Below, piece after piece: positions 1-57,064 of a DNA stretch of 57,064 nucleotides; the stretch's first letter is position 1; every line of letters starts with the position of its first letter. Made by a program: the position numbers and the translations under genes. The DNA is from a virus, in the IMG/VR virus record IMGVR_UViG_3300030390_001403, positions 1,238 through 58,301 of that record; one strand, 5' to 3'. The notes under the pieces were generated by a model, which worked only from the letters and a program-made list of their open reading frames with translations, did no database searches and was not told the DNA's origin.

Positions 1-1572
1 TCACAAGAAAATAATGGTGGCTTTAAAATAATGGGTATTGATGGTGGAGCAGATATTGATGCTCTTACCTTTGATATGTCTGCAGCAGGTGCAGCTACTT
101 TTAATAGTTCAGTTAAAGCAGGTGCAGGATTAAGAATTTCAACAGACGGAAGTAATAATGGTGTTATTCAGACTTTAGGTCAAGATAAAGACATGTTCTT
201 CTCAGGGGATGATGGTGGTGCTGGGATAAATGCTCTTGTTCTTGATATGTCTGCAGCAGGTGCAGCTACTTTTAATGCTGGTATAGTTTTAGGAGATTCA
301 TTAGCTGGTAACGGAGCTCCATTTACAATATCTAATACTAGTAATGGTAATAATATTGACATTAAAACTACTTCTAGTGGAAGTTTAGTTCATGCTGTAA
401 AAATACATTCACATGGTTTGTTTGAATCAAAACAGGGTATACAAGCAACCTTTGCAAACATAAATGGTCAGCTAAATGTTACTGGTACTACTAATGGTAA
501 TACAATCTCGATGTCGCAATTGTCTACCCAATTTGATACAAGTTCGTTTCTGAGGCTTCACCCTGCGTCTACTACTAATAGTGGTGGTTTTACCAATATA
601 TTCTTTGGAACTAGCACTTCTAACAATTACGGTGTTGCTATTGGCGGTAAAAGAGCAGGGACAAATGATGAGCCTACCTTTGCAGTAAGAATGCTTAACG
701 ACAGTGTTACAGGAACTGAAGTTCTTAGTATTACCAATGCAGGTGATGTAAGAGTTGCTGCAAATGCAACAGGTGCTGCATTAATTAAAGGTGTATCAGG
801 AAACCAAGCAGACAGAAATAATTCAGGCTATCCGCAGTATACTTTCGTTGGTAATGAAGGCACAGGTATGAGACGAGTTTCTTCTAATATACTAGCTCTT
901 GATACTAGTGGTGCAGAAAGAATGAGACTAGCTAGTAATGGACGAGCTTCAATAGGCACAACAACAGGAAACGCAGGATTAACTGTCTCACCAGACATAA
1001 GAGCAATGGGCCCATCTTTTGCTAATGATGGTAATAGTATTACTATGTCGCAAGAATCAAGTGGTGGTTTTATAACTGCTAGAGGACCAAGCACATCTGA
1101 GAGAGGTACTATAGGTTTAAGTGTAAATATGGAAAATGGTGGTAGTGGTAGAGTTGGTTTGAAAATAGAGAATGATGCTTCGGTTACTATGGCGTACATG
1201 CCCTCAGGTTCAGCTTCTTCTGATGTTCATATAAATTTATCTACAAATAAATTATTTTATGTAAGTTCTTCCCAAAGATACAAAACTAATATTACAGATT
1301 TATCTACCTCAACAGCAGATATACTTTCTTTGAGACCTGTAAATTATGATAGGGTTTCTAAAGAATTAACAGGAGAGGTAGGTTTAATAGCTGAAGAAGT
1401 TTATAAAACAATACCTCATTTAGTAAACTTAGCAGATGTAGAAGGGTTTGACACACCTCAACCTGAGTCAGTTAAATATTCACAACTATCAGTTTATTTA
1501 CTTAAAGCTATACAAGAACTATCTACAACAGTAGATGAATTAAAAGCGGAGATAGAGGAGCTAAAGGGATAA
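1..1572 (+). CDS. Tail fibre, C-terminal part with peptidase S74 chaperone (5' truncated)
   Basis: The frame is open from base 1, so the first visible ATG (31) is internal and the gene begins outside the window. The protein forms the outer end of a virion fibre, outside the cell. It has two near-identical beta-type repeats (a DMSAAGAATFN segment occurs twice, encoded by a 33-base exact repeat) and a long Gly/Ser/Thr-rich shaft. The last 100 residues match the intramolecular chaperone (peptidase S74): an SQRYKTNI motif starts the domain, followed by a VGLIAEEV segment and a C-terminal coiled coil. In this family the domain trimerises the fibre and then cleaves itself off at the Ser. The partial fibre at the right edge has the same style and could be its N-terminal half, but the edges do not join in frame. 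Confidence 0.9.
   Translation, partial: SQENNGGFKIMGIDGGADIDALTFDMSAAGAATFNSSVKAGAGLRISTDGSNNGVIQTLGQDKDMFFSGDDGGAGINALVLDMSAAGAATFNAGIVLGDSLAGNGAPFTISNTSNGNNIDIKTTSSGSLVHAVKIHSHGLFESKQGIQATFANINGQLNVTGTTNGNTISMSQLSTQFDTSSFLRLHPASTTNSGGFTNIFFGTSTSNNYGVAIGGKRAGTNDEPTFAVRMLNDSVTGTEVLSITNAGDVRVAANATGAALIKGVSGNQADRNNSGYPQYTFVGNEGTGMRRVSSNILALDTSGAERMRLASNGRASIGTTTGNAGLTVSPDIRAMGPSFANDGNSITMSQESSGGFITARGPSTSERGTIGLSVNMENGGSGRVGLKIENDASVTMAYMPSGSASSDVHINLSTNKLFYVSSSQRYKTNITDLSTSTADILSLRPVNYDRVSKELTGEVGLIAEEVYKTIPHLVNLADVEGFDTPQPESVKYSQLSVYLLKAIQELSTTVDELKAEIEELKG
73..276 (+). repeat. 33-base direct repeat in fibre gene (73-105 and 244-276)
   Basis: Two exact 33-base copies starting gatatgtctgcagcaggt lie 171 bases apart and in frame, so they encode a duplicated shaft module. 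Such repeats in fibre genes allow copy-number change by recombination and can collapse in assemblies. Confidence 0.9.
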
Positions 1573-1573
1573 T

Positions 1574-1750
1574 ATGGCAACAACAAGAGAATCTTTAGCA
1601 AAAGTAGAAGTTCAAGTTGATAATATAGAAAAACGACTTGATAAAGGCGACGCAAAGTTCGATGCTATGGATGCAAAGTACACAAAATACATCATGGGCC
1701 TTTATCTACTTATCATAGGTATGAGTGGCGTAGACAGGCTTTTCTCTTAG
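1574..1750 (+). CDS. Small coiled-coil plus one-TM protein (XhlA-like, possible holin accessory)
   Basis: 58 residues, starting 1 base after the fibre stop. The N-terminal 38 residues are charged and heptad-like (VEVQVDNIEKRLDKGD), and a hydrophobic segment (YIMGLYLLIIGMSGV) follows at about residues 39-53. This is the layout of the haemolysin XhlA family, a small membrane protein near lysis genes in many phages. The lysozyme gene lies 300 bases downstream, which suits a lysis or membrane role. The family call is by topology only. Confidence 0.6.
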   Translation: MATTRESLAKVEVQVDNIEKRLDKGDAKFDAMDAKYTKYIMGLYLLIIGMSGVDRLFS

Positions 1751-1793
1751 ATATATACTAAACAAACCATAAACTTAAATAAGGAGTATTTAC

Positions 1794-2048
1794 ATGGCGG
1801 ATAATCAAGTAACGGAATTAAACTTTAACGGCGAAACATACCTAATATCAGATCTAACACCTAGAGCAGTAGAAGGTTTTAATACGCTTATAAAAGCTCA
1901 ACAAAAACTTAACGACCTGGCAACAGAGTTAAAGATAGTGCAAGGGGGACAAACGCAGATTAATGCTGAATTACAACAGATTATGCAAGAGGATAAAATT
2001 AAACCTCAAGTTAAAGTTGAACAAGAACAAGTTAAAGAAGACAAATAG
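1794..2048 (+). CDS. Small coiled-coil protein, DUF6447-like
   Basis: 84 residues, with a strong ribosome site (aaggag) 10 bases before the ATG. The N-terminal half (LNFNGETYLISDL) followed by a long helix rich in Gln, Leu and Ala resembles, from memory, the DUF6447 family of short phage proteins found beside tail and lysis genes. The C-terminus is a Lys/Glu/Val-rich tail. No function is known. It sits between the XhlA-like protein and lysozyme and ends 1 base before the lysozyme ATG, so the two are probably co-translated. Confidence 0.65.
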   Translation: MADNQVTELNFNGETYLISDLTPRAVEGFNTLIKAQQKLNDLATELKIVQGGQTQINAELQQIMQEDKIKPQVKVEQEQVKEDK

Positions 2049-2049
2049 T

Positions 2050-2502
2050 ATGGATATTGAAAAATGCAAAGCTGAGATTAAACGCCATGAAGGCGAAGTT
2101 CTTGAAATATACAAAGATAGTTTAGGCTACAAAACACTTGGAGTTGGGCATCTATGCCAACCAGAGGATCCTGAGTACGATTGGGAAATAGGAACCAAGG
2201 TATCACAAGAAGTTGTTGATATGTATTATGAAGATGACTTTAACAAACACTTAGCTGAGGCGATACATGTGTTTGGCAGTGATGAAGGCTTTTATAACTT
2301 GCCTCAAGATATCCAACACGTGATAGTAAATATGTGTTTTAATCTAGGAGGAACAAGACTTTCTAACTTTAAAAACATGATGAAAGCTTGTAGAGAACAT
2401 GATTGGGAAAAAATGGCTGCTGAAATGGAAGACAGCAGGTGGTTCAAACAGGTAGGAAGAAGGAGTCTAGAACTACAAGCGCTAGTTCGTAATACTGTAT
2501 AA
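2050..2502 (+). CDS. Endolysin: T4-type lysozyme (glycoside hydrolase 24)
   Basis: 150 residues. It hydrolyses the MurNAc-GlcNAc bond of peptidoglycan in the periplasm to lyse the host. The T4 lysozyme catalytic triad is visible: E14 in KRHEG, D23 in YKDSLGY and T29 in YKTLGVGHL, with the family spacing. The C-terminal WFKQVGRRSLELQ segment is also typical. The start at 2050 is preferred over an in-frame ATG at 1963, because the upstream extension would overlap the previous gene by 86 bases and adds a Lys-rich non-homologous tail. There is no signal peptide, so release needs a holin. Several candidates are encoded at 8.9-10.0 kb. Confidence 0.93.
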   Translation: MDIEKCKAEIKRHEGEVLEIYKDSLGYKTLGVGHLCQPEDPEYDWEIGTKVSQEVVDMYYEDDFNKHLAEAIHVFGSDEGFYNLPQDIQHVIVNMCFNLGGTRLSNFKNMMKACREHDWEKMAAEMEDSRWFKQVGRRSLELQALVRNTV

Positions 2503-2512
2503 TGATTAAAGT

Positions 2513-4504
2513 ATGGCATATTTTAAACTTAACACCTTCGCGGGTCTTGCGCCTAGAATATCCCCACGTCTTTTAGGGGACACTTTAGCGCAAACAGCTA
2601 CTGACGTAAATTTAGAAAGCGGACGTTTAGTACCAGTTAAAGATAACTCTACTATTAACCCTTCTAATGGGGTAACAACGCTTGCTAACTCTAACAAACA
2701 AAGTATTTTTAAGTATACTGATTCTAGTCCTCAAAAATGGCTTCAATTCGACGAAGATGTAAACATCGTACGTGGACCGATAGCCGGGGACACTAACGAC
2801 ACGATATACTGGTCTGGGCAATCTTTTCCTAGAATGGGTAGAAGTGCTACATTAATAGCAAGTGCTCCCTACCCAGATGCTTTTTTTAGACTAGGTATTC
2901 CTGCTCCTACAGCAGCACCAACAGTAGCAGTTGCCGCTCCTACTACTATAAACGCTACTATAACTACTATAAATGGTTCTCAAGTACTTACCGTTACTAC
3001 TGCGAGTAACCACGGCGCTGTAGTAGGTGCTTTTGTTACCCTAGCCAATTTTGGAGTAACCGCTGGTATAACTGCTGACGAAATCAATAATACTTTTAAA
3101 ATAGTAACTGTACCAAGTGCTACTACATTCACAGTAGAAACTAGTGGGTCAGCCACGAGTGCAACTACTTCTAGTACTATTACAGATGGCGCATCTTTTA
3201 ATGGCCCTTCAGACGCTAGTTTAGATTTTGAAACTTCTTATGTATACACTTTTGTATCAGCTTACGGAGAAGAAGGACCGCCTTCTGCTGCTTCTACTGT
3301 AGTTACTACAGATGATAACCAAACTGTAAACCTTAGCGATTTACAAACAAGTACAAGTAAATCAAATAGTAACTTGTTTAAAAAACGTATTTACAGATCT
3401 AACACCGGTTCTAATACTACCAATTTTCAATTCGTTACGGAGTTAGCTTTATCTGCTACTACTTTTGTAGATACTTCCAACAATGACGAACTAGCCGAGA
3501 TAATACCTAGTACTTTTCACATTGGACCGCCAGATGATGATACTGCTTTGTATCCAGATGGGCCTATGAAAGGCCTTTTATCTATTCCAAATGGTGTGTT
3601 TGCAGGTTTTACTGGTAAAAGAATATGTTTTTCAGAACCTTTTTTACCTCATGCCTGGCCGGTAGCTTACAGAATAACTTTAGAAGAAGAGATTGTAAGT
3701 ATAGCTGCAGCAAGCAACGGTATTATAGTAGCAACAAAAGGCACCCCTTATCTAGTAATAGGAACAGATCCCCAATCTATGACACCCCTTCGTCTAGAAA
3801 TAGGGCAAGCTTGTTTAAATAAACGGTCAATGGTAGACATGGGCCCTTACGTTATGTACGCAGGGCCAGACGGGTTAATAGCAGCAGAGGGTAGTAATGC
3901 ACAGATAATTACAGAAGCACAGCTAACACCAGAACAATGGCAAGCTACCTATTACCCCTCTACTATCACAGGTTTTCTTTGGGAAGGCAGATATGTTGGC
4001 TTTTATTCTACGGGCAGTGGGTTCGGTGGTTTTATATACGACCCAAGAGCTGGCGCAAATAGCTTAGTTGACCTAGATGCAAGCGCGCTTATACGTGGAG
4101 GATTTACAGACCCAGACGACAGTCAATTATATTTAATAATTGCTAATAGAATTAAAAAATTTCAAGGTAGTAGTACCGGACTTACTTACAATTGGAAATC
4201 TAAAGAGTTTGTAACCCCTAAACCTACAAGTATGGGGTTTGCTAAAGTAGAAGCAGAAACTTATCCTGTTCGTATAAAAGTGTACGGGGATGGCTCAGTA
4301 ATATACAACGCTGTTATAGCTACTTCTGGTAATGCGTTTAGTGTTACAGGTACTACTCCTAATTTTAGTACCACGTCTATAACAGAACCTATTGTTAGAT
4401 TACCCGCCAGTGTGCATAAAACATTTGCCATAGAAGTTGAAGGTGCAACCGTTGTTAATGAAATATGTATAGGCGAATCTATAGATGAACTAAGGGCAAT
4501 TTAA
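2513..4504 (+). CDS. Virion structural protein, probable tail nozzle/tubular protein
   Basis: 663 residues. The opening (FKLNTFAGLAPRISPRLL, then a TATDVNLESGRLVPVKD segment) and the later MYAGPDGLIAAEG segment are typical of a large phage structural family that I associate with podovirus tail nozzle (T7 gp12-like) or stabilisation proteins. A Thr/Ala/Val-rich Ig-like insertion spans about residues 135-230. It overlaps the next gene by 1 base (stop and start share position 4504). The virion location is well supported by context. The exact role (nozzle or fibre base) is inference. Confidence 0.75.
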   Translation: MAYFKLNTFAGLAPRISPRLLGDTLAQTATDVNLESGRLVPVKDNSTINPSNGVTTLANSNKQSIFKYTDSSPQKWLQFDEDVNIVRGPIAGDTNDTIYWSGQSFPRMGRSATLIASAPYPDAFFRLGIPAPTAAPTVAVAAPTTINATITTINGSQVLTVTTASNHGAVVGAFVTLANFGVTAGITADEINNTFKIVTVPSATTFTVETSGSATSATTSSTITDGASFNGPSDASLDFETSYVYTFVSAYGEEGPPSAASTVVTTDDNQTVNLSDLQTSTSKSNSNLFKKRIYRSNTGSNTTNFQFVTELALSATTFVDTSNNDELAEIIPSTFHIGPPDDDTALYPDGPMKGLLSIPNGVFAGFTGKRICFSEPFLPHAWPVAYRITLEEEIVSIAAASNGIIVATKGTPYLVIGTDPQSMTPLRLEIGQACLNKRSMVDMGPYVMYAGPDGLIAAEGSNAQIITEAQLTPEQWQATYYPSTITGFLWEGRYVGFYSTGSGFGGFIYDPRAGANSLVDLDASALIRGGFTDPDDSQLYLIIANRIKKFQGSSTGLTYNWKSKEFVTPKPTSMGFAKVEAETYPVRIKVYGDGSVIYNAVIATSGNAFSVTGTTPNFSTTSITEPIVRLPASVHKTFAIEVEGATVVNEICIGESIDELRAI

Positions 4505-7032
4505 TGTCTACTAAAGGTACTAAAGTTCCAGCCCTTAAAAATATACCTGCAAAAACTGACCCAGAACTACGAGCCACGCTCGAATCTATGAAAGAGGCTC
4601 AAGAAGTTAGATTAGGCCGAAGAGGAGATCCAAGAGACAGGGCAGTAACTTTAAGAGAGTTGATTGATAGTGGACTAGCGGAAGAACTAAGAGGCAGCCC
4701 GTTTGATCCTAATGGAGTACCCGGGATAGGTATAACCCCTCCAAAGCTACCTCCAGGAGATTTATCTATCCCGCCTGCCCCTACAGGCCTAGAAGCTTCG
4801 GGAGCTTTTACTCAAATAATAGTAAATTGGAACGCGGCTCAATACGGCAATCATGCATATACAGAAGTATTTAGATCCAGGAACGATGAGATAGGTGGCG
4901 CTACCCTTATTACTACTTCTAACTCATTTGTAATTACAGATGTAGTAGGTTATGGCCAAGAGTATTATTATTGGGTAAGATTTGTAAGTACTTCAGATGT
5001 CAGAGGACCTTTTAACAAAACTAACGGAGTTAAAGCTAATACAATAGAAGACATAGCCGCTACTATGGCTGCTCTTTCTGAAGAGCTATCTGCATTACCA
5101 GGATTCACCGCTTTAACAACTTTGATTACTAATGCAGATGTAGCGGTGGCTGCTACTGCAGCTACAGTCATAAGGGCTAGTAGTTCTCCTAGTACTAGGC
5201 CGGGTGGGACTTCCCTTTCTGGAAATGATGTTTGGTTTGATACAGATGATGGGCAAGTGTACACAAGAAACTCTGCAAACAATGCTTGGGTAGCGGCAAG
5301 AGATGCTACTTTAGTTAGTGTGTTTGGTGCTACTAGTTTTACAGGTAGCACACTTACAGGAGCTATGGCTTCTGCACAATCAGATATTGTTACAGTTACT
5401 AATGCACAAAGCTCTACTGCGTCTTCTTTAACAAGTTTAACTACTACAGTAACTAACAATAACAATACCCTTACTTCGGCTATTAATACTGAAGCTTCAA
5501 CTAGGTCAAGTGCTGATTCTACAAATGCTACAAATATTAGTAATTTAACTTCCACCATTAACAACGGGTCTACAGGTTTAGCAGCTGCACATAGCGCTAT
5601 TTCGTCTGAAGCCACTACAAGAGCAAATAGAGATACGGCGCTTACTACGCTTATTACTAACTTAACTTCAACAGTTGGTACTAATACATCTGCTATATCT
5701 ACTGAAGCAACAACTAGAGCAAACGCAGATGGTGCAAACGCAACATCTATTTCTAACCTTACAGCAACTGTAGGGAATAAAACTCAAACGTTCGTACAAA
5801 ACTCAGCTCCCACTGCTATATCTGTAGGGGATTTGTGGATCGATGCAAATGATGGGAACAAGCTATATAGAGCTTCTGCTACAGGGGCTTCCAATTGGGT
5901 AGTTGTTAGAGATACTGCAAATGATAACCACCCTAGAATATTTACACAAAATGATGCTCCAACTGCTATCTCTGTAGGGGATTTGTGGTTTGATTCAAAT
6001 GACTCTAATAAACAGTATAGAGCTACTGGGACAGGAACTAGTAATTGGGTGGCTGTTGTAGATGTTGCTGCAACTGCAGGGGTATCAACTTTAACAAGTG
6101 CGGTGTCTACCTTAAATGGAGATGCTGCAGCTGCATTTGTACTGCAAGTAAATGCAAATGGTTCTGTAGGAGGAATGGTAGTAGAGGCTAATGCTTCTTC
6201 TTCTGGCGATAATGACGGAGTTGCTATTCAGTTTAGGGCTGACAAATTTGCTATATGGAATGCTACAGGCTCTACTGCCGGGTCAGCTAGTATAGCACCC
6301 TTTATTGTTAGTGGTGGGACAGTCTTTATAGACAGTGCGCGTATTCAAGACGGAGCTATAACAAATGCACGTATAGCTAATGGAACAATTGAGTCTGCAA
6401 AAATAGCTAGTGCTACTATAGTAGCGGCTAACATAGCTGATGGTGAAATAACAAATGCTAAAATTGCAAACGCTACCATAGATAATGCAAAGATAACTGC
6501 TACATTAGACGCTGCAAAAATAACAGCAGGTTTAATCAATTCAGCTAGAATAAATGTTAATACACTTAACGTAAAACATTTTGATAACGTAAGTACAGAT
6601 ATAAAAAGCCATTTATCTAGTGGTGCGTTTGTACCTTTAGGTGTTGAAGCTAACGTACAATCTTGGTCAGGTACTTACCCTGGGCAAGGTATTATAAGTT
6701 CAGAATCTAGTTCTATAGTTAATATAGCTTGCCAAACGGCTAACATAAGAAACAACGCTAAATACAGAATAGTTTATTCTGCGGTTTTAGGTAATGTTAG
6801 AAACGGCACTATTCAATATAGTTTTGATAATAGTAATTTTGTATCTATAAGTCCTAAAGTAAATGCTAACGCCGGTACTTTTAGAACATACGTATTTATA
6901 TGGGACGGACAGATAACAGGTATGAGCTCTTCGCAAAGCACGGTGTATTGGAGAATTAATTGGAATGTAAGTGGCGGGCAAGTAAACTCTACGTACCAAG
7001 CTTTGTACGTAAGCATGGATAATACGCAATAA
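4504..7032 (+). CDS. Tail tip / host-specificity protein, gpJ-like with fibronectin III domain
   Basis: 842 residues. A fibronectin type III domain lies near residues 90-175 (PPAPTGLEASGAF, then GQEYYYWVRFV). Alternating helical, Ala/Thr-rich coiled-coil segments follow, and three copies of a short module ending GDLW or NDVWFD (about residues 230-260, 435-470 and 485-520). Two of these are nearly identical at DNA level around 5811 and 5955. A run of collagen-like short repeats (ITNARIANGTIESAKIA) then leads to a beta-rich C-terminus. This order is that of the C-terminal half of lambda gpJ-type central fibre proteins. It probably contacts the receptor. The three modules are a likely hotspot for variation. 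Confidence 0.75.
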   Translation: MSTKGTKVPALKNIPAKTDPELRATLESMKEAQEVRLGRRGDPRDRAVTLRELIDSGLAEELRGSPFDPNGVPGIGITPPKLPPGDLSIPPAPTGLEASGAFTQIIVNWNAAQYGNHAYTEVFRSRNDEIGGATLITTSNSFVITDVVGYGQEYYYWVRFVSTSDVRGPFNKTNGVKANTIEDIAATMAALSEELSALPGFTALTTLITNADVAVAATAATVIRASSSPSTRPGGTSLSGNDVWFDTDDGQVYTRNSANNAWVAARDATLVSVFGATSFTGSTLTGAMASAQSDIVTVTNAQSSTASSLTSLTTTVTNNNNTLTSAINTEASTRSSADSTNATNISNLTSTINNGSTGLAAAHSAISSEATTRANRDTALTTLITNLTSTVGTNTSAISTEATTRANADGANATSISNLTATVGNKTQTFVQNSAPTAISVGDLWIDANDGNKLYRASATGASNWVVVRDTANDNHPRIFTQNDAPTAISVGDLWFDSNDSNKQYRATGTGTSNWVAVVDVAATAGVSTLTSAVSTLNGDAAAAFVLQVNANGSVGGMVVEANASSSGDNDGVAIQFRADKFAIWNATGSTAGSASIAPFIVSGGTVFIDSARIQDGAITNARIANGTIESAKIASATIVAANIADGEITNAKIANATIDNAKITATLDAAKITAGLINSARINVNTLNVKHFDNVSTDIKSHLSSGAFVPLGVEANVQSWSGTYPGQGIISSESSSIVNIACQTANIRNNAKYRIVYSAVLGNVRNGTIQYSFDNSNFVSISPKVNANAGTFRTYVFIWDGQITGMSSSQSTVYWRINWNVSGGQVNSTYQALYVSMDNTQ

Positions 7033-7376
7033 TGAACTATACAATATACACAACTTCTTCAGGCGTAGTCATAAGCACAGGTTCTTCTAATGTAACCGAC
7101 ATAGCAGATATAGGAGTTGCAAGTGGGCAAACGGCTGTAGAAGGAACTTATGCTCCTGGGCAGTACAAATTTGTAGATGGCACAGCAACTGCAATAGATG
7201 AAGATCCTTTGGACTTTGTACGCGCACAACGTACGCTATTACTGGCTGAATCAGATTGGACTCAAGCAGCAGACTCCCCTTTAACAGATGCCAAAAAAGC
7301 AGAGTGGGTTACGTACAGACAAGCACTCAGAGACTTACCAGCAGCTGACCCAATTAGTTGGCCATCTGCTCCTTAA
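7032..7376 (+). CDS. Phage tail assembly chaperone (APC family)-like protein
   Basis: 114 residues, sharing base 7032 with the stop of the gpJ-like gene. The C-terminal half (LLLAESDWTQAADSPLTD, then WVTYRQALRDLP, and a Trp-Pro end) is the hallmark of the Phage_tail_APC domain found in fibre-assembly helper proteins. The N-terminal 60 residues are a small beta-rich module. It probably helps fold or attach the adjacent fibre, though in some phages this domain is a structural cap. Confidence 0.85.
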   Translation: MNYTIYTTSSGVVISTGSSNVTDIADIGVASGQTAVEGTYAPGQYKFVDGTATAIDEDPLDFVRAQRTLLLAESDWTQAADSPLTDAKKAEWVTYRQALRDLPAADPISWPSAP

Positions 7377-7423
7377 TAAGGTACTATTATATTATTGTGA
7401 AATGTTACAAAGGAATAAACGAC

Positions 7424-7516
7424 ATGGGAATGAAAAACGCATACCCGAAAGGGCCAACAGTAAAGAAGAAAAAGAAAAAGCCATCTAAAAAGAAAGCTGT
7501 AAAACGTGGCTACTAA
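7424..7516 (+). CDS. Tiny Lys-rich peptide (30 aa)
   Basis: The sequence is MGMKNAYPKGPTVKKK followed by more Lys and ending KRGY: 13 Lys in 30 residues. It has no convincing ribosome site, but the coding frame is clean and it overlaps the GTG of the next gene by 11 bases. Highly basic tiny proteins accompany virion genes in many marine phages. DNA or RNA binding, or packaging with DNA, is plausible but unproven. Confidence 0.5.
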   Translation: MGMKNAYPKGPTVKKKKKKPSKKKAVKRGY

Positions 7517-7685
7517 AAAGAAACCTTATAAAAAGAAAGCTCTTACAAAACGACAAGAGACTTCTTTAAAACGGCACGGTAAACATCATTCAGAAGCTCA
7601 CATGAAATTCATGAAACGTAAGATGATGAACGGGTCTACTATGAGAGCTGCACACAAACAAGCTATGGCAAAAAAAGGTAAGTAA
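7506..7685 (+). CDS. Small basic protein (59 aa), family common in marine phages
   Basis: GTG start at 7506, inside the end of the preceding peptide gene. The protein opens with a Lys-rich stretch and continues TKRQETSLKRHGKHHSEAH, then MRAAHKQAMAKKGK. The KRQ..LK.H.KHH...HM pattern recurs, from memory, in small unannotated proteins of marine phages, which supports a real gene. The His/Lys/Met-rich helix has no assigned function. It ends 1 base before the next ATG. Confidence 0.65.
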   Translation: MATKKKPYKKKALTKRQETSLKRHGKHHSEAHMKFMKRKMMNGSTMRAAHKQAMAKKGK

Positions 7686-7686
7686 T

Positions 7687-7950
7687 ATGGCAACAAGAAC
7701 GCCTCAAAAATCAAAAAAAGATAAAATAGGAAATACGGACGTAAATACTACCCAGTTAAAAAGCACAGCAGAATTGAGTAGAGACGCAGCAGCTAAGAAA
7801 AAAGTTAGAGACAGCGCAAGTTTTATTGGTGGCAGAACGGGCGGACCAATGGGCGCTCTAGGTACAGGTAAAAACGTTCCGTATTGGAAAGCGAAAAAAA
7901 AGTTAGAAAGGCGCCTAAAAGAAGAGAAACGAAAGAACAAAGGTAAATAA
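7687..7950 (+). CDS. Small basic protein (87 aa), unknown
   Basis: Lys/Arg-rich, with a central Gly-rich stretch (FIGGRTGGPMGALGTGKNV) and a basic C-terminal helix. It is the third of three consecutive small basic genes. I do not recognise the family. Its place between tail and lysis genes implies late expression and perhaps a virion or nucleic-acid-binding role. Confidence 0.65.
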   Translation: MATRTPQKSKKDKIGNTDVNTTQLKSTAELSRDAAAKKKVRDSASFIGGRTGGPMGALGTGKNVPYWKAKKKLERRLKEEKRKNKGK

Positions 7951-7972
7951 ATACCATATACATGAAGGAGTC

Positions 7973-8215
7973 ATGGATACAATAAAAAAATGGTTAAAGA
8001 TAGCGTATAAATATATATTAAATTTATTTAGAACTCGCTACAAAATAACAGTATCTTTTAACAAAGAGTACGGAGATGCTGATGACAAAACCTATATTTC
8101 AAAAAAAATACTTACCCAAAAAGAAAAACACCTTAAGTTTAGAACCCTCGACAGAAAATTAATTGAGTATAGAAGTGCGTCGGGTCTTAATTATATTATT
8201 GAGGAAGATGAATAA
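7973..8215 (+). CDS. Hypothetical small protein (80 aa)
   Basis: Preceded by a good ribosome site (gaaggag). It has an amphipathic, aromatic- and Lys-rich N-terminus (MDTIKKWLKIAYKYILNLF), which could lie on the membrane, then a beta-rich, Lys-rich body. The stop overlaps the next ATG by 1 base, coupling it to the spanin gene. No function is recognised. The location suggests a lysis-cassette accessory. Confidence 0.6.
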   Translation: MDTIKKWLKIAYKYILNLFRTRYKITVSFNKEYGDADDKTYISKKILTQKEKHLKFRTLDRKLIEYRSASGLNYIIEEDE

Positions 8216-8610
8216 TGCAACAATTTTTATTAGCTCTTGTGGTAGTTTTAGGTATTAGTTCTTATTACCTTTACAATGAAAATAAAATACTAACTACAAA
8301 CAACTCTCTTTTAGAAGGTGCTGTAGAGACACAAAAAGAAACCATAGCTACTATACAAAAAGATTTTGCTCTACAAGCTAATAGTTTATTAGAACTACAA
8401 GGACGTAATCAAAAGATACAACAAGAAATGACAAGGTACCTTGACATATTTAAACGCCATAATTTAACTAAACTAGCAGCAGCTAAACCCGGATTACTAG
8501 AACCAAGAATAAATAAAGGAACCAAAAATGTATTTGATAGCATTGAAGAAGACAGCCGTAATATTGACAGCCTTGATGATGGCGTCCAGTTGCAGCCTGA
8601 TACCAACTAA
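8215..8610 (+). CDS. i-spanin (Rz-like)
   Basis: 131 residues, with a single N-terminal transmembrane segment (about residues 3-20) and a long periplasmic coiled coil (residues 25-85). The C-terminal signature RHNLTKLAAAKPGLLEPRIN, then GTKNVFDSIEEDS, is characteristic of Rz-type inner-membrane spanins, in which the last part contacts the outer-membrane partner. The o-spanin gene starts inside this gene in another frame, the classic embedded arrangement. The pair fuses inner and outer membranes at lysis and implies a Gram-negative host. Confidence 0.85.
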   Translation: MQQFLLALVVVLGISSYYLYNENKILTTNNSLLEGAVETQKETIATIQKDFALQANSLLELQGRNQKIQQEMTRYLDIFKRHNLTKLAAAKPGLLEPRINKGTKNVFDSIEEDSRNIDSLDDGVQLQPDTN

Positions 8611-8899
8611 ACAGGTAGAAATTTTAAGTAAACCTATAGAAAGAACTATAGTGCAACCTGTAATGCCTAGGGAAATAGACCTGAAAGATCCCTATTGGTA
8701 TGTAGTGTCAGATAAAAATTTAGAAGAATTTTTAACCAGAGTTGAAAAAGACCAAGACCAAGTAGTATTTGTTGCGATGTCTGTACCTGATTACGAGCTT
8801 ATGGCTTACAACATGCAAGAGCTGAAACGTTATATTAACGAGCTTAAAGAGGTTGTTGTCTATTACAGGAAAGTAACAATTGACAAACCAGAGGAATAA
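8528..8899 (+). CDS. o-spanin (Rz1-like lipoprotein)
   Basis: 123 residues, starting within the i-spanin gene in a different frame (83-base overlap). It has a lipoprotein signal with lipobox Ala-Ser-Ser-Cys and the lipidated Cys at residue 22, then a Pro-containing linker (VQPVMPREIDLKDPYWY) and a C-terminal coiled coil. It would sit in the inner leaflet of the outer membrane and bind the i-spanin. At 123 residues it is longer than lambda Rz1 and carries a folded C-terminal part. Overlap, lipobox and location together make the call firm. Confidence 0.8.
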   Translation: MYLIALKKTAVILTALMMASSCSLIPTKQVEILSKPIERTIVQPVMPREIDLKDPYWYVVSDKNLEEFLTRVEKDQDQVVFVAMSVPDYELMAYNMQELKRYINELKEVVVYYRKVTIDKPEE

Positions 8900-8940
8900 T
8901 CTGCTAGAATTAAGGTTCTTAAACTAATAGGAGAATAAGA

Positions 8941-9096
8941 ATGGTAGATTTAATAATGTGGGTAACAACAATAGTAACAGTATCAAGTTTGATTGCTGCA
9001 TCTACATCCACGCCCAAAGACGATGTTTGGATTGGTAAACTTTATAAATTTATTGATATGCTAGCTTTAAATATAGGCAAAGCAAAGGAGAAGTAG
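8941..9096 (+). CDS. Small one-TM protein (51 aa), lysis-cassette member
   Basis: It has a ribosome site (taggag) 9 bases upstream. The N-terminal hydrophobic helix (LIMWVTTIVTVSSLIAA) is followed by STSTPKDDVWIGKLYKFIDM and an amphipathic tail ending AKEK. From memory, this TPKDD.W.GK.YK..D.LALN.GKAK signature recurs in small proteins next to phage holins. Its stop directly precedes the ATG of the next gene (9097). It is probably a holin accessory or a small holin. Confidence 0.7.
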   Translation: MVDLIMWVTTIVTVSSLIAASTSTPKDDVWIGKLYKFIDMLALNIGKAKEK

Positions 9097-9474
9097 ATGA
9101 ACGATAACACTGAAAAATTTAGTGGAGATATGAGCCGCAACGAAGTTGAGATAGACCTTAATAAATTTATGGCTATGGTTTCAGAGATTGGTGAACTTAA
9201 ACAAAAAATCATGGAACTAGAAAACGATAAGCAGCCTGATAACCCTTGGCAGAAATGGATATGGCTATCTAACATGATTGATGCTTGGAGAATATTCCCT
9301 AGGGCATTTTTAAGTGTATATATTATATTGCTATACAAATGCACAATATGGTTTATGGAACTACCAGCACCAACATTTGAACAGTCAGGTTTAATTTCTG
9401 TTGTAGTTGGAGCGGGTGCTGCTTGGTTTGGTCTTTACGCAGGAACAGCTAAAGATAAAATTAATAGTCAGTAA
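9097..9474 (+). CDS. Holin candidate, two-TM protein
   Basis: 125 residues. A charged N-terminal half with a coiled coil (residues 1-45) precedes two transmembrane segments, about residues 70-90 (AFLSVYIILLYKCTIWFM) and 100-118 (LISVVVGAGAAWFGLYAG). The second segment closely resembles, from memory, phage holins annotated in marine phages. It probably forms the inner-membrane lesion that lets the lysozyme reach peptidoglycan. It overlaps the next start by 1 base. Confidence 0.7.
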   Translation: MNDNTEKFSGDMSRNEVEIDLNKFMAMVSEIGELKQKIMELENDKQPDNPWQKWIWLSNMIDAWRIFPRAFLSVYIILLYKCTIWFMELPAPTFEQSGLISVVVGAGAAWFGLYAGTAKDKINSQ

Positions 9475-9767
9475 TGGAAGTATTTGACCTTATAGAAAAG
9501 GTCGGATTACCAATAGCTGGTGGCCTTGTTATGGGCTACTTTATATTTTTAATAATGAAACAGCTTATGGAAGGGCTTGTTAATAAAATTAAAACAGTAC
9601 AGGGCATAACCAAAATGCTCATAACTCGAGCATCAATAATGAATAACGATATGATTCGCATAGACACAAGCGTGTCTGCTGCGCTCAATCTAAAACCGGA
9701 TCTAGGAAGGATTGCACGGGCAGAAAACTTTGTAGAAGATGGGAAGATAGACGCTAGAAGAGACTAA
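9474..9767 (+). CDS. Small membrane protein, BhlA/holin-like; paralogue of the next gene
   Basis: 97 residues: an N-terminal hydrophobic helix (IAGGLVMGYFIFLIM), then an amphipathic cytoplasmic helix and a basic/acidic tail. It shares with the following protein the opening M....LxEKxG, a GYF at the end of the helix, and DMIR about 40 residues later, so the two are likely tandem duplicates. Topology resembles BhlA-type holins. Stop and next start overlap by 1 base. Confidence 0.6.
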   Translation: MEVFDLIEKVGLPIAGGLVMGYFIFLIMKQLMEGLVNKIKTVQGITKMLITRASIMNNDMIRIDTSVSAALNLKPDLGRIARAENFVEDGKIDARRD

Positions 9768-10045
9768 TGGATATAGTCGCTTTAGTAGAAAAGTTTGGTT
9801 TCACTACTATTATGGTAGTGGGCCTAGGCTATTTCGTTTATTACGTATGGATAACCATAACTAAAACTATTGACCCCGCCGTTGCAGAAATGCAAAAAAC
9901 TATAATACGGTTAACCGACCAACTTAGACTGCTTGACCAAGATATGATACGCTTACAAGAGAAAGTTAATACTGTATTAGAATTACGGGGTAAAGAAAAT
10001 GGTAAAGAAAAGAGGAAGACCAAGCAAAGCAGAAATAAAACGTAG
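9767..10045 (+). CDS. Small membrane protein, BhlA/holin-like; paralogue of the previous gene
   Basis: 92 residues, with one N-terminal transmembrane segment (TTIMVVGLGYFVYYVWITI), a coiled coil (AEMQKTIIRLTDQLRLLDQ) and a Lys/Arg-rich C-terminus. The conserved EKxG, GYF and DMIRL positions link it to the upstream gene. The last 47 bases overlap the csgF-like gene in another frame, so lysis and curli genes are on one transcript. Confidence 0.6.
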   Translation: MDIVALVEKFGFTTIMVVGLGYFVYYVWITITKTIDPAVAEMQKTIIRLTDQLRLLDQDMIRLQEKVNTVLELRGKENGKEKRKTKQSRNKT

Positions 10046-10526
10046 AAGAAGAGAAGAAGGTAAAGATGCTGCTATTCAGTGGGTATGTCTTTTTGGTGTT
10101 CTTATGGTGTTGGGTATATTTATACAGCAGGCTAGAGCTGACCAAATAGTACACAAGTTTAAATCCCCCAGCTTTAACGGTATGGGAACATCATCTCATT
10201 ACCTTACAATTGAGAATCAAGAGTTTAGCCGTAAGCTAACTATTAAAGAAGAAATTAAAGCTTTACAAGAAGAAATAGAACGAGAGAAAGAAAATTCTAC
10301 ACTTGCTAGATTTATGCGTAACCTTGAATCAAGAGTTTATGCTGAGTTATCTAGACAGCTAGTAAACAACCTGTTTGGCGAGACCCCTTCTTCTTCTGGT
10401 ACTATAACCCTAGAAGGTAATACGATAGAGTATACTAGTGATGGCGTTACATTAACCTTAAAGATAACAGAAGCAGATGGCACAGTTACAGAAATCACAA
10501 TACCTATTGGTACTTTTACTTTCTAG
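9999..10526 (+). CDS. csgF: CsgF-like curli assembly factor with basic N-terminal extension
   Basis: 175 residues. In curli systems CsgF is secreted through CsgG, caps its outer face and couples secretion to fibre nucleation. After a predicted cleavage site (Ala-Arg-Ala, residues 45-47) come the CsgF hallmarks: an opening like E. coli CsgF (HKFKSPSFNGMG against QFRNPNFGG), a helix ending RQLVNNLFG, and a beta-rich C-terminus in the style of TLTLKITEADG. It differs from bacterial CsgF in a roughly 23-residue, very basic leader (KKRGRPSKAEIKRRRREE, containing an AT-hook-like RGRP) before the hydrophobic segment. It is also longer (about 128 mature residues). It overlaps csgG by 50 bases. Confidence 0.85.
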   Translation: MVKKRGRPSKAEIKRRRREEGKDAAIQWVCLFGVLMVLGIFIQQARADQIVHKFKSPSFNGMGTSSHYLTIENQEFSRKLTIKEEIKALQEEIEREKENSTLARFMRNLESRVYAELSRQLVNNLFGETPSSSGTITLEGNTIEYTSDGVTLTLKITEADGTVTEITIPIGTFTF

Positions 10527-11313
10527 TTGTTCTATACTCGACCAACGAGAAGATACATACGAACAAAGATTTAAAGAACACGATGTAGTATCTATTCAAG
10601 ACCTACAATCTATTGATTTAAAGAACGCACCTGTACCAGAAATAAGTCCGGTAGTAGCCGTATACCCAACATCATTTACAGACCAAACAGGTCAACGTAA
10701 AAGCAACAGTGAGTTTGCTTTATTTAGTAGTGTTATAACTCAACAACCCAATGCTTTACTTATAAGAGCCCTTAAACATGCAGGCAATGGCGAGTTCTTT
10801 AGGGTTGTTGAAAGAGTGGGTCTTGATAATTTAACAAAAGAACGCCAGCTTATAAGATCTGCAAGAGAACAGTTTGCAACAGAAGAAGAAAAGAAAAAAC
10901 AACTAGCACCGTTGTTGTTTGCTGGAATACTAATAGAAGGTGCTGTTTTATCTTACGAGGCTAATCTAGAGTCTGGTGGTATAGGCGCTAGGTATTTAGG
11001 CATAGGAACTAGTGTGCAATACAGAGAAGATAATATAACAGTGTCGTTAAGAATGGTATCTGTAGCTACAGGCGAGGTATTGTTAGAAGTACTAAGTCAA
11101 AAAACTATATTTAGTTACGGTAAATCAGAGGATGTATTTAGATTTATTGAGGCTAATACAGAACTAGTAGAGATAGAGCTAGGCAACGCTAGAAACGAGT
11201 CATCAACCATAGCATTAATGAAAGCTATAGAAGGTGGTGTCTTGGAAATAGTTAATCTAGGATACAACAAAGGTTACTGGAATAGACAAGATACCGCCAA
11301 AGGAGTAGAATAA
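10477..11313 (+). CDS. csgG: CsgG-like outer-membrane curli secretion lipoprotein
   Basis: 278 residues, close to E. coli CsgG (277). CsgG forms a nonameric outer-membrane pore that exports curlin subunits. A lipobox Leu-Ser-Ser-Cys places the lipid on C18. Family blocks are strongly conserved: FTDQTGQ, NLTKERQLIRSARE, ILIEGAVLSYEANLESGG, IGARYLGIGTSVQY and MVSVATGEVL, with FRFIE and a final IEGGVLEIVNLG. In the constriction loop the E. coli Phe56 seems kept (LFSS), but Tyr51 and Asn55 are not. The gene is intact and starts inside csgF. The beta-barrel strand region (YREDNITVSLRM, then VLSQKTIFSYG) is present, so a functional pore is likely. Confidence 0.93.
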   Translation: MAQLQKSQYLLVLLLSSCSILDQREDTYEQRFKEHDVVSIQDLQSIDLKNAPVPEISPVVAVYPTSFTDQTGQRKSNSEFALFSSVITQQPNALLIRALKHAGNGEFFRVVERVGLDNLTKERQLIRSAREQFATEEEKKKQLAPLLFAGILIEGAVLSYEANLESGGIGARYLGIGTSVQYREDNITVSLRMVSVATGEVLLEVLSQKTIFSYGKSEDVFRFIEANTELVEIELGNARNESSTIALMKAIEGGVLEIVNLGYNKGYWNRQDTAKGVE

Positions 11314-11317
11314 TTAC

Positions 11318-12043
11318 ATGAAGAACAAGCTTATAAGTTTACTTGCTGTTTTTTGTATAGGAGTTACTGGAGCAGACAACGAAATCTTTATCGACCAATC
11401 AGGTACTGGGGCTAATATAGACCTAGAACAATTAGGTATCTCAAACATTATTGGTGGACTTAGTTCATCAGCAGGCAGTCTAACAGCGCTTGATTTAGAC
11501 GGTACTAGTCTTACCCTAGATATTAATATGATTGGAAATACTAACAAATTTCTTGGGGATATTTTAGCAAACAGCTTTACCGGTTCTTATAATTTTATAG
11601 GTTCTACAAACACGTTCACTCTCCAGGTAGATCCAACCAACACGTACGGAGCTAACAGCTCTAATCAAAACGTAGCTGTAACAGGAGCTGGAAACACATT
11701 TACTTTAAATCAAGGCACGTCCGCATTAGCTGCTACTCTAGATTTAGATTGGATTATTCAAGGTTCTAATAACACAATTGTATCAAACATTAATATTGAC
11801 GGTGCAACTAACTATATGGATATAGATGGTAGTGATAACACAGTTAATTATACGGGAACAGGCGTAACAGCTAGTGCTGGTGGTTATTTCTATTTAGACC
11901 ACACAGGTGGCCAAAGAACCTTTAATATCCAACAACTGAGCACCCAAGACAATGACTGGCTTAAAATTATATCAATTGGTGGCAACGCTTCTTCTACTGT
12001 TTGTGTCGTTCAAAACGACCAAGGTACAAGCACAAGCTGCTGA
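11318..12043 (+). CDS. Curlin-like secreted beta-repeat protein (CsgA/B analogue)
   Basis: 241 residues, 4 bases after csgG. The signal peptide (MKNKLISLLAVFCIGVTGA) is followed by about 8-10 degenerate repeats of the curlin kind, with polar Asn/Gln/Gly spaced along short strands: IFIDQSGTGANIDLEQLG, MIGNTNKF, NVAVTGAGNTFTLNQG, IIQGSNNTIV, MDIDGSDNTV. Curlin repeats (Gln-x-Gly-x-x-Asn...) stack as a beta-solenoid amyloid. These are looser than E. coli CsgA and richer in Asp/Thr. The C-terminus holds two Cys (229 and the last residue, 241). Gene order makes it the probable CsgG substrate. No separate CsgE or CsgC is seen. Confidence 0.78.
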   Translation: MKNKLISLLAVFCIGVTGADNEIFIDQSGTGANIDLEQLGISNIIGGLSSSAGSLTALDLDGTSLTLDINMIGNTNKFLGDILANSFTGSYNFIGSTNTFTLQVDPTNTYGANSSNQNVAVTGAGNTFTLNQGTSALAATLDLDWIIQGSNNTIVSNINIDGATNYMDIDGSDNTVNYTGTGVTASAGGYFYLDHTGGQRTFNIQQLSTQDNDWLKIISIGGNASSTVCVVQNDQGTSTSC

Positions 12044-13070
12044 TATTGGCGGTATATCTGAGCTAAATGGTTCAGCACAAATAGTAAGAGACAAACCCTA
12101 CCAAGCAGATTTAAAGTTTGCCATACAAAGCAACGATGAAGCTATAACTACAGACGGTAGAATGGCTATAACATTTCTTGATGATTCAATAGTAAAGTTA
12201 ACTGAACATTCTAAGTTAACAATAAACGAATACATATACGACCCTGATCCATCCAAGGCAAAGATGGCTCTTACCTTTGGTCTTGGTACTGCTAGGTTTA
12301 TTAGTAGTAACCTAAACAAAATAAACAAAAGCAATATAAAGTTATCCACGCCCACGGCCGACATAGCAATACGTGGAACAGACTTTACAGCTACAGTTGA
12401 TGAGCTGGGACGTAGTCTAATTATTCTTTTACCAGACGCTTTTGGTTTATCTAGTGGAGAAATAGAAGTGGTAACAGCTATGGGGACCGTCTTATTAAAT
12501 AAACCTTTTGAAGCTACAACAGTTAGTGTGTTTGAATCTGCTCCTAGTAAACCTGTAATACTGGATTTAACGTTAGACCTTATTGATAATATGCTTATTG
12601 TTACTCCTCCTAAAGAAGAAAAAACAACCTACGCTGAAAATATATCGACTAAACAAGAAAGTATTTTAGACTTTAATGAGTTAGATGTAGATTATCTTGA
12701 CGTTGATTACTTAGGAGAGGATGAGCTTGAGTTTACAGAACTAGATATTAATTTTTTAGATGTAAACTATTTAGAAGACCTTCTTAATGTACTAGATGCA
12801 TTGGCCATAGCAGAAGAAAAAGACCAACTAGCACAAGCTACAAGCACTCAAATAGTAGGGACGTCTTTAGGTAAAGACCCCGACACCCAGATTACTACAT
12901 TAATAACAGGAAATGTAGTAAGCTTAAGAAGGAACGTTAATGAATCTGTACGGTTAGATGTTAACGGAAGTGAGTCTTACACGGTAATATTTATACAAGA
13001 CGGTGTATCAAATGTTGTTAAGATTAATGGTGGAGGAGAGTCTGTCATTACAATAACTCAAGGAGGATAA
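11952..13070 (+). CDS. FecR-domain periplasmic/exported protein with curlin-like C-terminal repeat
   Basis: 372 residues. The signal peptide ends at VQAQA (about residue 29). A FecR domain (about residues 35-190) shows its usual pattern: LNGSAQIVR, EAITTDGRMAITFLDDSIVKL, FGLGTARFI, STPTADIAIRGTDF and GEIEV. A strongly acidic Asp-Leu/Tyr repeat (DYLDVDYLGEDELEF) spans residues 240-275. The final 50 residues form a beta-rich module ending VIFIQDGVSNVVKI, which looks like one curlin repeat. Its start lies inside the curlin gene (92-base overlap in another frame). A good aggagg site at its 3' end serves the cyclase gene. FecR domains usually sense periplasmic or surface states. Confidence 0.82.
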   Translation: MTGLKLYQLVATLLLLFVSFKTTKVQAQAADIGGISELNGSAQIVRDKPYQADLKFAIQSNDEAITTDGRMAITFLDDSIVKLTEHSKLTINEYIYDPDPSKAKMALTFGLGTARFISSNLNKINKSNIKLSTPTADIAIRGTDFTATVDELGRSLIILLPDAFGLSSGEIEVVTAMGTVLLNKPFEATTVSVFESAPSKPVILDLTLDLIDNMLIVTPPKEEKTTYAENISTKQESILDFNELDVDYLDVDYLGEDELEFTELDINFLDVNYLEDLLNVLDALAIAEEKDQLAQATSTQIVGTSLGKDPDTQITTLITGNVVSLRRNVNESVRLDVNGSESYTVIFIQDGVSNVVKINGGGESVITITQGG

Positions 13071-13071
13071 T

Positions 13072-14817
13072 GTGAAGAAATGGATTTCGTTTGTTGGCGT
13101 AGGGTTACTTTGTTTACCCTTATTATTCAATGTGCAGGCATTAGAAGTACTTAAACTAAAAGTATTTGATGCTTTCGTACAAACTCCTGATCCTACTGGT
13201 TTCTTTGTAACATTAGATATTACTGAAACAGATGTAAGTCAGGCAGGCGGTTGGCCTTTTCCTAGGCAAGACTTAGCTAAAATACAAAACAATTTAATTA
13301 AAGCTGGAGCTATGGGTGTGGGTTGGGTAGTGGCTTTTCCAGAAGCAGATAGATTTGGCGGGGATGAAACCTTTGCTAGATCCCTTGCAAGCATACCAAG
13401 TGTCCTAGCCATGTTTGAAAGCAACACGGGGGTTGTGCCGCCTACTACGGGTACTGTTATATTAGGAAAAGGTGCGGACGGAATACCAGCTAGCGGCGTA
13501 ATAGTTAACACGGATATTTTAAGAAAGGCTACTAACGAAGGGATTGCAGCAGCTAGAGTAGATGTAGATAATCTTGTAAGAAGAATGCCTTTGCTTATGC
13601 AAACAAACACAGGGTGGGCTCCAGCTTTTGGTACGGAAGTTTTAAAGATACTGTCTAATACTGATACTTATATTATACGTACAGAACAACAACAAATAGC
13701 TGGTATAAAAGTACCTAACTTTGGTGAGATAGCAACCGATGGCCTAGGTAGGAAGTGGGTGTCCTGGGTTAATACTCCACGGACCACGCTCGATGATATG
13801 GATGTAGAAGGTAAGTTTGTATTTGTAGGAGTTAGTGCCAAAGGAGTAATGCCACAAATTGCTGTACCTACAGGGCTTTTATATCCACACGAAGTACAAG
13901 CTGCGCTTACAGAAAGTTTATTTTTTGAGTCTCCACAAATACCCGGAGCAAGTCTACTATATGAATTACTTATATTAGTAACAGTATTATTATCAGCTGT
14001 ATTTATAATACGTATGTTTGGTTTAGTCGGCACTGTTGTAGGAATAGTAGGGCTTGGATCTATAACAGCAGCAGGTGGCTGGTATCTTATAACTTCTAAT
14101 ATACTTATAGATGTTAGTTATAGTTTGTTATCAATGATACTTATATCTGTACAAGAATTTTACCTAAGATTTAATGAACAATTTAAGTTACGACAGTTAA
14201 TTAAAAAACAATTCGAACACTACTTAGATCCCAGGCAGGTTGCACGTTTGCAAGATAACCCAGAGCTTCTTAAACTAGGAGGAGAAAAACGTGTTTGTAC
14301 GTTTTTGTTTACTGACGTTAGGGGTTTTACTAACTTGTCAGAAAAATTAGAACCTGAAGAAGTAACAGAGATAATGAATAAAGTACTTACCGTACAAGTT
14401 CAATGCATCCAGGCACACGGTGGTATGGTAGACAAATTTATTGGTGATGCATGTATGGCTATATTTAATGCTCCTTTAGATTTAGATGAACATGAGCAAA
14501 GAGCTGTTGCTTGTGCTAGAGATATGCGTACAGCAATTAGAATGCTACAAAAAGAATTGCCTGAACCAATTGCAATTGGCATAGGTGTTAATACAGGTCC
14601 TGCTGTTATTGGTAATATGGGAAGTGATACAAGGTTTGATTATTCGGCAATAGGAGATGCTGTGAATACAGCTGCACGATTAGAATCTGCTACGAAAGAA
14701 GCAGGTGTTGATCTGTTAATTGGTGAGTCTACACGTACAAAAATACCAGAAGCTAGGTTCTGTAAAAAAATGTACGTTAAAGGAAAAAAAGATGCACTCA
14801 AAGTGTATACTATTTAA
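13072..14817 (+). CDS. CHASE2-domain transmembrane adenylate cyclase (class III)
   Basis: 581 residues, GTG start with an aggagg site 6 bases upstream. Order: N-terminal membrane anchor (residues 1-24), CHASE2 sensor in the periplasm (about 25-285; ITETDVSQAGGWPFPR is typical), three transmembrane helices (about 295-362), a short linker and the class III cyclase domain (about 405-581). Catalytic residues are all present: metal-binding D415 (FTDVRGFTNLSE) and D459 (DKFIGDACMAIF), transition-state N532 and R536 (YSAIGDAVNTAARLE). K455 and D523 are the adenine-selecting pair, so cAMP rather than cGMP is expected. It ends 1 base before the next ATG. In bacteria such receptors convert an extracytoplasmic cue into cAMP. 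Its presence in a phage operon is exceptional. Confidence 0.93.
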   Translation: MKKWISFVGVGLLCLPLLFNVQALEVLKLKVFDAFVQTPDPTGFFVTLDITETDVSQAGGWPFPRQDLAKIQNNLIKAGAMGVGWVVAFPEADRFGGDETFARSLASIPSVLAMFESNTGVVPPTTGTVILGKGADGIPASGVIVNTDILRKATNEGIAAARVDVDNLVRRMPLLMQTNTGWAPAFGTEVLKILSNTDTYIIRTEQQQIAGIKVPNFGEIATDGLGRKWVSWVNTPRTTLDDMDVEGKFVFVGVSAKGVMPQIAVPTGLLYPHEVQAALTESLFFESPQIPGASLLYELLILVTVLLSAVFIIRMFGLVGTVVGIVGLGSITAAGGWYLITSNILIDVSYSLLSMILISVQEFYLRFNEQFKLRQLIKKQFEHYLDPRQVARLQDNPELLKLGGEKRVCTFLFTDVRGFTNLSEKLEPEEVTEIMNKVLTVQVQCIQAHGGMVDKFIGDACMAIFNAPLDLDEHEQRAVACARDMRTAIRMLQKELPEPIAIGIGVNTGPAVIGNMGSDTRFDYSAIGDAVNTAARLESATKEAGVDLLIGESTRTKIPEARFCKKMYVKGKKDALKVYTI

Positions 14818-15075
14818 ATGGCTAGAGACTATAAAAAAGAATATGCTAATTACCATAGTAAACCTAAACAAAAAAAGAATAGGGCTATGAGAAATTTAGC
14901 TAATAGAACGGCTAAAAGATTAGGACAGATTGTAAAAGGAGATGGCAATGACGTTCACCACAAAGATGGAAACCCTAGAAATAACAAGACATCTAATTTA
15001 AAAGTTAAATCTGCTTCTGAAAATAGGTCTTATGCTAGAACTAAGAAAGCAAGGAAAAAAAACCCAAAAGCGTAA
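14818..15075 (+). CDS. Small basic HNH-like protein
   Basis: 85 residues, abutting the cyclase stop. The central DVHHKDGNPRNNKTSNLKV resembles the metal-binding beta-beta-alpha core of HNH nucleases (His-His...Asn...Asn), flanked by very basic helices. At 85 residues it is short for an active HNH endonuclease, and the last His ligand is unclear. Similar small proteins are frequent in marine phages with no proven function. It is the last gene of the rightward block. Confidence 0.65.
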   Translation: MARDYKKEYANYHSKPKQKKNRAMRNLANRTAKRLGQIVKGDGNDVHHKDGNPRNNKTSNLKVKSASENRSYARTKKARKKNPKA

Positions 15076-15164
15076 AAAACGACCTCATGAGAGCTCGCAC
15101 ATAGCGTTTTGTTTACAGTAGTAAGGCCTAAGCTTCAACTTAAACAACTTTTTAATGAACTTTA
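15076..15164. other. Convergent intergenic region between the two gene blocks
   Basis: 89 bases between the end of the rightward block and the end of the leftward replication block. An aaaacg...cgtttt pair with a 23-base loop and the palindromes ctcatgag and gagctc are visible. A clear stem followed by a T-tract is not, so termination here is expected from position but not proven by sequence. Confidence 0.35.
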
Positions 15165-15404
15165 TTATAAGTTCTTCTGAGAAGTTTTAGTATTTTTTAA
15201 AGTTTCTACTAGTTTATTTAGATACCATTGGGCTTTTTCTAAGTCTTGTGTACCATTTTTAGCTTCGTAACGCCAAATGTATTTTAAAATATTACCTTTT
15301 AGGTAACCTTTAAAAGCATCAGGTGTCATACTTTCTTCTATTGCTACAATACACTCTATATTTCCTGTGTTGTAGTGTGGGGGTGAGTTAACCATGTCAG
15401 TCAT
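15165..15404 (-). CDS. DUF3310 protein
   Basis: 79 residues. The full family signature is visible: MVNSPPHYNTGNIECIVAIE, then GYLKGNILKYIWRYEAKNGT and DLEKAQWYLNKLVE. DUF3310 proteins are very common in phage replication regions. Some are annotated as nucleotide-kinase-like, but the biochemical role is not settled. Its ATG overlaps the stop of the upstream small gene (ATGA), which couples translation. It is the last gene of the leftward block. Confidence 0.9.
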   Translation of the reverse strand: MTDMVNSPPHYNTGNIECIVAIEESMTPDAFKGYLKGNILKYIWRYEAKNGTQDLEKAQWYLNKLVETLKNTKTSQKNL

Positions 15405-15490
15405 TTTCTTTTCCTAAATAATTTATCTTCTGTTCTTTGAAAAGATCTTTCTAAGAACTTGGTTAGCCATTCGCTAAATAGTTTTTTCAT
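15401..15490 (-). CDS. Small basic peptide (29 aa) linking two coupled genes
   Basis: The peptide opens MKKLFSEWLTKFLERSF and ends with a Lys/Arg cluster. Its ATG overlaps the stop of the nuclease gene (ATGA at 15487-15490), and its own stop overlaps the ATG of the DUF3310 gene. The double ATGA coupling argues that it is translated. The amphipathic basic helix has no known role. It may simply keep ribosomes running between the flanking genes. Confidence 0.55.
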   Translation of the reverse strand: MKKLFSEWLTKFLERSFQRTEDKLFRKRK

Positions 15491-15903
15491 TGTTTTTTTC
15501 CTAAACAAAAATTAGTTAACGACTCTATATACATTTTAAAAGGTATAGCTTCGTCGTTAAATTGTTTTACTGTTAATTCTTCAATTGTAAAATCTTCAGT
15601 AACGTACACAAGATCTCCAGATGCAAAAACAGCGTACGTAAACATATTGTGGTTTGCTCGTTCTGTAAGCCATATACGTTGTTGAGCAGATAAGTTTATT
15701 TTAATTTTTGATGTGGGTTTGGTAGGGAGCGTATCTTTGTATTTATATTCGATAAAACAGTGATTAGCTCTGCCAGAGTAAAAAGTATCTGCAACACCGC
15801 CATGATAAGGGTCGTTGATTTTCCAACGGTAAATCTCCTTGGGCAGGTGCTTATGTACTTTATTAATAAACTCCTTTTCTTGCACATAAAAAGTATACCA
15901 CAC
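15487..15903 (-). CDS. PD-(D/E)XK nuclease, VRR-NUC-like
   Basis: 138 residues from a GTG. The core GGVADTFYSG (metal Asp) and FIEYKYKD (Glu-x-Lys), followed by INLSAQQRIWLTERA, is the pattern of phage VRR-NUC-type endonucleases, which cut branched DNA such as junctions during recombination or packaging. The start is uncertain: no strong ribosome site precedes the GTG at 15903, and a GTG six codons downstream (15885) is equally possible. It lies at the end of the replication operon. Confidence 0.75.
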   Translation of the reverse strand: MWYTFYVQEKEFINKVHKHLPKEIYRWKINDPYHGGVADTFYSGRANHCFIEYKYKDTLPTKPTSKIKINLSAQQRIWLTERANHNMFTYAVFASGDLVYVTEDFTIEELTVKQFNDEAIPFKMYIESLTNFCLGKKQ

Positions 15904-15913
15904 GTACTTAGGC

Positions 15914-15930
15914 GCGAACCATTAGTTCGC
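15914..15930. other. Small hairpin between replication genes
   Basis: gcgaac and gttcgc form a 6-base stem with a 5-base loop in the 43-base gap between the nuclease start and the preceding stop. There is no T-tract, so it is more likely an RNA processing or translation-insulating hairpin than a terminator. Confidence 0.4.
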
Positions 15931-15946
15931 ACCCGTACGTAAGTTA

Positions 15947-16618
15947 TTAACCGCCGTAAGACCTTAAATAAAATTCTTTTGCAGTTTTATAAGTTTCTTC
16001 GTTCAACCAACCAACATTAGAGATGTCTATATTCATAAACGCCTGTCCTTTTCTGTTAGTAGTTGATACAGATGACATTTTCCAAAGAGCAGCAAACCTG
16101 TCTCCAGATAATTTCATTATTTGCGTATTCCATTCTTTTGACACTCTAAGTTTAGAGTTAGCACAATCGAATAAAAACGGTATGTCAGCTATTTTCCCAG
16201 TTTTTTCTTCTACTTTTAATAAAGTATGAGTTTGAGTTTGGGTTATATCTACCTCGCTTTCTTTTTCGTTAGCTTCTGTTAAAGCTGCAATAGCTTCTGC
16301 TTTACTAGGATAACTACCTAACAAACCTCCGCCAGCTTCACGTTTTTTCCAACAAATATACTCTTCTTTGAAATGTACATTAACTAGTAGAATTTCTTGG
16401 CCATAATTTTCACCTGTTACAGTGTTTATAAAATCGCCAACCTTAACGTTATCCATATAATCGCTATGATTTTCATCTACTTCATTAGACATCTTTTGAA
16501 GTTGTTTTACACGCGGCACTGAAAGATGTTCCGAAGTTACATTTTCATTACCTAGTGTGCTACCTAATTTAATATGAGCTGGTAGTTCGCTCGTTACAAT
16601 ACTTATATCTTTAGACAT
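15947..16618 (-). CDS. Probable single-stranded DNA-binding or replication accessory protein
   Basis: 223 residues. The segment GNENVTSEHLSVPRVKQLQKMS, read in two parts (GNENVTSEHLSVPR; VKQLQKMSNEVDEN), followed by VGDFINTVTGENYG and FKEEYICWKKREAGGG, is a familiar pattern in phage proteins encoded beside polymerase and helicase genes. These are often guessed to bind ssDNA. The C-terminal half has an aromatic and Arg/Lys-rich beta pattern consistent with an OB-type fold. Position fits. No motif proves the function. Confidence 0.6.
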   Translation of the reverse strand: MSKDISIVTSELPAHIKLGSTLGNENVTSEHLSVPRVKQLQKMSNEVDENHSDYMDNVKVGDFINTVTGENYGQEILLVNVHFKEEYICWKKREAGGGLLGSYPSKAEAIAALTEANEKESEVDITQTQTHTLLKVEEKTGKIADIPFLFDCANSKLRVSKEWNTQIMKLSGDRFAALWKMSSVSTTNRKGQAFMNIDISNVGWLNEETYKTAKEFYLRSYGG

Positions 16619-16652
16619 AATTCATTTTCCTTTTTTCGTCGTTCTATTATTA

Positions 16653-17027
16653 TTATGCTGACCTAAAATTAATTCTAGTCAACTCCGTACTTATAACACC
16701 AGGAACATCCATCCCTAGTGCAATAAGTTCTCTGTAGGCGGTTGCAGACATACGCTTTTGCAATAGCTCAAACTGGTTAGTTTTTGCTACGTGCTCCTGC
16801 AATAGATCCCAATCTTCTACAGTTGGCACAATCTCTTCTTTCAAAGAAATCGTACATACATCATTAGAAATTTTATCGAGCCCTTGCTCTCTCATTCTAA
16901 TAGTGATTTGTATTTCTAGTTCGCGCTGTGCGCTTTTGAGGCTTTTTTCTTGTGTTTGTACGGCTTTTACTTCCGCACGAATTTTAGCTACCTCAGCTAG
17001 TAAATCTGTTAATTTTTCTTTAGCCAT
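16653..17027 (-). CDS. Coiled-coil protein paired with the SNF2 helicase
   Basis: 124 residues: an N-terminal coiled coil (about residues 3-50) then a compact domain with VPTVEDWDLLQEHVAKTN and a C-terminal LTRINFRSA. I recall the same C-terminal signature in phage hypothetical proteins next to SNF2-type helicases. Its start overlaps the end of the helicase gene by 8 bases. It may be a helicase partner or replisome accessory. Confidence 0.6.
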   Translation of the reverse strand: MAKEKLTDLLAEVAKIRAEVKAVQTQEKSLKSAQRELEIQITIRMREQGLDKISNDVCTISLKEEIVPTVEDWDLLQEHVAKTNQFELLQKRMSATAYRELIALGMDVPGVISTELTRINFRSA

Positions 17028-18369
17028 TTTTTTGCTCCTTTAATATATTTAATAAGTTTTCCATTCGCCCTAGTTTAGTATTTAGCTTTTTATATACTTC
17101 AGGCTCCCAAGTATTTTTAGCTTGTATTAATATAGTTTCAGTCTTTTGTGTTTGCCCTGCTCTATATATACGTTGGTTAAATTGTTGAAAGTGTTCTGCG
17201 TTGTATGTAGGTGAACACCATATAACTGTATTAGCTTTAGTAAGAGTAAGACCATGTCCTGCTGATTGCGGATGACAAAACAATACTTGTATTTGTCCTG
17301 CTTGATAACGCGTTACAATATCCTTTCTTTTTTCAGGTGCTATAGTTCCGTCAATAACAGCGTAAGAAATATTTTCTTTTTCTGCTATTTCTATTAAAGC
17401 GTTACGTTCGTGACGCCAGTTAAATGCTACTAATGAGTGCGCACGTTGGGACACAAGTGTCATAACTATGTCATATCTTTCTTGGTGTATAAATTGCACT
17501 AGTTTATCTTCATCATATACAGCTCCTGTAACTAACTGCAGTAGTTTTTTTACTCTAGCTCCTGCGTGCACTGCGTTTACTGTGCCTGCTTTTGTATACA
17601 GAACTGATTCGTCAGCCAATAATTTGTATTGTTTTTGAACTGTAGGTGTAAGCTTAGTATTTATTGTACGTACAATGTTGTCAGGTAGATCCATACATTC
17701 GGTAAGTGCGTACCTTATAGTTATATCTTTTAGTCTTTCTGCTACTGTTTGTTCTGCGCCTGGTTTGTCAATCCATTCATTAGCAAAGCCATTAAATTTT
17801 GGAGTACATACAGTGTTTCTGAACGCAAAATAACGTGCACCTAAACGATCGCCGTCATCTACTATGTACGCTGGATGCCATATATCTAATATAGTATTGC
17901 TGTTAGGTGTACCTGACATTGCAATTCTGTTGTCAAACAAAACAGATAATTTAGCTATGTTTTTACTGCGTTTAGCAGTTCTGTTTTTAAATGCTGTAAA
18001 CTCATCTATTACTAATGTATTAAAGCTTTTTAGCAAATGTTTATTTTTTATAAGAAAGTTAACAGCTTCAAAATTTGTAATAACTATATCTGTAGTTGTA
18101 TCTTGAAATATTTTTTCTCTGTTTTTTGCATAAGCTACTCCGTACGTTAGTTCAGGCGTAAATTTATCTATGTCTTCTCCCCAAGCTGCTTCTAAAATAG
18201 ATAAAGGAGCAAGTACTAATGTACGACCTTTAAATTGCATAAGAGCATCTAATACTGCACGTGTTTTACCTGTTCCTGGATCGGAGGTAATCATACATTT
18301 TGGGTTAGCTACAATGAAATTTGTAGTTGTTGTTTGATGCTCATAGGGCATCGGTATATTATCGTTCAT
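17020..18369 (-). CDS. SNF2-type superfamily 2 helicase
   Basis: 449 residues, ATG with a gagga site upstream. All helicase motifs read clearly: Walker A DPGTGKT (residues 30-36), motif Ia LVLAPLSILEAAW, motif II DEFT (122-125, a DEAH variant), motif III MSGTPNSN, motif IV-V (SYAVIDGTI, then AGHGLTLTKANTVIW), motif VI QFNQRIYRAGQ. Phage SNF2-like ATPases of this length remodel or unwind DNA during replication and recombination. It belongs to the leftward replication operon and overlaps the next gene by 8 bases. Confidence 0.92.
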   Translation of the reverse strand: MNDNIPMPYEHQTTTTNFIVANPKCMITSDPGTGKTRAVLDALMQFKGRTLVLAPLSILEAAWGEDIDKFTPELTYGVAYAKNREKIFQDTTTDIVITNFEAVNFLIKNKHLLKSFNTLVIDEFTAFKNRTAKRSKNIAKLSVLFDNRIAMSGTPNSNTILDIWHPAYIVDDGDRLGARYFAFRNTVCTPKFNGFANEWIDKPGAEQTVAERLKDITIRYALTECMDLPDNIVRTINTKLTPTVQKQYKLLADESVLYTKAGTVNAVHAGARVKKLLQLVTGAVYDEDKLVQFIHQERYDIVMTLVSQRAHSLVAFNWRHERNALIEIAEKENISYAVIDGTIAPEKRKDIVTRYQAGQIQVLFCHPQSAGHGLTLTKANTVIWCSPTYNAEHFQQFNQRIYRAGQTQKTETILIQAKNTWEPEVYKKLNTKLGRMENLLNILKEQKNG

Positions 18370-18434
18370 CTTTCATTCCTCATGTTTTACAATGCTCTGT
18401 GTTATTTGGTTGAGCACCGTATATTAATTATACT

Positions 18435-19193
18435 CTAGGTTATACCCCACTGGCAATAGGGATCAAAACCTTTAGCGTAAGTACACCATTTACAATTATA
18501 CAAACTAGGGTTAGGTGGGAATTTAACCGCTGTTGTCATTGTTATTCCACGTTCATGAAGTTTTGGCATAAACTGCATAGCTTCATCTCGAGTGTAAGTT
18601 TGTTCTAGAGTTGTTCCATGGTCTAGATACCATATTTCTGTTTGAACTATTTGTAATTCAGGGAATCTAAAGAAACTACCTATTGCGTAGATTAGAGCTT
18701 GTTGACTGTGGGCTATTTCGTTACCGAACTGTTTACCTGTTTTGTAATCAATTACGCGACCTGATGTCTCTGTCTCGTGTACAAATGCATCTAGTTTTAT
18801 CCTAGCCCAAACATCCCCTGCCATCCAATCACATACTTGCCAATCTATTGTAAAACCCCAATCGCCTTCTACTTCTACTTTAGCTTCTTCGAAAAGAGCA
18901 TGTAGTTTTGTAAATTTTGATTGGAATTTTTTAAGCGTGTCAGGTAGCTCTGGGAGCTTGCCTTGTACGTAATCTTCAGCCTGTTGATGTATCTCCGTAC
19001 CACGCGCCGCTGCAGGTCCGAAGTCTTCGGGAATTTTTTTTACTTTACCTATATAGGTACGATAAGCGCAAGCTTCGAAGGTTTTTAAAGCTGAATAGCT
19101 CCATGCTGGTACATGTCCAAGTTCAAGATCTTCCGTGACCTCTATCGCGCTTATTAAGTCAGGGCGATTAGGCTGTGTTAGTTGCTCCGTCAA
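18435..19193 (-). CDS. Cas4/RecB-like PD-(D/E)XK exonuclease with Fe-S cysteines
   Basis: 252 residues. Nuclease residues: H69 (RGTEIHQQAEDY), D135 (IKLDAF), D149 and K151 (RVIDYKTGK), then QALIYA. C42 near the N-terminus and C234, C237, C247 at the C-terminus have the spacing of the 4Fe-4S cluster in Cas4 and AddB-type nucleases. No CRISPR genes are nearby, so a DNA end-processing role in replication or recombination is most likely. Its start overlaps the end of the primase gene by 26 bases. Confidence 0.88.
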   Translation of the reverse strand: MTEQLTQPNRPDLISAIEVTEDLELGHVPAWSYSALKTFEACAYRTYIGKVKKIPEDFGPAAARGTEIHQQAEDYVQGKLPELPDTLKKFQSKFTKLHALFEEAKVEVEGDWGFTIDWQVCDWMAGDVWARIKLDAFVHETETSGRVIDYKTGKQFGNEIAHSQQALIYAIGSFFRFPELQIVQTEIWYLDHGTTLEQTYTRDEAMQFMPKLHERGITMTTAVKFPPNPSLYNCKWCTYAKGFDPYCQWGIT

Positions 19194-21627
19194 TTAAAGT
19201 TAAATCCCTTTCGTCAAAATGTTCTTTTATAAGTTCTTCTTTTACATTATTGTCTATTTTCCAAGCCAATACAACTCCTCGTGGTATTCTTGCGTTTCTG
19301 TCTTTACTAATACGTTTACGTTCAGTCTTAATGTTAAGCCTGGTCATACGTTTTGCAAAATCTCTTTGTGATAAAGTATTGCGGCTGTCAGTAAGTGCAT
19401 CATATACAATTTTAAAATGTACAAGCGGTACAACTGTTGTTTCTCCTACTGAAACCAACCAAGCTTTTACATATCTTTGTGCCGTACTTATACCGCCAGC
19501 GTCAAAGGTATTTGTAAGAGGTATTTCTAATATATCTGTAAAGTATTCTAAATTACGTGTGCGTATTGCATTTGCAAATTCTTCTATAACAGACATAGAC
19601 ACTTGCTTCATTTCTTTTTTAGCATCATTTTCTAAAGCAGTGTGTGCCATACGTACATCTACTTTAAATTTCTGTAATACTCCCGCTATTATGTAAAGCT
19701 CTGCGTCTAAAACATCTAGATTATTTAATAGCTCTGGGTAAATCTCTTCTATTTTTTGTTCTTGTCTAGGAGCAACGTTATAACGTCTGTCGCTTTCTTC
19801 TATTTTAACTGCGTCAGCTCTGTTAGTAAGAAACAAAAAGTTTGTAAAAGATGGAAGTTCTATTTGGTTAGTACGCATTGCTCTAATAGTTAAATTAGGT
19901 TCTGTAATTTGATGTTTAAGTTTGTCGGCCATGCGACCTACTGATCCTGAGTCAGCCATACGAAATTCATCTACTACTAAAAACAGTGCTGTTCTCATGT
20001 ATAGGTTAAATTGTTCTTCTATATTTTCTAAAGCTCTCATAGGTGTTTGTTGTTCGCCAAATAACGGCTTAAGAACTTTGTGTACAAACAAACCTTTACC
20101 AGTGCCCGGTATGCCCGTAAATATCCATGCTGTCATAGCTTTTTTCTTATTTTGGTAAATGTACGCAAGCCAATTAACAAAGTGTTCAAACTCTGGTTTG
20201 CCATTACCTAACGCATGCATAAGAAGTTTATAGAAATTAGGCGCAATTTTTTGTACTTCTATAGCAGTTCCGTATTCTAGTTCTTTTACGTTTGTATTAG
20301 CTCGCAGCATGTATTCTGTACGACGAAATAAGTTTACGTAATAAGGAACTTCATCTAATTGAATACCTTTATCGTTACTTGGATCAAATACTACTTTAGC
20401 GTCAGGGACGTAATCCATATTAGGACGACCGTGTGATTTCATAAAATCATTTATAGAGTTTTTATTAGTAGGTGTTAATGGGTAGTCATCACTAAATTGT
20501 TGTTTAGATTCGTCAAAAATACCATTAAAATAAGTATCTGTATAAAAATCTCTAAGAGCAATAGGTTTTTGTTTTGTTTCTGAATCAATTTTATCTGCAA
20601 ATATATCAAATATACTTTTGTAAAAATCAGGGTCAGCTTTTTCTATTTCCCATACTGGTTCGCCTTTAAAGTTATACATGTAATGGGGGTTAGTTAATAA
20701 AAAATAATAACCTCCACTATCTCCGCTGTTTACATTGCAATTAACAAAAGGTTCGGACACACGTGCTACCTGGATCGTCATTTTGTCAGGGTTTTGTAAT
20801 ACTTCTTGAGCTTCGCCTGCAACATTTACTGTTGCTACTTTACCTACTCTTTTAGGAAGATTGTTTTTCTTTCTTAAATTATCTTTTATAGTTAAACCTA
20901 AAGAATGTACTTTTTCAGGGTTAACATCTATTAAAGATGAAGATATTTCAAGCACGGCTGAACTACGATTTACTTGTACAAACCTACCATCTGGTAACGG
21001 GTCTTGTACGCCTTTAAACACTGGAGGAGCTATATAAATAAGTTTACTGTTGTCAGTGACAGATGGGTCAAGTATGTACGAAAGACTTTGGCCATTAGCA
21101 GATAAAGTTATTTGTTCAGCTAAGAATTCTGTAGTGTAATTAATTAAACGAATATAATCTTTTAGTGTTTTAGGATGCACTGGCATATCTAATAAAAAGA
21201 ATAAGTGTAATGACACTGTGTCTTTTTTTACGCCTAAAGATGCACTTGCTTGTGCGATGTACGAAACAGTATGGAATATCTCAGGTAGTTGCATAACTAT
21301 TTTGTCGGCTAACGCCTGAAGATCTCCTGGGTTACTTGTACGTAAGCCATCTACATCTAAAACTAGTAATTCTGTAGTTGCAGAACGGTCGGACATAAAT
21401 GCGCGTGGTTCATCATCAAGCACTCGTTTTAAAGGGCCTTTGTGTAAACACGCACCATCTGCAGCTGCACTACAAAGTGCACGGAATAGTTTAGTTAAAC
21501 CTTTTTTATCAGTAGAAATTTGTTCTGAATAAGAACTAAAGTTTTTTACTAATGGGTAAGGTTTTGAACCTTGTTTTGATATTTCTTTTGCTAATGGTTT
21601 TTTAGCTTTTAGGAAAACAACTTCCAT
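19168..21627 (-). CDS. Primase-helicase: AEP-type primase fused to a D5/DUF5906 SF3 helicase
   Basis: 819 residues, with a ggag site 8 bases before the ATG. The N-terminal part has AEP primase motifs, LVLDVDG (D91, D93) and SLHLFFLLD (S139, H141). The central helicase has Walker A GIPGTGKG near residue 503, Walker B LFLVVDEFRM and sensor FLFLTNRADA, the DUF5906/SF3 type. It would lay down primers and unwind the fork in front of the family A polymerase. The C-terminal 150 residues look like a winged-helix DNA-binding region. It takes the place of the T7-type primase-helicase. Confidence 0.87.
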   Translation of the reverse strand: MEVVFLKAKKPLAKEISKQGSKPYPLVKNFSSYSEQISTDKKGLTKLFRALCSAAADGACLHKGPLKRVLDDEPRAFMSDRSATTELLVLDVDGLRTSNPGDLQALADKIVMQLPEIFHTVSYIAQASASLGVKKDTVSLHLFFLLDMPVHPKTLKDYIRLINYTTEFLAEQITLSANGQSLSYILDPSVTDNSKLIYIAPPVFKGVQDPLPDGRFVQVNRSSAVLEISSSLIDVNPEKVHSLGLTIKDNLRKKNNLPKRVGKVATVNVAGEAQEVLQNPDKMTIQVARVSEPFVNCNVNSGDSGGYYFLLTNPHYMYNFKGEPVWEIEKADPDFYKSIFDIFADKIDSETKQKPIALRDFYTDTYFNGIFDESKQQFSDDYPLTPTNKNSINDFMKSHGRPNMDYVPDAKVVFDPSNDKGIQLDEVPYYVNLFRRTEYMLRANTNVKELEYGTAIEVQKIAPNFYKLLMHALGNGKPEFEHFVNWLAYIYQNKKKAMTAWIFTGIPGTGKGLFVHKVLKPLFGEQQTPMRALENIEEQFNLYMRTALFLVVDEFRMADSGSVGRMADKLKHQITEPNLTIRAMRTNQIELPSFTNFLFLTNRADAVKIEESDRRYNVAPRQEQKIEEIYPELLNNLDVLDAELYIIAGVLQKFKVDVRMAHTALENDAKKEMKQVSMSVIEEFANAIRTRNLEYFTDILEIPLTNTFDAGGISTAQRYVKAWLVSVGETTVVPLVHFKIVYDALTDSRNTLSQRDFAKRMTRLNIKTERKRISKDRNARIPRGVVLAWKIDNNVKEELIKEHFDERDLTLIDGATNTA

Positions 21628-21628
21628 A

Positions 21629-21814
21629 TTAAATCTCCTTTATTAAATATACCTCTTCTCTATCAATACGTACACTTGAGTCAGCCTCAAATGCTATTTT
21701 GCATTGTTTAGTTGCGATATCTGTTATTGTTATAGTGCAGAGAACTTGGCCGTTAGTGTGCACAACGACCTTGTCTCCTTTTTTTCTTGTAAGAATTAAG
21801 TTCTTATTTGTCAT
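21629..21814 (-). CDS. csrA: CsrA-like RNA-binding global regulator
   Basis: 61 residues, the usual CsrA length, when started at ATG 21814; a longer frame from 21844 exists but has no homology. Key features: LILTRKKGD at residues 6-14, a five-stranded beta pattern, and VRIDREEVYLIKE with R52 equivalent to the critical RNA-binding Arg44 of E. coli CsrA. In bacteria CsrA dimers bind GGA loops over ribosome sites and control carbon flow, motility and biofilm. It overlaps the polymerase stop and lies 1 base before the primase ATG's stop context, so it is expressed with the replication genes, early. It could regulate host or phage mRNAs. Confidence 0.82.
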   Translation of the reverse strand: MTNKNLILTRKKGDKVVVHTNGQVLCTITITDIATKQCKIAFEADSSVRIDREEVYLIKEI

Positions 21815-23600
21815 ATACTTGGCTAACTCCGCCTTCTGCGTCAAGAGGTAGATCCTTGCACCACTTAGGTGGTGTGCGCATGATTTCTATTATTTGATTC
21901 ATTGTAGCATCTGAATCTACTTCAGAGCCAATGGCAATAATTTCGTCGTGTACCTGCATTACAATGTCTACCTGTGGTAATTTTTGTACGTCTAACATCT
22001 GGTCAGTAATTACTAACCGTGCTAAAGCTTGTACAACATTTTCTGTAATTCTTGGTCCATGTGTGCGTATATAATCTCTTTCTGTCTCGTAAACAAATTC
22101 TCCTCTAGTATAGGCTAGATGAGGATATGATAAATGCATACCGTTTGGTAATTCTAATTTACGCGGACGAATGACTAGCGGCCCATACGGAGTACCGTCT
22201 GAATTTGGAGATATCATTTCAAATAACATATCTTTCATTCCGGACCAAAGTAGGGGAATGTTGGGATACATTCCACGGTATTGTTGTACAATAGTTTGTG
22301 CTGCTGATTCGGACATATCCACTGATGGTGATCCGGCTTTTAGTGTGTCTTGAAATCTGACATGACCCATACCATAACCTAACCCTAAGATAGCAGTTTT
22401 ACCTACATACCTTTCTAGTTTGTTTTCTTTGGTTATTGTACGGTTGTATATTTCAGAAGCAAATTCACAATATACATCTCTACCTGTAGCAAAAGCGTTT
22501 AACAAATCTTCTTCTTTTGCAAGCCACGCTAACATTCTTGCCTCTATGTTAGATGAGTCAGCAATAAACAACTTTTGACCTTGAGGGGCCATTAGTGCCG
22601 TACGTAATTTACTACCTCGGGGGAGGTTCTGTAAGTTAATTTTATCTGAACCGCCAAATCTACCTGTGTGTGCGGCGTAGTAACGCAGCGGTATGCTGAA
22701 CGTACCGTCAGGATTAGTAGAATCAATAAATCTTTGCGCACGAGTTTCCTCTATGCGTGATTTTACTAATTCTCTTGCTTCCCATATGTTTGAATGTTCT
22801 GGATACATACGTTGCATTTGAATATAAGCAGGGTCTGCTTTACCAAAAGCTGGTATTTGTTTACCTGTAGTAGGGCTTTTTTTAGTAGGGACATTTATAC
22901 CTAGTCCTTCTATAAAAGCAGCAAACTTTTGTTGGCTGGCTAATACATCTCTTGTTGTTCCGCTGTCCTCTATCCCTTTTGCTGTTTTAACTACAATTTC
23001 TTCTTTGTAAGTTGTTAAAAGTCCACGGTCGAGTATAAGTTTAGGTTCTACAAACATACGTACAGTAAGATTTATAAGATCCAATTCTGTGTCCGGATAA
23101 TTACGTGAGTAACTTTGAAAAAGTTCATACGTCAGATCGACATCTTGAATACAGTACGCACCTATTTGCGCGTCAAGCTCAGGATCTAAATCGCGTACGC
23201 CTTTGGCATTAACAAGTTCTTCGCCTTTTCTTAATGTTTCGTCATTAGGAAATTCACGTTTTGCACAATCTTTTAATCGTGCAGACATGTTCGGATACAA
23301 ACCACGACTCATTGCCGCTGTGTCGTAATAGTACGACGGTTTATACCCGAAATGCTGTGTAAGAATATAAGCATCAAACAGGGTATTGTGGCAAACGAGG
23401 GCAACATTGTCCCAATCGATTTGCTCCAAAATGGCCGGGGTGTCACACTCGTTATACCATTCTGTTACTCCGTCTTCTACTTTTATTCCCACGCCCCAAA
23501 CTTTGAACTGATCATCGTTAACATATTGCACAGTGGACATTTTTGTTAAACTTGTTTGTGTATCGAAATAAGTTTCGAAATCTAAATATAATTTTTGCAT
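21804..23600 (-). CDS. polA: Family A DNA polymerase with 3'-5' exonuclease (Leu762 type)
   Basis: 598 residues from ATG 23600, which overlaps the upstream stop as TAATG; an ATG five codons upstream (23615) is an alternative. Exonuclease motifs are YLDFETY, HNTLFD and YCIQDVDLTYE. Polymerase motifs are A (ADSSNIEARMLAW), B (KTAILGLGYG) and C (VMQVHDEII). All catalytic acids are present, so it is a complete proofreading replicase of the T7/Pol I group. In motif B the residue matching E. coli Phe762 is Leu. In published work on marine phages this position has been linked to polymerase speed, fidelity and lifestyle. Confidence 0.95.
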   Translation of the reverse strand: MQKLYLDFETYFDTQTSLTKMSTVQYVNDDQFKVWGVGIKVEDGVTEWYNECDTPAILEQIDWDNVALVCHNTLFDAYILTQHFGYKPSYYYDTAAMSRGLYPNMSARLKDCAKREFPNDETLRKGEELVNAKGVRDLDPELDAQIGAYCIQDVDLTYELFQSYSRNYPDTELDLINLTVRMFVEPKLILDRGLLTTYKEEIVVKTAKGIEDSGTTRDVLASQQKFAAFIEGLGINVPTKKSPTTGKQIPAFGKADPAYIQMQRMYPEHSNIWEARELVKSRIEETRAQRFIDSTNPDGTFSIPLRYYAAHTGRFGGSDKINLQNLPRGSKLRTALMAPQGQKLFIADSSNIEARMLAWLAKEEDLLNAFATGRDVYCEFASEIYNRTITKENKLERYVGKTAILGLGYGMGHVRFQDTLKAGSPSVDMSESAAQTIVQQYRGMYPNIPLLWSGMKDMLFEMISPNSDGTPYGPLVIRPRKLELPNGMHLSYPHLAYTRGEFVYETERDYIRTHGPRITENVVQALARLVITDQMLDVQKLPQVDIVMQVHDEIIAIGSEVDSDATMNQIIEIMRTPPKWCKDLPLDAEGGVSQVYDK

Positions 23601-23824
23601 TATTTTTTGCTCCATTGGTCTACATATTTTTCGGCAATCTTGCCTTTAGTTATTAATTGTTCTGCTTGGTCTAGCAACTTTTCAACATTGTCTATTTCTT
23701 TCCATACTTCATCAATTGTTGATTGTTCTAAATCGTAATCGAATGCAGAGTCTGGAATAGCATTGTCTAATTCTGACATAGCTTTTCGCAATGCACCTAG
23801 GTAAATAAATGTTTGTTTTGTCAT
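23600..23824 (-). CDS. Hypothetical acidic helical protein (74 aa)
   Basis: Mostly helical and acidic (VWKEIDNVEKLLDQAEQ). It is coupled to the polymerase through a TAATG overlap and preceded by a ggagga site. I do not recognise the family. A polymerase-associated or regulatory role is possible from position only. Confidence 0.6.
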   Translation of the reverse strand: MTKQTFIYLGALRKAMSELDNAIPDSAFDYDLEQSTIDEVWKEIDNVEKLLDQAEQLITKGKIAEKYVDQWSKK

Positions 23825-23838
23825 AATTCCTCCTTGAA

Positions 23839-24045
23839 CTATAGTATTTTATGGCCTGCTTCCTTCATGGCAGCTAACCATTGTTTATATTGTTTTGTTG
23901 ATGCCTGTTCCCAACCTTGTTGTTTGGACACAGTCATATTGTAAGCAGTTGAACGGCTTACGCGTTTCCATTGTATAAATGGTAAATCTTTTGGGTCATT
24001 ATAACGTCTATAATGATGTATAGGGTTACGCTTTACGTAGATCAC
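23839..24045 (-). CDS. Hypothetical small basic protein (68 aa), first gene of the replication operon
   Basis: GTG start with an aaggag site 12 bases upstream. It is rich in Lys, Tyr, Trp and His (VKRNPIHHYRRYNDPKDLPF, WKRVSRSTAYNMTVSKQQGW). The SRSTAYNM segment looks helix-turn-helix-like, but no family is recognised. As the promoter-proximal gene of the leftward replication operon it is probably early. Confidence 0.55.
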   Translation of the reverse strand: MIYVKRNPIHHYRRYNDPKDLPFIQWKRVSRSTAYNMTVSKQQGWEQASTKQYKQWLAAMKEAGHKIL

Positions 24046-24147
24046 TAATCTAATTACTCCTTAATTAAACTTGACAATACAAGTAAGTGTCTTTAAAACA
24101 TTAAGTATTACATACTTTTGTGTAATATAACAAGTGAGGAAATTACA
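24046..24147. promoter_or_regulatory. Divergent promoter region
   Basis: 102 bases between divergent starts. On the + strand ttgaca (24071-24076) stands 17 bases before taaaac (24094-24099), a good -35 with a weak -10. A 7-base hairpin (tattaca/tgtaata) follows in the leader of the rightward gene, which has a tgagga ribosome site. Leftward, the replication operon has an AT-rich leader with aaggag. Promoter placement is by pattern only. Confidence 0.5.
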
Positions 24148-24558
24148 ATGGCAATTTTTAAAAGTGGTCAGGTAAATAGCAATCAATCTTTTAAGCCGTT
24201 TCCAAGTGGAAACATGGCAGTAAGATATGCAAAACTAGATGTAACTGCAGCATGCAACACCAACGACGTGTACCAATTAGTACAAGTTTTTGCTGGTGAA
24301 ACTGTTCACGACATTAAAATCACATCAAGTGATTTAGATGCTGGTACTGAACTAGTGTTTGATGTTGGTGATGGCACAGATACAGATAGATACATTGATG
24401 GTTCAACAATTGGACAAGCTGGTGGTGTAGATCACGAAGCTGCTGATTTAGCACCAGTTGTTTACGCAGCTGATGACACTATCGATATACTTGTTCAAGT
24501 AGACCCTGCTACAGACGTAGCTACTGGTACTCTTGAAATGTGGGTATACGTATCGTAA
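24148..24558 (+). CDS. Lone rightward beta-rich protein, probably virion-associated (moron-like)
   Basis: 136 residues from ATG 24148; an in-frame ATG at 24118 lacks a ribosome site. There is no signal peptide. A short Lys/Asn leader (MAIFKSGQVNSNQSFKPFPS) precedes an all-beta, Asp/Thr-rich, acidic body ending LEMWVYVS. Such proteins in marine phages are often guessed to be head-decoration or secondary structural proteins. It is the only rightward gene inside the leftward block, with its own promoter-like region and a hairpin terminator, so it is independently expressed. Confidence 0.7.
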   Translation: MAIFKSGQVNSNQSFKPFPSGNMAVRYAKLDVTAACNTNDVYQLVQVFAGETVHDIKITSSDLDAGTELVFDVGDGTDTDRYIDGSTIGQAGGVDHEAADLAPVVYAADDTIDILVQVDPATDVATGTLEMWVYVS

Positions 24559-24572
24559 GTTAGTAAAGGCGC

Positions 24573-24631
24573 ATAGCCTAGTTAGGGGAGACCTTCCTTT
24601 GCTAGGCTATACTAATGCCACTCCTTGGCAT
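24573..24631. terminator. Tandem hairpins between convergent genes (bidirectional terminator)
   Basis: atagcctag (24573-24581) pairs exactly with ctaggctat (24602-24610), enclosing an inner agggga/ttcctt stem. A second hairpin, atgcca/tggcat (24615-24620 and 24626-24631), follows. The 74-base gap separates a rightward gene from the end of a leftward operon. The stems lack long T-tracts, but their strength and position suit termination in both directions. Confidence 0.65.
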
Positions 24632-24632
24632 G

Positions 24633-24830
24633 TTAGTGAATAGTAGGCCCTACGTCGTCCCAAAGACCTTGAGATACAAATTGTTCCCAATTTCCATCGT
24701 ATCCATACGCAAATAAAACACAAGACCTTATGTCATCTTCTGACATAGTATATTGCTTAGAAGCATCTTCTATTCCTATGTCCATAGCTGTATGACCTAT
24801 GTCCATCATTGCTGATTTAAGTCTTCCCAT
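24633..24830 (-). CDS. Hypothetical small protein (65 aa)
   Basis: Acidic protein with a helical start (MGRLKSAMMDIGHTAMDIGI) and a Trp/Gly/Asp-rich end. It overlaps the upstream gene by 14 bases. It is the last gene of the accessory leftward operon. No family is recognised. Confidence 0.55.
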   Translation of the reverse strand: MGRLKSAMMDIGHTAMDIGIEDASKQYTMSEDDIRSCVLFAYGYDGNWEQFVSQGLWDDVGPTIH

Positions 24831-25014
24831 CGTAATCCCCCTTTAAATATAATTCTTTAAATTTCATTTCAGCTTGGTCGTTAGTCCATTTATTTTCATT
24901 GTGTCTGCTACGTTCAAAAGTAACAGCACTTACCCAACTACTCATATTTGCTTCATATGAGTACTCTGTATTGTATTGCCACGAAGTTTGTTCTGCATTT
25001 GACATATTAATCAT
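24817..25014 (-). CDS. Hypothetical small protein (65 aa)
   Basis: Rich in Trp, Tyr, Ser and Asn (TSWQYNTEYSYEANMSSWVS) with a charged C-terminus. Starts at 25014 or 25005 are both possible. It overlaps the upstream gene by 8 bases and the downstream gene by 14. No family is recognised. Confidence 0.5.
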   Translation of the reverse strand: MINMSNAEQTSWQYNTEYSYEANMSSWVSAVTFERSRHNENKWTNDQAEMKFKELYLKGDYDGKT

Positions 25015-25846
25015 CTCCCATTAACTTGTTAGTTAATATAACCTCATTTAACTCGTGTTTCAATTCGTCAGGAATAATTTGCTCAGGTGTTAACCTTTTA
25101 ACAGTAGACTTAACTGTTTTCTTAGCCATACGTTGCTTGTATTCCTCTGGAACAAGACTCATAGCACCTGGCCATTCGTCTATAAACTTTTTAAGCGTAG
25201 TTATTTTTAATAAATAATCCATAAAGTCTACTAATTTACTAGCTACTTTTTGTTCTACTTCTCCTACTGTTATTAAACCAGCACACATCTCAGGGTCTGT
25301 TATAAGCAGAGCTGAACCATGAGGACTGTATTGGTCTTCGCCCCAACCCCTAGTGTAGCGCAAGTCAAATTCGTAAGGAGCATAAAAATGTGGTAAATCC
25401 TTTATAACAACAGGAACGTCATCTTTATGATAATTAGCTAATCCTTTAAGATAATCTTTTCGTCCGTAACCTTGTTCTTCCATTTCTTTGTTAGGAAACG
25501 AATAATTTGCATAAAAAGTGTAATTTAAAGTTTTAGATAAATTTGGATTTATTATTAAACCTAAAGTATTTTGAGGTCTAAGAAAGTTTTCCATTATAAC
25601 ATCGCGATAACTACTACCGTTTGCTGCTTCTGGAAACTTTATAGCTAAGTTAGCATATATACTTTCCCATTCTTTTTGCAAATCTACTGCACATCTAAAA
25701 TCGTCATCATGCATATGTAAATTATTAATTACTTTTTCTATGTGTGGTTCTATGTTGCTATGTACTCTGTAAGCTTTAAACAATTGCTGTTTAAAGTTGT
25801 TTCCTATTTGATCACGCAACGTTTGTGACATTGATACACTCGCCAT
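25007..25846 (-). CDS. Hypothetical protein (279 aa), distant paralogue of the 27.7-28.4 kb gene
   Basis: A helical N-terminus (MSQTLRDQIGNNFKQQLFKA), a central beta-rich part and a C-terminal helical segment with LLKITTLKKFIDEWPGAMSL and VPEEYKQRM. The gene at 27735-28388 has the same plan (N-terminal RLSQDLKRIISNNA, C-terminal LNQLLKAAPYLKDLVPQEK), so the two may be diverged copies. The plan is reminiscent of Nmad5-type proteins seen near DNA-modification genes, but that link is weak. It belongs to the MoxR/VWA operon. Confidence 0.6.
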   Translation of the reverse strand: MASVSMSQTLRDQIGNNFKQQLFKAYRVHSNIEPHIEKVINNLHMHDDDFRCAVDLQKEWESIYANLAIKFPEAANGSSYRDVIMENFLRPQNTLGLIINPNLSKTLNYTFYANYSFPNKEMEEQGYGRKDYLKGLANYHKDDVPVVIKDLPHFYAPYEFDLRYTRGWGEDQYSPHGSALLITDPEMCAGLITVGEVEQKVASKLVDFMDYLLKITTLKKFIDEWPGAMSLVPEEYKQRMAKKTVKSTVKRLTPEQIIPDELKHELNEVILTNKLMGDD

Positions 25847-26043
25847 TATGTTTCTCCTTGATTAAATAAATCTTTATTATTAGTGTTTACCGCCTGATAT
25901 TTATCAGCCGGTTGTTCGTCGTTGTCATCAACGTCATCTAAACCCATAATAATTACTTTGTCGTTAATAAATTCTTTACCAAATGCATCTTCTAATTTAG
26001 TTTTAAGAGCTTTGTTAAAGTCGTTTAGGTTTTTATCAGTCAT
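25846..26043 (-). CDS. Hypothetical acidic protein (65 aa)
   Basis: An amphipathic N-terminal half (LNDFNKALKTKLEDAFG) and a strongly acidic middle (GLDDVDDNDEQPADKYQ). Overlaps by 1 base with both neighbours point to tight co-translation. No family is recognised. Confidence 0.55.
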   Translation of the reverse strand: MTDKNLNDFNKALKTKLEDAFGKEFINDKVIIMGLDDVDDNDEQPADKYQAVNTNNKDLFNQGET

Positions 26044-26375
26044 TATGACCTCCAGTCAGGTTTTACAGTTTTCCACTTAGGTTTAACTGTAGGGATTGAT
26101 ATATTAAGTGGCTTTGACATAATTATTTTGTTGTTTTTCTCAAGCGTTAGTTTCTCATGCACCATAGTCTTTTTCATAAGAAATAAGACTATAGATGCAG
26201 ACAAACCGCCAATCATAGCTGCAGTCATACCGCTGAATGTGCCGTAAAAGCACACCATAAGAGTAACTGTAATTAAGACGTCAACAAATACATCGTGACC
26301 GATTGTTTTTTTACCGCCAGCTTTAAGCGCCAGTAAAAGAAGGCCTAGGGCCGACAGGATTCCTATTAAAATCAT
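26043..26375 (-). CDS. Membrane protein with two or three TM segments
   Basis: 110 residues. Hydrophobic stretches lie near residues 2-18 (ILIGILSALGLLLLAL), 30-47 and 48-66 (MTAAMIGGLSASIVLFLM), followed by a cytoplasmic Lys/Pro-rich tail. It forms an inner-membrane cluster with the next two small genes upstream. No function is recognised. It could anchor the MoxR/VWA pair or alter the host membrane. Confidence 0.7.
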   Translation of the reverse strand: MILIGILSALGLLLLALKAGGKKTIGHDVFVDVLITVTLMVCFYGTFSGMTAAMIGGLSASIVLFLMKKTMVHEKLTLEKNNKIIMSKPLNISIPTVKPKWKTVKPDWRS

Positions 26376-26475
26376 GTTTGTTTCTCCACATTAGATAAGC
26401 CATATAGCCAAACTGTATAGCTTCGATTAATATCCATAGTGCTGTTGTTAAAGCACTAACTGTTGCTGCATTCAT
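26323..26475 (-). CDS. Small one-TM protein (50 aa)
   Basis: Starts with MNAATVSALTTALWILIEAI, a hydrophobic helix continuing to about residue 30, then a basic, Pro-rich tail. A ggaga ribosome site lies 5-9 bases upstream. The ATG overlaps the stop of the upstream small gene (ATGA), and the last 53 bases overlap the following gene in another frame. The coupling and the clean helix support a real gene. Confidence 0.55.
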   Translation of the reverse strand: MNAATVSALTTALWILIEAIQFGYMAYLMWRNKHDFNRNPVGPRPSFTGA

Positions 26476-26651
26476 ATAATTCTCCATAATAAATATAAAA
26501 TTGAGCCAAGGCCTATGCCTGTGCCCAGTAGGATTAGTGAGTATTGGATGCTAGTCGCAATACCAAAAAGCAAAAAGAGAACGCCAGTACCTACCAATAC
26601 TGATGTTGTGTATTCTTTTGCTGTTGTCTTACATTTCGATGATTTCGCCAT
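26472..26651 (-). CDS. Small two-TM protein (59 aa)
   Basis: It opens MAKSSKCKTTAKEYTTSVLV, followed by two hydrophobic helices (about residues 17-34 and 37-57) separated by a short polar turn. The start lies inside the end of the VWA gene (23-base overlap), and the stop overlaps the next ATG. Topology suggests a hairpin membrane protein with a basic cytoplasmic start. No function is recognised. Confidence 0.55.
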   Translation of the reverse strand: MAKSSKCKTTAKEYTTSVLVGTGVLFLLFGIATSIQYSLILLGTGIGLGSILYLLWRII

Positions 26652-27735
26652 ATGGGGCCTCCCCTGGTTCAGTTGTTATCCATAACACCGGATAATGAGG
26701 TGCATCACCAAAGTCGTCGCATTCTAAATCTGTAAGATATATAAGTGCTGCAACATTAGGATGATGTTTGTTTACGTAGTCTATAGCTGGAGCAAACCTA
26801 GTACCGCCACGCCCTTCAAACTGAACTGTTTTTAAGGGCAACGATTCTCTGGTGTACTCTACGTCGCTGTTAACTTCAGTATCACATTGGATAAGATGAA
26901 TAGCTTCTGGGCTTAAGTCACGCAATATAGATGATATCTCTGTTAGATCTTGACCAAGTTCGTCATTAGTTCTAGAACCTGACGTATCGCACACGACTGC
27001 TACTGATTCTAAACATGGTGTATGCAAAGAAGGTAAGTACATGCCGCGTCCGATAAAACGTTTGTTAGGTCTAAGCCAAGAAAAGTCAGATTTGTTATTA
27101 GCACGTAAGAACCTTGCTAACACCATTTTCCAATCTATTTTAGGTTCTGCTATATCAGTCACTAAATCTTGCATAGAACCAGACAGTTTGCCTTGGGCTT
27201 TAGCTGCTTCAGCAGACTGATTAATAGCAACAGTAAGTTTAGCTTCGATAGCACTCTGAGTACCAGAAGTTCCATCTGATTCAGGGTGGTCTAGCACACC
27301 GCCACAATTGCCAGAGTCAAACTTTACATCGTCCCAACCGTTTGGAGGTTCAGGCAACATATTGTAAATAACTTCTGACATCATATTGAGATAAGCATCA
27401 TCTACTAAACCACCTTTAGGCAAAATAAAATTTTCTGCTACAAGATGGTTGTTAATAGCGTAGTCAGCTGCAACGTTCCATTTATTAGGCAAACGTTCTT
27501 GTCTACGCACATGATGCATAAGTACCATGTGCATAACTTCGTGAGCTAAAAAACCGACGCGTTCCAATTCTGACAACTTGCCAAACCATGTAGGATTGTA
27601 AAACAAATGCACACCATCAACAGCACCGGTAGGCATGTCTTCAGTTTCTACTGGTTTAAGACGTAAACACAAAGTGCCAAAGAATGGTTGGTCTAGAATT
27701 AATCTAGACCTAGCTTTTACAAATTGTGGGTTCAT
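26629..27735 (-). CDS. DUF2201-type protein: zincin-like domain plus VWA domain
   Basis: 368 residues. The N-terminal domain has a metallopeptidase HExxH motif, H65-E66-V-M-H69 (FLAHEVMHMVLMHH). The C-terminal part is a von Willebrand A-like domain with a MIDAS start D250-T-S-G-S254 and a later YLTDLECDDFGD. This is the DUF2201 arrangement, typically partnered with a MoxR-type AAA ATPase, which is encoded two genes upstream. Such pairs act as chaperone-like or metal-insertion machines. In this phage the target is unknown. The gene starts on the same base as the previous stop (27735). Confidence 0.87.
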   Translation of the reverse strand: MNPQFVKARSRLILDQPFFGTLCLRLKPVETEDMPTGAVDGVHLFYNPTWFGKLSELERVGFLAHEVMHMVLMHHVRRQERLPNKWNVAADYAINNHLVAENFILPKGGLVDDAYLNMMSEVIYNMLPEPPNGWDDVKFDSGNCGGVLDHPESDGTSGTQSAIEAKLTVAINQSAEAAKAQGKLSGSMQDLVTDIAEPKIDWKMVLARFLRANNKSDFSWLRPNKRFIGRGMYLPSLHTPCLESVAVVCDTSGSRTNDELGQDLTEISSILRDLSPEAIHLIQCDTEVNSDVEYTRESLPLKTVQFEGRGGTRFAPAIDYVNKHHPNVAALIYLTDLECDDFGDAPHYPVLWITTEPGEAPYGEIIEM

Positions 27736-28388
27736 TAATCATCTCCTAGTAATGAGCTTTCGAGCAACGTTTCACGAATGCCTTGTAATTCGCCATCTGC
27801 AAGTTCAGCAAGTTCTTTGCGTCTACCTGAACGGTCGTCTTCTTCATGCATCTTAGACACTTTTTCTTGTGGCACTAAATCTTTTAGATAAGGAGCAGCC
27901 TTAAGTAATTGATTTAAGGTAGAAAAACGTTCCATAACCGAGTCTAAAGCTCTACGTTCTTCGCCTCGTTTGTTGTCCAACTTCTCGTTGTAGTTCTGTA
28001 TAGCAATACATTCAACAAACGTTGGATGATCTGGTTTAACGTCCATCTTAATAACATCGTACTTAAGTAACATGCTAGGCACTTCTGTGTCTTGCAAGTC
28101 AAATGTATATTGCCTGTTGTAAGATTCTACATAACCATCTTCGTCTGGTTCTTTCTCATACGCACTACTAATAACAACATATCTAGCAGTTTCTGTAGGC
28201 ATAGGCATATTCCATATTTGCTTAAATAGAGCAGAAGTGCGTTCTGTTTTACCTATGATGTCTTGTTCTACCAACAAATCGTACCCACTGTCTGGGTACG
28301 TTTTTTGCGGATGAGCATTCATGTATTTTATTCTAGCGTTATTAGAAATAATCCTTTTAAGGTCTTGTGATAATCTAACTGTTTTCAT
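27735..28388 (-). CDS. Hypothetical protein (217 aa) between MoxR and VWA genes
   Basis: N-terminal helix RLSQDLKRIISNNARIKYM, central beta-rich region, and a C-terminal helical region (LNQLLKAAPYLKDLVPQEK) with an acidic end. It is similar in plan to the 279-residue protein at 25007-25846. Being sandwiched between ATPase and VWA genes suggests it is an adaptor or substrate of the pair. No domain is certain. Confidence 0.65.
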   Translation of the reverse strand: MKTVRLSQDLKRIISNNARIKYMNAHPQKTYPDSGYDLLVEQDIIGKTERTSALFKQIWNMPMPTETARYVVISSAYEKEPDEDGYVESYNRQYTFDLQDTEVPSMLLKYDVIKMDVKPDHPTFVECIAIQNYNEKLDNKRGEERRALDSVMERFSTLNQLLKAAPYLKDLVPQEKVSKMHEEDDRSGRRKELAELADGELQGIRETLLESSLLGDD

Positions 28389-28396
28389 ATTTTCTC

Positions 28397-29413
28397 CTAT
28401 AATATGACATTAGCGTTGTCTGTAATCCACTTACGGACATCGTTATGTGATTTAAGTTCTCTGTCTTTTGCAAAACAACCTCTAAGCAACACAACTTGAA
28501 ACTCTGTAGGTATTTTGTTACATAGTTTCATTATGTTATCTATTGTGGTTGCAGAAGCTCTAGTAGCAATAGCCGTAGTCAATGCGTAAAGTAACGCAGG
28601 GTCTTCGTCTTTTTTGTATAGCTTTGGATCAGCAACAAGCTTGTCTATGTCAGGTAGCTTGTTAGCTATTTGTTTGAAAGCAACAAACTCGCCTGCTGCA
28701 CCGTCACCAACTAAAGAAGAAACACCATAAAATAATCTTTCTTCGTCAGTGTTGGACTTATGTAGCTTTTTACTAACCATGGACCACGCTCGTGGAGTAG
28801 GGAAAGCATATTCATCAGCATTAAACTTAGATAATAAGTTAGGTCTGAAGTTTATAAAGCCAATAACATCCTCGTGCACATTATTCTTGTAAGCCCACTC
28901 AACCCAGTCTTGTAAGATAGGTTCGAGTTCATAATGGGCCATTCTGTTTCTAACTGGGCTTGGCATTTGGTATACAGCTGCTGAGTCAGTTAACCTGTTA
29001 CCAGCACAAAGCAAAGACCAACCTTTTGGTAATTCATAATCACCAATACGTCCGTCAAGCAACAGTTGCAAGAAAGCATTCTGAGTTGCAGGTGGTGCAG
29101 TTGGCAATTCGTCAATAAACAAAATGCCACGTTCGCCGTCACGTTCTACAATAGGAAATACATCTGGCACAGCCCATGATGTAAATCGTTTGTCAGTCTC
29201 AATTACTTTTCTGATATAAGGAATACCACGTACATCGACAGGGTCGAATAAGTTAGCACGAAAGTCTAGAAGTTTTACATTCATTTCTCTTGCTAGTTGT
29301 TGTGGTATTTCTGATTTACCTATACCGGGACCACCCCAGATCATTGCTGGATATCCAGCTTTTATACAGTCTTTGAGCTCGTCCATAAGAGCTAAAGGAT
29401 TTATCGTATGCAT
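28397..29413 (-). CDS. MoxR-type AAA+ ATPase (AAA_5)
   Basis: 338 residues. Walker A GGPGIGKS (residues 27-34), Walker B GILFIDELPTA, sensor 1 LLCAGN and an Arg-rich SPVRNRM segment are all present, so ATPase activity is expected. MoxR ATPases work with VWA proteins to remodel or activate client complexes; related CobS-like ATPases occur in marine phages. A gaggtg ribosome site precedes the ATG. It is the first gene after a 107-base leader holding the repeated TTACTATTAA motif and two competing hairpins. Confidence 0.9.
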   Translation of the reverse strand: MHTINPLALMDELKDCIKAGYPAMIWGGPGIGKSEIPQQLAREMNVKLLDFRANLFDPVDVRGIPYIRKVIETDKRFTSWAVPDVFPIVERDGERGILFIDELPTAPPATQNAFLQLLLDGRIGDYELPKGWSLLCAGNRLTDSAAVYQMPSPVRNRMAHYELEPILQDWVEWAYKNNVHEDVIGFINFRPNLLSKFNADEYAFPTPRAWSMVSKKLHKSNTDEERLFYGVSSLVGDGAAGEFVAFKQIANKLPDIDKLVADPKLYKKDEDPALLYALTTAIATRASATTIDNIMKLCNKIPTEFQVVLLRGCFAKDRELKSHNDVRKWITDNANVIL

Positions 29414-29520
29414 ATTACACCTCCATAAAGTGTTTATTAGTTAATAGTAAGTGGAATGCTTTTGGCAACGTCTGCATTCCAAAGACGCTATGAAAGGAAG
29501 TTAAAACCGCCTCTGCCGTA
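29414..29520 (-). promoter_or_regulatory. Leader of the MoxR operon with competing hairpins and shared motif
   Basis: Reading leftward: cgtct...agacg and ggaatgc...gcattcc (29453-29459 with 29474-29480) share bases, so only one can form at a time. Next comes TTACTATTAACTAA (29437-29450), 37 bases before the ATG, then ggagg. The motif recurs at the same distance in front of the gene at 30298. This may be a phage-specific promoter or leader element. Confidence 0.45.
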
Positions 29521-30096
29521 CTAATGTATTTTGAATCCACCAGATTGTTCTACAAATCTTGCAAATTCTTCAACAAAGTCAGCATCAAAAGGATAACTTT
29601 TTCGCCAGTCATCTCTGAGTTTTGTACCTTCACATGCGTTACAAGGTGCTAACTCTGTTACATTTTCATCACGTTCATAATGGCGCATGCCTGCACCTTC
29701 ACATATTTCACATTCGACTTGAGGCAATGCATCTTGCATAGCTTTGTAGTCACGTTCGTACATATGATGAGCATTTTCTTCTATAGCCATGTTTAATCTG
29801 TCAGACAGAACCATTGCATTAGCTTTAGATATTGCATAGCCAGAGTTAACACTGCCACCTGCTACATCTTCGTCATCAAATACGTCATGCATTAGATCAC
29901 AAGCGTATTGCCACAATGGACGCCAAGTCCATATGTTTGCTCTGAAGTACACACCAGGGTTATTGGTCTCATACTCATACACTGCATCAAAGTACATATC
30001 TCGTTCTTCGTTACTTAAGTCTTTGAAGTCCGGCATATCAGGTTTTTTAGAACCTGGTTTTAGTTTAGGGTCGATACCATATACATCCATTCCCAT
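29521..30096 (-). CDS. Zinc-ribbon protein of unknown function (191 aa)
   Basis: It starts MGMDVYGIDPKLKPGSKKPD and has aromatic-rich segments (VYFRANIWTWRPLWQYACDL). A DnaJ-type zinc motif follows near residues 127-155 (CEICEGAG and CNACEGT, two CxxC pairs), then a C-terminal FARFVEQSGGFKI. The C-terminal signature and the opening recur, from memory, in phage hypothetical proteins. It probably binds zinc. No activity can be assigned. Confidence 0.75.
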   Translation of the reverse strand: MGMDVYGIDPKLKPGSKKPDMPDFKDLSNEERDMYFDAVYEYETNNPGVYFRANIWTWRPLWQYACDLMHDVFDDEDVAGGSVNSGYAISKANAMVLSDRLNMAIEENAHHMYERDYKAMQDALPQVECEICEGAGMRHYERDENVTELAPCNACEGTKLRDDWRKSYPFDADFVEEFARFVEQSGGFKIH

Positions 30097-30097
30097 T

Positions 30098-30298
30098 TTA
30101 GTTACCTCCTCGGTTTAACATAGCCATTGCAAGAATAGCTGGTTCAATTTTATGTCTAACTGTTGCTGAACCTTCAGCATCAGAATCTTGAGTACGCTTG
30201 GCCGAACCTTGCGTAGTTTTAACAGAGCTGTTGCCAGGTATCTCTGGTATGAGACCTTGCAATATAGTTCCGTCATAAATCTTATCGCGTTTATACAT
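30098..30298 (-). CDS. Hypothetical small protein (66 aa)
   Basis: A good ggagg ribosome site lies upstream, in a leader matching that of the MoxR gene. The protein is Ser/Thr/Gly-rich and basic (NSSVKTTQGSAKRTQDSD), with a short hydrophobic C-terminal segment (IEPAILAMAMLN). No family is recognised. It ends 1 base before the zinc-ribbon gene's ATG. Confidence 0.6.
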   Translation of the reverse strand: MYKRDKIYDGTILQGLIPEIPGNSSVKTTQGSAKRTQDSDAEGSATVRHKIEPAILAMAMLNRGGN

Positions 30299-30321
30299 TT
30301 TGTACCTCCATAGGGTAGTTT

Positions 30322-30335
30322 GTAATTAATAGTAA
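30322..30335 (-). promoter_or_regulatory. Leader motif TTACTATTAATTAC
   Basis: On the minus strand this motif starts 37 bases before the ATG at 30298. It matches the MoxR leader at 12 of 14 positions with identical spacing, and shares the TATGGAGGT ribosome-site context. Possible promoter or transcript 5' end. Confidence 0.45.
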
Positions 30336-30495
30336 TACAGAGCTTTTCATCCCTGTGCGTGCTTTCCGTAACAACCGATATACACATTTAAATAGGTATG
30401 TATATTTACCTAACTTACACATAAACCTACATGGAAGCGAGCCTTGTGCTCGCCAAATCGTTAGGTTGTTTGACATGTTTGTCCCAATGTTTTGT

Positions 30496-30777
30496 GGTTC
30501 CATTGGTTCCACTTGGTTCCATGGGTCGTGGAACGCAGTTAATGCAGTAACGACGCGAGTCTTGGGTCCTGGTTCCATGGTTCCTGGTTTATTTAATATT
30601 AGAACTAATAACAAATAACAAAGGTCCCCGGTCGAAGGTAACAAAGCTCGCGCGGTTTCTAATGGAACACTGGAACCAGTGGCATGGTCACCGGCCGCTG
30701 ATCCCTGCTGGCATTGTCGATGGCATGGTTCCAGCAAGTGGTTCCACATGAGGATAAGTCGTGGAACCGATGGAACA
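30496..30777. repeat. Iteron-like GGTTCC/GGAAC cluster in a gene-free region (possible replication origin)
   Basis: The region 30299-30900 has no convincing gene. Within it GGTTCC occurs at 30496, 30505, 30515, 30571, 30579, 30727 and 30740, and its complement GGAAC at 30530, 30664, 30672, 30763 and 30772: twelve copies in 282 bases, mostly 8-13 bases apart within clusters. An AT-rich stretch (30585-30620) lies between two clusters. A hairpin (gcgagc/gctcgc, 30437-30453) stands to the left. Directly and inversely repeated sites at about helical spacing beside an AT-rich stretch are typical of initiator-binding origins. No initiator is identified. Confidence 0.55.
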
Positions 30778-30815
30778 CGCATGCGACATGCAAGCATGCA
30801 CAACTCGCTTCGCTC

Positions 30816-30844
30816 GTTGATGATAGTAATAGGCATGATAGTAG
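30816..30844 (-). promoter_or_regulatory. Two copies of the TACTATCA leader motif upstream of the iteron-like region
   Basis: On the minus strand, CTACTATCATGC (30833-30844) and TTACTATCATCAAC (30816-30829) resemble the motif found before other leftward genes. No gene start with a ribosome site follows, so a transcript from here would run into the repeat cluster. This could make a non-coding or primer RNA. Low certainty. Confidence 0.35.
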
Positions 30845-30863
30845 GTCCTTAGTTAAGTAGATA

Positions 30864-30879
30864 AGGGGCCGGAGCCCCT
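30864..30879 (-). terminator. Hairpin terminator of the 31.5-30.9 kb operon
   Basis: aggggc and gcccct form a 6-base GC-rich stem with a 4-base loop, 22 bases after the stop at 30901, followed leftward by ttatctactt. The T content is modest, but position directly after the operon supports a terminator. Confidence 0.6.
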
Positions 30880-30900
30880 ATATAGGTGATATTAAAGAAG

Positions 30901-31104
30901 TTAATCTTCAAATATTGGTAAGTCGTCAGATGATTTGGACATGATGTAGTCCGATAGTGTTGAAGTATATATCGAATGATATTTACTAGATAGAACAAGT
31001 AGTCGTTCTACATTGCCCTTAGAGTCTTGTCTAAGAGCAAGTGACAAATACTTTTGAGACAGTTCACAAGCTTGATTGGCCGAGTCTAATAGTGTGGTAT
31101 CCAT
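30901..31104 (-). CDS. Hypothetical small helical protein (67 aa)
   Basis: A helical protein (LLDSANQACELSQKYLSLAL) with an acidic end (SSDDLPIFED). It overlaps the upstream gene by 1 base and is followed by a hairpin. No family is recognised. Confidence 0.55.
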   Translation of the reverse strand: MDTTLLDSANQACELSQKYLSLALRQDSKGNVERLLVLSSKYHSIYTSTLSDYIMSKSSDDLPIFED

Positions 31105-31289
31105 TAGTCGTTACCAAATGGGAATGCCGAATTTTCATCCGACATCCATTTTGGTTCTTTATACTTAGACTCTCCATCGAACATTCTGTACATGAAGTAG
31201 CTGTAAACAATTACTAGCGTAGTCTTTAACAACAACGATAGTGTTATGTAAACAATTACCATAATAGAAGCAATAGATACTAAGTCCAT
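31104..31289 (-). CDS. Small one- or two-TM membrane protein (61 aa)
   Basis: The N-terminal 38 residues are almost entirely hydrophobic (LVSIASIMVIVYITLSLLL, then VIVYSYFMYRMF), followed by a polar tail (KEPKWMSDENSAFPFGN). It overlaps both neighbours by 1 base. Inner-membrane location is likely. No function is recognised. Confidence 0.6.
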   Translation of the reverse strand: MDLVSIASIMVIVYITLSLLLKTTLVIVYSYFMYRMFDGESKYKEPKWMSDENSAFPFGND

Positions 31290-31519
31290 TATAGTGCTCC
31301 TTTAGGTTGCTCGATATTCATGCCGGGCAGTTCTTGTTGTACAGGTTCTGATGATAGTTCCTGCTGGATTTGCTCGTCGATATCGACAGGCAAAGGTGTG
31401 GACTTCATAGTCCCTTGGGCCATACCACGACCAAAGTCAGTAACGACTTTAGTTGTAGCTTTAGTGAAAAGTCTAACAACAGCCGAAGTGGCTAGACCAG
31501 TTTTGTATGCAATACTCAT
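31289..31519 (-). CDS. Hypothetical small protein (76 aa)
   Basis: Start chosen at ATG 31519 because it has a ggaga site 7 bases upstream. A longer frame from 31627 would run through a leader and terminator. The protein has a basic helical first half (IAYKTGLATSAVVRLFTKATT), then a Pro/Gln/Glu-rich end (QQELSSEPVQQELPGMNIEQ). No family is recognised. Confidence 0.6.
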   Translation of the reverse strand: MSIAYKTGLATSAVVRLFTKATTKVVTDFGRGMAQGTMKSTPLPVDIDEQIQQELSSEPVQQELPGMNIEQPKGAL

Positions 31520-31541
31520 AAGATTCTCCTTTATATAATGC

Positions 31542-31555
31542 ATTAATGATAGTAG
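31542..31555 (-). promoter_or_regulatory. Leader motif CTACTATCATTAAT
   Basis: It starts 36 bases before the ATG at 31519, just after a strong terminator, which is where a promoter is expected. It resembles the motifs at 29437-29450 and 30322-30335. Confidence 0.45.
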
Positions 31556-31584
31556 GCAGGCATGTGCCCGACTACCGGTGAAAT

Positions 31585-31616
31585 AAAAAAAAGGACACCA
31601 GCCGAAGCTGATGCCC
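31585..31616 (-). terminator. Strong Rho-independent terminator with UUCG tetraloop
   Basis: On the minus strand, GGGCATCAGC, loop TTCG, GCTGGTGTCC form a 10-pair stem with two G-U pairs, followed directly by eight T. It starts 12 bases after the stop at 31628, ending the short leftward transcript of that gene. Confidence 0.92.
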
Positions 31617-31627
31617 AATGAAACCAA

Positions 31628-31933
31628 TTAGTCATTCGGAGTGAATGATGCAGGGTAAAATACAATAGGCTCACCGTGGTTTAGGTAAGGGGTTTGTATA
31701 GTAACAACACCTTTGTCATTCATAACAGCGAAGTCGAACAGTTGGTTGTAAGGTAGAGTTTTGTATTGAGCTCCACCAGACTTTGCCTTAGGGTCATACT
31801 GAGGGTTAGTAACACGAGGGTTCATGTGTAAAGAGTTATTCTCTTTGGTTAATCTAAGACCATCACCTTTGTTAGCATTGATTTCAATGTCGAAGTTAGT
31901 AGTAAGGTCATTCTTTGTAGCTTGTTTAGCCAT
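31628..31933 (-). CDS. Hypothetical early protein (101 aa), single-gene transcript
   Basis: Start at ATG 31933, 7 bases after a gggaga ribosome site. A longer frame from 31969 overlaps a leader hairpin and is less likely. The protein is beta-rich with no membrane segment (NFDIEINANKGDGLRL, YNQLFDFAVMNDKGVVTIQT). It has its own leader hairpin and a strong terminator, so it is probably abundantly and independently expressed as the first leftward gene. No family is recognised. Confidence 0.65.
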   Translation of the reverse strand: MAKQATKNDLTTNFDIEINANKGDGLRLTKENNSLHMNPRVTNPQYDPKAKSGGAQYKTLPYNQLFDFAVMNDKGVVTIQTPYLNHGEPIVFYPASFTPND

Positions 31934-31956
31934 AATATATCTCCCGATAAATAATA

Positions 31957-31977
31957 GATAACAAGACATTTGCTATC
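31957..31977 (-). other. 5' leader hairpin of the 31.9 kb gene
   Basis: On the minus strand, GATAGCAA, loop ATGTC, TTGTTATC form an 8-pair stem (one G-U pair) about 18 bases before the ribosome site. 5' hairpins of this kind can stabilise abundant phage mRNAs. Confidence 0.5.
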
Positions 31978-32217
31978 TTACAAATCTACATGGAAGCGAA
32001 GCCGCGATGGCCTCGAGCGTGTCTTCGCCTATGAATTTCCAATACAAGGTTCCAAAGGTATGAATCTGGTTTTGCTTTTCTGGATTGTAAAAAGGGGGAG
32101 GGTAGTGCCGTAGGCAGGGAGGGGAGGGGATGAATGAGCGGTATATGACAATATTTTTATAAAAAAATTTTTCGTTATAAATTTACAATATATAAGATTA
32201 TAAGTTATATTGGACAC
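31978..32217. promoter_or_regulatory. Divergent intergenic region with G-rich tract, before the packaging genes
   Basis: About 240 gene-free bases. They hold a 14-base copy (31986-31999) of ctacatggaagcga, also found at 30427-30440; a gcgaag/cttcgc pair (31996-32001 and 32023-32028); and a G-rich run with five G-tracts (32094-32129) that could form a quadruplex with a small tgcc/ggca hairpin in its loop. A very AT-rich 70 bases then leads to the small-terminase ATG. tttaca (32182) and ttatat (32205) are 17 bases apart, but the promoter call is weak. Position next to the terminase makes it a candidate packaging-signal region. Confidence 0.4.
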
Positions 32218-32736
32218 ATGAACTTATTAAACTCTGAAGCTGTTGAAGTAACCGACGAAGACAGAGCGGATCTTCAGTCGCATTTTCCCTATGCGGGAGT
32301 TAACCTATCCGAGCTTTCGGTCCAGGAAGAAAGACTAGTATTGTTCCATCTTCGGGGCATGAACAAGTCGGCCGCCGGCCGTGCAGCAGGGTACCGGGAC
32401 ATGGATACGGTGTACGCAGTTTTTAAACGACCAAAAATTGTCCAAGCAGTAGAGTATCTTAGACAAGAAATGCGAGAGGAAGTAAAGTTCGACCGTGGCA
32501 CGGCGACCTCTATGTATTTAGAAGCGCACCGTAAATCAGCAAACGCGACCGAAGAAAAAAATGTAGTAGATTCTCTATGCAAGCTCCACGGTCTATTTGC
32601 CCCTGAGAATGTTACACAAGTAAATTTAAATGTAGAAAAACTAGAAAGTTTAGAACGACTACCTGACTCTGAGTTATTAAAACTAGCCGGAGTAGATCAG
32701 AAATATTTAGAACCTAAAGGAGAAAAAAATGACTAA
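32218..32736 (+). CDS. terS: Terminase small subunit
   Basis: 172 residues. A helix-turn-helix region (LSVQEERLVLFHLRGMNKSA, then GRAAGYRDMDTVYAVFKRP) is followed by the oligomerisation helices and a segment typical of phage small terminases (NVVDSLCKLHGLFAPENVTQ). It recognises the packaging site on concatemeric DNA and loads the large subunit. It is the first gene of the rightward late block. The ribosome site is weak (ttgga). Confidence 0.8.
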   Translation: MNLLNSEAVEVTDEDRADLQSHFPYAGVNLSELSVQEERLVLFHLRGMNKSAAGRAAGYRDMDTVYAVFKRPKIVQAVEYLRQEMREEVKFDRGTATSMYLEAHRKSANATEEKNVVDSLCKLHGLFAPENVTQVNLNVEKLESLERLPDSELLKLAGVDQKYLEPKGEKND

Positions 32737-33034
32737 ATACGCGCAACAAGCGAAAGCTACTAAAAAGAAACGTACAGTAAGTTCGTTAGGCCAATCTATG
32801 AAAAAGGCGGGCAAGCTAAAACGCAGTCCAAAGAGATCAGCACAATTAGCTACAAGACAATCAGAAATGAGAAGACAAGCCCTGAGAAAGAAAAAGACTG
32901 CGGCTCAAAAAACTTTGACCCCAGCCGAAAAAAGAAGAAGGCAACAACTGAGTGCTAAAGCTACAACTGCTAACGCTAAAGCAAGCGCTGCTAGAATGGA
33001 CAAAAAAATTGCAAAAATTAAAAAGGAAAAATAA
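32729..33034 (+). CDS. Lys/Arg-rich protein (101 aa)
   Basis: About 40 percent Lys plus Arg, with Ala and Gln, mostly helical (SAQLATRQSEMRRQALRKKK). It resembles histone H1-like or nucleoid peptides in composition only. A ggaga site lies upstream, and it overlaps the terminase end by 8 bases. DNA condensation or co-packaging is plausible. No family is recognised. Confidence 0.6.
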   Translation: MTKYAQQAKATKKKRTVSSLGQSMKKAGKLKRSPKRSAQLATRQSEMRRQALRKKKTAAQKTLTPAEKRRRQQLSAKATTANAKASAARMDKKIAKIKKEK

Positions 33035-33138
33035 TGAAAAAATGTTATTTAAACCAACCATCAAAAAAGATGTCTATGAAGAAAGGCAAAAGTAATAAAG
33101 GTACAACTAAGAAGTCGTACAAAGGGGGAAAAAAGTAA
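33034..33138 (+). CDS. Tiny Lys-rich peptide (34 aa)
   Basis: Starts MKKCYLNQPSKKMSMKKGKS and ends in Lys/Gly repeats. Its ATG overlaps the previous stop, and its stop overlaps the next ATG, each by 1 base, which supports translation. Role unknown. Confidence 0.55.
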   Translation: MKKCYLNQPSKKMSMKKGKSNKGTTKKSYKGGKK

Positions 33139-33290
33139 TGGCTAAACCAGGACTATGGGCAAACATACACGCAAAACGTAAAAGGATAAAAGCAGGCTCA
33201 GGCGAAACTATGAGAAAAAAAGGAACAAAAGGCGCCCCTACTAATAAGGCCATTAAAAAATCACAAAATAAAAAGAAAAAGAAAGCCTAA
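33138..33290 (+). CDS. Small basic protein (50 aa), recurrent marine phage family
   Basis: The pattern GLWANIHAKRKRIKAGSGE, then MRKKGTKGAPT, recurs (from memory) in unannotated small genes of many phages, often near structural genes. Function is unknown. One-base overlaps with both neighbours show it is part of the packaging operon. Confidence 0.7.
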   Translation: MAKPGLWANIHAKRKRIKAGSGETMRKKGTKGAPTNKAIKKSQNKKKKKA

Positions 33291-33583
33291 TGCCTAGGAA
33301 AAGGGACAAGCCAATACGTAAGACTACCGGTAAAGGTGGTAACTACCGTAAAACAAAATCAGGCGCTGGTATGACGGCAAAAGGCGTGGCCGCACATAGG
33401 CGCGCGAACCCAGGATCCAAATTAAAGACCGCAGTAACAGGAAAAGTTAAAAAAGGCAGTAAAGCAGCCGGAAGAAGAAAATCCTATTGCGCTAGATCGG
33501 CTGGACAGATGAAAAAGTTCCCAAAAGCCGCTAAAAACCCTAATTCAAGGTTAAGACAAGCACGAAAACGTTGGAAATGTTAA
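33290..33583 (+). CDS. Basic protein (97 aa), DUF6321-like
   Basis: KGGNYRKTKSGAGMTAKGVA, AHRRANPGSKLKTAVTGKV and a Cys-containing end (KSYCARSAGQ, RKRWKC) match, from memory, DUF6321, a short family common in marine phages. It is strongly basic, with a conserved Cys near residue 67 and a terminal Cys. A role in DNA handling or head assembly is possible from its place next to the large terminase. Confidence 0.75.
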   Translation: MPRKRDKPIRKTTGKGGNYRKTKSGAGMTAKGVAAHRRANPGSKLKTAVTGKVKKGSKAAGRRKSYCARSAGQMKKFPKAAKNPNSRLRQARKRWKC

Positions 33584-33586
33584 AAA

Positions 33587-35236
33587 TTGACTGATTTACC
33601 CAAAATAGAGTGCTACAAGTGCAAAAAGTTGCTAGCAGACAACCTTGTGCTCCCAAAAGGGCTCTGTGTTTACTGTGCGGCCGACGAAGCAGACCAATTA
33701 CCGCAACCTGAGACCCAAAAAGAGACAATTGCTGCAAAAAAAGAGAAATCTGCGCAAATACGTGCAGAACAAGAGCTCGCCTGGCGTATTTTGTCCAGAA
33801 AACGCATGTTACCTTTTGTAGAGAAGTTTAATCCTGATTATCAGGCCGGTTGGGTACATAAAGACATCTGTAATAGGCTAGAAAAGTTCAGTCAGGACGT
33901 TTCTGAGAAAAAATCACCCCGTTTGATGCTATTTATGCCTCCTAGGCACGGAAAATCGACTTTAGCCAGTATTGCCTTCCCCGCATGGCACCTGGGTAGG
34001 AATCCGCAGCACGAATTCATTAGTTGTTCGTATTCAGGCTCTTTAGCCATGAATTTCTCTCGAAAAGTACGTCAAATGCTAAGAGAACCTAATTATAAGA
34101 ATGTTTTTGAGAAAACGAACTTGGACAAAGATTCGCAGTCCGTGGAATCCTGGCAAACAACAAAAGGCGGCGGTTATGTGGCCGCGGGTGTCGGTGGTGG
34201 TATCACAGGTAAAGGTGCGCACGTACTTTTAATCGATGACCCCGTAAAAAACAGAGAAGACGCAGAATCCGAGAATAATCGAGAGGGGACCTGGGACTGG
34301 TACACGTCAACCGCGTATACGCGTTTAGCGCCCGGCGGCGGGATCCTAATTATTCTTACGCGTTGGCACGATGACGACCTGGCCGGCAAGCTTCTTACCG
34401 CAAGCGAAAACGGAGCTGACGAGTGGGAAGTAGTTAAATATCCAGCCCTTGCAGAAGAGGACGAAGAGTTTAGAAATGTAGGAGAACCACTACATCCAGA
34501 AAGGTATGACGTAAATTCTCTAGAGATGATACAAAAAGCTATCGGGCCCAGAGACTGGACAGCTCTGTATCAGCAAAACCCAGTATCAGATGAAGGTGAC
34601 TATTTCACCCGTGACATGATTCAATATTATGGGCCAGAAGAAATAGATTATGATAGACTGCGCTACTATACAGCGTGGGATTTAGCTATAGGACAAAAAG
34701 ACCGAAACGATTATTCTGTAGGAATCACCGTAGGTATAGATGAGTATGATAACATGTATGTGGTAGATCTTATCCGCGGTAAGTATGACGGATTTGAGCT
34801 AGTAGAAAAAATATTGGATTTTTACGAGCAGTGGAGACCCGGTATAGTAGGGATTGAACGTGGCCATATAGAAATGGCTATTGGTCCTTTCTTAGAAAAA
34901 CGTGTAGCAGAACGAGGATTACATTCTGCATACTTTAAAGATTTAAAAGTAGGAAGACGAGATAAAGAATTAAGGGCTAGAGCTATCCAGGGTAGGATGC
35001 AACAGGGAAGAGTATTTGTACCTGAAGATGCAGTTTGGACTGGGCCCCTAGTAGCAGAACTTTTACGTTTTCCAAATGGGGTTCACGATGACCAAGTTGA
35101 TGCGCTGGCCTGGGTGGGTTTAATGATAATGGAGTATGCTTCTTTTTATGAAGCACCAGAACATATACCTTCTTGGCGAGATAGGTTAGACTTGATAGCA
35201 AAGGGACCGAAAAAGAAATCGGCAATGAGCGCATAA
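33587..35236 (+). CDS. terL: Terminase large subunit with N-terminal zinc ribbon
   Basis: 549 residues from TTG 33587. The packaging ATPase has Walker A MPPRHGKST and Walker B VLLIDDPVKN. The RNase H-like nuclease has AWDLAIG, VGIERG and HDDQVDALAW, all key acids present. It pumps DNA through the portal and cuts it at the end of packaging. The first 30 residues carry two CxxC pairs (C9, C12, C27, C30), a zinc ribbon not usual in TerL, possibly for DNA or small-subunit contact. The start is weak, but the ribbon is in frame and well formed. Confidence 0.95.
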   Translation: MTDLPKIECYKCKKLLADNLVLPKGLCVYCAADEADQLPQPETQKETIAAKKEKSAQIRAEQELAWRILSRKRMLPFVEKFNPDYQAGWVHKDICNRLEKFSQDVSEKKSPRLMLFMPPRHGKSTLASIAFPAWHLGRNPQHEFISCSYSGSLAMNFSRKVRQMLREPNYKNVFEKTNLDKDSQSVESWQTTKGGGYVAAGVGGGITGKGAHVLLIDDPVKNREDAESENNREGTWDWYTSTAYTRLAPGGGILIILTRWHDDDLAGKLLTASENGADEWEVVKYPALAEEDEEFRNVGEPLHPERYDVNSLEMIQKAIGPRDWTALYQQNPVSDEGDYFTRDMIQYYGPEEIDYDRLRYYTAWDLAIGQKDRNDYSVGITVGIDEYDNMYVVDLIRGKYDGFELVEKILDFYEQWRPGIVGIERGHIEMAIGPFLEKRVAERGLHSAYFKDLKVGRRDKELRARAIQGRMQQGRVFVPEDAVWTGPLVAELLRFPNGVHDDQVDALAWVGLMIMEYASFYEAPEHIPSWRDRLDLIAKGPKKKSAMSA

Positions 35237-35237
35237 T

Positions 35238-37355
35238 ATGGCATATAGTAAAAAACCAAAGAAAAAATTATCAAAAGCGGAAGAACTTACGCTCGCAAAA
35301 AACCAATGGAACGCATACACAAGAGCACGAGATAGTGGCCATGATGACTACATTGACATGGCAAAAAAATGCGACAACTATTATAGAGGCGATCAATGGG
35401 ATGCGTTCGACATGCAGCAACTCGATGACCAAGGCCGACCAGCTCTAACCATCAATACTATTTTACCTACTATTAATGCAGTCATTGGAGAGCAAAGTTC
35501 TAAACGAGCTGACATTCAATTTAAACCCAGAGGCGGCGGTAATCAAGAAGTAGCAGACGTATTAACAAAAGTCTACGCACAAATATCTGACAACAACAAA
35601 CTAGACTGGATGGAAGCGCAAGTTTTTCAAGACGGCCTAATACAAGACAGAGGGTGGTTTGATGTACGTATAGATTTTACTGACCACGTACAAGGCGAAG
35701 TTAGGATCGAATCAAAAGACCCGCTAGATATTCTTATCGACCCAGATGCTAAACACTACGACCCAAGGACTTGGAACGAAATATTTGAAACTAAGTGGAT
35801 GAGCTTAGATGAAATAGAAGAAGTCTATGGGCAAGACAAAGCTGACAAGTTGAGGATGCTTGCCGAAACAGGGACCACGCTCGGCGCAGACTCTATGGAG
35901 TTTGAAGAAGAACGGTATGGCGACACTGATGATAGTACTTACGGACAACAGTATCCAAACGATCCAGAAAACTCACGTACTGTTAGAACAATAAGAGTTA
36001 TAGAAAGACAATATTACAAACTGCACGATTGTATGTTTTACGTAGACCCCGTTACTGGCGACCAACGAACTATACCTTACGGTTGGGGTAAAAAGAAAAG
36101 AGAAAACTTTGCAGACCAATTTGGTTTAGATATTATTCAGAAAAAAAAGCGAAAGGTCCGTTGGACCGTATCCGCTGACACTGTTATTTTATTCGATGAC
36201 TTCTCTCCTTACGCGCACTTTACTTTGGTTCCGTACTTCCCTTATTTCCGAAGAGGTAAACCGTTTGGAATGGTACGTAACTTATTATCTCCACAAGAAC
36301 AGCTAAATAAAATTACTTCTCAAGAATTGCATATTGTAAATACAACCGCAAACAGCGGTTGGATTGTAGAGTCCGGTTCTTTGTCTGGAATGACAGCTGA
36401 TGACTTAGAAGAACACGGAGCAGAAACAGGTTTGGTATTAGAGTTTAATAGAGGCTCTACTCCGCCAGGAAAAATACCACCCAACCAAATCCCAACTGGA
36501 TTAGATAGACTAGGTACCAAAGCAGCCCAAAACATAAAACAAATAAGTGGCATATCCGATGCTATGTTAGGTATGGATAGTCCAGAAGTATCTGGAGTAG
36601 CTATTAAATCAAAACAGAACAGGGGTTCTTTAATGCTTCAAGTGCCTTTAGATAACTTAGCTAAAACTAGGCAATATCTTGCTGAAAAAGTACTACAGAT
36701 GGTGCAGTCTTATTACACAGAAGAACGCATAATACAGATAACAGACGAATCTGATCCATACAAACCTAGAGTAAAAATGGCAGTAAACCAAATGACACCT
36801 GAAGGAGAAGTTATAAATGATTTAACTTTAGGAGAATACGATGTAGTAGTTGGCACTGCTCCTGCTAGAGATAACTTTGACGAAATGCAGTTTGCTGAAG
36901 CTATTGAACTTAGGGGTGTTGGAGTACCAATACCAAATGATATGATAGTAGAGTATTCACACTTATCGCGTAAAGCAGATATAGCAGATAGAATACGAAA
37001 ACTAGAAGGGACTGCTCCACCAACAGAACAACAAATACAATTACAACAGTTCCAAATGGAATCGCAAATCAGAAGCACGCAGCTTGAAATTGCTAAACTA
37101 GAAGCTGAAGTAACTAACTTACAAACACAAGCTGCACTAAACGTTGCAAAAACAGAAGCAGCAGAACAAGATCCACAGTTGAAGGTTGCTGAATTACAAA
37201 GTAAACTACAATCTAAACGAGAGGAACTAGAATTACGTGAACGTTTATCAGCTATGACAAACACTATGCGTAAAGAACAGAGTGATACAACAGCAGCTAC
37301 TAAAATGGCTACTGAAGCAATGAAATCCATTAAACCTACAGGAGGTAATAACTAA
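35238..37355 (+). CDS. Portal protein, P22-like
   Basis: 705 residues, similar in length to the P22 portal. The opening helices and DNYYRGDQWDAFDMQQLDDQ, GRPALTINTILPTINAVIGE, then VLTKVYAQISDNNKLD, FQDGLIQDRGWFDVRIDFTD and DPLDILIDPDAKHYDP are typical of P22-type portals. A long C-terminal coiled coil (from about residue 595) would form the barrel in the head. It makes the dodecameric vertex through which DNA enters and leaves. Confidence 0.93.
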   Translation: MAYSKKPKKKLSKAEELTLAKNQWNAYTRARDSGHDDYIDMAKKCDNYYRGDQWDAFDMQQLDDQGRPALTINTILPTINAVIGEQSSKRADIQFKPRGGGNQEVADVLTKVYAQISDNNKLDWMEAQVFQDGLIQDRGWFDVRIDFTDHVQGEVRIESKDPLDILIDPDAKHYDPRTWNEIFETKWMSLDEIEEVYGQDKADKLRMLAETGTTLGADSMEFEEERYGDTDDSTYGQQYPNDPENSRTVRTIRVIERQYYKLHDCMFYVDPVTGDQRTIPYGWGKKKRENFADQFGLDIIQKKKRKVRWTVSADTVILFDDFSPYAHFTLVPYFPYFRRGKPFGMVRNLLSPQEQLNKITSQELHIVNTTANSGWIVESGSLSGMTADDLEEHGAETGLVLEFNRGSTPPGKIPPNQIPTGLDRLGTKAAQNIKQISGISDAMLGMDSPEVSGVAIKSKQNRGSLMLQVPLDNLAKTRQYLAEKVLQMVQSYYTEERIIQITDESDPYKPRVKMAVNQMTPEGEVINDLTLGEYDVVVGTAPARDNFDEMQFAEAIELRGVGVPIPNDMIVEYSHLSRKADIADRIRKLEGTAPPTEQQIQLQQFQMESQIRSTQLEIAKLEAEVTNLQTQAALNVAKTEAAEQDPQLKVAELQSKLQSKREELELRERLSAMTNTMRKEQSDTTAATKMATEAMKSIKPTGGNN

Positions 37356-38398
37356 TGGCAAAGAATAAAAAAACCACAACAGAACCGGAAGCAGAAATAA
37401 TGTTTGACGGTTTACCGGGCGCAGATTCTATATCTGCAGAAGAAGCTAGCAAAGAATTTACAGCAGACTTAAGCTTCGATGTCCCAGATGACGAAGTAGA
37501 ATTTCCACAGGAGGATGAAATTGAAGAAATCTCAGAAACAGAACTTACTGCTGATACAGAAGAAGAAGAAGAAACAGAATCAGAGGAAACAGAAACAGAA
37601 ACTGCTGAAGCAGAAGACAATACAGGAGAAGTCGGAGAAGAAGAAACAGTATTGGAGCAAGATGAGGGAGATACACAACACGCTGAAAGAACAGTTCCGA
37701 CAGAAACTACTAAAGAACCGATGATTCCTAAATCTAGGTTTGATGAAGTGCTTGCTAAACAAAAAGCACTACAGAAAAAACTAGACGAAGCATCTGCTCC
37801 ACAAATAGAAGATGTAAAAGAAGCACCACAATACGATTTTGATATTAAAGAAGTAGAATATCAAAATTTAGTACTAGATGGCGAATCTGCTCAAGCAGTT
37901 AAACTCAGAAACGAAATTAGGCAAGCTGAAAAACAACAAATGATGTTTGAAATGCAGGCTAAGATGGGCCAAACCATGACACAGTCTACAGAAATGCAAG
38001 ACTTACAAGCTAAAGCAAATGAAATACAAAATGCTTTTCCTACTCTAGATGAAAATAATTCTGCTTATGATGAAGTTAAAACCAACGAGGTTATGGAACT
38101 AAGAGACGCATATATGATGCAGGGTTATGTTGGCGCGGATGCTCTACAAAAAGCTACTTCTTTAATTATGGGGCAGATAGAAACAACCAACTCAGCAAAC
38201 CCCGAGGCTAAAAAAGTACAACAGAAAAAACAACAGGCAAATGTTTCTAAAAAGATACAAGCTTCTGAATCTCAACCACCAGCTATGAAAGGTCAAAACA
38301 AAACTGAAAAAAAAGTAGACCTTAATGTTTTATCAACTGAAGAGTTCGATGCCCTTCCCGCAGAAACTTTACGAAGAATGCGTGGAGATTTCGGATAG
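37355..38398 (+). CDS. Scaffolding protein
   Basis: 347 residues. An extremely acidic N-terminal third (long Glu/Thr runs near residues 55-95) precedes the PMIPKSRFDEVLAKQKALQK motif and helical C-terminal half seen in scaffolds of P22-portal phages. It overlaps the portal stop by 1 base and precedes the coat gene. Scaffold guides procapsid assembly and is later lost. The low-complexity region creates false antisense frames. Confidence 0.82.
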   Translation: MAKNKKTTTEPEAEIMFDGLPGADSISAEEASKEFTADLSFDVPDDEVEFPQEDEIEEISETELTADTEEEEETESEETETETAEAEDNTGEVGEEETVLEQDEGDTQHAERTVPTETTKEPMIPKSRFDEVLAKQKALQKKLDEASAPQIEDVKEAPQYDFDIKEVEYQNLVLDGESAQAVKLRNEIRQAEKQQMMFEMQAKMGQTMTQSTEMQDLQAKANEIQNAFPTLDENNSAYDEVKTNEVMELRDAYMMQGYVGADALQKATSLIMGQIETTNSANPEAKKVQQKKQQANVSKKIQASESQPPAMKGQNKTEKKVDLNVLSTEEFDALPAETLRRMRGDFG

Positions 38399-38594
38399 AT
38401 TGTGGTATAAAATATATAAGTTCGTACGTTAAAACGATATTTAACTTGCGTCGTTGCAATAAAAAAACGTATTTCGCCTGCTAGGGCGTTAATCTAGACG
38501 GGGTCGTGTCCGTAAATAACGAGAGCGTTCACCCTACGATAGTGGGTATACGGATAAATAGTCGCTCCAAAAGCCGACTGGTTATTAAACTTTA
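38399..38594 (+). other. Structured 5' leader of the coat gene (candidate RNA element)
   Basis: About 200 gene-free bases. Pairings seen: cgcc/ggcg (38475-38478, 38485-38488); accc/gggt (38531-38534, 38544-38547); tccgta/tacgga (38509-38514, 38549-38554); gagcg/cgctc (38523-38527, 38563-38567). The last two cross, so they form either a pseudoknot or an either-or switch. A tataaaat (38406) could be a -10 box. The bases around 38526-38558 loosely recall a glutamine-riboswitch core, but the closing stem differs. Confidence 0.45.
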
Positions 38595-38614
38595 ATGATA
38601 AGGAGAATTATCAT
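38595..38614 (+). promoter_or_regulatory. Hairpin with the ribosome site in its loop and the start codon in its stem
   Basis: atgataa (38595-38601), loop ggagaa, ttatcat (38608-38614). The Shine-Dalgarno is exposed in the loop, and the first two bases of the coat ATG (38613-38615) are paired. This could tune or gate translation of the coat protein. A GGA in a loop is also the shape CsrA proteins bind, and this phage encodes CsrA. Confidence 0.65.
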
Positions 38615-39758
38615 GGCAAATACAAACTTTGCTTCTCTAACCAGTGAACAATTAACTATCTGGTCTAGAGATTTTTGGCGTGTCGCAAGAAATATGTCCT
38701 TCATTAACCAATTCGCAGGTAGCGGATCTAACGCAATGGTTCAGAGAATATCTGAACTTACTCAATCAGAAAAAGGAGCAAGAGCTGTTTTAACACTTCT
38801 AGCTGACATGACTGGTGATGGTATCGTTGGAGACAACACTTTAGAAGGTAATGAAGAATCACTAAGAGCTTTCGACATAGTTGTACAACTTGACCAATTA
38901 AGATTTGCAAACAGACTTTCAGGTAGAATGAACGACCAGAAGTCAGTTGTAAACTTTAGGGAACATTCTAGAGATGCACTTGCTTACGCAATGGCTGACA
39001 GAATGGACCAATTGGCGTTCTTGACGATGACTGGTGTAGCATATACACAGAAAAATAATGGAGCACTAAGACCTGTAATGAATTCAGGACAGAATCTTGG
39101 TGACCTAGCATTTTCTGCTGATATTACAGCACCTACTTCTAATAGACATAGAAGGTTCGATGCTACTGACGGCATTGTAGCTGGTGATACTACTGCAGTT
39201 GCTGCAGCAGATAAACTAAGCTACAGCGCAATTGTTGATCTAAAAGCTTACGCTAAAGACCAATATATTAGAGGCATCAGAAGTGCTGGTAATGACGAGA
39301 TGTTCCATCTTTTCGTTACTCCACAAGTAATGGCCGACCTAAAACTTGATTCAGATTTTCTTGCTAACGTAAGAAATGCTGGTGTTAGAGGACCAAGCTC
39401 AAGCTTATTCTCTGGCTCTTCAAGCCTAATGGTTGACGGCGTAATGATTCACGAGTTCAGACATGTGTTTAACACAAACGGAGCTACAAGTGGAGCATCA
39501 GGTAATGCTGGAAACGCTGGTTACAAATGGGGCGCTGGGGCTAACGTAAATGGATCTGCATGTATTTTTGCAGGTGCACAAGCATTAGCAATGGCTGATA
39601 TCGGTATCCCTGAAATAGTAGAAGACACCTTCGACTATGGAAACCAAAACGGTATTTCAATTGGTAAGATATTTGGTCTTAAAAAGCCTAAGTTTAACAG
39701 CGACCACACAGGTCAGTCTGAAGACTTTGGTATTATAAGATTAGATGTAGCTTATTAA
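38613..39758 (+). CDS. Major capsid protein, N4-gp56-like
   Basis: 381 residues from ATG 38613, chosen over the in-frame ATG at 38595, which lies inside the ribosome-site hairpin. The segments LTIWSRDFWRVARNMSFINQ, FAGSGSNAMVQRISELTQ, DQLRFANRLSGRMNDQKSV and REHSRDALAYAMADRMDQLA are hallmarks of the N4-gp56/DUF4043 HK97-fold coat family. It makes up the icosahedral head. A strong terminator follows, so coat mRNA can be made in excess of downstream genes. Confidence 0.92.
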   Translation: MANTNFASLTSEQLTIWSRDFWRVARNMSFINQFAGSGSNAMVQRISELTQSEKGARAVLTLLADMTGDGIVGDNTLEGNEESLRAFDIVVQLDQLRFANRLSGRMNDQKSVVNFREHSRDALAYAMADRMDQLAFLTMTGVAYTQKNNGALRPVMNSGQNLGDLAFSADITAPTSNRHRRFDATDGIVAGDTTAVAAADKLSYSAIVDLKAYAKDQYIRGIRSAGNDEMFHLFVTPQVMADLKLDSDFLANVRNAGVRGPSSSLFSGSSSLMVDGVMIHEFRHVFNTNGATSGASGNAGNAGYKWGAGANVNGSACIFAGAQALAMADIGIPEIVEDTFDYGNQNGISIGKIFGLKKPKFNSDHTGQSEDFGIIRLDVAY

Positions 39759-39770
39759 TTGTGCTATATT

Positions 39771-39804
39771 TTACAGGTGGCTAATTGTGGCCACCTGTAA
39801 TTTT
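39771..39804 (+). terminator. Rho-independent terminator after the coat gene
   Basis: ttacaggtggc (39771-39781) and gccacctgtaa (39790-39800) form a perfect 11-base stem with an 8-base loop, followed by ttttaaatttt. It probably acts as a partial terminator that lowers expression of the following adaptor genes. Confidence 0.93.
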
Positions 39805-39822
39805 AAATTTTAGGAGTAAATT

Positions 39823-40149
39823 ATGTGGATTGTATCAGACGTAGACAAAGCGATAGCAACAATTTGGGGGTCAACTGTTAGTTTAAAAGCAGGAGAGCCA
39901 AAAGAAGTAGGACGAGAAATTGGTTTATTATGTCTACAAGAAGGTTGTTCAGAAAGTAAACCTCAAACCAAAATTGTACAAGAAGAAGTAGTAGAAGTAG
40001 TAGAAGAGATAGCTGTAGAAGAAACTCCGCTAGATCTGGAAGCTATGACTAAAGGGCAACTCGAAAAACACGGCCGTACTTTAGGTATGGAACTAGACAA
40101 AAGAAAAAAGAAAGCAGACTTAATTCAAGAAATACAAGCTGCGCAATAA
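39823..40149 (+). CDS. Head-fibre-like protein with SAP/Rho-N-like C-terminus
   Basis: 108 residues. A beta-rich N-terminus (MWIVSDVDKAIATIWGSTVS) and an acidic Val/Glu linker precede a C-terminal helix-turn-helix of the SAP or Rho_N kind (MTKGQLEKHGRTLGMELDKR, then KKADLIQEIQ). Similar proteins follow coat genes in many phages as head fibres or decoration factors. Location fits. Exact role unproven. Confidence 0.65.
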   Translation: MWIVSDVDKAIATIWGSTVSLKAGEPKEVGREIGLLCLQEGCSESKPQTKIVQEEVVEVVEEIAVEETPLDLEAMTKGQLEKHGRTLGMELDKRKKKADLIQEIQAAQ

Positions 40150-40159
40150 AGGATAGATT

Positions 40160-40864
40160 ATGGCGGGTACACTTACAGGCGCTAATATAATAAGTAGGGT
40201 CCAAGACACTCTACAAGACACAACAAGTGTTAGATGGCCGGAAGCAGAACTTCTTAGGTACATTAATGATGCTCAAAGAGAGATAGTTAACTTACGACCT
40301 GAGTCTTCTTCAACGCATTCAAACGTGCAACTTGTTACTGGTACTGAACAAACTCTTCCTTCTGGAGGATTGCGGTTAATTAAAGTTGTAAGGAGCATGA
40401 GTGCGGCTAGCACTAGCGCTACAGGTAAACGGGCAATTAGGATAGTAAATGTAGATATCTTAAATACACAGGAGCCTGATTGGCACAATCCTTCTGTAAG
40501 CGGAGATGCTGCGCACGGTACTGTACCTAAACATTACATTTTTGACGAAGATGACCCTAGAAAATATTACGTGTACCCCGGGGTTGCAGGTAATGCGTTT
40601 GTAGAAATAGTTTTCTCAGCTTCGCCTGCAGACTTAGCAAATACAAGCGCTGTAATTTCAGTAGACGATATATATGCAAACGCTATTATAGATTTTGTTC
40701 TTTATAGAGCATATATGAAAGATGCAGAATACGCAGGCAATGGACAGAGAGCTGGGCAACATTATCAATTATTTACAGCTAGTGTAGGTACGGGGCAACA
40801 AGCTCAAGTTCTACTAAGCCCTAATAACGATAGCGCCCAACCTGTACCAGGCAATCTACGTTAG
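40160..40864 (+). CDS. Head-tail adaptor, DUF6682-like
   Basis: 234 residues. The start (VQDTLQDTTSVRWPEAELLR, then YINDAQREIVNLRPES) and the later VPKHYIFDEDDPRKYYVYPG are typical of adaptor proteins (DUF6682 type) that bind under the portal. The C-terminal half is helical (YANAIIDFVLYRAYMKDAEY). It follows coat and head fibre, as expected in podovirus gene order. Confidence 0.8.
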   Translation: MAGTLTGANIISRVQDTLQDTTSVRWPEAELLRYINDAQREIVNLRPESSSTHSNVQLVTGTEQTLPSGGLRLIKVVRSMSAASTSATGKRAIRIVNVDILNTQEPDWHNPSVSGDAAHGTVPKHYIFDEDDPRKYYVYPGVAGNAFVEIVFSASPADLANTSAVISVDDIYANAIIDFVLYRAYMKDAEYAGNGQRAGQHYQLFTASVGTGQQAQVLLSPNNDSAQPVPGNLR

Positions 40865-40866
40865 CC

Positions 40867-41547
40867 ATGGCTAACTTTTCTTCATTAGTCAAAGAAGTCT
40901 TACCGTACGTTTCCATGTGCCCGGACTCTTTAGTAGAGACTAATATAAGGTCTGCAACTATAGAATTTTGCGAAAGGTCTAAAGCTTACGTACAAGATCT
41001 AGATCCTATTACTACTGTATCGGGCGTATTTGAGTATGACTTTGACCAGCCTAGTGGGACAGAAGTACACCAAATACTATGGATGACTTTTGACGGCAAC
41101 GACATGGATCCAATTAGCCCCCGTAGTTTAGAATTAAATTACCCAGATTGGAGAGATAGAACTTCAAGGCCACATGTGTATTTGCAAAAAACCCCTAATA
41201 CATTTTGGGTAGTTCCAGTACCACAAACTACTCTTACTAACGGCCTAATAGCGGCGGTTGCTCTTAAACCTACAAGAACAACTAGTAATGTAGATACAAC
41301 TTTTTCAAACACGTACAGAGATGGAATTATATACGGCGCTTTGTACAGATTGTTACGTATGCCAAATAAAGAATGGACAGATGTACCAGCAGCAAGAGAG
41401 TATCTTTTGCAGTTTAACCAAGAAATACAACAAGCAGAACTTAGAGCCAGGGGCGGAGACCTTGGAGTAAACAGGAAAGTTAAATATAAAGGAATCGGAA
41501 TGCCCAGGAGGCGGTATGGTAAATACGGAAAGGAAGTCGATTACTAG
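40867..41547 (+). CDS. Virion adaptor / tail-completion protein
   Basis: 226 residues. The helical start (VKEVLPYVSMCPDSLVETNI, RSATIEFCERSKAY) and a beta core (FWVVPVPQ) match, from memory, a second adaptor-type protein that follows DUF6682 genes in marine podoviruses. A basic C-terminus (KYKGIGMPRRRYGKYGKEVD) overlaps the next gene by 32 bases. Confidence 0.7.
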   Translation: MANFSSLVKEVLPYVSMCPDSLVETNIRSATIEFCERSKAYVQDLDPITTVSGVFEYDFDQPSGTEVHQILWMTFDGNDMDPISPRSLELNYPDWRDRTSRPHVYLQKTPNTFWVVPVPQTTLTNGLIAAVALKPTRTTSNVDTTFSNTYRDGIIYGALYRLLRMPNKEWTDVPAAREYLLQFNQEIQQAELRARGGDLGVNRKVKYKGIGMPRRRYGKYGKEVDY

Positions 41548-41959
41548 TAGCATTGAACCACAAGCTACAGATATAAGAAGTTGTTGGCCGCAAGTAAAAA
41601 AAGGAATAGAAAACATACTTGCCCAAATACCATCCCTTACTTTTATACCAGAAGACGTTTACAGTGAGTGTGTAAATGAAAATGCGTTTCTATTTACTTC
41701 CCCCACTGGTTTTCTAGTGTTAACTTTACAATTAGATAAGTATACAAAAGACAAGACATTGTACATTTGGTTAGCGTATACTTATACAAAAGGGAACCAT
41801 GAATGGCTAGGCCATGAAAAATGGTTTGAAGATATGGCAAGGGATTTAGGGTGTAAGTATATAGAAGCTCAGTCAGCGATTCCAGAGATGGAACCGTACG
41901 CAACAAAACGCGGCTGGAACATAGACGCACGAATTTTTAGGAGACAAGTAGATGAGTAA
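41516..41959 (+). CDS. GNAT acetyltransferase-like virion protein
   Basis: 147 residues. The pattern of a GNAT-like fold is visible: IRSCWPQVKKGIENILAQIP, then a GFLVLTLQLD strand, LYIWLAYTY, a helix with MARDLGCKYIEAQSAIPE and an end ATKRGWNIDARIFRRQ. Phages carry such shortened GNAT-like proteins next to adaptor genes. The acetyl-CoA loop is not clear, so enzymatic activity is doubtful. It overlaps both neighbours. Confidence 0.6.
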   Translation: MVNTERKSITSSIEPQATDIRSCWPQVKKGIENILAQIPSLTFIPEDVYSECVNENAFLFTSPTGFLVLTLQLDKYTKDKTLYIWLAYTYTKGNHEWLGHEKWFEDMARDLGCKYIEAQSAIPEMEPYATKRGWNIDARIFRRQVDE

Positions 41960-42587
41960 ACCAAAAGCATCAGCATATAAAGCTAGCGAATCAGAAAAAG
42001 CTACAGCGTCTATTAGCTTGGCCGATAAAAAATTCTTTAGAGAAGCTTACCTACCTAAATTAAAAGAGATGAGAGATACGTCTGAAAAACAAGACTATAC
42101 CGGTGTAGCAGAAGGAAGAGGAAACGCGGACACTATGGAAGCTCTTACAAATAGACCCACTCTTGCTGCAACGCGGTCCGTAGACTATTCTGCGAATCTT
42201 GCTTCTGCTGCTACGGGGCAAGCGGCAAATGCTTTTTTCCAAGGCACAGTAGGAAAAAGAGAAGATCAGTTGGGAGTCCTTAAAAATGCTAGGGGTTTAG
42301 CTAATACAGCTACATCTGGTTTATCTAGAGCCGCTAAAATAGAAACGTCTAATATGTTAGCTGCTGCTACAGCAAAAGAAACAAGAAGAAACGCCAAAAT
42401 TAGAGCTGGCGGTAAATTAAGTACGCAATTTGCGCAAAATGTAAGCGATGCAAATACTTTTGAACAAGGAAAAACTGTAGACCCAGCAAACTCGGGCGAG
42501 GAAGTTTCTAACCCAGAGCAAGGTAACTTCTTCCAAAAAGGTTTTGGTGGTATTGATATAACTGGTAGAGGAGAGAAGTACACATGA
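41952..42587 (+). CDS. Internal virion protein (211 aa)
   Basis: Ala/Thr/Lys-rich helical protein with no membrane segment (LASAATGQAANAFFQGTVGK, LSRAAKIETSNMLAAATAKE). The composition and place in front of giant ejection proteins resemble T7 gp14-type or P22 gp7-type internal proteins. It overlaps the GNAT-like gene by 8 bases and the next gene by 4. Confidence 0.6.
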   Translation: MSKPKASAYKASESEKATASISLADKKFFREAYLPKLKEMRDTSEKQDYTGVAEGRGNADTMEALTNRPTLAATRSVDYSANLASAATGQAANAFFQGTVGKREDQLGVLKNARGLANTATSGLSRAAKIETSNMLAAATAKETRRNAKIRAGGKLSTQFAQNVSDANTFEQGKTVDPANSGEEVSNPEQGNFFQKGFGGIDITGRGEKYT

Positions 42588-43162
42588 GTTTAGGCAATTA
42601 TGATAGTATTTACTCTAGGATGTATGGCAACCAACGCGATAATGTATCAAACATGGAACAAGTAAACGACCCAGAAGCCGCGTTTGCTGATATAACACGA
42701 CAAGACTATGACGACTATTTAAACAACTTTAGGGCTTTTGAAGAAAGGCTTTTAGATGCTACTAACGACACTAGCATAATTGATAACGCTAGAGAAAACG
42801 CTCCAAAACAATCTAAGATAGCGGAAGGCATAGCAAAAAGAAACACTGAACGGTACGGCGGAGCAGGTTTAAGTAACGTACAAAAACAAGAACAGCAACG
42901 AGCCCAACAAAGGGGCGGAAAATTAAACTTAGCGGGCGGCGTAAACAACGCGCGTATACAACAACGACAAGTAAACCAAAGTACGTTGCAAGAACTTATA
43001 GGCATAGGGCAGGGCGTAAATAATAGCGCTATGCAAGGCCTAGGCGATTCTGCCGCTATGGCTTCTCAAAGAAGGAATGCTTATGGACAAGCCAAAGCTA
43101 ATTATTCCTCTCAAATGACTGGGTTAGGTACAACCATGCTGCTAGCAGCATTCGGAGTATAA
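42584..43162 (+). CDS. Internal virion protein (192 aa)
   Basis: An acidic N-terminal half, then a Gln/Arg/Asn-rich helical part (NVQKQEQQRAQQRGGKLNLA), ending in a hydrophobic Gly/Ala stretch (MTGLGTTMLLAAFGV) that could insert into a membrane. This layout suits an ejected protein that helps DNA cross the host envelope. Inference from context. Confidence 0.6.
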   Translation: MSLGNYDSIYSRMYGNQRDNVSNMEQVNDPEAAFADITRQDYDDYLNNFRAFEERLLDATNDTSIIDNARENAPKQSKIAEGIAKRNTERYGGAGLSNVQKQEQQRAQQRGGKLNLAGGVNNARIQQRQVNQSTLQELIGIGQGVNNSAMQGLGDSAAMASQRRNAYGQAKANYSSQMTGLGTTMLLAAFGV

Positions 43163-43163
43163 G

Positions 43164-46100
43164 ATGGCATCATTAGCACAAGTAAACACAATGAGCAATA
43201 TAACGAAAAACCGAAATCAACGATCGGTAAACAGTGCTGTAGTTTTAGGTGATTACATGTCTAACTTAAGTTACGAAGTTAGCAAAGAAGACCCAAAGGA
43301 CCCAAACAAGACAATTAAAACTTTTATTAATCCAATACAGACTTTTCGAAGACCTAAAGATGACCCAGGACCTTCTATTGGTGCTATAAAAGAAGGTAGC
43401 GAAGGTTGGGATGTCATGAGCGAAATAATAGAGATAGAAGACCCAAAGAACCCGGGCAAAATGAAAAAAGCGTTCAAACACGAACAAGACCTACTAAAAA
43501 TATATAATAGTAGCCCCTTAGTCACTTCTTACACAGACATAGAGACAGGGGAAACTAAAAGAGGAAAAGCGGTCGCGTTTGTTATAGACGATCAGGATAG
43601 AATTTCACTTCAAATACAAGGAGAACAGGGCCTTGTACCTAAAACTTTAGGTTTTAGTAATGACCCTAAAGATGTAGTTTTATTTACAAATAAAAAAGAC
43701 ATGCTAGGCGATGTCAATATGATATTACTAGGCAACCAAGCTACAAGAAGCGGAGGGGCAAATACACTAGGGGCTGCAACTGCTGATGGTACCGCTTATA
43801 TGGAGAAGAGAGAGGAAGAGAAGAGTGCTTTAGACTTTTTAGCCGACCAAAATGCCGCAGTAGAAAACGGCGAAAAACCTCCTGGACAGGTAGCGCAGGA
43901 AATAGAAGCTGCTAGAGATCTTATTTTAGGGGGCATCGATCTGTTAGAAAAAGACGACGGAACTAGTCCTGATGCATCTACAACGACTACACCTACAGCT
44001 AATTACGTAGGCCCTACTAACGCAATAAGCATGCAAGAAAGCAGCAATAACCCAAATGCGCTTTGGAAAAACTCTGAAACGGATACGTTTAAAAACCAAC
44101 CTCCTGTAACAGAACAGACTCTAGCAGAAGTTCTAAAGTTTGTTGAACAAGACGGCGAGTACGCAAACTGGTCTAAAACTCAAGATAACCCTGCTACAGG
44201 CAGTTCGGGTGGCGTACATACTCCCGTAGGTAAATATCAATTTGTAGGGCGTACGCTAAGAGACATAAAAGACCGAACAGGAGATTTCAAGGAGTTGGGC
44301 ATTACTGACGACACAGTATTTTCAGAAGAAGTCCAAGACAAACTATTTGCTTGGTATATTAAAGATACAATACGAGCAGCAAAAGCAGACACACCACCAG
44401 TAGACCCTAAAGTAAAAATAAGAGGCAGATTTGAAGGCATAAAAGAAACTGATGATATGTCTGACGCAGAATTAGATACTCTTATGCAACAAGTGCAAGA
44501 CGGTACCTACGGATCAAGTTCTGCAGAAACCCCGGCTACCAAACCACAACTAGTAAACAAAGCAGATGTACAAAGAACAGATTTACCTTTCCGTACATTA
44601 GATACAGGTAGTGATGAAGTACAACAAGCAAACAATATAGCGCAATCTATATTAGACGACCCTACTTTAATATTATCTGACGAAGAAGTAGAAGTTTTAG
44701 GAGGCGGTACAGACGTAGGTAATCAATTTAACGCTGGAGGTAGGAGTGGCGGAATTAATTTTGGGGATCTTAATAAACAAATTTCTTCTATTACTACACA
44801 GCTAACAGACCTAAAGGAAAGAGACCCGAACGAAGTATTTGAAAAAAGAGTTACCAATTTGGCTAGTGTCAGCCAAAAAGCAATAACCGTAGCAGACAAA
44901 ATTTCTGAGTTAGAAAAACAATTAGAAGCTAAAACTAAAGATAGATTAAATATTGCTAAAAGTATTTCTAATAATATAGCAACCGACACAGCCAGTTTAA
45001 ATGAAGCTGCAACGTTAAAAGAAGGAAGAGAACAAGCTAAAATTGATGGCATTCAAGCTCAACTTAATCAAAATATATCTGAGTCTCGAAGAAAAGTTTT
45101 ACAAGCACAGCTAGATAAACTTCAGCCTCCAGTTGCTGAACCTGATGTACCTGAAGTAACCGTAGGACAAGAAACACAAGAAAAATTTAATATACCAGCT
45201 CCAGACTTTACAGATATTAATAGCTTGAAGCAGTACGCTATAGATAACCAAGAGGCGTTAAAACTAATAGGAACAGATGGAAACATACTCCAGCAAATAT
45301 CAGGTATTTTAAATAAATATGAGGTAACAACAGAGCAAGACCTAATTAAGATACCACCTGCAGATCTTGGACCAAACTTTGGCATGCTAGAAGTACTTGC
45401 GGGTATATCAATGTCTGCTTCAGGTCAAAAAGGATTTTTAGATACTTTTGATAAGCTTTCTACTATATACGGTGCAAGGAGCGCAACTGCCGCTCAAAAA
45501 GCTACCTATGGTGCACAAAGAATAGAGGAACAAAATAGGTTAATACAAAACCAAAATCAATTTGAGGCTAAAGAAAGTAGAATGGGTAATCAGTTTGATA
45601 CTGAGTTACGTAGGAAAATAACAGAGTTTACTATAAACGCTAAAAAATCCAATGACGCTAAAGTTCAACAATCAGCAATTGCGTTAAGTAATTCAATTGA
45701 AGAATTTTCTCTAGCTATTAAAACCGACAGAGAGGGCGGAAAAGTAGGATACTACAATGATCCGTTTAATACTCCTGAAGCTGTTGCTAAATTTCAAACA
45801 GTAATGAGAGAGTTTAAAATTACGGGCGGCTTAAATGGAGGACCGATTGGTTACAAAGCTGACGGAACTTTAGACCTAGCAAATATTAACCCCCTAGCTA
45901 GGGAGTTAATGAAAGATGTTGTTGGCCAGGCCTTATTTGCGTATGCTTCTAATAACAGTAATGTTGGTACACTTCAAGGTCTCTGGAGAAACACAGCCAA
46001 GATGTCATTTGCCGATATGATGAGAAAAATAAAAGTAGAAAAAGATGTAATAAAAGGCAAAGCGTATATATCTAACATTGTATTTTTAGATGCTACTGGC

Positions 46101-46232
46101 GAAAGAACTAAAACTGCAATATCCTCAACGCAGCTCAGTGAAACATTTGGTTCGGAAGGCGCATTGCTACGTGCTATGTTGTTAGGCTTTATACCAAAAA
46201 AACAGATAGAGCAACCTAAGACAGGTAAGTAA
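43164..46232 (+). CDS. Internal virion protein with lysozyme-like domain (1022 aa)
   Basis: A peptidoglycan-hydrolase-like domain lies around residues 285-410: AISMQESSNNPNALWKNS, LAEVLKFVEQDGEYANWSK, then the telling TPVGKYQFVGRTLRDI and FSEEVQDKLFAWYIKD. This resembles lysozyme domains of phage exolysins, which open a hole in the wall for DNA entry. The rest is helical, with coiled coils (residues 540-660) and a long C-terminal part typical of ejection proteins. It ends 2 bases before the next giant gene. Confidence 0.72.
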   Translation: MASLAQVNTMSNITKNRNQRSVNSAVVLGDYMSNLSYEVSKEDPKDPNKTIKTFINPIQTFRRPKDDPGPSIGAIKEGSEGWDVMSEIIEIEDPKNPGKMKKAFKHEQDLLKIYNSSPLVTSYTDIETGETKRGKAVAFVIDDQDRISLQIQGEQGLVPKTLGFSNDPKDVVLFTNKKDMLGDVNMILLGNQATRSGGANTLGAATADGTAYMEKREEEKSALDFLADQNAAVENGEKPPGQVAQEIEAARDLILGGIDLLEKDDGTSPDASTTTTPTANYVGPTNAISMQESSNNPNALWKNSETDTFKNQPPVTEQTLAEVLKFVEQDGEYANWSKTQDNPATGSSGGVHTPVGKYQFVGRTLRDIKDRTGDFKELGITDDTVFSEEVQDKLFAWYIKDTIRAAKADTPPVDPKVKIRGRFEGIKETDDMSDAELDTLMQQVQDGTYGSSSAETPATKPQLVNKADVQRTDLPFRTLDTGSDEVQQANNIAQSILDDPTLILSDEEVEVLGGGTDVGNQFNAGGRSGGINFGDLNKQISSITTQLTDLKERDPNEVFEKRVTNLASVSQKAITVADKISELEKQLEAKTKDRLNIAKSISNNIATDTASLNEAATLKEGREQAKIDGIQAQLNQNISESRRKVLQAQLDKLQPPVAEPDVPEVTVGQETQEKFNIPAPDFTDINSLKQYAIDNQEALKLIGTDGNILQQISGILNKYEVTTEQDLIKIPPADLGPNFGMLEVLAGISMSASGQKGFLDTFDKLSTIYGARSATAAQKATYGAQRIEEQNRLIQNQNQFEAKESRMGNQFDTELRRKITEFTINAKKSNDAKVQQSAIALSNSIEEFSLAIKTDREGGKVGYYNDPFNTPEAVAKFQTVMREFKITGGLNGGPIGYKADGTLDLANINPLARELMKDVVGQALFAYASNNSNVGTLQGLWRNTAKMSFADMMRKIKVEKDVIKGKAYISNIVFLDATGERTKTAISSTQLSETFGSEGALLRAMLLGFIPKKQIEQPKTGK

Positions 46233-46234
46233 GC

Positions 46235-49200
46235 ATGTCATCTATAGATGAAGGAATACAAAAAATTGCTTCTGGCCAATTTGCAGAATTAGGCCAAGTT
46301 TCTCAAACTGATGAAGAAATGGAAGGCGCATTTGGAACCCCCGCGTTACAACCTGAAATTACAAAAGTTGATAATCCTTTAGAAGCCTTTAAAGGTGGGG
46401 TAAAGTCTGGCGTACGAAACGTACAAGCTCAAAACCAAAACTTTATGGCTGCTATTGCTACCATTAGGGGCAATGAAGACGCCATGCAGAACAGGCTTGA
46501 TGAAGCAGACACTTTATCTTACGAAGCTTCTATACCACTTGCAGGTATGGAGCAATTTGATAAGTTCCTAGAAGAACCTACTGTATTAGGTTTCTTTAAT
46601 CAAATGGCGTCAGCAACGGGGCAATTTGTACCTTCTGCTGTAGCAACCGTAGCAGAAGCTGCACTTGTCGGAGCAGCCGTAACGGGTGTAACTATAGCAA
46701 CCGGGGGTACTGCAGTACCAAGCCTAATAGGAGCTGCTGCAATAGGTAGAGCTACCTTAAAAAACGTACCAAGAAGAATCGCAGAAAGAGGCGGCAGTAG
46801 AGAGTACGCAGAAAATCTAATCGAAAAAAGTTATAAAAATGCATTAGCTACAAAAAACAAGACTGCTTTACCTTATCCTAAAATGCGAATGCAGGAAGAG
46901 CTAGACTTGGATGCAATATACTTAGCCTTACGTAGTCAAAAACTGTCAAGACGATTTAAACAAGGTGCGTTAGGGGGCGCGCTCGGACAAGAGTTCCGCC
47001 AGGGATCTGGTATCGCGTACGGAGATTATGCAGAACAGGGTATGACTACTCCAACTGACGCCGTTAATGCATTTGCGCAAGGTGGCGTGTTTGCAGGTAT
47101 AGGCGTAGGTTCTGAAGCAGCTGTAGCTGGAAGTTTTTTACGAACTCTAAAAAAAGGTAGGGTTAAAAGACAAGCAGCAGGGGACGACCCTTTCTTATTA
47201 CGAAATGCTAATAAGACTAGCGTACTTAAAGATTTAGGATACATAACAGGAGTTACTGCTTTTTCAGAAGGTTTAGCAGAATTACTACAAGAAGAACTGT
47301 CTGTACAACAAAAATTTAGAATAGATGATACTTACACAAAAGCTAATGCTAATTTAGATAGAAAACACGCAGCATTTGCAGGGTTCTTTGGGGGAGCAGG
47401 TTTGGGTGGAGCTATAGGTTCTGGTCCTGCTGTATTTAACAAAAGTAGAGAACTATTAAACAGAAGTTTAGACGAAGAACATCTAAGACAAGTCTACAAT
47501 GAAAGACAAGGCGAAGTTGGCGAAGGGCACGTATTCCAAGAACACTCTGATTTAATAGAAGAAAACTTTGACATGATGTTTAATGAATCAAACAAAGACT
47601 CTGTTTGGGTAGATATAGATAGCCGAAAACAATGGCAAAAAGTTCAAGATAAAATAAATAATAAATACAATGGCGAGTATTTCTCTGTAACATCTTTAGG
47701 TAAAGGAGTTTTTTTTACTAGAAATGAAAAAAAAGCTCAGGCTTTTTCAAACATGGTAGATGCAGACCCGTACAACACAGAGATGCAAGATGACTGGTTA
47801 GCACAAAACCTTGGGTACACTAGAAGCAGAATGACTGGGGATGATCAAATTGTAGGGATACGAAACAAAAAAACAGGTAAGCTAGCTTGGTACCAGCAAA
47901 CTACAACAGAAAAAGAAGATAACGGTAAAACCGGTACAGAAAATGCAACAAGTGCGGCAAACCGTGTTATGGGTAAATCAAGAGATAAGTATGACATTGT
48001 TTATCAAACCCCTTCAGAACATTTTACTGAACGTATGGAAGGTTTAGAACAAGAAACTACAGGTTTCAACGAAGACACTAAAGACCCAGATACAGTTAGA
48101 TACCAAGAATTTGATGCGGAAGGAAGCGAACAAGTAGAAGCGGAAGCGCAAGCAGCTGCTGATGCAGAACAAGATTCTTTAAACTCCCAACTAGATGCAA
48201 GTAGAGGTAATATAGGAGAAGGTACTGAAAAAGATATTAATGATTACATTAAAGCTGAATTTGGTATAGATGTACCCTATATAGATTTATTACAGTTTGC
48301 AGATACATCCAACAAACTTAAAATACTAGCAGCAAAGTCAGCAAAAAATAAAAGTAAACAAGGGTCCTTAGGGAAACAGCTAGAAGAAGCAGGTGTAGAA
48401 ACACCAGCTACAAATAATAATGCTAAAGCAAAAGATAGTGTTAAGAAAGCTATGGACCAACTTAAACCTAGTATAAAAGCTAGATACTTAAAAACTATGG
48501 CTGCTATTAAACAGGCGCAAAATGATAGTACCGTAAGATCTTCAGAAGTCCAAGCTAGTATAGATGCACTTAATAAAAACCCTGTCCTTGCAGTAACAAA
48601 CCTAATAGAATTTGTAGAAGAAGCTTTAAGCTCTGATTCTTTAAGAGACAGCACTGTAGCAGACTTAGAACGAACCAGTACAGCTTTAGGTACGTCTAGA
48701 GATGAGCTTATGCCGTCTAGAGAAATTTTGACTAACCCTAACGTTGCGGGTATGGATACTAGTGATAATGTTGCAGTTGGAGTAGACAACGATGAAATAA
48801 TGAATCGTGGTGGATCCGGTACAGTAGAAAACCCGTTCGTTGATTTAATAGACGGAGAACCAACTCCTTTTTCTATAGATAACAAAGGGGATAAAAAAGC
48901 TAGCCCCCAGCAAATAGCATTAATTTCATCTTTAATACACCCTAACTTTAAAAGTGATTTCGATAAAATTAAAAACCTTATTTCTGAAAGATTAGCTACT
49001 AGGTTTTTACAAAAACAAAGCACTGATAACGCTAGTGAGTTTATACGAATAGTTCCCGTTTCTAAACTAGGTGAACTGCGAGCTAGCTTAGAAATTGTAC
49101 AAGAACAAATACCTGACAACATAAAAGAGTTCCAAAACATTAAAAAAGAAGGTTTTGTATTAGTAAGACATTTTGTAGATAACTCTCAAGAAACGACAAA

Positions 49201-52200
49201 AATGAACCCTAATGAATTGCAACCAGAAGCATTCGCAGAAAATGTAGCGGTTCGTATTGCACAAGCTAAAAAAAGAGGGAATAACAATAAAATAGATAAG
49301 AACCATAAGTTTAAAGTTAAAGATGCATACGCAAATAAAACCCCAAGCTTGCAAAATGCTGCTCCAGGAGTAGTAGACATAGGGGTATTAATACAGGGCT
49401 TTGTTACTTTAATGAGAAGAAGCGGCCAGAGACCTGAGTTTGCGAGTATGAGTGTTGCTCAAACTAGGGCAATAGCTTTTAACGACGTACTTGATTATTT
49501 TGAACAAAATAATATTACTTTAGAATACTACCCAGATGGAGTAAAAACTAAAGAAGGTAGACCTCCTGTAACTTTAGTAGGCCCAGCTTTTAAAGGTACC
49601 CCTAGAGCACAAGAATCATTTACAACAACACCAAGAATAATTACTTCCGAGTATGGACCCATAAACAATAAAGGGCCTAAAACTTCCAACCTCATAAACG
49701 AAATAGTAAACGACGTTGATTCTGGTATTTATGACATAGGCAACGACCCTAAAAGTTACGCTCAAATTGTAAAATCTTTTAAAACAAAACCAAGCACAGT
49801 CCAAAAAATAGAACAAGCGGTAAAAGATGGAAAGCTTACTTTGTCTGCTATAGCGCATACTCCTGCCCCAGAATTACCAATGCCAAGTACACCTGTCCAG
49901 GAAGATGTTACACGAAATTTTTTATTTAAAGACGCCCAGGGCAAAATGCAATTATCTATGGGGTTTGCTAAAGTAGAAGTAAAAAAAGTAACTAGGGTTA
50001 AAAGAACACAAAAACAAGAATTAGCTAGGTTTAAAAGAACACAAAAACGAATTGAAGATAGACAAAAGTACATTAATAATTTAAAAGGTTTTGAAGGCCC
50101 ATTACAAGAAGTTGCTTTAGAAGACGCTATGTATGAACAAATACAAGATAGGATAATAGAACTCACAGATTTAAATTTTGTGACTTACTCTGAGCCTAGT
50201 GGAGCTAATAGAGACAGCCTATTAATAGGCAATAGAAAAAATGTTATAAAAAATTTAATGGGTAAATACGGGTTTTCTACGCAAAAAGAATTACGAATAT
50301 TTTGGGAAGAAAACAAAGAGAAAGAGTTAGGGGATTTCGATTCTTACGTATCTAATACTATAAGTACTATTGTAGATGAGCTTTTACCCCTTACCTATGT
50401 GCAAGAGTTAGCGTCCTTTATGGCTAATAAATTAGATCAAAGGATGTATGAAACAGTCATAGGTCAACAGCCCGTAGGAGTTTGGCTATCAGACGCTTTG
50501 GCTATAAAAGATGCAGGGTCAGAGGCGTCTGTTTCTGCTGATAGTAACCTAGATGCCAGTGGTGTTTTTAATAACCCTTTAGACAACGTAGTTAAAGGTA
50601 TGACTGACCCCAATAAACAAGACATACTAATGTCTAATGAGTTTGAGTCTATTTCAGAACAAGAAGCACTAGAAACAAGAGGCAGAGACAAATTTAAAGA
50701 AATGTCTAGACCAAAAAAAGCAGGGGTAGACAAACAGAAAACATCTGCAAATTCAAAATACGCTAAAAAAACTGAGGTATCAGAAAACGTACAAGCCATA
50801 GACCCAGTTGTAGCGGAAGACTTAGAAAAAGGGTTAGAAATTAACCATAAAGATTTTGGAACCGGCACTGTACTTTCAGTTAAAAAGGGCGAAGTTTCTA
50901 TAAAATTTAATGACTCCGAGATAGGCACAACTACTTTAAAAATACCTAAAACAGGGACTACAAGAATGACAGTTGTACAAGAGGTAGCACCTACTCAAGA
51001 TGAGCAGGTTCTTGATGAAGATACGCCAATATACAACGAACCTGGAGTTATAGACATACCTAACGAAAATTATGAAGATGGGGTATTTGATGATGATGGT
51101 AACACTCAACCTATACAAGAACGTGAACTTACTCAAGATGAACAGTTTGAAGAACAGTATCAAGAAGCTAATAGAGAACAAGAAGATGGTAAAAGAAGAG
51201 CTAAAGTATCTACAGAAGCACGTAAAAGAGCGGATGCTAAACAAGCAGCCAAACAAAAATCTGCACGTACAAAACCAACACCTAAAAAACCAACACCTAA
51301 AAAACCCCCACTAAAACCAACCGTATTTAAAAAAAGCCTAAACGCAAAAACAAGAGATAAAATAATACAAGCAGCAAGACGTTTAGGTTTAACTACAAAC
51401 ATAAAAATATTTAATGTAAACGAAAAAATAAATTTAGGCAGTGGTGGCGCAAACGCAAGGATTAAAAAAGCTCAAGATCAAATGCAAGCTGACATAGCTG
51501 CGGGTAAAAAAGTACTTGGTGCAAATGTATCCTTTAAAAATTATGATGTAATTTTATTAGCTCCACGTGCAGATGGTAATGTAGGAGGGTATGCACAAAC
51601 GCTTATGCATGAACTTGGTGAGTCGTTCGTACGACAAGAAACCGACAAAAGTTTAAAAGTAGGTAAAGTTAGAGAAAAATTATTAGCTGAATTTGCAAAA
51701 GAAAAAGCTAAACCAAACACCCCTTCTGCTTATAAAAATCAAGATACGGGTTTTGATGAATGGGTAGCTGACCAGTTTGGGGCAGCCATTAGAGAAAAAT
51801 TAGGTATTAGTTTAGATGCAGATAAAAGTTTCAAAGAAATGTCAGTAGGTGCTAAATCTTGGTTTAGAAGATTAGCTAAAAAACTTTTAGATTTTTATAA
51901 TTCTCTTGGCCCAGTAAACAGAAGAAGACTAGAAGCTAATGAAACAGCACAAGAGTACATAGCTACTGTAGCAGATAAATATAGAGCCCCTACTCAGAAA
52001 AAAATACCCTACGAAGTAAAAGCAAGAATAGAAAAGCAAATAGAATCTATCCTAGGCCCTGAGACTTTTAGTGATAAACAGCTAAGAAAAGTACAAGACA
52101 AAGCTATTAAACTACTTAGTTTAGATAAGATGCCTAACTGGGTTAAAAAAATACTATATACATCTGATGGTAGACTTAGAGACATGGGCCCGGTAGGAGT

Positions 52201-54052
52201 GCTAATAGCTGATTTCTATTACAATCAATCTAGAACTAAGTCAAAAACGGGGTTATTGTTATCTAGAAATAGACTTACTCAAAAATACGTAACTAAAGTA
52301 GCTGAAATCCTAAACGTAAATGATAACTTTGACCTAACAGACCCTAACTTTTATTCAACTTTAACTCCATCGCAAAACGCTATACTAGCAGAAGCTGAAA
52401 GTGATACACCAACAGCAGAGTTAACAAACCCTAAAGCAAAAGAACTAAGGGAGTTCTTAGAACAGTTTTATAATGAACTAGGTTTAAAAAACTTAGGTGT
52501 AGCAAAACGTGCAGACTTCTTTCCTCGTGTTATTGCTATATATGATGTGGCTGGGGATGAAAACATACGAAAAGCTCTTATAGGGTTACTGGCAGAAAAA
52601 AATCCTGAAGTAGCATTAGGGGAAATAACAAAAGCAGTAGACTCTCTTGTAGAAAAAGGCAATGGTTCTTTAGAGTTTGAATCTAAAACAAACGATCCTT
52701 TAGATGTAGGTATTATGAAATCTTATAAACCTTTGTTTGATAAGCTTACTAGAGAAGACCTTAGAAATATAAATGCAATAGAAGCTCCTGAAGTAGCACT
52801 TAAAAAATACATAGACAGAGCAGTAACAAGAAGTGAGTTTGAAAAACGTGGTGGAGTTAAATATTTACGTGAGCTTATGGAACAGTTGACTCCCGCACAA
52901 CAAGAAGAAGCACAAAAAATACAAGACGGCATGATGGGCCGAATAAAGCCTATTACTAATGGCGTATTAAAAATGGCTAATAACATAGGCCTAGTTTTAA
53001 ACATAGTAACCCTACTAGCTTTCACGGTTCTTGCTTCTATTCCAGATTTAGCAGGCCCAGTACTTAGGTCTAGGAGCTTAGACACAAGACCTATATTTAA
53101 TGTGTTAAAAGAAATGATTAAAAACCCAGAAGAAGGGCGACAACTTGCAAAAGAAATAGGAGTAGTAGGTGTAGATGCTATGTCTACTTTCTTTATTAAT
53201 GCGGGGGAAGTAGATTTCTTAAGTCAGGGCGGACAAAAAGTATCTAATACTTTCTTTAGAGTAACTGGGTTAGAAATGTTTACTAGGTTTACTAGAGTGT
53301 TTGCTACTGGTATGGGCAAACAGTTTTTACTTGACCATGCTAAAAAAGCTAAAGCCGGAGAGCAAACTTCTGTATCTTACTTACAAGAGTTACAAGTTAC
53401 TGCTGCAGAAGTAGACGCTTGGGCAGAAGGCAAAGCCTCCCCAGAAGTAAAAGCCAAAGTAGATGAAGCGCTAGCTAGGTTTGTAGATGAATCTATCGTA
53501 CGTCCAAACTCTGCAGAAAGACCTAACTGGGCGAACGATCCTAGATACGCTTTAATATGGCAGTTAAAATCTTTTTACTATGCTTACGGAAAAACAATCG
53601 TAGGCGGAGCTTTAAGAGATGCAAAAGGCGGGGCAAAAAATGGTGGTATTACAGCAGCTGCTATGCCGCTAGCTATGATGGCCCTTATGCTTTTACCTTT
53701 GACAATGTTGGGTTGGGAGATAAGAGAATGGAGTAAAGCAGGGTTAGCTTGGGTATTACCAGGTGTAAGTCCTAGTGATCCAGGAGTAGACTACTTTAAA
53801 ACAGACAGCATGACTAATGGGCAATATAATTTAGAGCTTTTAGATAGGTCAGGAATTCTTGGCGGAGGTTCTATGGCGCTTCCTCTATTTTTAGAAAGTC
53901 ACAGACACGGTAAACCTTTTTGGATTAGCCCTCTTGGACCCGCTGCAGAAAGAGTTTATGATGGGATAACGTTAGACTGGTCACCTTCAGACTTTGTTCC
54001 GGTATACAGTCAACTAGATACACGTGCGTTCGGAGACGGCGCACGACAATAA
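46235..54052 (+). CDS. Giant polyvalent ejection protein (2605 aa) with zincin-like and SH3-like domains
   Basis: One unbroken frame of 7.8 kb. Visible parts: a Gly/Ala hydrophobic stretch near residues 130-170 (AALVGAAVTGVTIATGGTAV); Gly-rich segments near 240-410; an SH3/Tudor-like module near 1530-1575 (INHKDFGTGTVLSVKKGEVS); a Lys/Pro-rich linker (about 1680-1700); a metallopeptidase-like HELGE near 1790, with the possible third ligand in DEWVADQF near 1842; and two C-terminal hydrophobic segments near 2249 (NIVTLLAFTVLASI) and 2472 (LAMMALMLLPLTML). Such proteins are packed in the head and injected with DNA, forming a conduit and delivering enzymes. No RNA polymerase or ADP-ribosyltransferase motif was found. 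Confidence 0.75.
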   Translation: MSSIDEGIQKIASGQFAELGQVSQTDEEMEGAFGTPALQPEITKVDNPLEAFKGGVKSGVRNVQAQNQNFMAAIATIRGNEDAMQNRLDEADTLSYEASIPLAGMEQFDKFLEEPTVLGFFNQMASATGQFVPSAVATVAEAALVGAAVTGVTIATGGTAVPSLIGAAAIGRATLKNVPRRIAERGGSREYAENLIEKSYKNALATKNKTALPYPKMRMQEELDLDAIYLALRSQKLSRRFKQGALGGALGQEFRQGSGIAYGDYAEQGMTTPTDAVNAFAQGGVFAGIGVGSEAAVAGSFLRTLKKGRVKRQAAGDDPFLLRNANKTSVLKDLGYITGVTAFSEGLAELLQEELSVQQKFRIDDTYTKANANLDRKHAAFAGFFGGAGLGGAIGSGPAVFNKSRELLNRSLDEEHLRQVYNERQGEVGEGHVFQEHSDLIEENFDMMFNESNKDSVWVDIDSRKQWQKVQDKINNKYNGEYFSVTSLGKGVFFTRNEKKAQAFSNMVDADPYNTEMQDDWLAQNLGYTRSRMTGDDQIVGIRNKKTGKLAWYQQTTTEKEDNGKTGTENATSAANRVMGKSRDKYDIVYQTPSEHFTERMEGLEQETTGFNEDTKDPDTVRYQEFDAEGSEQVEAEAQAAADAEQDSLNSQLDASRGNIGEGTEKDINDYIKAEFGIDVPYIDLLQFADTSNKLKILAAKSAKNKSKQGSLGKQLEEAGVETPATNNNAKAKDSVKKAMDQLKPSIKARYLKTMAAIKQAQNDSTVRSSEVQASIDALNKNPVLAVTNLIEFVEEALSSDSLRDSTVADLERTSTALGTSRDELMPSREILTNPNVAGMDTSDNVAVGVDNDEIMNRGGSGTVENPFVDLIDGEPTPFSIDNKGDKKASPQQIALISSLIHPNFKSDFDKIKNLISERLATRFLQKQSTDNASEFIRIVPVSKLGELRASLEIVQEQIPDNIKEFQNIKKEGFVLVRHFVDNSQETTKMNPNELQPEAFAENVAVRIAQAKKRGNNNKIDKNHKFKVKDAYANKTPSLQNAAPGVVDIGVLIQGFVTLMRRSGQRPEFASMSVAQTRAIAFNDVLDYFEQNNITLEYYPDGVKTKEGRPPVTLVGPAFKGTPRAQESFTTTPRIITSEYGPINNKGPKTSNLINEIVNDVDSGIYDIGNDPKSYAQIVKSFKTKPSTVQKIEQAVKDGKLTLSAIAHTPAPELPMPSTPVQEDVTRNFLFKDAQGKMQLSMGFAKVEVKKVTRVKRTQKQELARFKRTQKRIEDRQKYINNLKGFEGPLQEVALEDAMYEQIQDRIIELTDLNFVTYSEPSGANRDSLLIGNRKNVIKNLMGKYGFSTQKELRIFWEENKEKELGDFDSYVSNTISTIVDELLPLTYVQELASFMANKLDQRMYETVIGQQPVGVWLSDALAIKDAGSEASVSADSNLDASGVFNNPLDNVVKGMTDPNKQDILMSNEFESISEQEALETRGRDKFKEMSRPKKAGVDKQKTSANSKYAKKTEVSENVQAIDPVVAEDLEKGLEINHKDFGTGTVLSVKKGEVSIKFNDSEIGTTTLKIPKTGTTRMTVVQEVAPTQDEQVLDEDTPIYNEPGVIDIPNENYEDGVFDDDGNTQPIQERELTQDEQFEEQYQEANREQEDGKRRAKVSTEARKRADAKQAAKQKSARTKPTPKKPTPKKPPLKPTVFKKSLNAKTRDKIIQAARRLGLTTNIKIFNVNEKINLGSGGANARIKKAQDQMQADIAAGKKVLGANVSFKNYDVILLAPRADGNVGGYAQTLMHELGESFVRQETDKSLKVGKVREKLLAEFAKEKAKPNTPSAYKNQDTGFDEWVADQFGAAIREKLGISLDADKSFKEMSVGAKSWFRRLAKKLLDFYNSLGPVNRRRLEANETAQEYIATVADKYRAPTQKKIPYEVKARIEKQIESILGPETFSDKQLRKVQDKAIKLLSLDKMPNWVKKILYTSDGRLRDMGPVGVLIADFYYNQSRTKSKTGLLLSRNRLTQKYVTKVAEILNVNDNFDLTDPNFYSTLTPSQNAILAEAESDTPTAELTNPKAKELREFLEQFYNELGLKNLGVAKRADFFPRVIAIYDVAGDENIRKALIGLLAEKNPEVALGEITKAVDSLVEKGNGSLEFESKTNDPLDVGIMKSYKPLFDKLTREDLRNINAIEAPEVALKKYIDRAVTRSEFEKRGGVKYLRELMEQLTPAQQEEAQKIQDGMMGRIKPITNGVLKMANNIGLVLNIVTLLAFTVLASIPDLAGPVLRSRSLDTRPIFNVLKEMIKNPEEGRQLAKEIGVVGVDAMSTFFINAGEVDFLSQGGQKVSNTFFRVTGLEMFTRFTRVFATGMGKQFLLDHAKKAKAGEQTSVSYLQELQVTAAEVDAWAEGKASPEVKAKVDEALARFVDESIVRPNSAERPNWANDPRYALIWQLKSFYYAYGKTIVGGALRDAKGGAKNGGITAAAMPLAMMALMLLPLTMLGWEIREWSKAGLAWVLPGVSPSDPGVDYFKTDSMTNGQYNLELLDRSGILGGGSMALPLFLESHRHGKPFWISPLGPAAERVYDGITLDWSPSDFVPVYSQLDTRAFGDGARQ

Positions 54053-54071
54053 TATTATGGTAGAATAAATT

Positions 54072-54446
54072 ATGGCATATTCAGACACAATAAAATTAGT
54101 AGTAGGAGATACACTCCCAGAACTAACTTTTAATTTAAAAGACAGCAACACAGCAGCTTCGGGGTTAACACTTGATTCTGAAAATAGCGCTACTTGGGCA
54201 CCTGTTAATCTTACAGGCGGTACGGTAAAATTACGAATTAGAGAAGTGGGTAAAACTACTATTAACTCAACCATTACCGCTACAATATCTGCCCCTAGTG
54301 CAGGAACTTGTACGTTAATTTTTCCATCTAGTACATGGACTGCATCCGGTACATACGAAGGAGAAATAGAGTTTACAAAGTCAGACGGAAATATACAAAC
54401 CGTACAAGACTTTGTAAAGTTTAAAGTACGTGATGACTTTGATTAA
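54072..54446 (+). CDS. BppU-N-like baseplate/fibre-base protein
   Basis: 124 residues, an all-beta Ig-like protein: KLVVGDTLPELTFNLKDS, VKLRIREVGKTTINSTI, YEGEIEFTKSDGNIQTVQDF, ending FKVRDDF. This is the pattern of the BppU N-terminal domain that attaches receptor-binding parts to the baseplate or tail. It overlaps the next gene by 1 base. Confidence 0.75.
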   Translation: MAYSDTIKLVVGDTLPELTFNLKDSNTAASGLTLDSENSATWAPVNLTGGTVKLRIREVGKTTINSTITATISAPSAGTCTLIFPSSTWTASGTYEGEIEFTKSDGNIQTVQDFVKFKVRDDFD

Positions 54447-55450
54447 TGGCTTTCAAGGTTACAGTAGATTATCAAGATCTACGACTGGTAATAAATACAG
54501 ACTCTGTTGAGTCAGTAAATGTATTTCAACATTTAAAAACTACTGTAGATTATCAAGACTTACGCCAATTACTTGCGTACCAACAACTAACTGCAGCTAA
54601 TGTTCTAGTAGATGCAGACACCTTAAACAGATACTTTACCGCACAATACAATTCACCTAACGCAGAAAGCTTTGGGCTTACTGATTCAGATACTTTTAGT
54701 TTTGGTAAAGGACTAGGCGACACGCCAATAGTTACAGAACAGCTAGCTAATGCTATGCAGAAACCTCTAACTGAGTCTGTATCTATAGGAGAAAACTTAA
54801 GCAGGGTTATAGATTTTTTTAGGGTTTTTGCAGACACATCTACAATATCCGAAACGCATGTTTACTTATTAGGTAAAGCAGCTAGTGATAGTATTAGCAT
54901 AACTGAAGAGCAAACGTTCGTTACTACTAAGTTACTAGAAGATACGTACGGGTTTAGTGATAGCCAAGTTTTAGAAGTAGAACAAGCAAGGGAAGACAGT
55001 TTTAGTTTTACTGATGACTTTAGCCGTGTCGTACCTTATGTTAGATCCTTTGCAGACACGTACGGGTTAGATGACACATCTTCTGTAGATGATGAACTGG
55101 CTACTAACACTGGTGTAAACAAAACAAATATTGTAAATGTATCAGAAACTACGGCGTTTGCCTTTACTCCAGGCACCATAGAAGAAGGTGTAAGTGTAGC
55201 AGAAGTCTATGTTAGTTCGTTCGTACCGGGCGATATTGCAGAAGGAGTGTCCGTAGCGGAAGCTTATGTTTCTAGTTTTACACTAGGTACAGTAGCAGAA
55301 ACAGCTACAATTAGTGAAAGCCCCGTCTTTTCTATCCTACCTGTTTTTGCAGATACTGCTACAATAAGTGAATCAATTGATGTAGAATTGATAAAAGGGG
55401 TTGGACCACTTAATAATTCAGCTCTTAATTTAAATATGTTAAACGCTTAA
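54446..55450 (+). CDS. Repeat-rich tail fibre protein (334 aa)
   Basis: After a short start with two VDYQDLR copies, the protein is built of about ten repeats of 18-25 residues with a D-x-(F/I)-S-(F/I)-(T/S)-(E/D) core (DTFSFGKG, DSISITEEQ, DTYGFSDS, DSFSFTDD, ATISESP). Such serial repeats form slender fibres. It sits between the BppU-like and tail-fibre genes. Confidence 0.7.
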   Translation: MAFKVTVDYQDLRLVINTDSVESVNVFQHLKTTVDYQDLRQLLAYQQLTAANVLVDADTLNRYFTAQYNSPNAESFGLTDSDTFSFGKGLGDTPIVTEQLANAMQKPLTESVSIGENLSRVIDFFRVFADTSTISETHVYLLGKAASDSISITEEQTFVTTKLLEDTYGFSDSQVLEVEQAREDSFSFTDDFSRVVPYVRSFADTYGLDDTSSVDDELATNTGVNKTNIVNVSETTAFAFTPGTIEEGVSVAEVYVSSFVPGDIAEGVSVAEAYVSSFTLGTVAETATISESPVFSILPVFADTATISESIDVELIKGVGPLNNSALNLNMLNA

Positions 55451-55462
55451 AGCGAGGTAATT

Positions 55463-55891
55463 ATGTCTCAAATACAAGACAACCTAAAAATGAAAGGTCG
55501 TTTACAAGTAAGCCTAAATGGTGATGTTGTACGCGATGTTGATAACTTAGTAGTTACTGCAGGCAAAGGCTACGTAGCAGACCGTATGAAGAACAACTCT
55601 AGTGTCATGTCTCACATGGCTATTGGTAGTAGTGCTACATCAGCTGCGGCTGGTAATACTGCTTTAGGAACAGAACTTGGTAGGGTCTCTCTAACAAGTA
55701 GTGCTGTTTCTGGTGCTGTTGTTACTTATATAGCTACTTTTGCAGCAGGTACTGGTACAGGCGCAGTTACAGAAGCAGGTATATTAACTGCAGCTTCTGG
55801 TGGAACTATGCTTTGTAGAACAGTTTTCTCAGTTGTTAACAAAGGGTCAGCTGACTCAATGACAATCACTTGGACTGTAACAGTAAGTTAA
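55463..55891 (+). CDS. Tail/fibre-associated protein (142 aa)
   Basis: Ala/Gly/Ser/Thr-rich beta protein: DNLVVTAGKGYVADRM, SHMAIGSSATSAAAGNTALG, TELGRVSLTSS, then ATFAAGTGTGAVTEAGI. The AIG...A.A.G.TALG.EL.RV core is very common in phage fibre-region proteins of about this size. It is probably a structural attachment or collar part. A gcgagg site lies upstream. Confidence 0.75.
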   Translation: MSQIQDNLKMKGRLQVSLNGDVVRDVDNLVVTAGKGYVADRMKNNSSVMSHMAIGSSATSAAAGNTALGTELGRVSLTSSAVSGAVVTYIATFAAGTGTGAVTEAGILTAASGGTMLCRTVFSVVNKGSADSMTITWTVTVS

Positions 55892-55905
55892 AATAGGAGT
55901 AATTT

Positions 55906-57064
55906 ATGGGCGTAGTTTTTACAAACAATGCCGAAACTACTCTAGCGGCGGCTATATCTAGTACTAGTGCTACCAGCATATCCGTTACTAGCAGTAGCAC
56001 CTTTCCTTCTTTAGATGCAGGAGAGTATTTCTATGCCACAGTAGATGATGGCACTAATTTTGAAATAGTTAAAATTACGGGTATTTCGGGCACAACCTGG
56101 ACCATAGTTCGTGCTACAGATAACTCTACTGCAAGAACCTTTGCAAACGGAAGCACTGTACAACTAAGAGCTACAGCTGCTTTACTAACCGACATACAAG
56201 AAAACATTGCAGCTAAGTCTGCAAACCAAACCGTATTTTCAGCTACTGCAGCTAGCAACGCTACCGCGTACAACGTGGGCGTGGATCCTGGTGTAGAGGC
56301 CAACGCATCTATATTCCTAGATGGTGTTTACCAGAATCACGATACATTTAGCTTTAATGCTAGCACCGTAACCTTTGATGCCGCACCTACAAACGGCACA
56401 AAAATAGAAGTAGTCGTAGATAACCTTATTAATCTACAAAGTTCTAACCTTACAACTGATACTTTTACAGCAACCTCTGGCCAAACAGCCTTTACATTAT
56501 CGGATGCACCAGCAGCAGAGAACAACTTAATAGTATTTATTGATGGCGTGTTTCAGGATCAGGGCAATTATTCTATAAGTAACCATACCCTTACACTTGC
56601 TACCGGAGCGGTAGAAGGTAGGACCGTAACTGTTTACATTATAAACCCTGTGAATATAGGTACACCAAGTGATAACACTGTAACTAGTGCAAAGCTTTCG
56701 GGCAACATAACTACCCCAGGTACATTGACCGTAGGGGCTTTTGATGTAGCATTTGACTCTCCTACTTTCTTTGTAGACAACTCTAACTCTCGTGTAGGCC
56801 TAGGGACAGCTACACCATCCGTGCCCGTAGATATTGTGGGTGAAGTAAAAATATCTAGTCATCTTAACTTACCAGATAATGCTAAAGCTAAGTTTGGCAC
56901 AAGTGGAGATTTAGAAATTTTTCACGATGGTTCTAATAGTAGAATTAAAGATGTTGGAACGGGTGACTTAATTTTATCCGGTAATATTATTGCTCTTCAA
57001 AACGCTGGCAATTCAGAAACAATGGCTAAATTTACTCAAGATGGAGCAGTAGACTTATACCATA
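55906..57064 (+). CDS. Tail fibre, N-terminal part (3' end outside window)
   Basis: 386 codons are visible and the frame is open to the edge; taggag lies 8 bases before the ATG. N-terminal part: ISVTSSSTFPSLDAGEYFYA and ENIAAKSANQT, typical of fibre attachment domains. Two copies of a small beta module follow (SIFLDGVYQNHDTFSF and LIVFIDGVFQDQGNYS, about 80 residues apart), then shaft repeats such as DLEIFHDGSNSRIKDVGTG. The style matches the S74-ended fibre at the left edge, suggesting one gene split by the window. A direct join would hit a stop after ten codons, so bases are missing or the genes differ. Confidence 0.88.
   Translation, partial: MGVVFTNNAETTLAAAISSTSATSISVTSSSTFPSLDAGEYFYATVDDGTNFEIVKITGISGTTWTIVRATDNSTARTFANGSTVQLRATAALLTDIQENIAAKSANQTVFSATAASNATAYNVGVDPGVEANASIFLDGVYQNHDTFSFNASTVTFDAAPTNGTKIEVVVDNLINLQSSNLTTDTFTATSGQTAFTLSDAPAAENNLIVFIDGVFQDQGNYSISNHTLTLATGAVEGRTVTVYIINPVNIGTPSDNTVTSAKLSGNITTPGTLTVGAFDVAFDSPTFFVDNSNSRVGLGTATPSVPVDIVGEVKISSHLNLPDNAKAKFGTSGDLEIFHDGSNSRIKDVGTGDLILSGNIIALQNAGNSETMAKFTQDGAVDLYH

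Follow-up and report, generated by a model that had tools for sequence, protein, structure and literature searches.

A phage cassette joining curli-type secretion genes to a FecR-domain protein and a CHASE2 adenylate cyclase

The analysed window comprises 57,064 nt of a marine virus of bacteria (IMG/VR record IMGVR_UViG_3300030390_001403, positions 1,238–58,301). Five intact open reading frames on the + strand occupy positions 9999–14817, where they had first been described, and encode CsgF, CsgG, a curlin-like repeat protein, a FecR-domain protein and a CHASE2-class III adenylate cyclase, respectively. These identities were proposed in a first-pass annotation and are confirmed by matches to the Pfam families CsgF, CsgG, FecR, CHASE2 and Guanylate_cyc; for the curlin-like product, the identity is supported by family evidence. 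The genes also directly follow the lysis genes, as had been proposed. An Rz/Rz1-like spanin pair lies outside the unit at 8215–8610 and 8528–8899 on the + strand (phrog_739, 2e-16, and phrog_812, 3.5e-13, both lysis), and a phage endolysin is encoded at 1963–2502 (+; phrog_7 endolysin, 5.7e-17). The csgF and csgG genes overlap by 50 nt, an overlap found in 96 loci, and the curlin gene and fecR overlap by 92 nt, which is found in 80 loci. The cyclase gene begins 2 nt past fecR. Promoter and terminator scans returned sites no more numerous than in shuffled sequence. The dN/dS comparison suggested in the first-pass annotation gave values of 0.09–0.21, indicating purifying selection on all five genes.

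The csgF gene (9999–10526, +; dN/dS 0.12) encodes the extracellular curli nucleation and pore-lining factor. Its product matches Pfam CsgF at 1e-17 (65 bits, cut-off 25.8) and phrog_35372 at 6e-44. The csgG gene (10477–11313, +; dN/dS 0.09) encodes the outer-membrane curli export pore. The match to Pfam CsgG covers the full-length domain (3.2e-45, 154 bits, cut-off 20.8), the solved E. coli CsgG 3x2r matches at 8.6e-46 (residues 46–274), and a lipoprotein signal, LSSC, was spotted by eye. In contrast to the canonical curli (type VIII) system of E. coli, which has the periplasmic gate CsgE, the 58,301-base phage record gave no CsgE match at E up to 1; the E. coli control was positive.

The product of the gene at 11318–12043 (+; dN/dS 0.12) is assigned to the curlin-like proteins by its repeats and its relatives. 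The protein itself shows no match to Pfam Curlin_rpt; its relatives are matched by this family at 5e-8. Nine GxxN motifs are present, against 3.3 expected on shuffling, and the solved structure 8c50, a curlin-associated repeat protein, is matched by the profile of the protein at 1e-4. Its AlphaFold model is beta-rich (pLDDT 84, pTM 0.81), and a Foldseek search with this model gave no convincing match. In its degree of conservation the gene is close to csgG. Its product is likely to be a fibre subunit, predicted to be exported via CsgG.

The fecR gene (11952–13070, +; dN/dS 0.10) encodes a protein with a signal-peptide-like start, a disordered linker and a C-terminal beta domain. Pfam FecR is matched at 2.3e-8 (34.8 bits, cut-off 24), and the model of the protein matches the FecR-type periplasmic domains of 4m0h and PupR 6ovk (E ~1e-4, probability 1.0). 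The periplasmic FecR domain fold is thus common to this protein and to the FecR/PupR anti-sigma regulators of cell-surface signalling. It differs from them in that the disordered linker is long and a beta domain is added at the C-terminus. Moreover, a cytoplasmic anti-sigma domain ahead of a transmembrane helix was not found; the signal-peptide-like helix leads straight into the FecR domain. By eye the C-terminal domain had been suspected of being a curlin repeat. In a profile comparison, only 13 columns aligned with the curlin family, at 5% probability, and this assignment is not upheld.

The cyclase gene (13072–14817, +) has a GTG start, and its product matches Pfam CHASE2 at 1.9e-27 and Guanylate_cyc at 2.4e-20. 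Transmembrane-like segments at 5, 295, 315 and 340 predict one transmembrane helix, a periplasmic CHASE2 domain, three further helices and a cytoplasmic cyclase domain. The latter carries two metal-binding Asp, the base-specifying Lys/Asp, and the Asn and Arg. The catalytic residues D415, K455, D459, D529, N532 and R536 are kept in the 66–68 aligned cyclase copies with one exception. The active site is intact, and cAMP synthesis is predicted. Of the five genes, that of the cyclase evolves fastest (median w 0.21). A cNMP-binding receptor was not found in the phage record. Among the Alphaproteobacteria, the class of a Hyphomonas genome, 187 of 289 genomes searched with the cyclase contain CHASE2 cyclases. 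A divergently oriented FecR gene adjoins 3 of 30 such short loci, whose flanks span only ~1.2 kb, so that absence means little.

Upstream of csgF lie two genes that the first-pass annotation overlooked as members of the unit. The first, at 9474–9767 (+), encodes a small membrane protein of 97 aa with one TM-like segment, an N-terminal helix followed by a hydrophilic tail (phrog_18771, 1.4e-24), and is the first conserved member of the cassette. A second copy of 92 aa is encoded at 9767–10045 (+; phrog_18771, 3.5e-25). Homologues are located immediately 5′ of csgF in 37 of 38 cyclase-seeded podophage loci and in all 74 HTVC008M-type loci, as two copies of ~95 aa or one of ~116 aa, depending on the phage. 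The boundary of the conserved unit is accordingly to be extended to ~9474. A histidine kinase has been said to precede the pelagiphage T8SS module (PMC9599517). The upstream products are one-helix proteins of 92–117 aa without a kinase domain, also in HTVC008M and Melnitz, and the kinase Pfam domain was absent from the 12 family members searched. The printed "histidine kinase" almost certainly corresponds to these proteins. Their reassignment is new here.

The co-occurrence of the genes, which the first-pass annotation had proposed to examine, was counted in loci chosen by the cyclase alone. FecR was present in 64/66, the curlin protein in 53/54, CsgG in 49/50, CsgF in 42/42 and the small membrane protein in 37/38 loci, which supports a conserved set. 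In HTVC008M-type phages the corresponding values range from 17/18 to 76/76. In 66 of 70 loci, FecR and the cyclase are −7 to +27 nt apart. In viral contigs, CsgG has 254 close relatives and the cyclase has at least 600 relatives, and the cassette occurs in hundreds of contigs. This bears out the presumed phage origin and dispels the concern that the cassette is confined to a single chimeric contig. The window phage has 18 genes in common with phiA008 and 10 with KPP25. By gene content it represents a further, phiA008/KPP25-related podophage lineage with the cassette, which is new here. Its placement among the HTVC023P-type phages was rejected, as only four genes are in common with HTVC023P. 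A Pelagibacter-labelled MAG gave no conclusion about hosts, since its genus group consisted of that single MAG. At least three phage backgrounds carry the six genes as a group.

That the complete five-gene set is undescribed does not hold: CsgF–CsgG–CsgA/B–FecR–cyclase was described in HTVC023P-type podophages and pelagimyophages by Wittmers et al. 2022 (PMC9599517), and the set is carried by HTVC008M and the Methylophilales phage Melnitz. In both the published module and the window cassette, the upstream small gene or genes are followed by CsgF, CsgG, the curlin repeat protein, FecR and, after a further curlin gene where one is present, the cyclase. The window cassette differs in the lack of the second curlin gene, in upstream proteins without a kinase domain and in its phiA008/KPP25-related podovirus background. 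The order and families are also those of HTVC008M and Melnitz, with identities of 44–45% for CsgG, 36% for FecR and 32–33% for the cyclase. Both, however, are myophages and carry an additional curlin gene between FecR and the cyclase; in HTVC008M this gene bears a PA14 domain, which hints at adhesion. Unlike in the window, the CsgF/CsgG genes of HTVC008M do not overlap, nor do its curlin/FecR genes. The pelagiphage cassette is expressed in ocean metatranscriptomes (PMC9599517), and the known SAR11 and OM43 hosts of related phages have no curli genes (PMC9599517, PMC9004378).

Bacterial curli operons (E. coli; Hyphomonadaceae, Sphingomonadales, Roseobacteraceae) have CsgG and curlin-repeat genes in common with the window, and in the alphaproteobacterial loci CsgF adjoins CsgG, as it does here. 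FecR, the CHASE2 cyclase and the small membrane protein were not found within ~8 kb in the bacterial csgG operons sampled. This lack of a FecR or cyclase match next to csgG in the sampled operons is new here. The first-pass statement that FecR and CHASE2 are neighbours in some bacteria proved correct. In the biofilm-regulating BiofilmReg operon of Burkholderia, a periplasmic FecR-domain protein adjoins a CHASE2 transmembrane sensor kinase, as in the window (PMC5192318). There, FecR carries LysM and the output is a histidine kinase with a response regulator, whereas the window output is a cyclase.

The cyclase tracks the phage backbone, and CsgG has been exchanged with HTVC023P-type phages, which is also new here. 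Since the two histories differ, the cassette is a mosaic. In contrast to CsgG, the monophyly test for FecR was not significant (p-AU 0.128). The cyclase is always kept, even where the secretion block has been exchanged. These separate histories speak against a close pairwise co-adaptation between cyclase and secretion block.

We propose, with about an even chance of being right, that the whole is a phage-specific late surface-fibre secretion cassette with its own FecR/CHASE2 envelope sensor making cAMP. Fibre, pore and cAMP signal are what we infer as its products. Late in infection, CsgG would form the outer-membrane pore, which CsgF would line and cap, and the curlin protein would leave through it to form an adhesive amyloid-like fibre. 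FecR, once secreted, may read the condition of the envelope or of the fibre and act on the cyclase through the CHASE2 domain in the periplasm, as is also conceivable for the FecR/CHASE2 pairs of bacterial biofilm operons. Fibre production would thereby change cAMP, and the small one-helix proteins are perhaps inner-membrane partners. The likeliest benefit is an altered surface of the infected cell, giving either aggregation with neighbouring hosts or a block to superinfection; the evidence does not choose between them. Against the fibre stands the report of Buchholz et al. that no clumping was seen with Melnitz (PMC9004378). The failure to find CsgE and a cNMP receptor in the phage record was also counted against the proposal, as were the missing Curlin_rpt and Foldseek matches of the window curlin protein and the separate histories of CsgG and cyclase.

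A pore for the timing of lysis is the best of the alternatives, though improbable. By extension of the idea of Buchholz et al. for Melnitz (PMC9004378), the envelope would be depolarised or weakened through a secretin or pinholin-like channel of CsgG/CsgF, and the FecR/CHASE2 cyclase would set the timing. The position after the spanins is consistent with this, and so is the finding that, of 73 podophage loci with flanks, 44 have a recognisable lysis homologue within 4 kb, on one side or the other. However, a bare pore would need no curlin, and the curlin gene is conserved to the degree of csgG. The stretches of HTVC008M and Melnitz that were read show no annotated lysis gene flanking the cassette, and the window phage already has endolysin and spanins. 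CsgG, furthermore, inserts into the outer and not the inner membrane, which also counts against such a role. Somewhat less probable still is that cAMP is the main product and that the cassette serves above all to reprogram the host or to overcome one of its defences by raising cAMP, the fibre genes giving no more than the stimulus. The retention of the cyclase through block exchange and of its active-site residues in essentially all copies would fit, but no cNMP-binding protein was found in the phage and the cyclase is the least constrained of the five genes. Import of cofactors through an ungated CsgG, with FecR and the cyclase reporting the nutrient state (PMC9599517, PMC7029224), is quite unlikely: the missing CsgE match and the oligotrophic habitat of related phages agree with it, but the conserved CsgF and curlin protein are left unexplained. 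An assembly chimera, bacterial contamination or decaying passenger genes can be dismissed in view of the relatives in viral contigs and in the isolates HTVC008M and Melnitz, the genes in common with phiA008 and KPP25, and dN/dS far under 1.

More tentatively, phages may have assembled, and may part-exchange, a system in which fibre secretion is linked to a cAMP switch that senses the envelope; no single operon combining the two was found in the sampled bacteria. Such a phage-built sensory organelle would retain its sensor-cyclase within the phage lineage, where it may be tuned to the host, and the fibre/pore block would be swapped between unrelated phages. As the cyclase and the secretion block are separately exchangeable, natural swaps are at hand for comparison. 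The identification of the sixth gene as encoding a small membrane protein, and not a kinase, sharpens functional tests. The cassette is widespread in ocean phages. If it works as proposed, infected cells would acquire a surface fibre together with a cAMP signal, with the phage as the sole provider.

All five ORFs claimed in the first-pass annotation (window 9999–14817, + strand) are present as described in the window, which corresponds to bases 1238–58301 of the 58,301-base IMG/VR virus record. Profile search firmly placed four of them in the proposed families, with Pfam matches to CsgF (1e-17), CsgG (3.2e-45), FecR (2.3e-8) and, for the cyclase, CHASE2 (1.9e-27) and Guanylate_cyc (2.4e-20). 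The CsgG protein aligns with the solved E. coli CsgG over residues 46–274 (8.6e-46). The N-terminus of CsgF (window 9999–10080) carries an unusually long basic stretch, KKRGRPSKAEIKRRRREEGK, in front of its hydrophobic signal segment, and gave a weak AT-hook match. The curlin-like nature of the third gene product is supported at the level of its family, but the window protein itself gave no curlin match in the Pfam search. Its relatives match Curlin_rpt at 5e-8, and the family shows a profile match with the curlin-associated repeat protein 8c50 (1e-4). The window protein contains 9 GxxN motifs versus 3.3 expected from shuffling, with 0.3% of the shuffles reaching at least 9 (family mean 8.9 versus 2.8). 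Its AlphaFold model is beta-rich and confident (pLDDT 84, pTM 0.81), and a Foldseek search with this model returned no convincing match. The myophage HTVC008M has a second curlin gene (L001:10432-11754), which matches CsgB at 9.6e-8. A PA14 domain (2.7e-6), a hint of an adhesive tip, was found in one sequence of the curlin alignment; judging by its long N-terminal extension, this sequence is probably the second HTVC008M curlin.

The unit is conserved among phages. The CsgG-seeded search yielded 254 close relatives in viral contigs and the cyclase-seeded search at least 600. Among the matches listed, cyclase-seeded loci with enough flank contain FecR in 64/66, curlin in 53/54, CsgG in 49/50, CsgF in 42/42 and the small membrane protein in 37/38 cases. 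In HTVC008M-type myophages the corresponding counts are CsgF 76/76, small protein 74/74, curlin 60/60, FecR 46/46 and cyclase 17/18. As to gene arrangement, the CsgF/CsgG overlap is exactly 50 nt in 96 loci, the curlin/FecR overlap is 92 nt in 80 loci, and FecR–cyclase spacing is −7 to +27 nt in 66 of 70 CsgG-seeded loci. Median dN/dS for unsaturated pairs against the window is 0.12 for CsgF, 0.09 for CsgG, 0.12 for curlin, 0.10 for FecR and 0.21 for the cyclase.

For comparison with bacteria, the best 80 of 191 hits from a CsgG genome scan were searched with phage-trained profiles over about 8 kb. Alphaproteobacterial cellular loci have their own CsgF, CsgG and curlin genes, as the phage cassette does; enterobacterial loci have CsgG, and in many of them a curlin gene was detected on the opposite strand. 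FecR, cyclase and the small membrane protein were not detected within about 8 kb in the cellular loci among these 80, although remote FecR homologues may escape the profile used. The phage-type cassette was found in only four MAG contigs of the 80 (L162, L163, L164 and L172), L162 without a detected cyclase. These contigs sit in bins labelled Maricaulis, Flavobacteriaceae, Rhodobacteraceae and Pelagibacter, and are probably of phage origin. CHASE2 cyclases as such are common in the class sampled (187/289 genomes). A 1,499-base 'Salmonella phage' record, OR851715.1, has a CsgG gene 42% identical to that of the window and is likely a mislabelled bacterial sequence.

Upstream of csgF lies a one-helix protein of phrog_18771, present as one copy (~116 aa) or two (~95 aa). 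The ORFs called 'histidine kinase' by Wittmers et al. (PMC9599517) are almost certainly these small-protein ORFs. No kinase domain was found by Pfam in 12 members at E up to 1; all their matches are weak and mutually unrelated, with a marginal YvrJ match in four. At 92–117 aa the proteins are too short to be kinases.

The proteome comparison groups the window phage with Aeromonas phage phiA008 (18 genes in common) and Pseudomonas phage KPP25 (10 genes); it has only 4 in common with Pelagibacter phage HTVC023P. A small ORF at 33290–33583 is 84% identical to an HTVC023P protein (L084:28017-28337) despite little else in common, which suggests recent exchange. Other features are a DUF2201 metallopeptidase/VWA-like protein (26629–29413, − strand; 7e-52) near an AAA ATPase, forming a phage MoxR/VWA-type pair; a 2605-aa ORF (46235–54052) that lacks a Pfam match, is weakly related to proteins of KPP25 and phiA008 and probably encodes a large virion protein; and a short gene (15165–15404, − strand) whose DNA is ~70–75% identical to genes of Klebsiella and Acinetobacter phages, some of which carry a nucleotide kinase annotation. 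An HNH endonuclease-like gene (14818–15075) directly adjoins the cyclase gene and also occurs next to it in other phages that share this backbone.

The cassette genes differ in their history. In the cyclase tree the window-backbone phages form one clade (18/19, support 100/99), whereas the window CsgG falls within a clade of HTVC023P-type phages (99/98); lineage labels of partial contigs in this analysis are based on few shared genes. Constraining the window-backbone CsgGs together was rejected by the AU test with long branches and bacterial rows taken out (p-AU 7e-5). FecR gave a tree of similar pattern to that of CsgG, but its AU test was not significant (p 0.128). Protein identities of the window to its backbone relative L086 are 55% for CsgG, 59% for FecR and 71% for the cyclase; to the HTVC023P-like L007 they are 89% for the small protein, 86% for CsgG, 84% for FecR and 54% for the cyclase. 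This inversion rules out a rate difference alone as the cause. The simplest account is that the small membrane genes and everything up to and including FecR were exchanged as a block, the junction lying close to where FecR meets the cyclase gene.

The first-pass annotation singled out the complete five-gene set as deserving attention. The set is already in the open-licence PMC literature, FecR and cyclase included, for two phage families; this literature also documents its distribution and expression across the ocean, and superinfection exclusion and 'sibling capture' have been proposed for it. Relative to this literature, we add a further phage backbone with the cassette, a corrected description of the upstream gene, a test of phage specificity on a sample of bacterial loci and the evidence for piecewise exchange.

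The cassette was described as lying right after the lysis genes, and a spanin pair does precede it, with the endolysin further upstream. Of 73 podophage loci whose flank extends 4 kb or more, 44 have a recognisable lysis homologue within 4 kb, on either side. The cassette is encoded on the same strand as the structural and lysis genes and converges with the replication genes, so late expression is likely. The FecR protein has a signal-peptide-like start, a disordered linker (213–270) and a C-terminal beta domain; the FecR domain model resembles periplasmic domains of FecR-type regulators (4m0h, PupR 6ovk), and an anti-sigma domain is absent by Pfam and model. Hydropathy predicts for the cyclase one TM, CHASE2 outside, three TMs and the cyclase domain inside. 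Residues D415, K455, D459, D529, N532 and R536 are conserved, the sole exception being one N-to-S change, and fit an ATP-type class III site. Among solved structures, the catalytic domains nearest to that of the window cyclase come from bacterial adenylate cyclases, CyaB among them. A Burkholderia biofilm-regulating operon likewise has FecR beside a CHASE2 sensor, but its output is a kinase instead of a cyclase (PMC5192318).

Other roles proposed are host reprogramming through cAMP, an uptake pore, and a pore for lysis timing (PMC9004378). Neither CsgE nor a cNMP-binding protein was found in the phage record, and the lack of the latter means that cAMP would need host targets. In the likeliest reading, a curlin-like fibre would be exported via CsgG/CsgF, and FecR and the CHASE2 cyclase would report the state of the envelope or fibre as cAMP.
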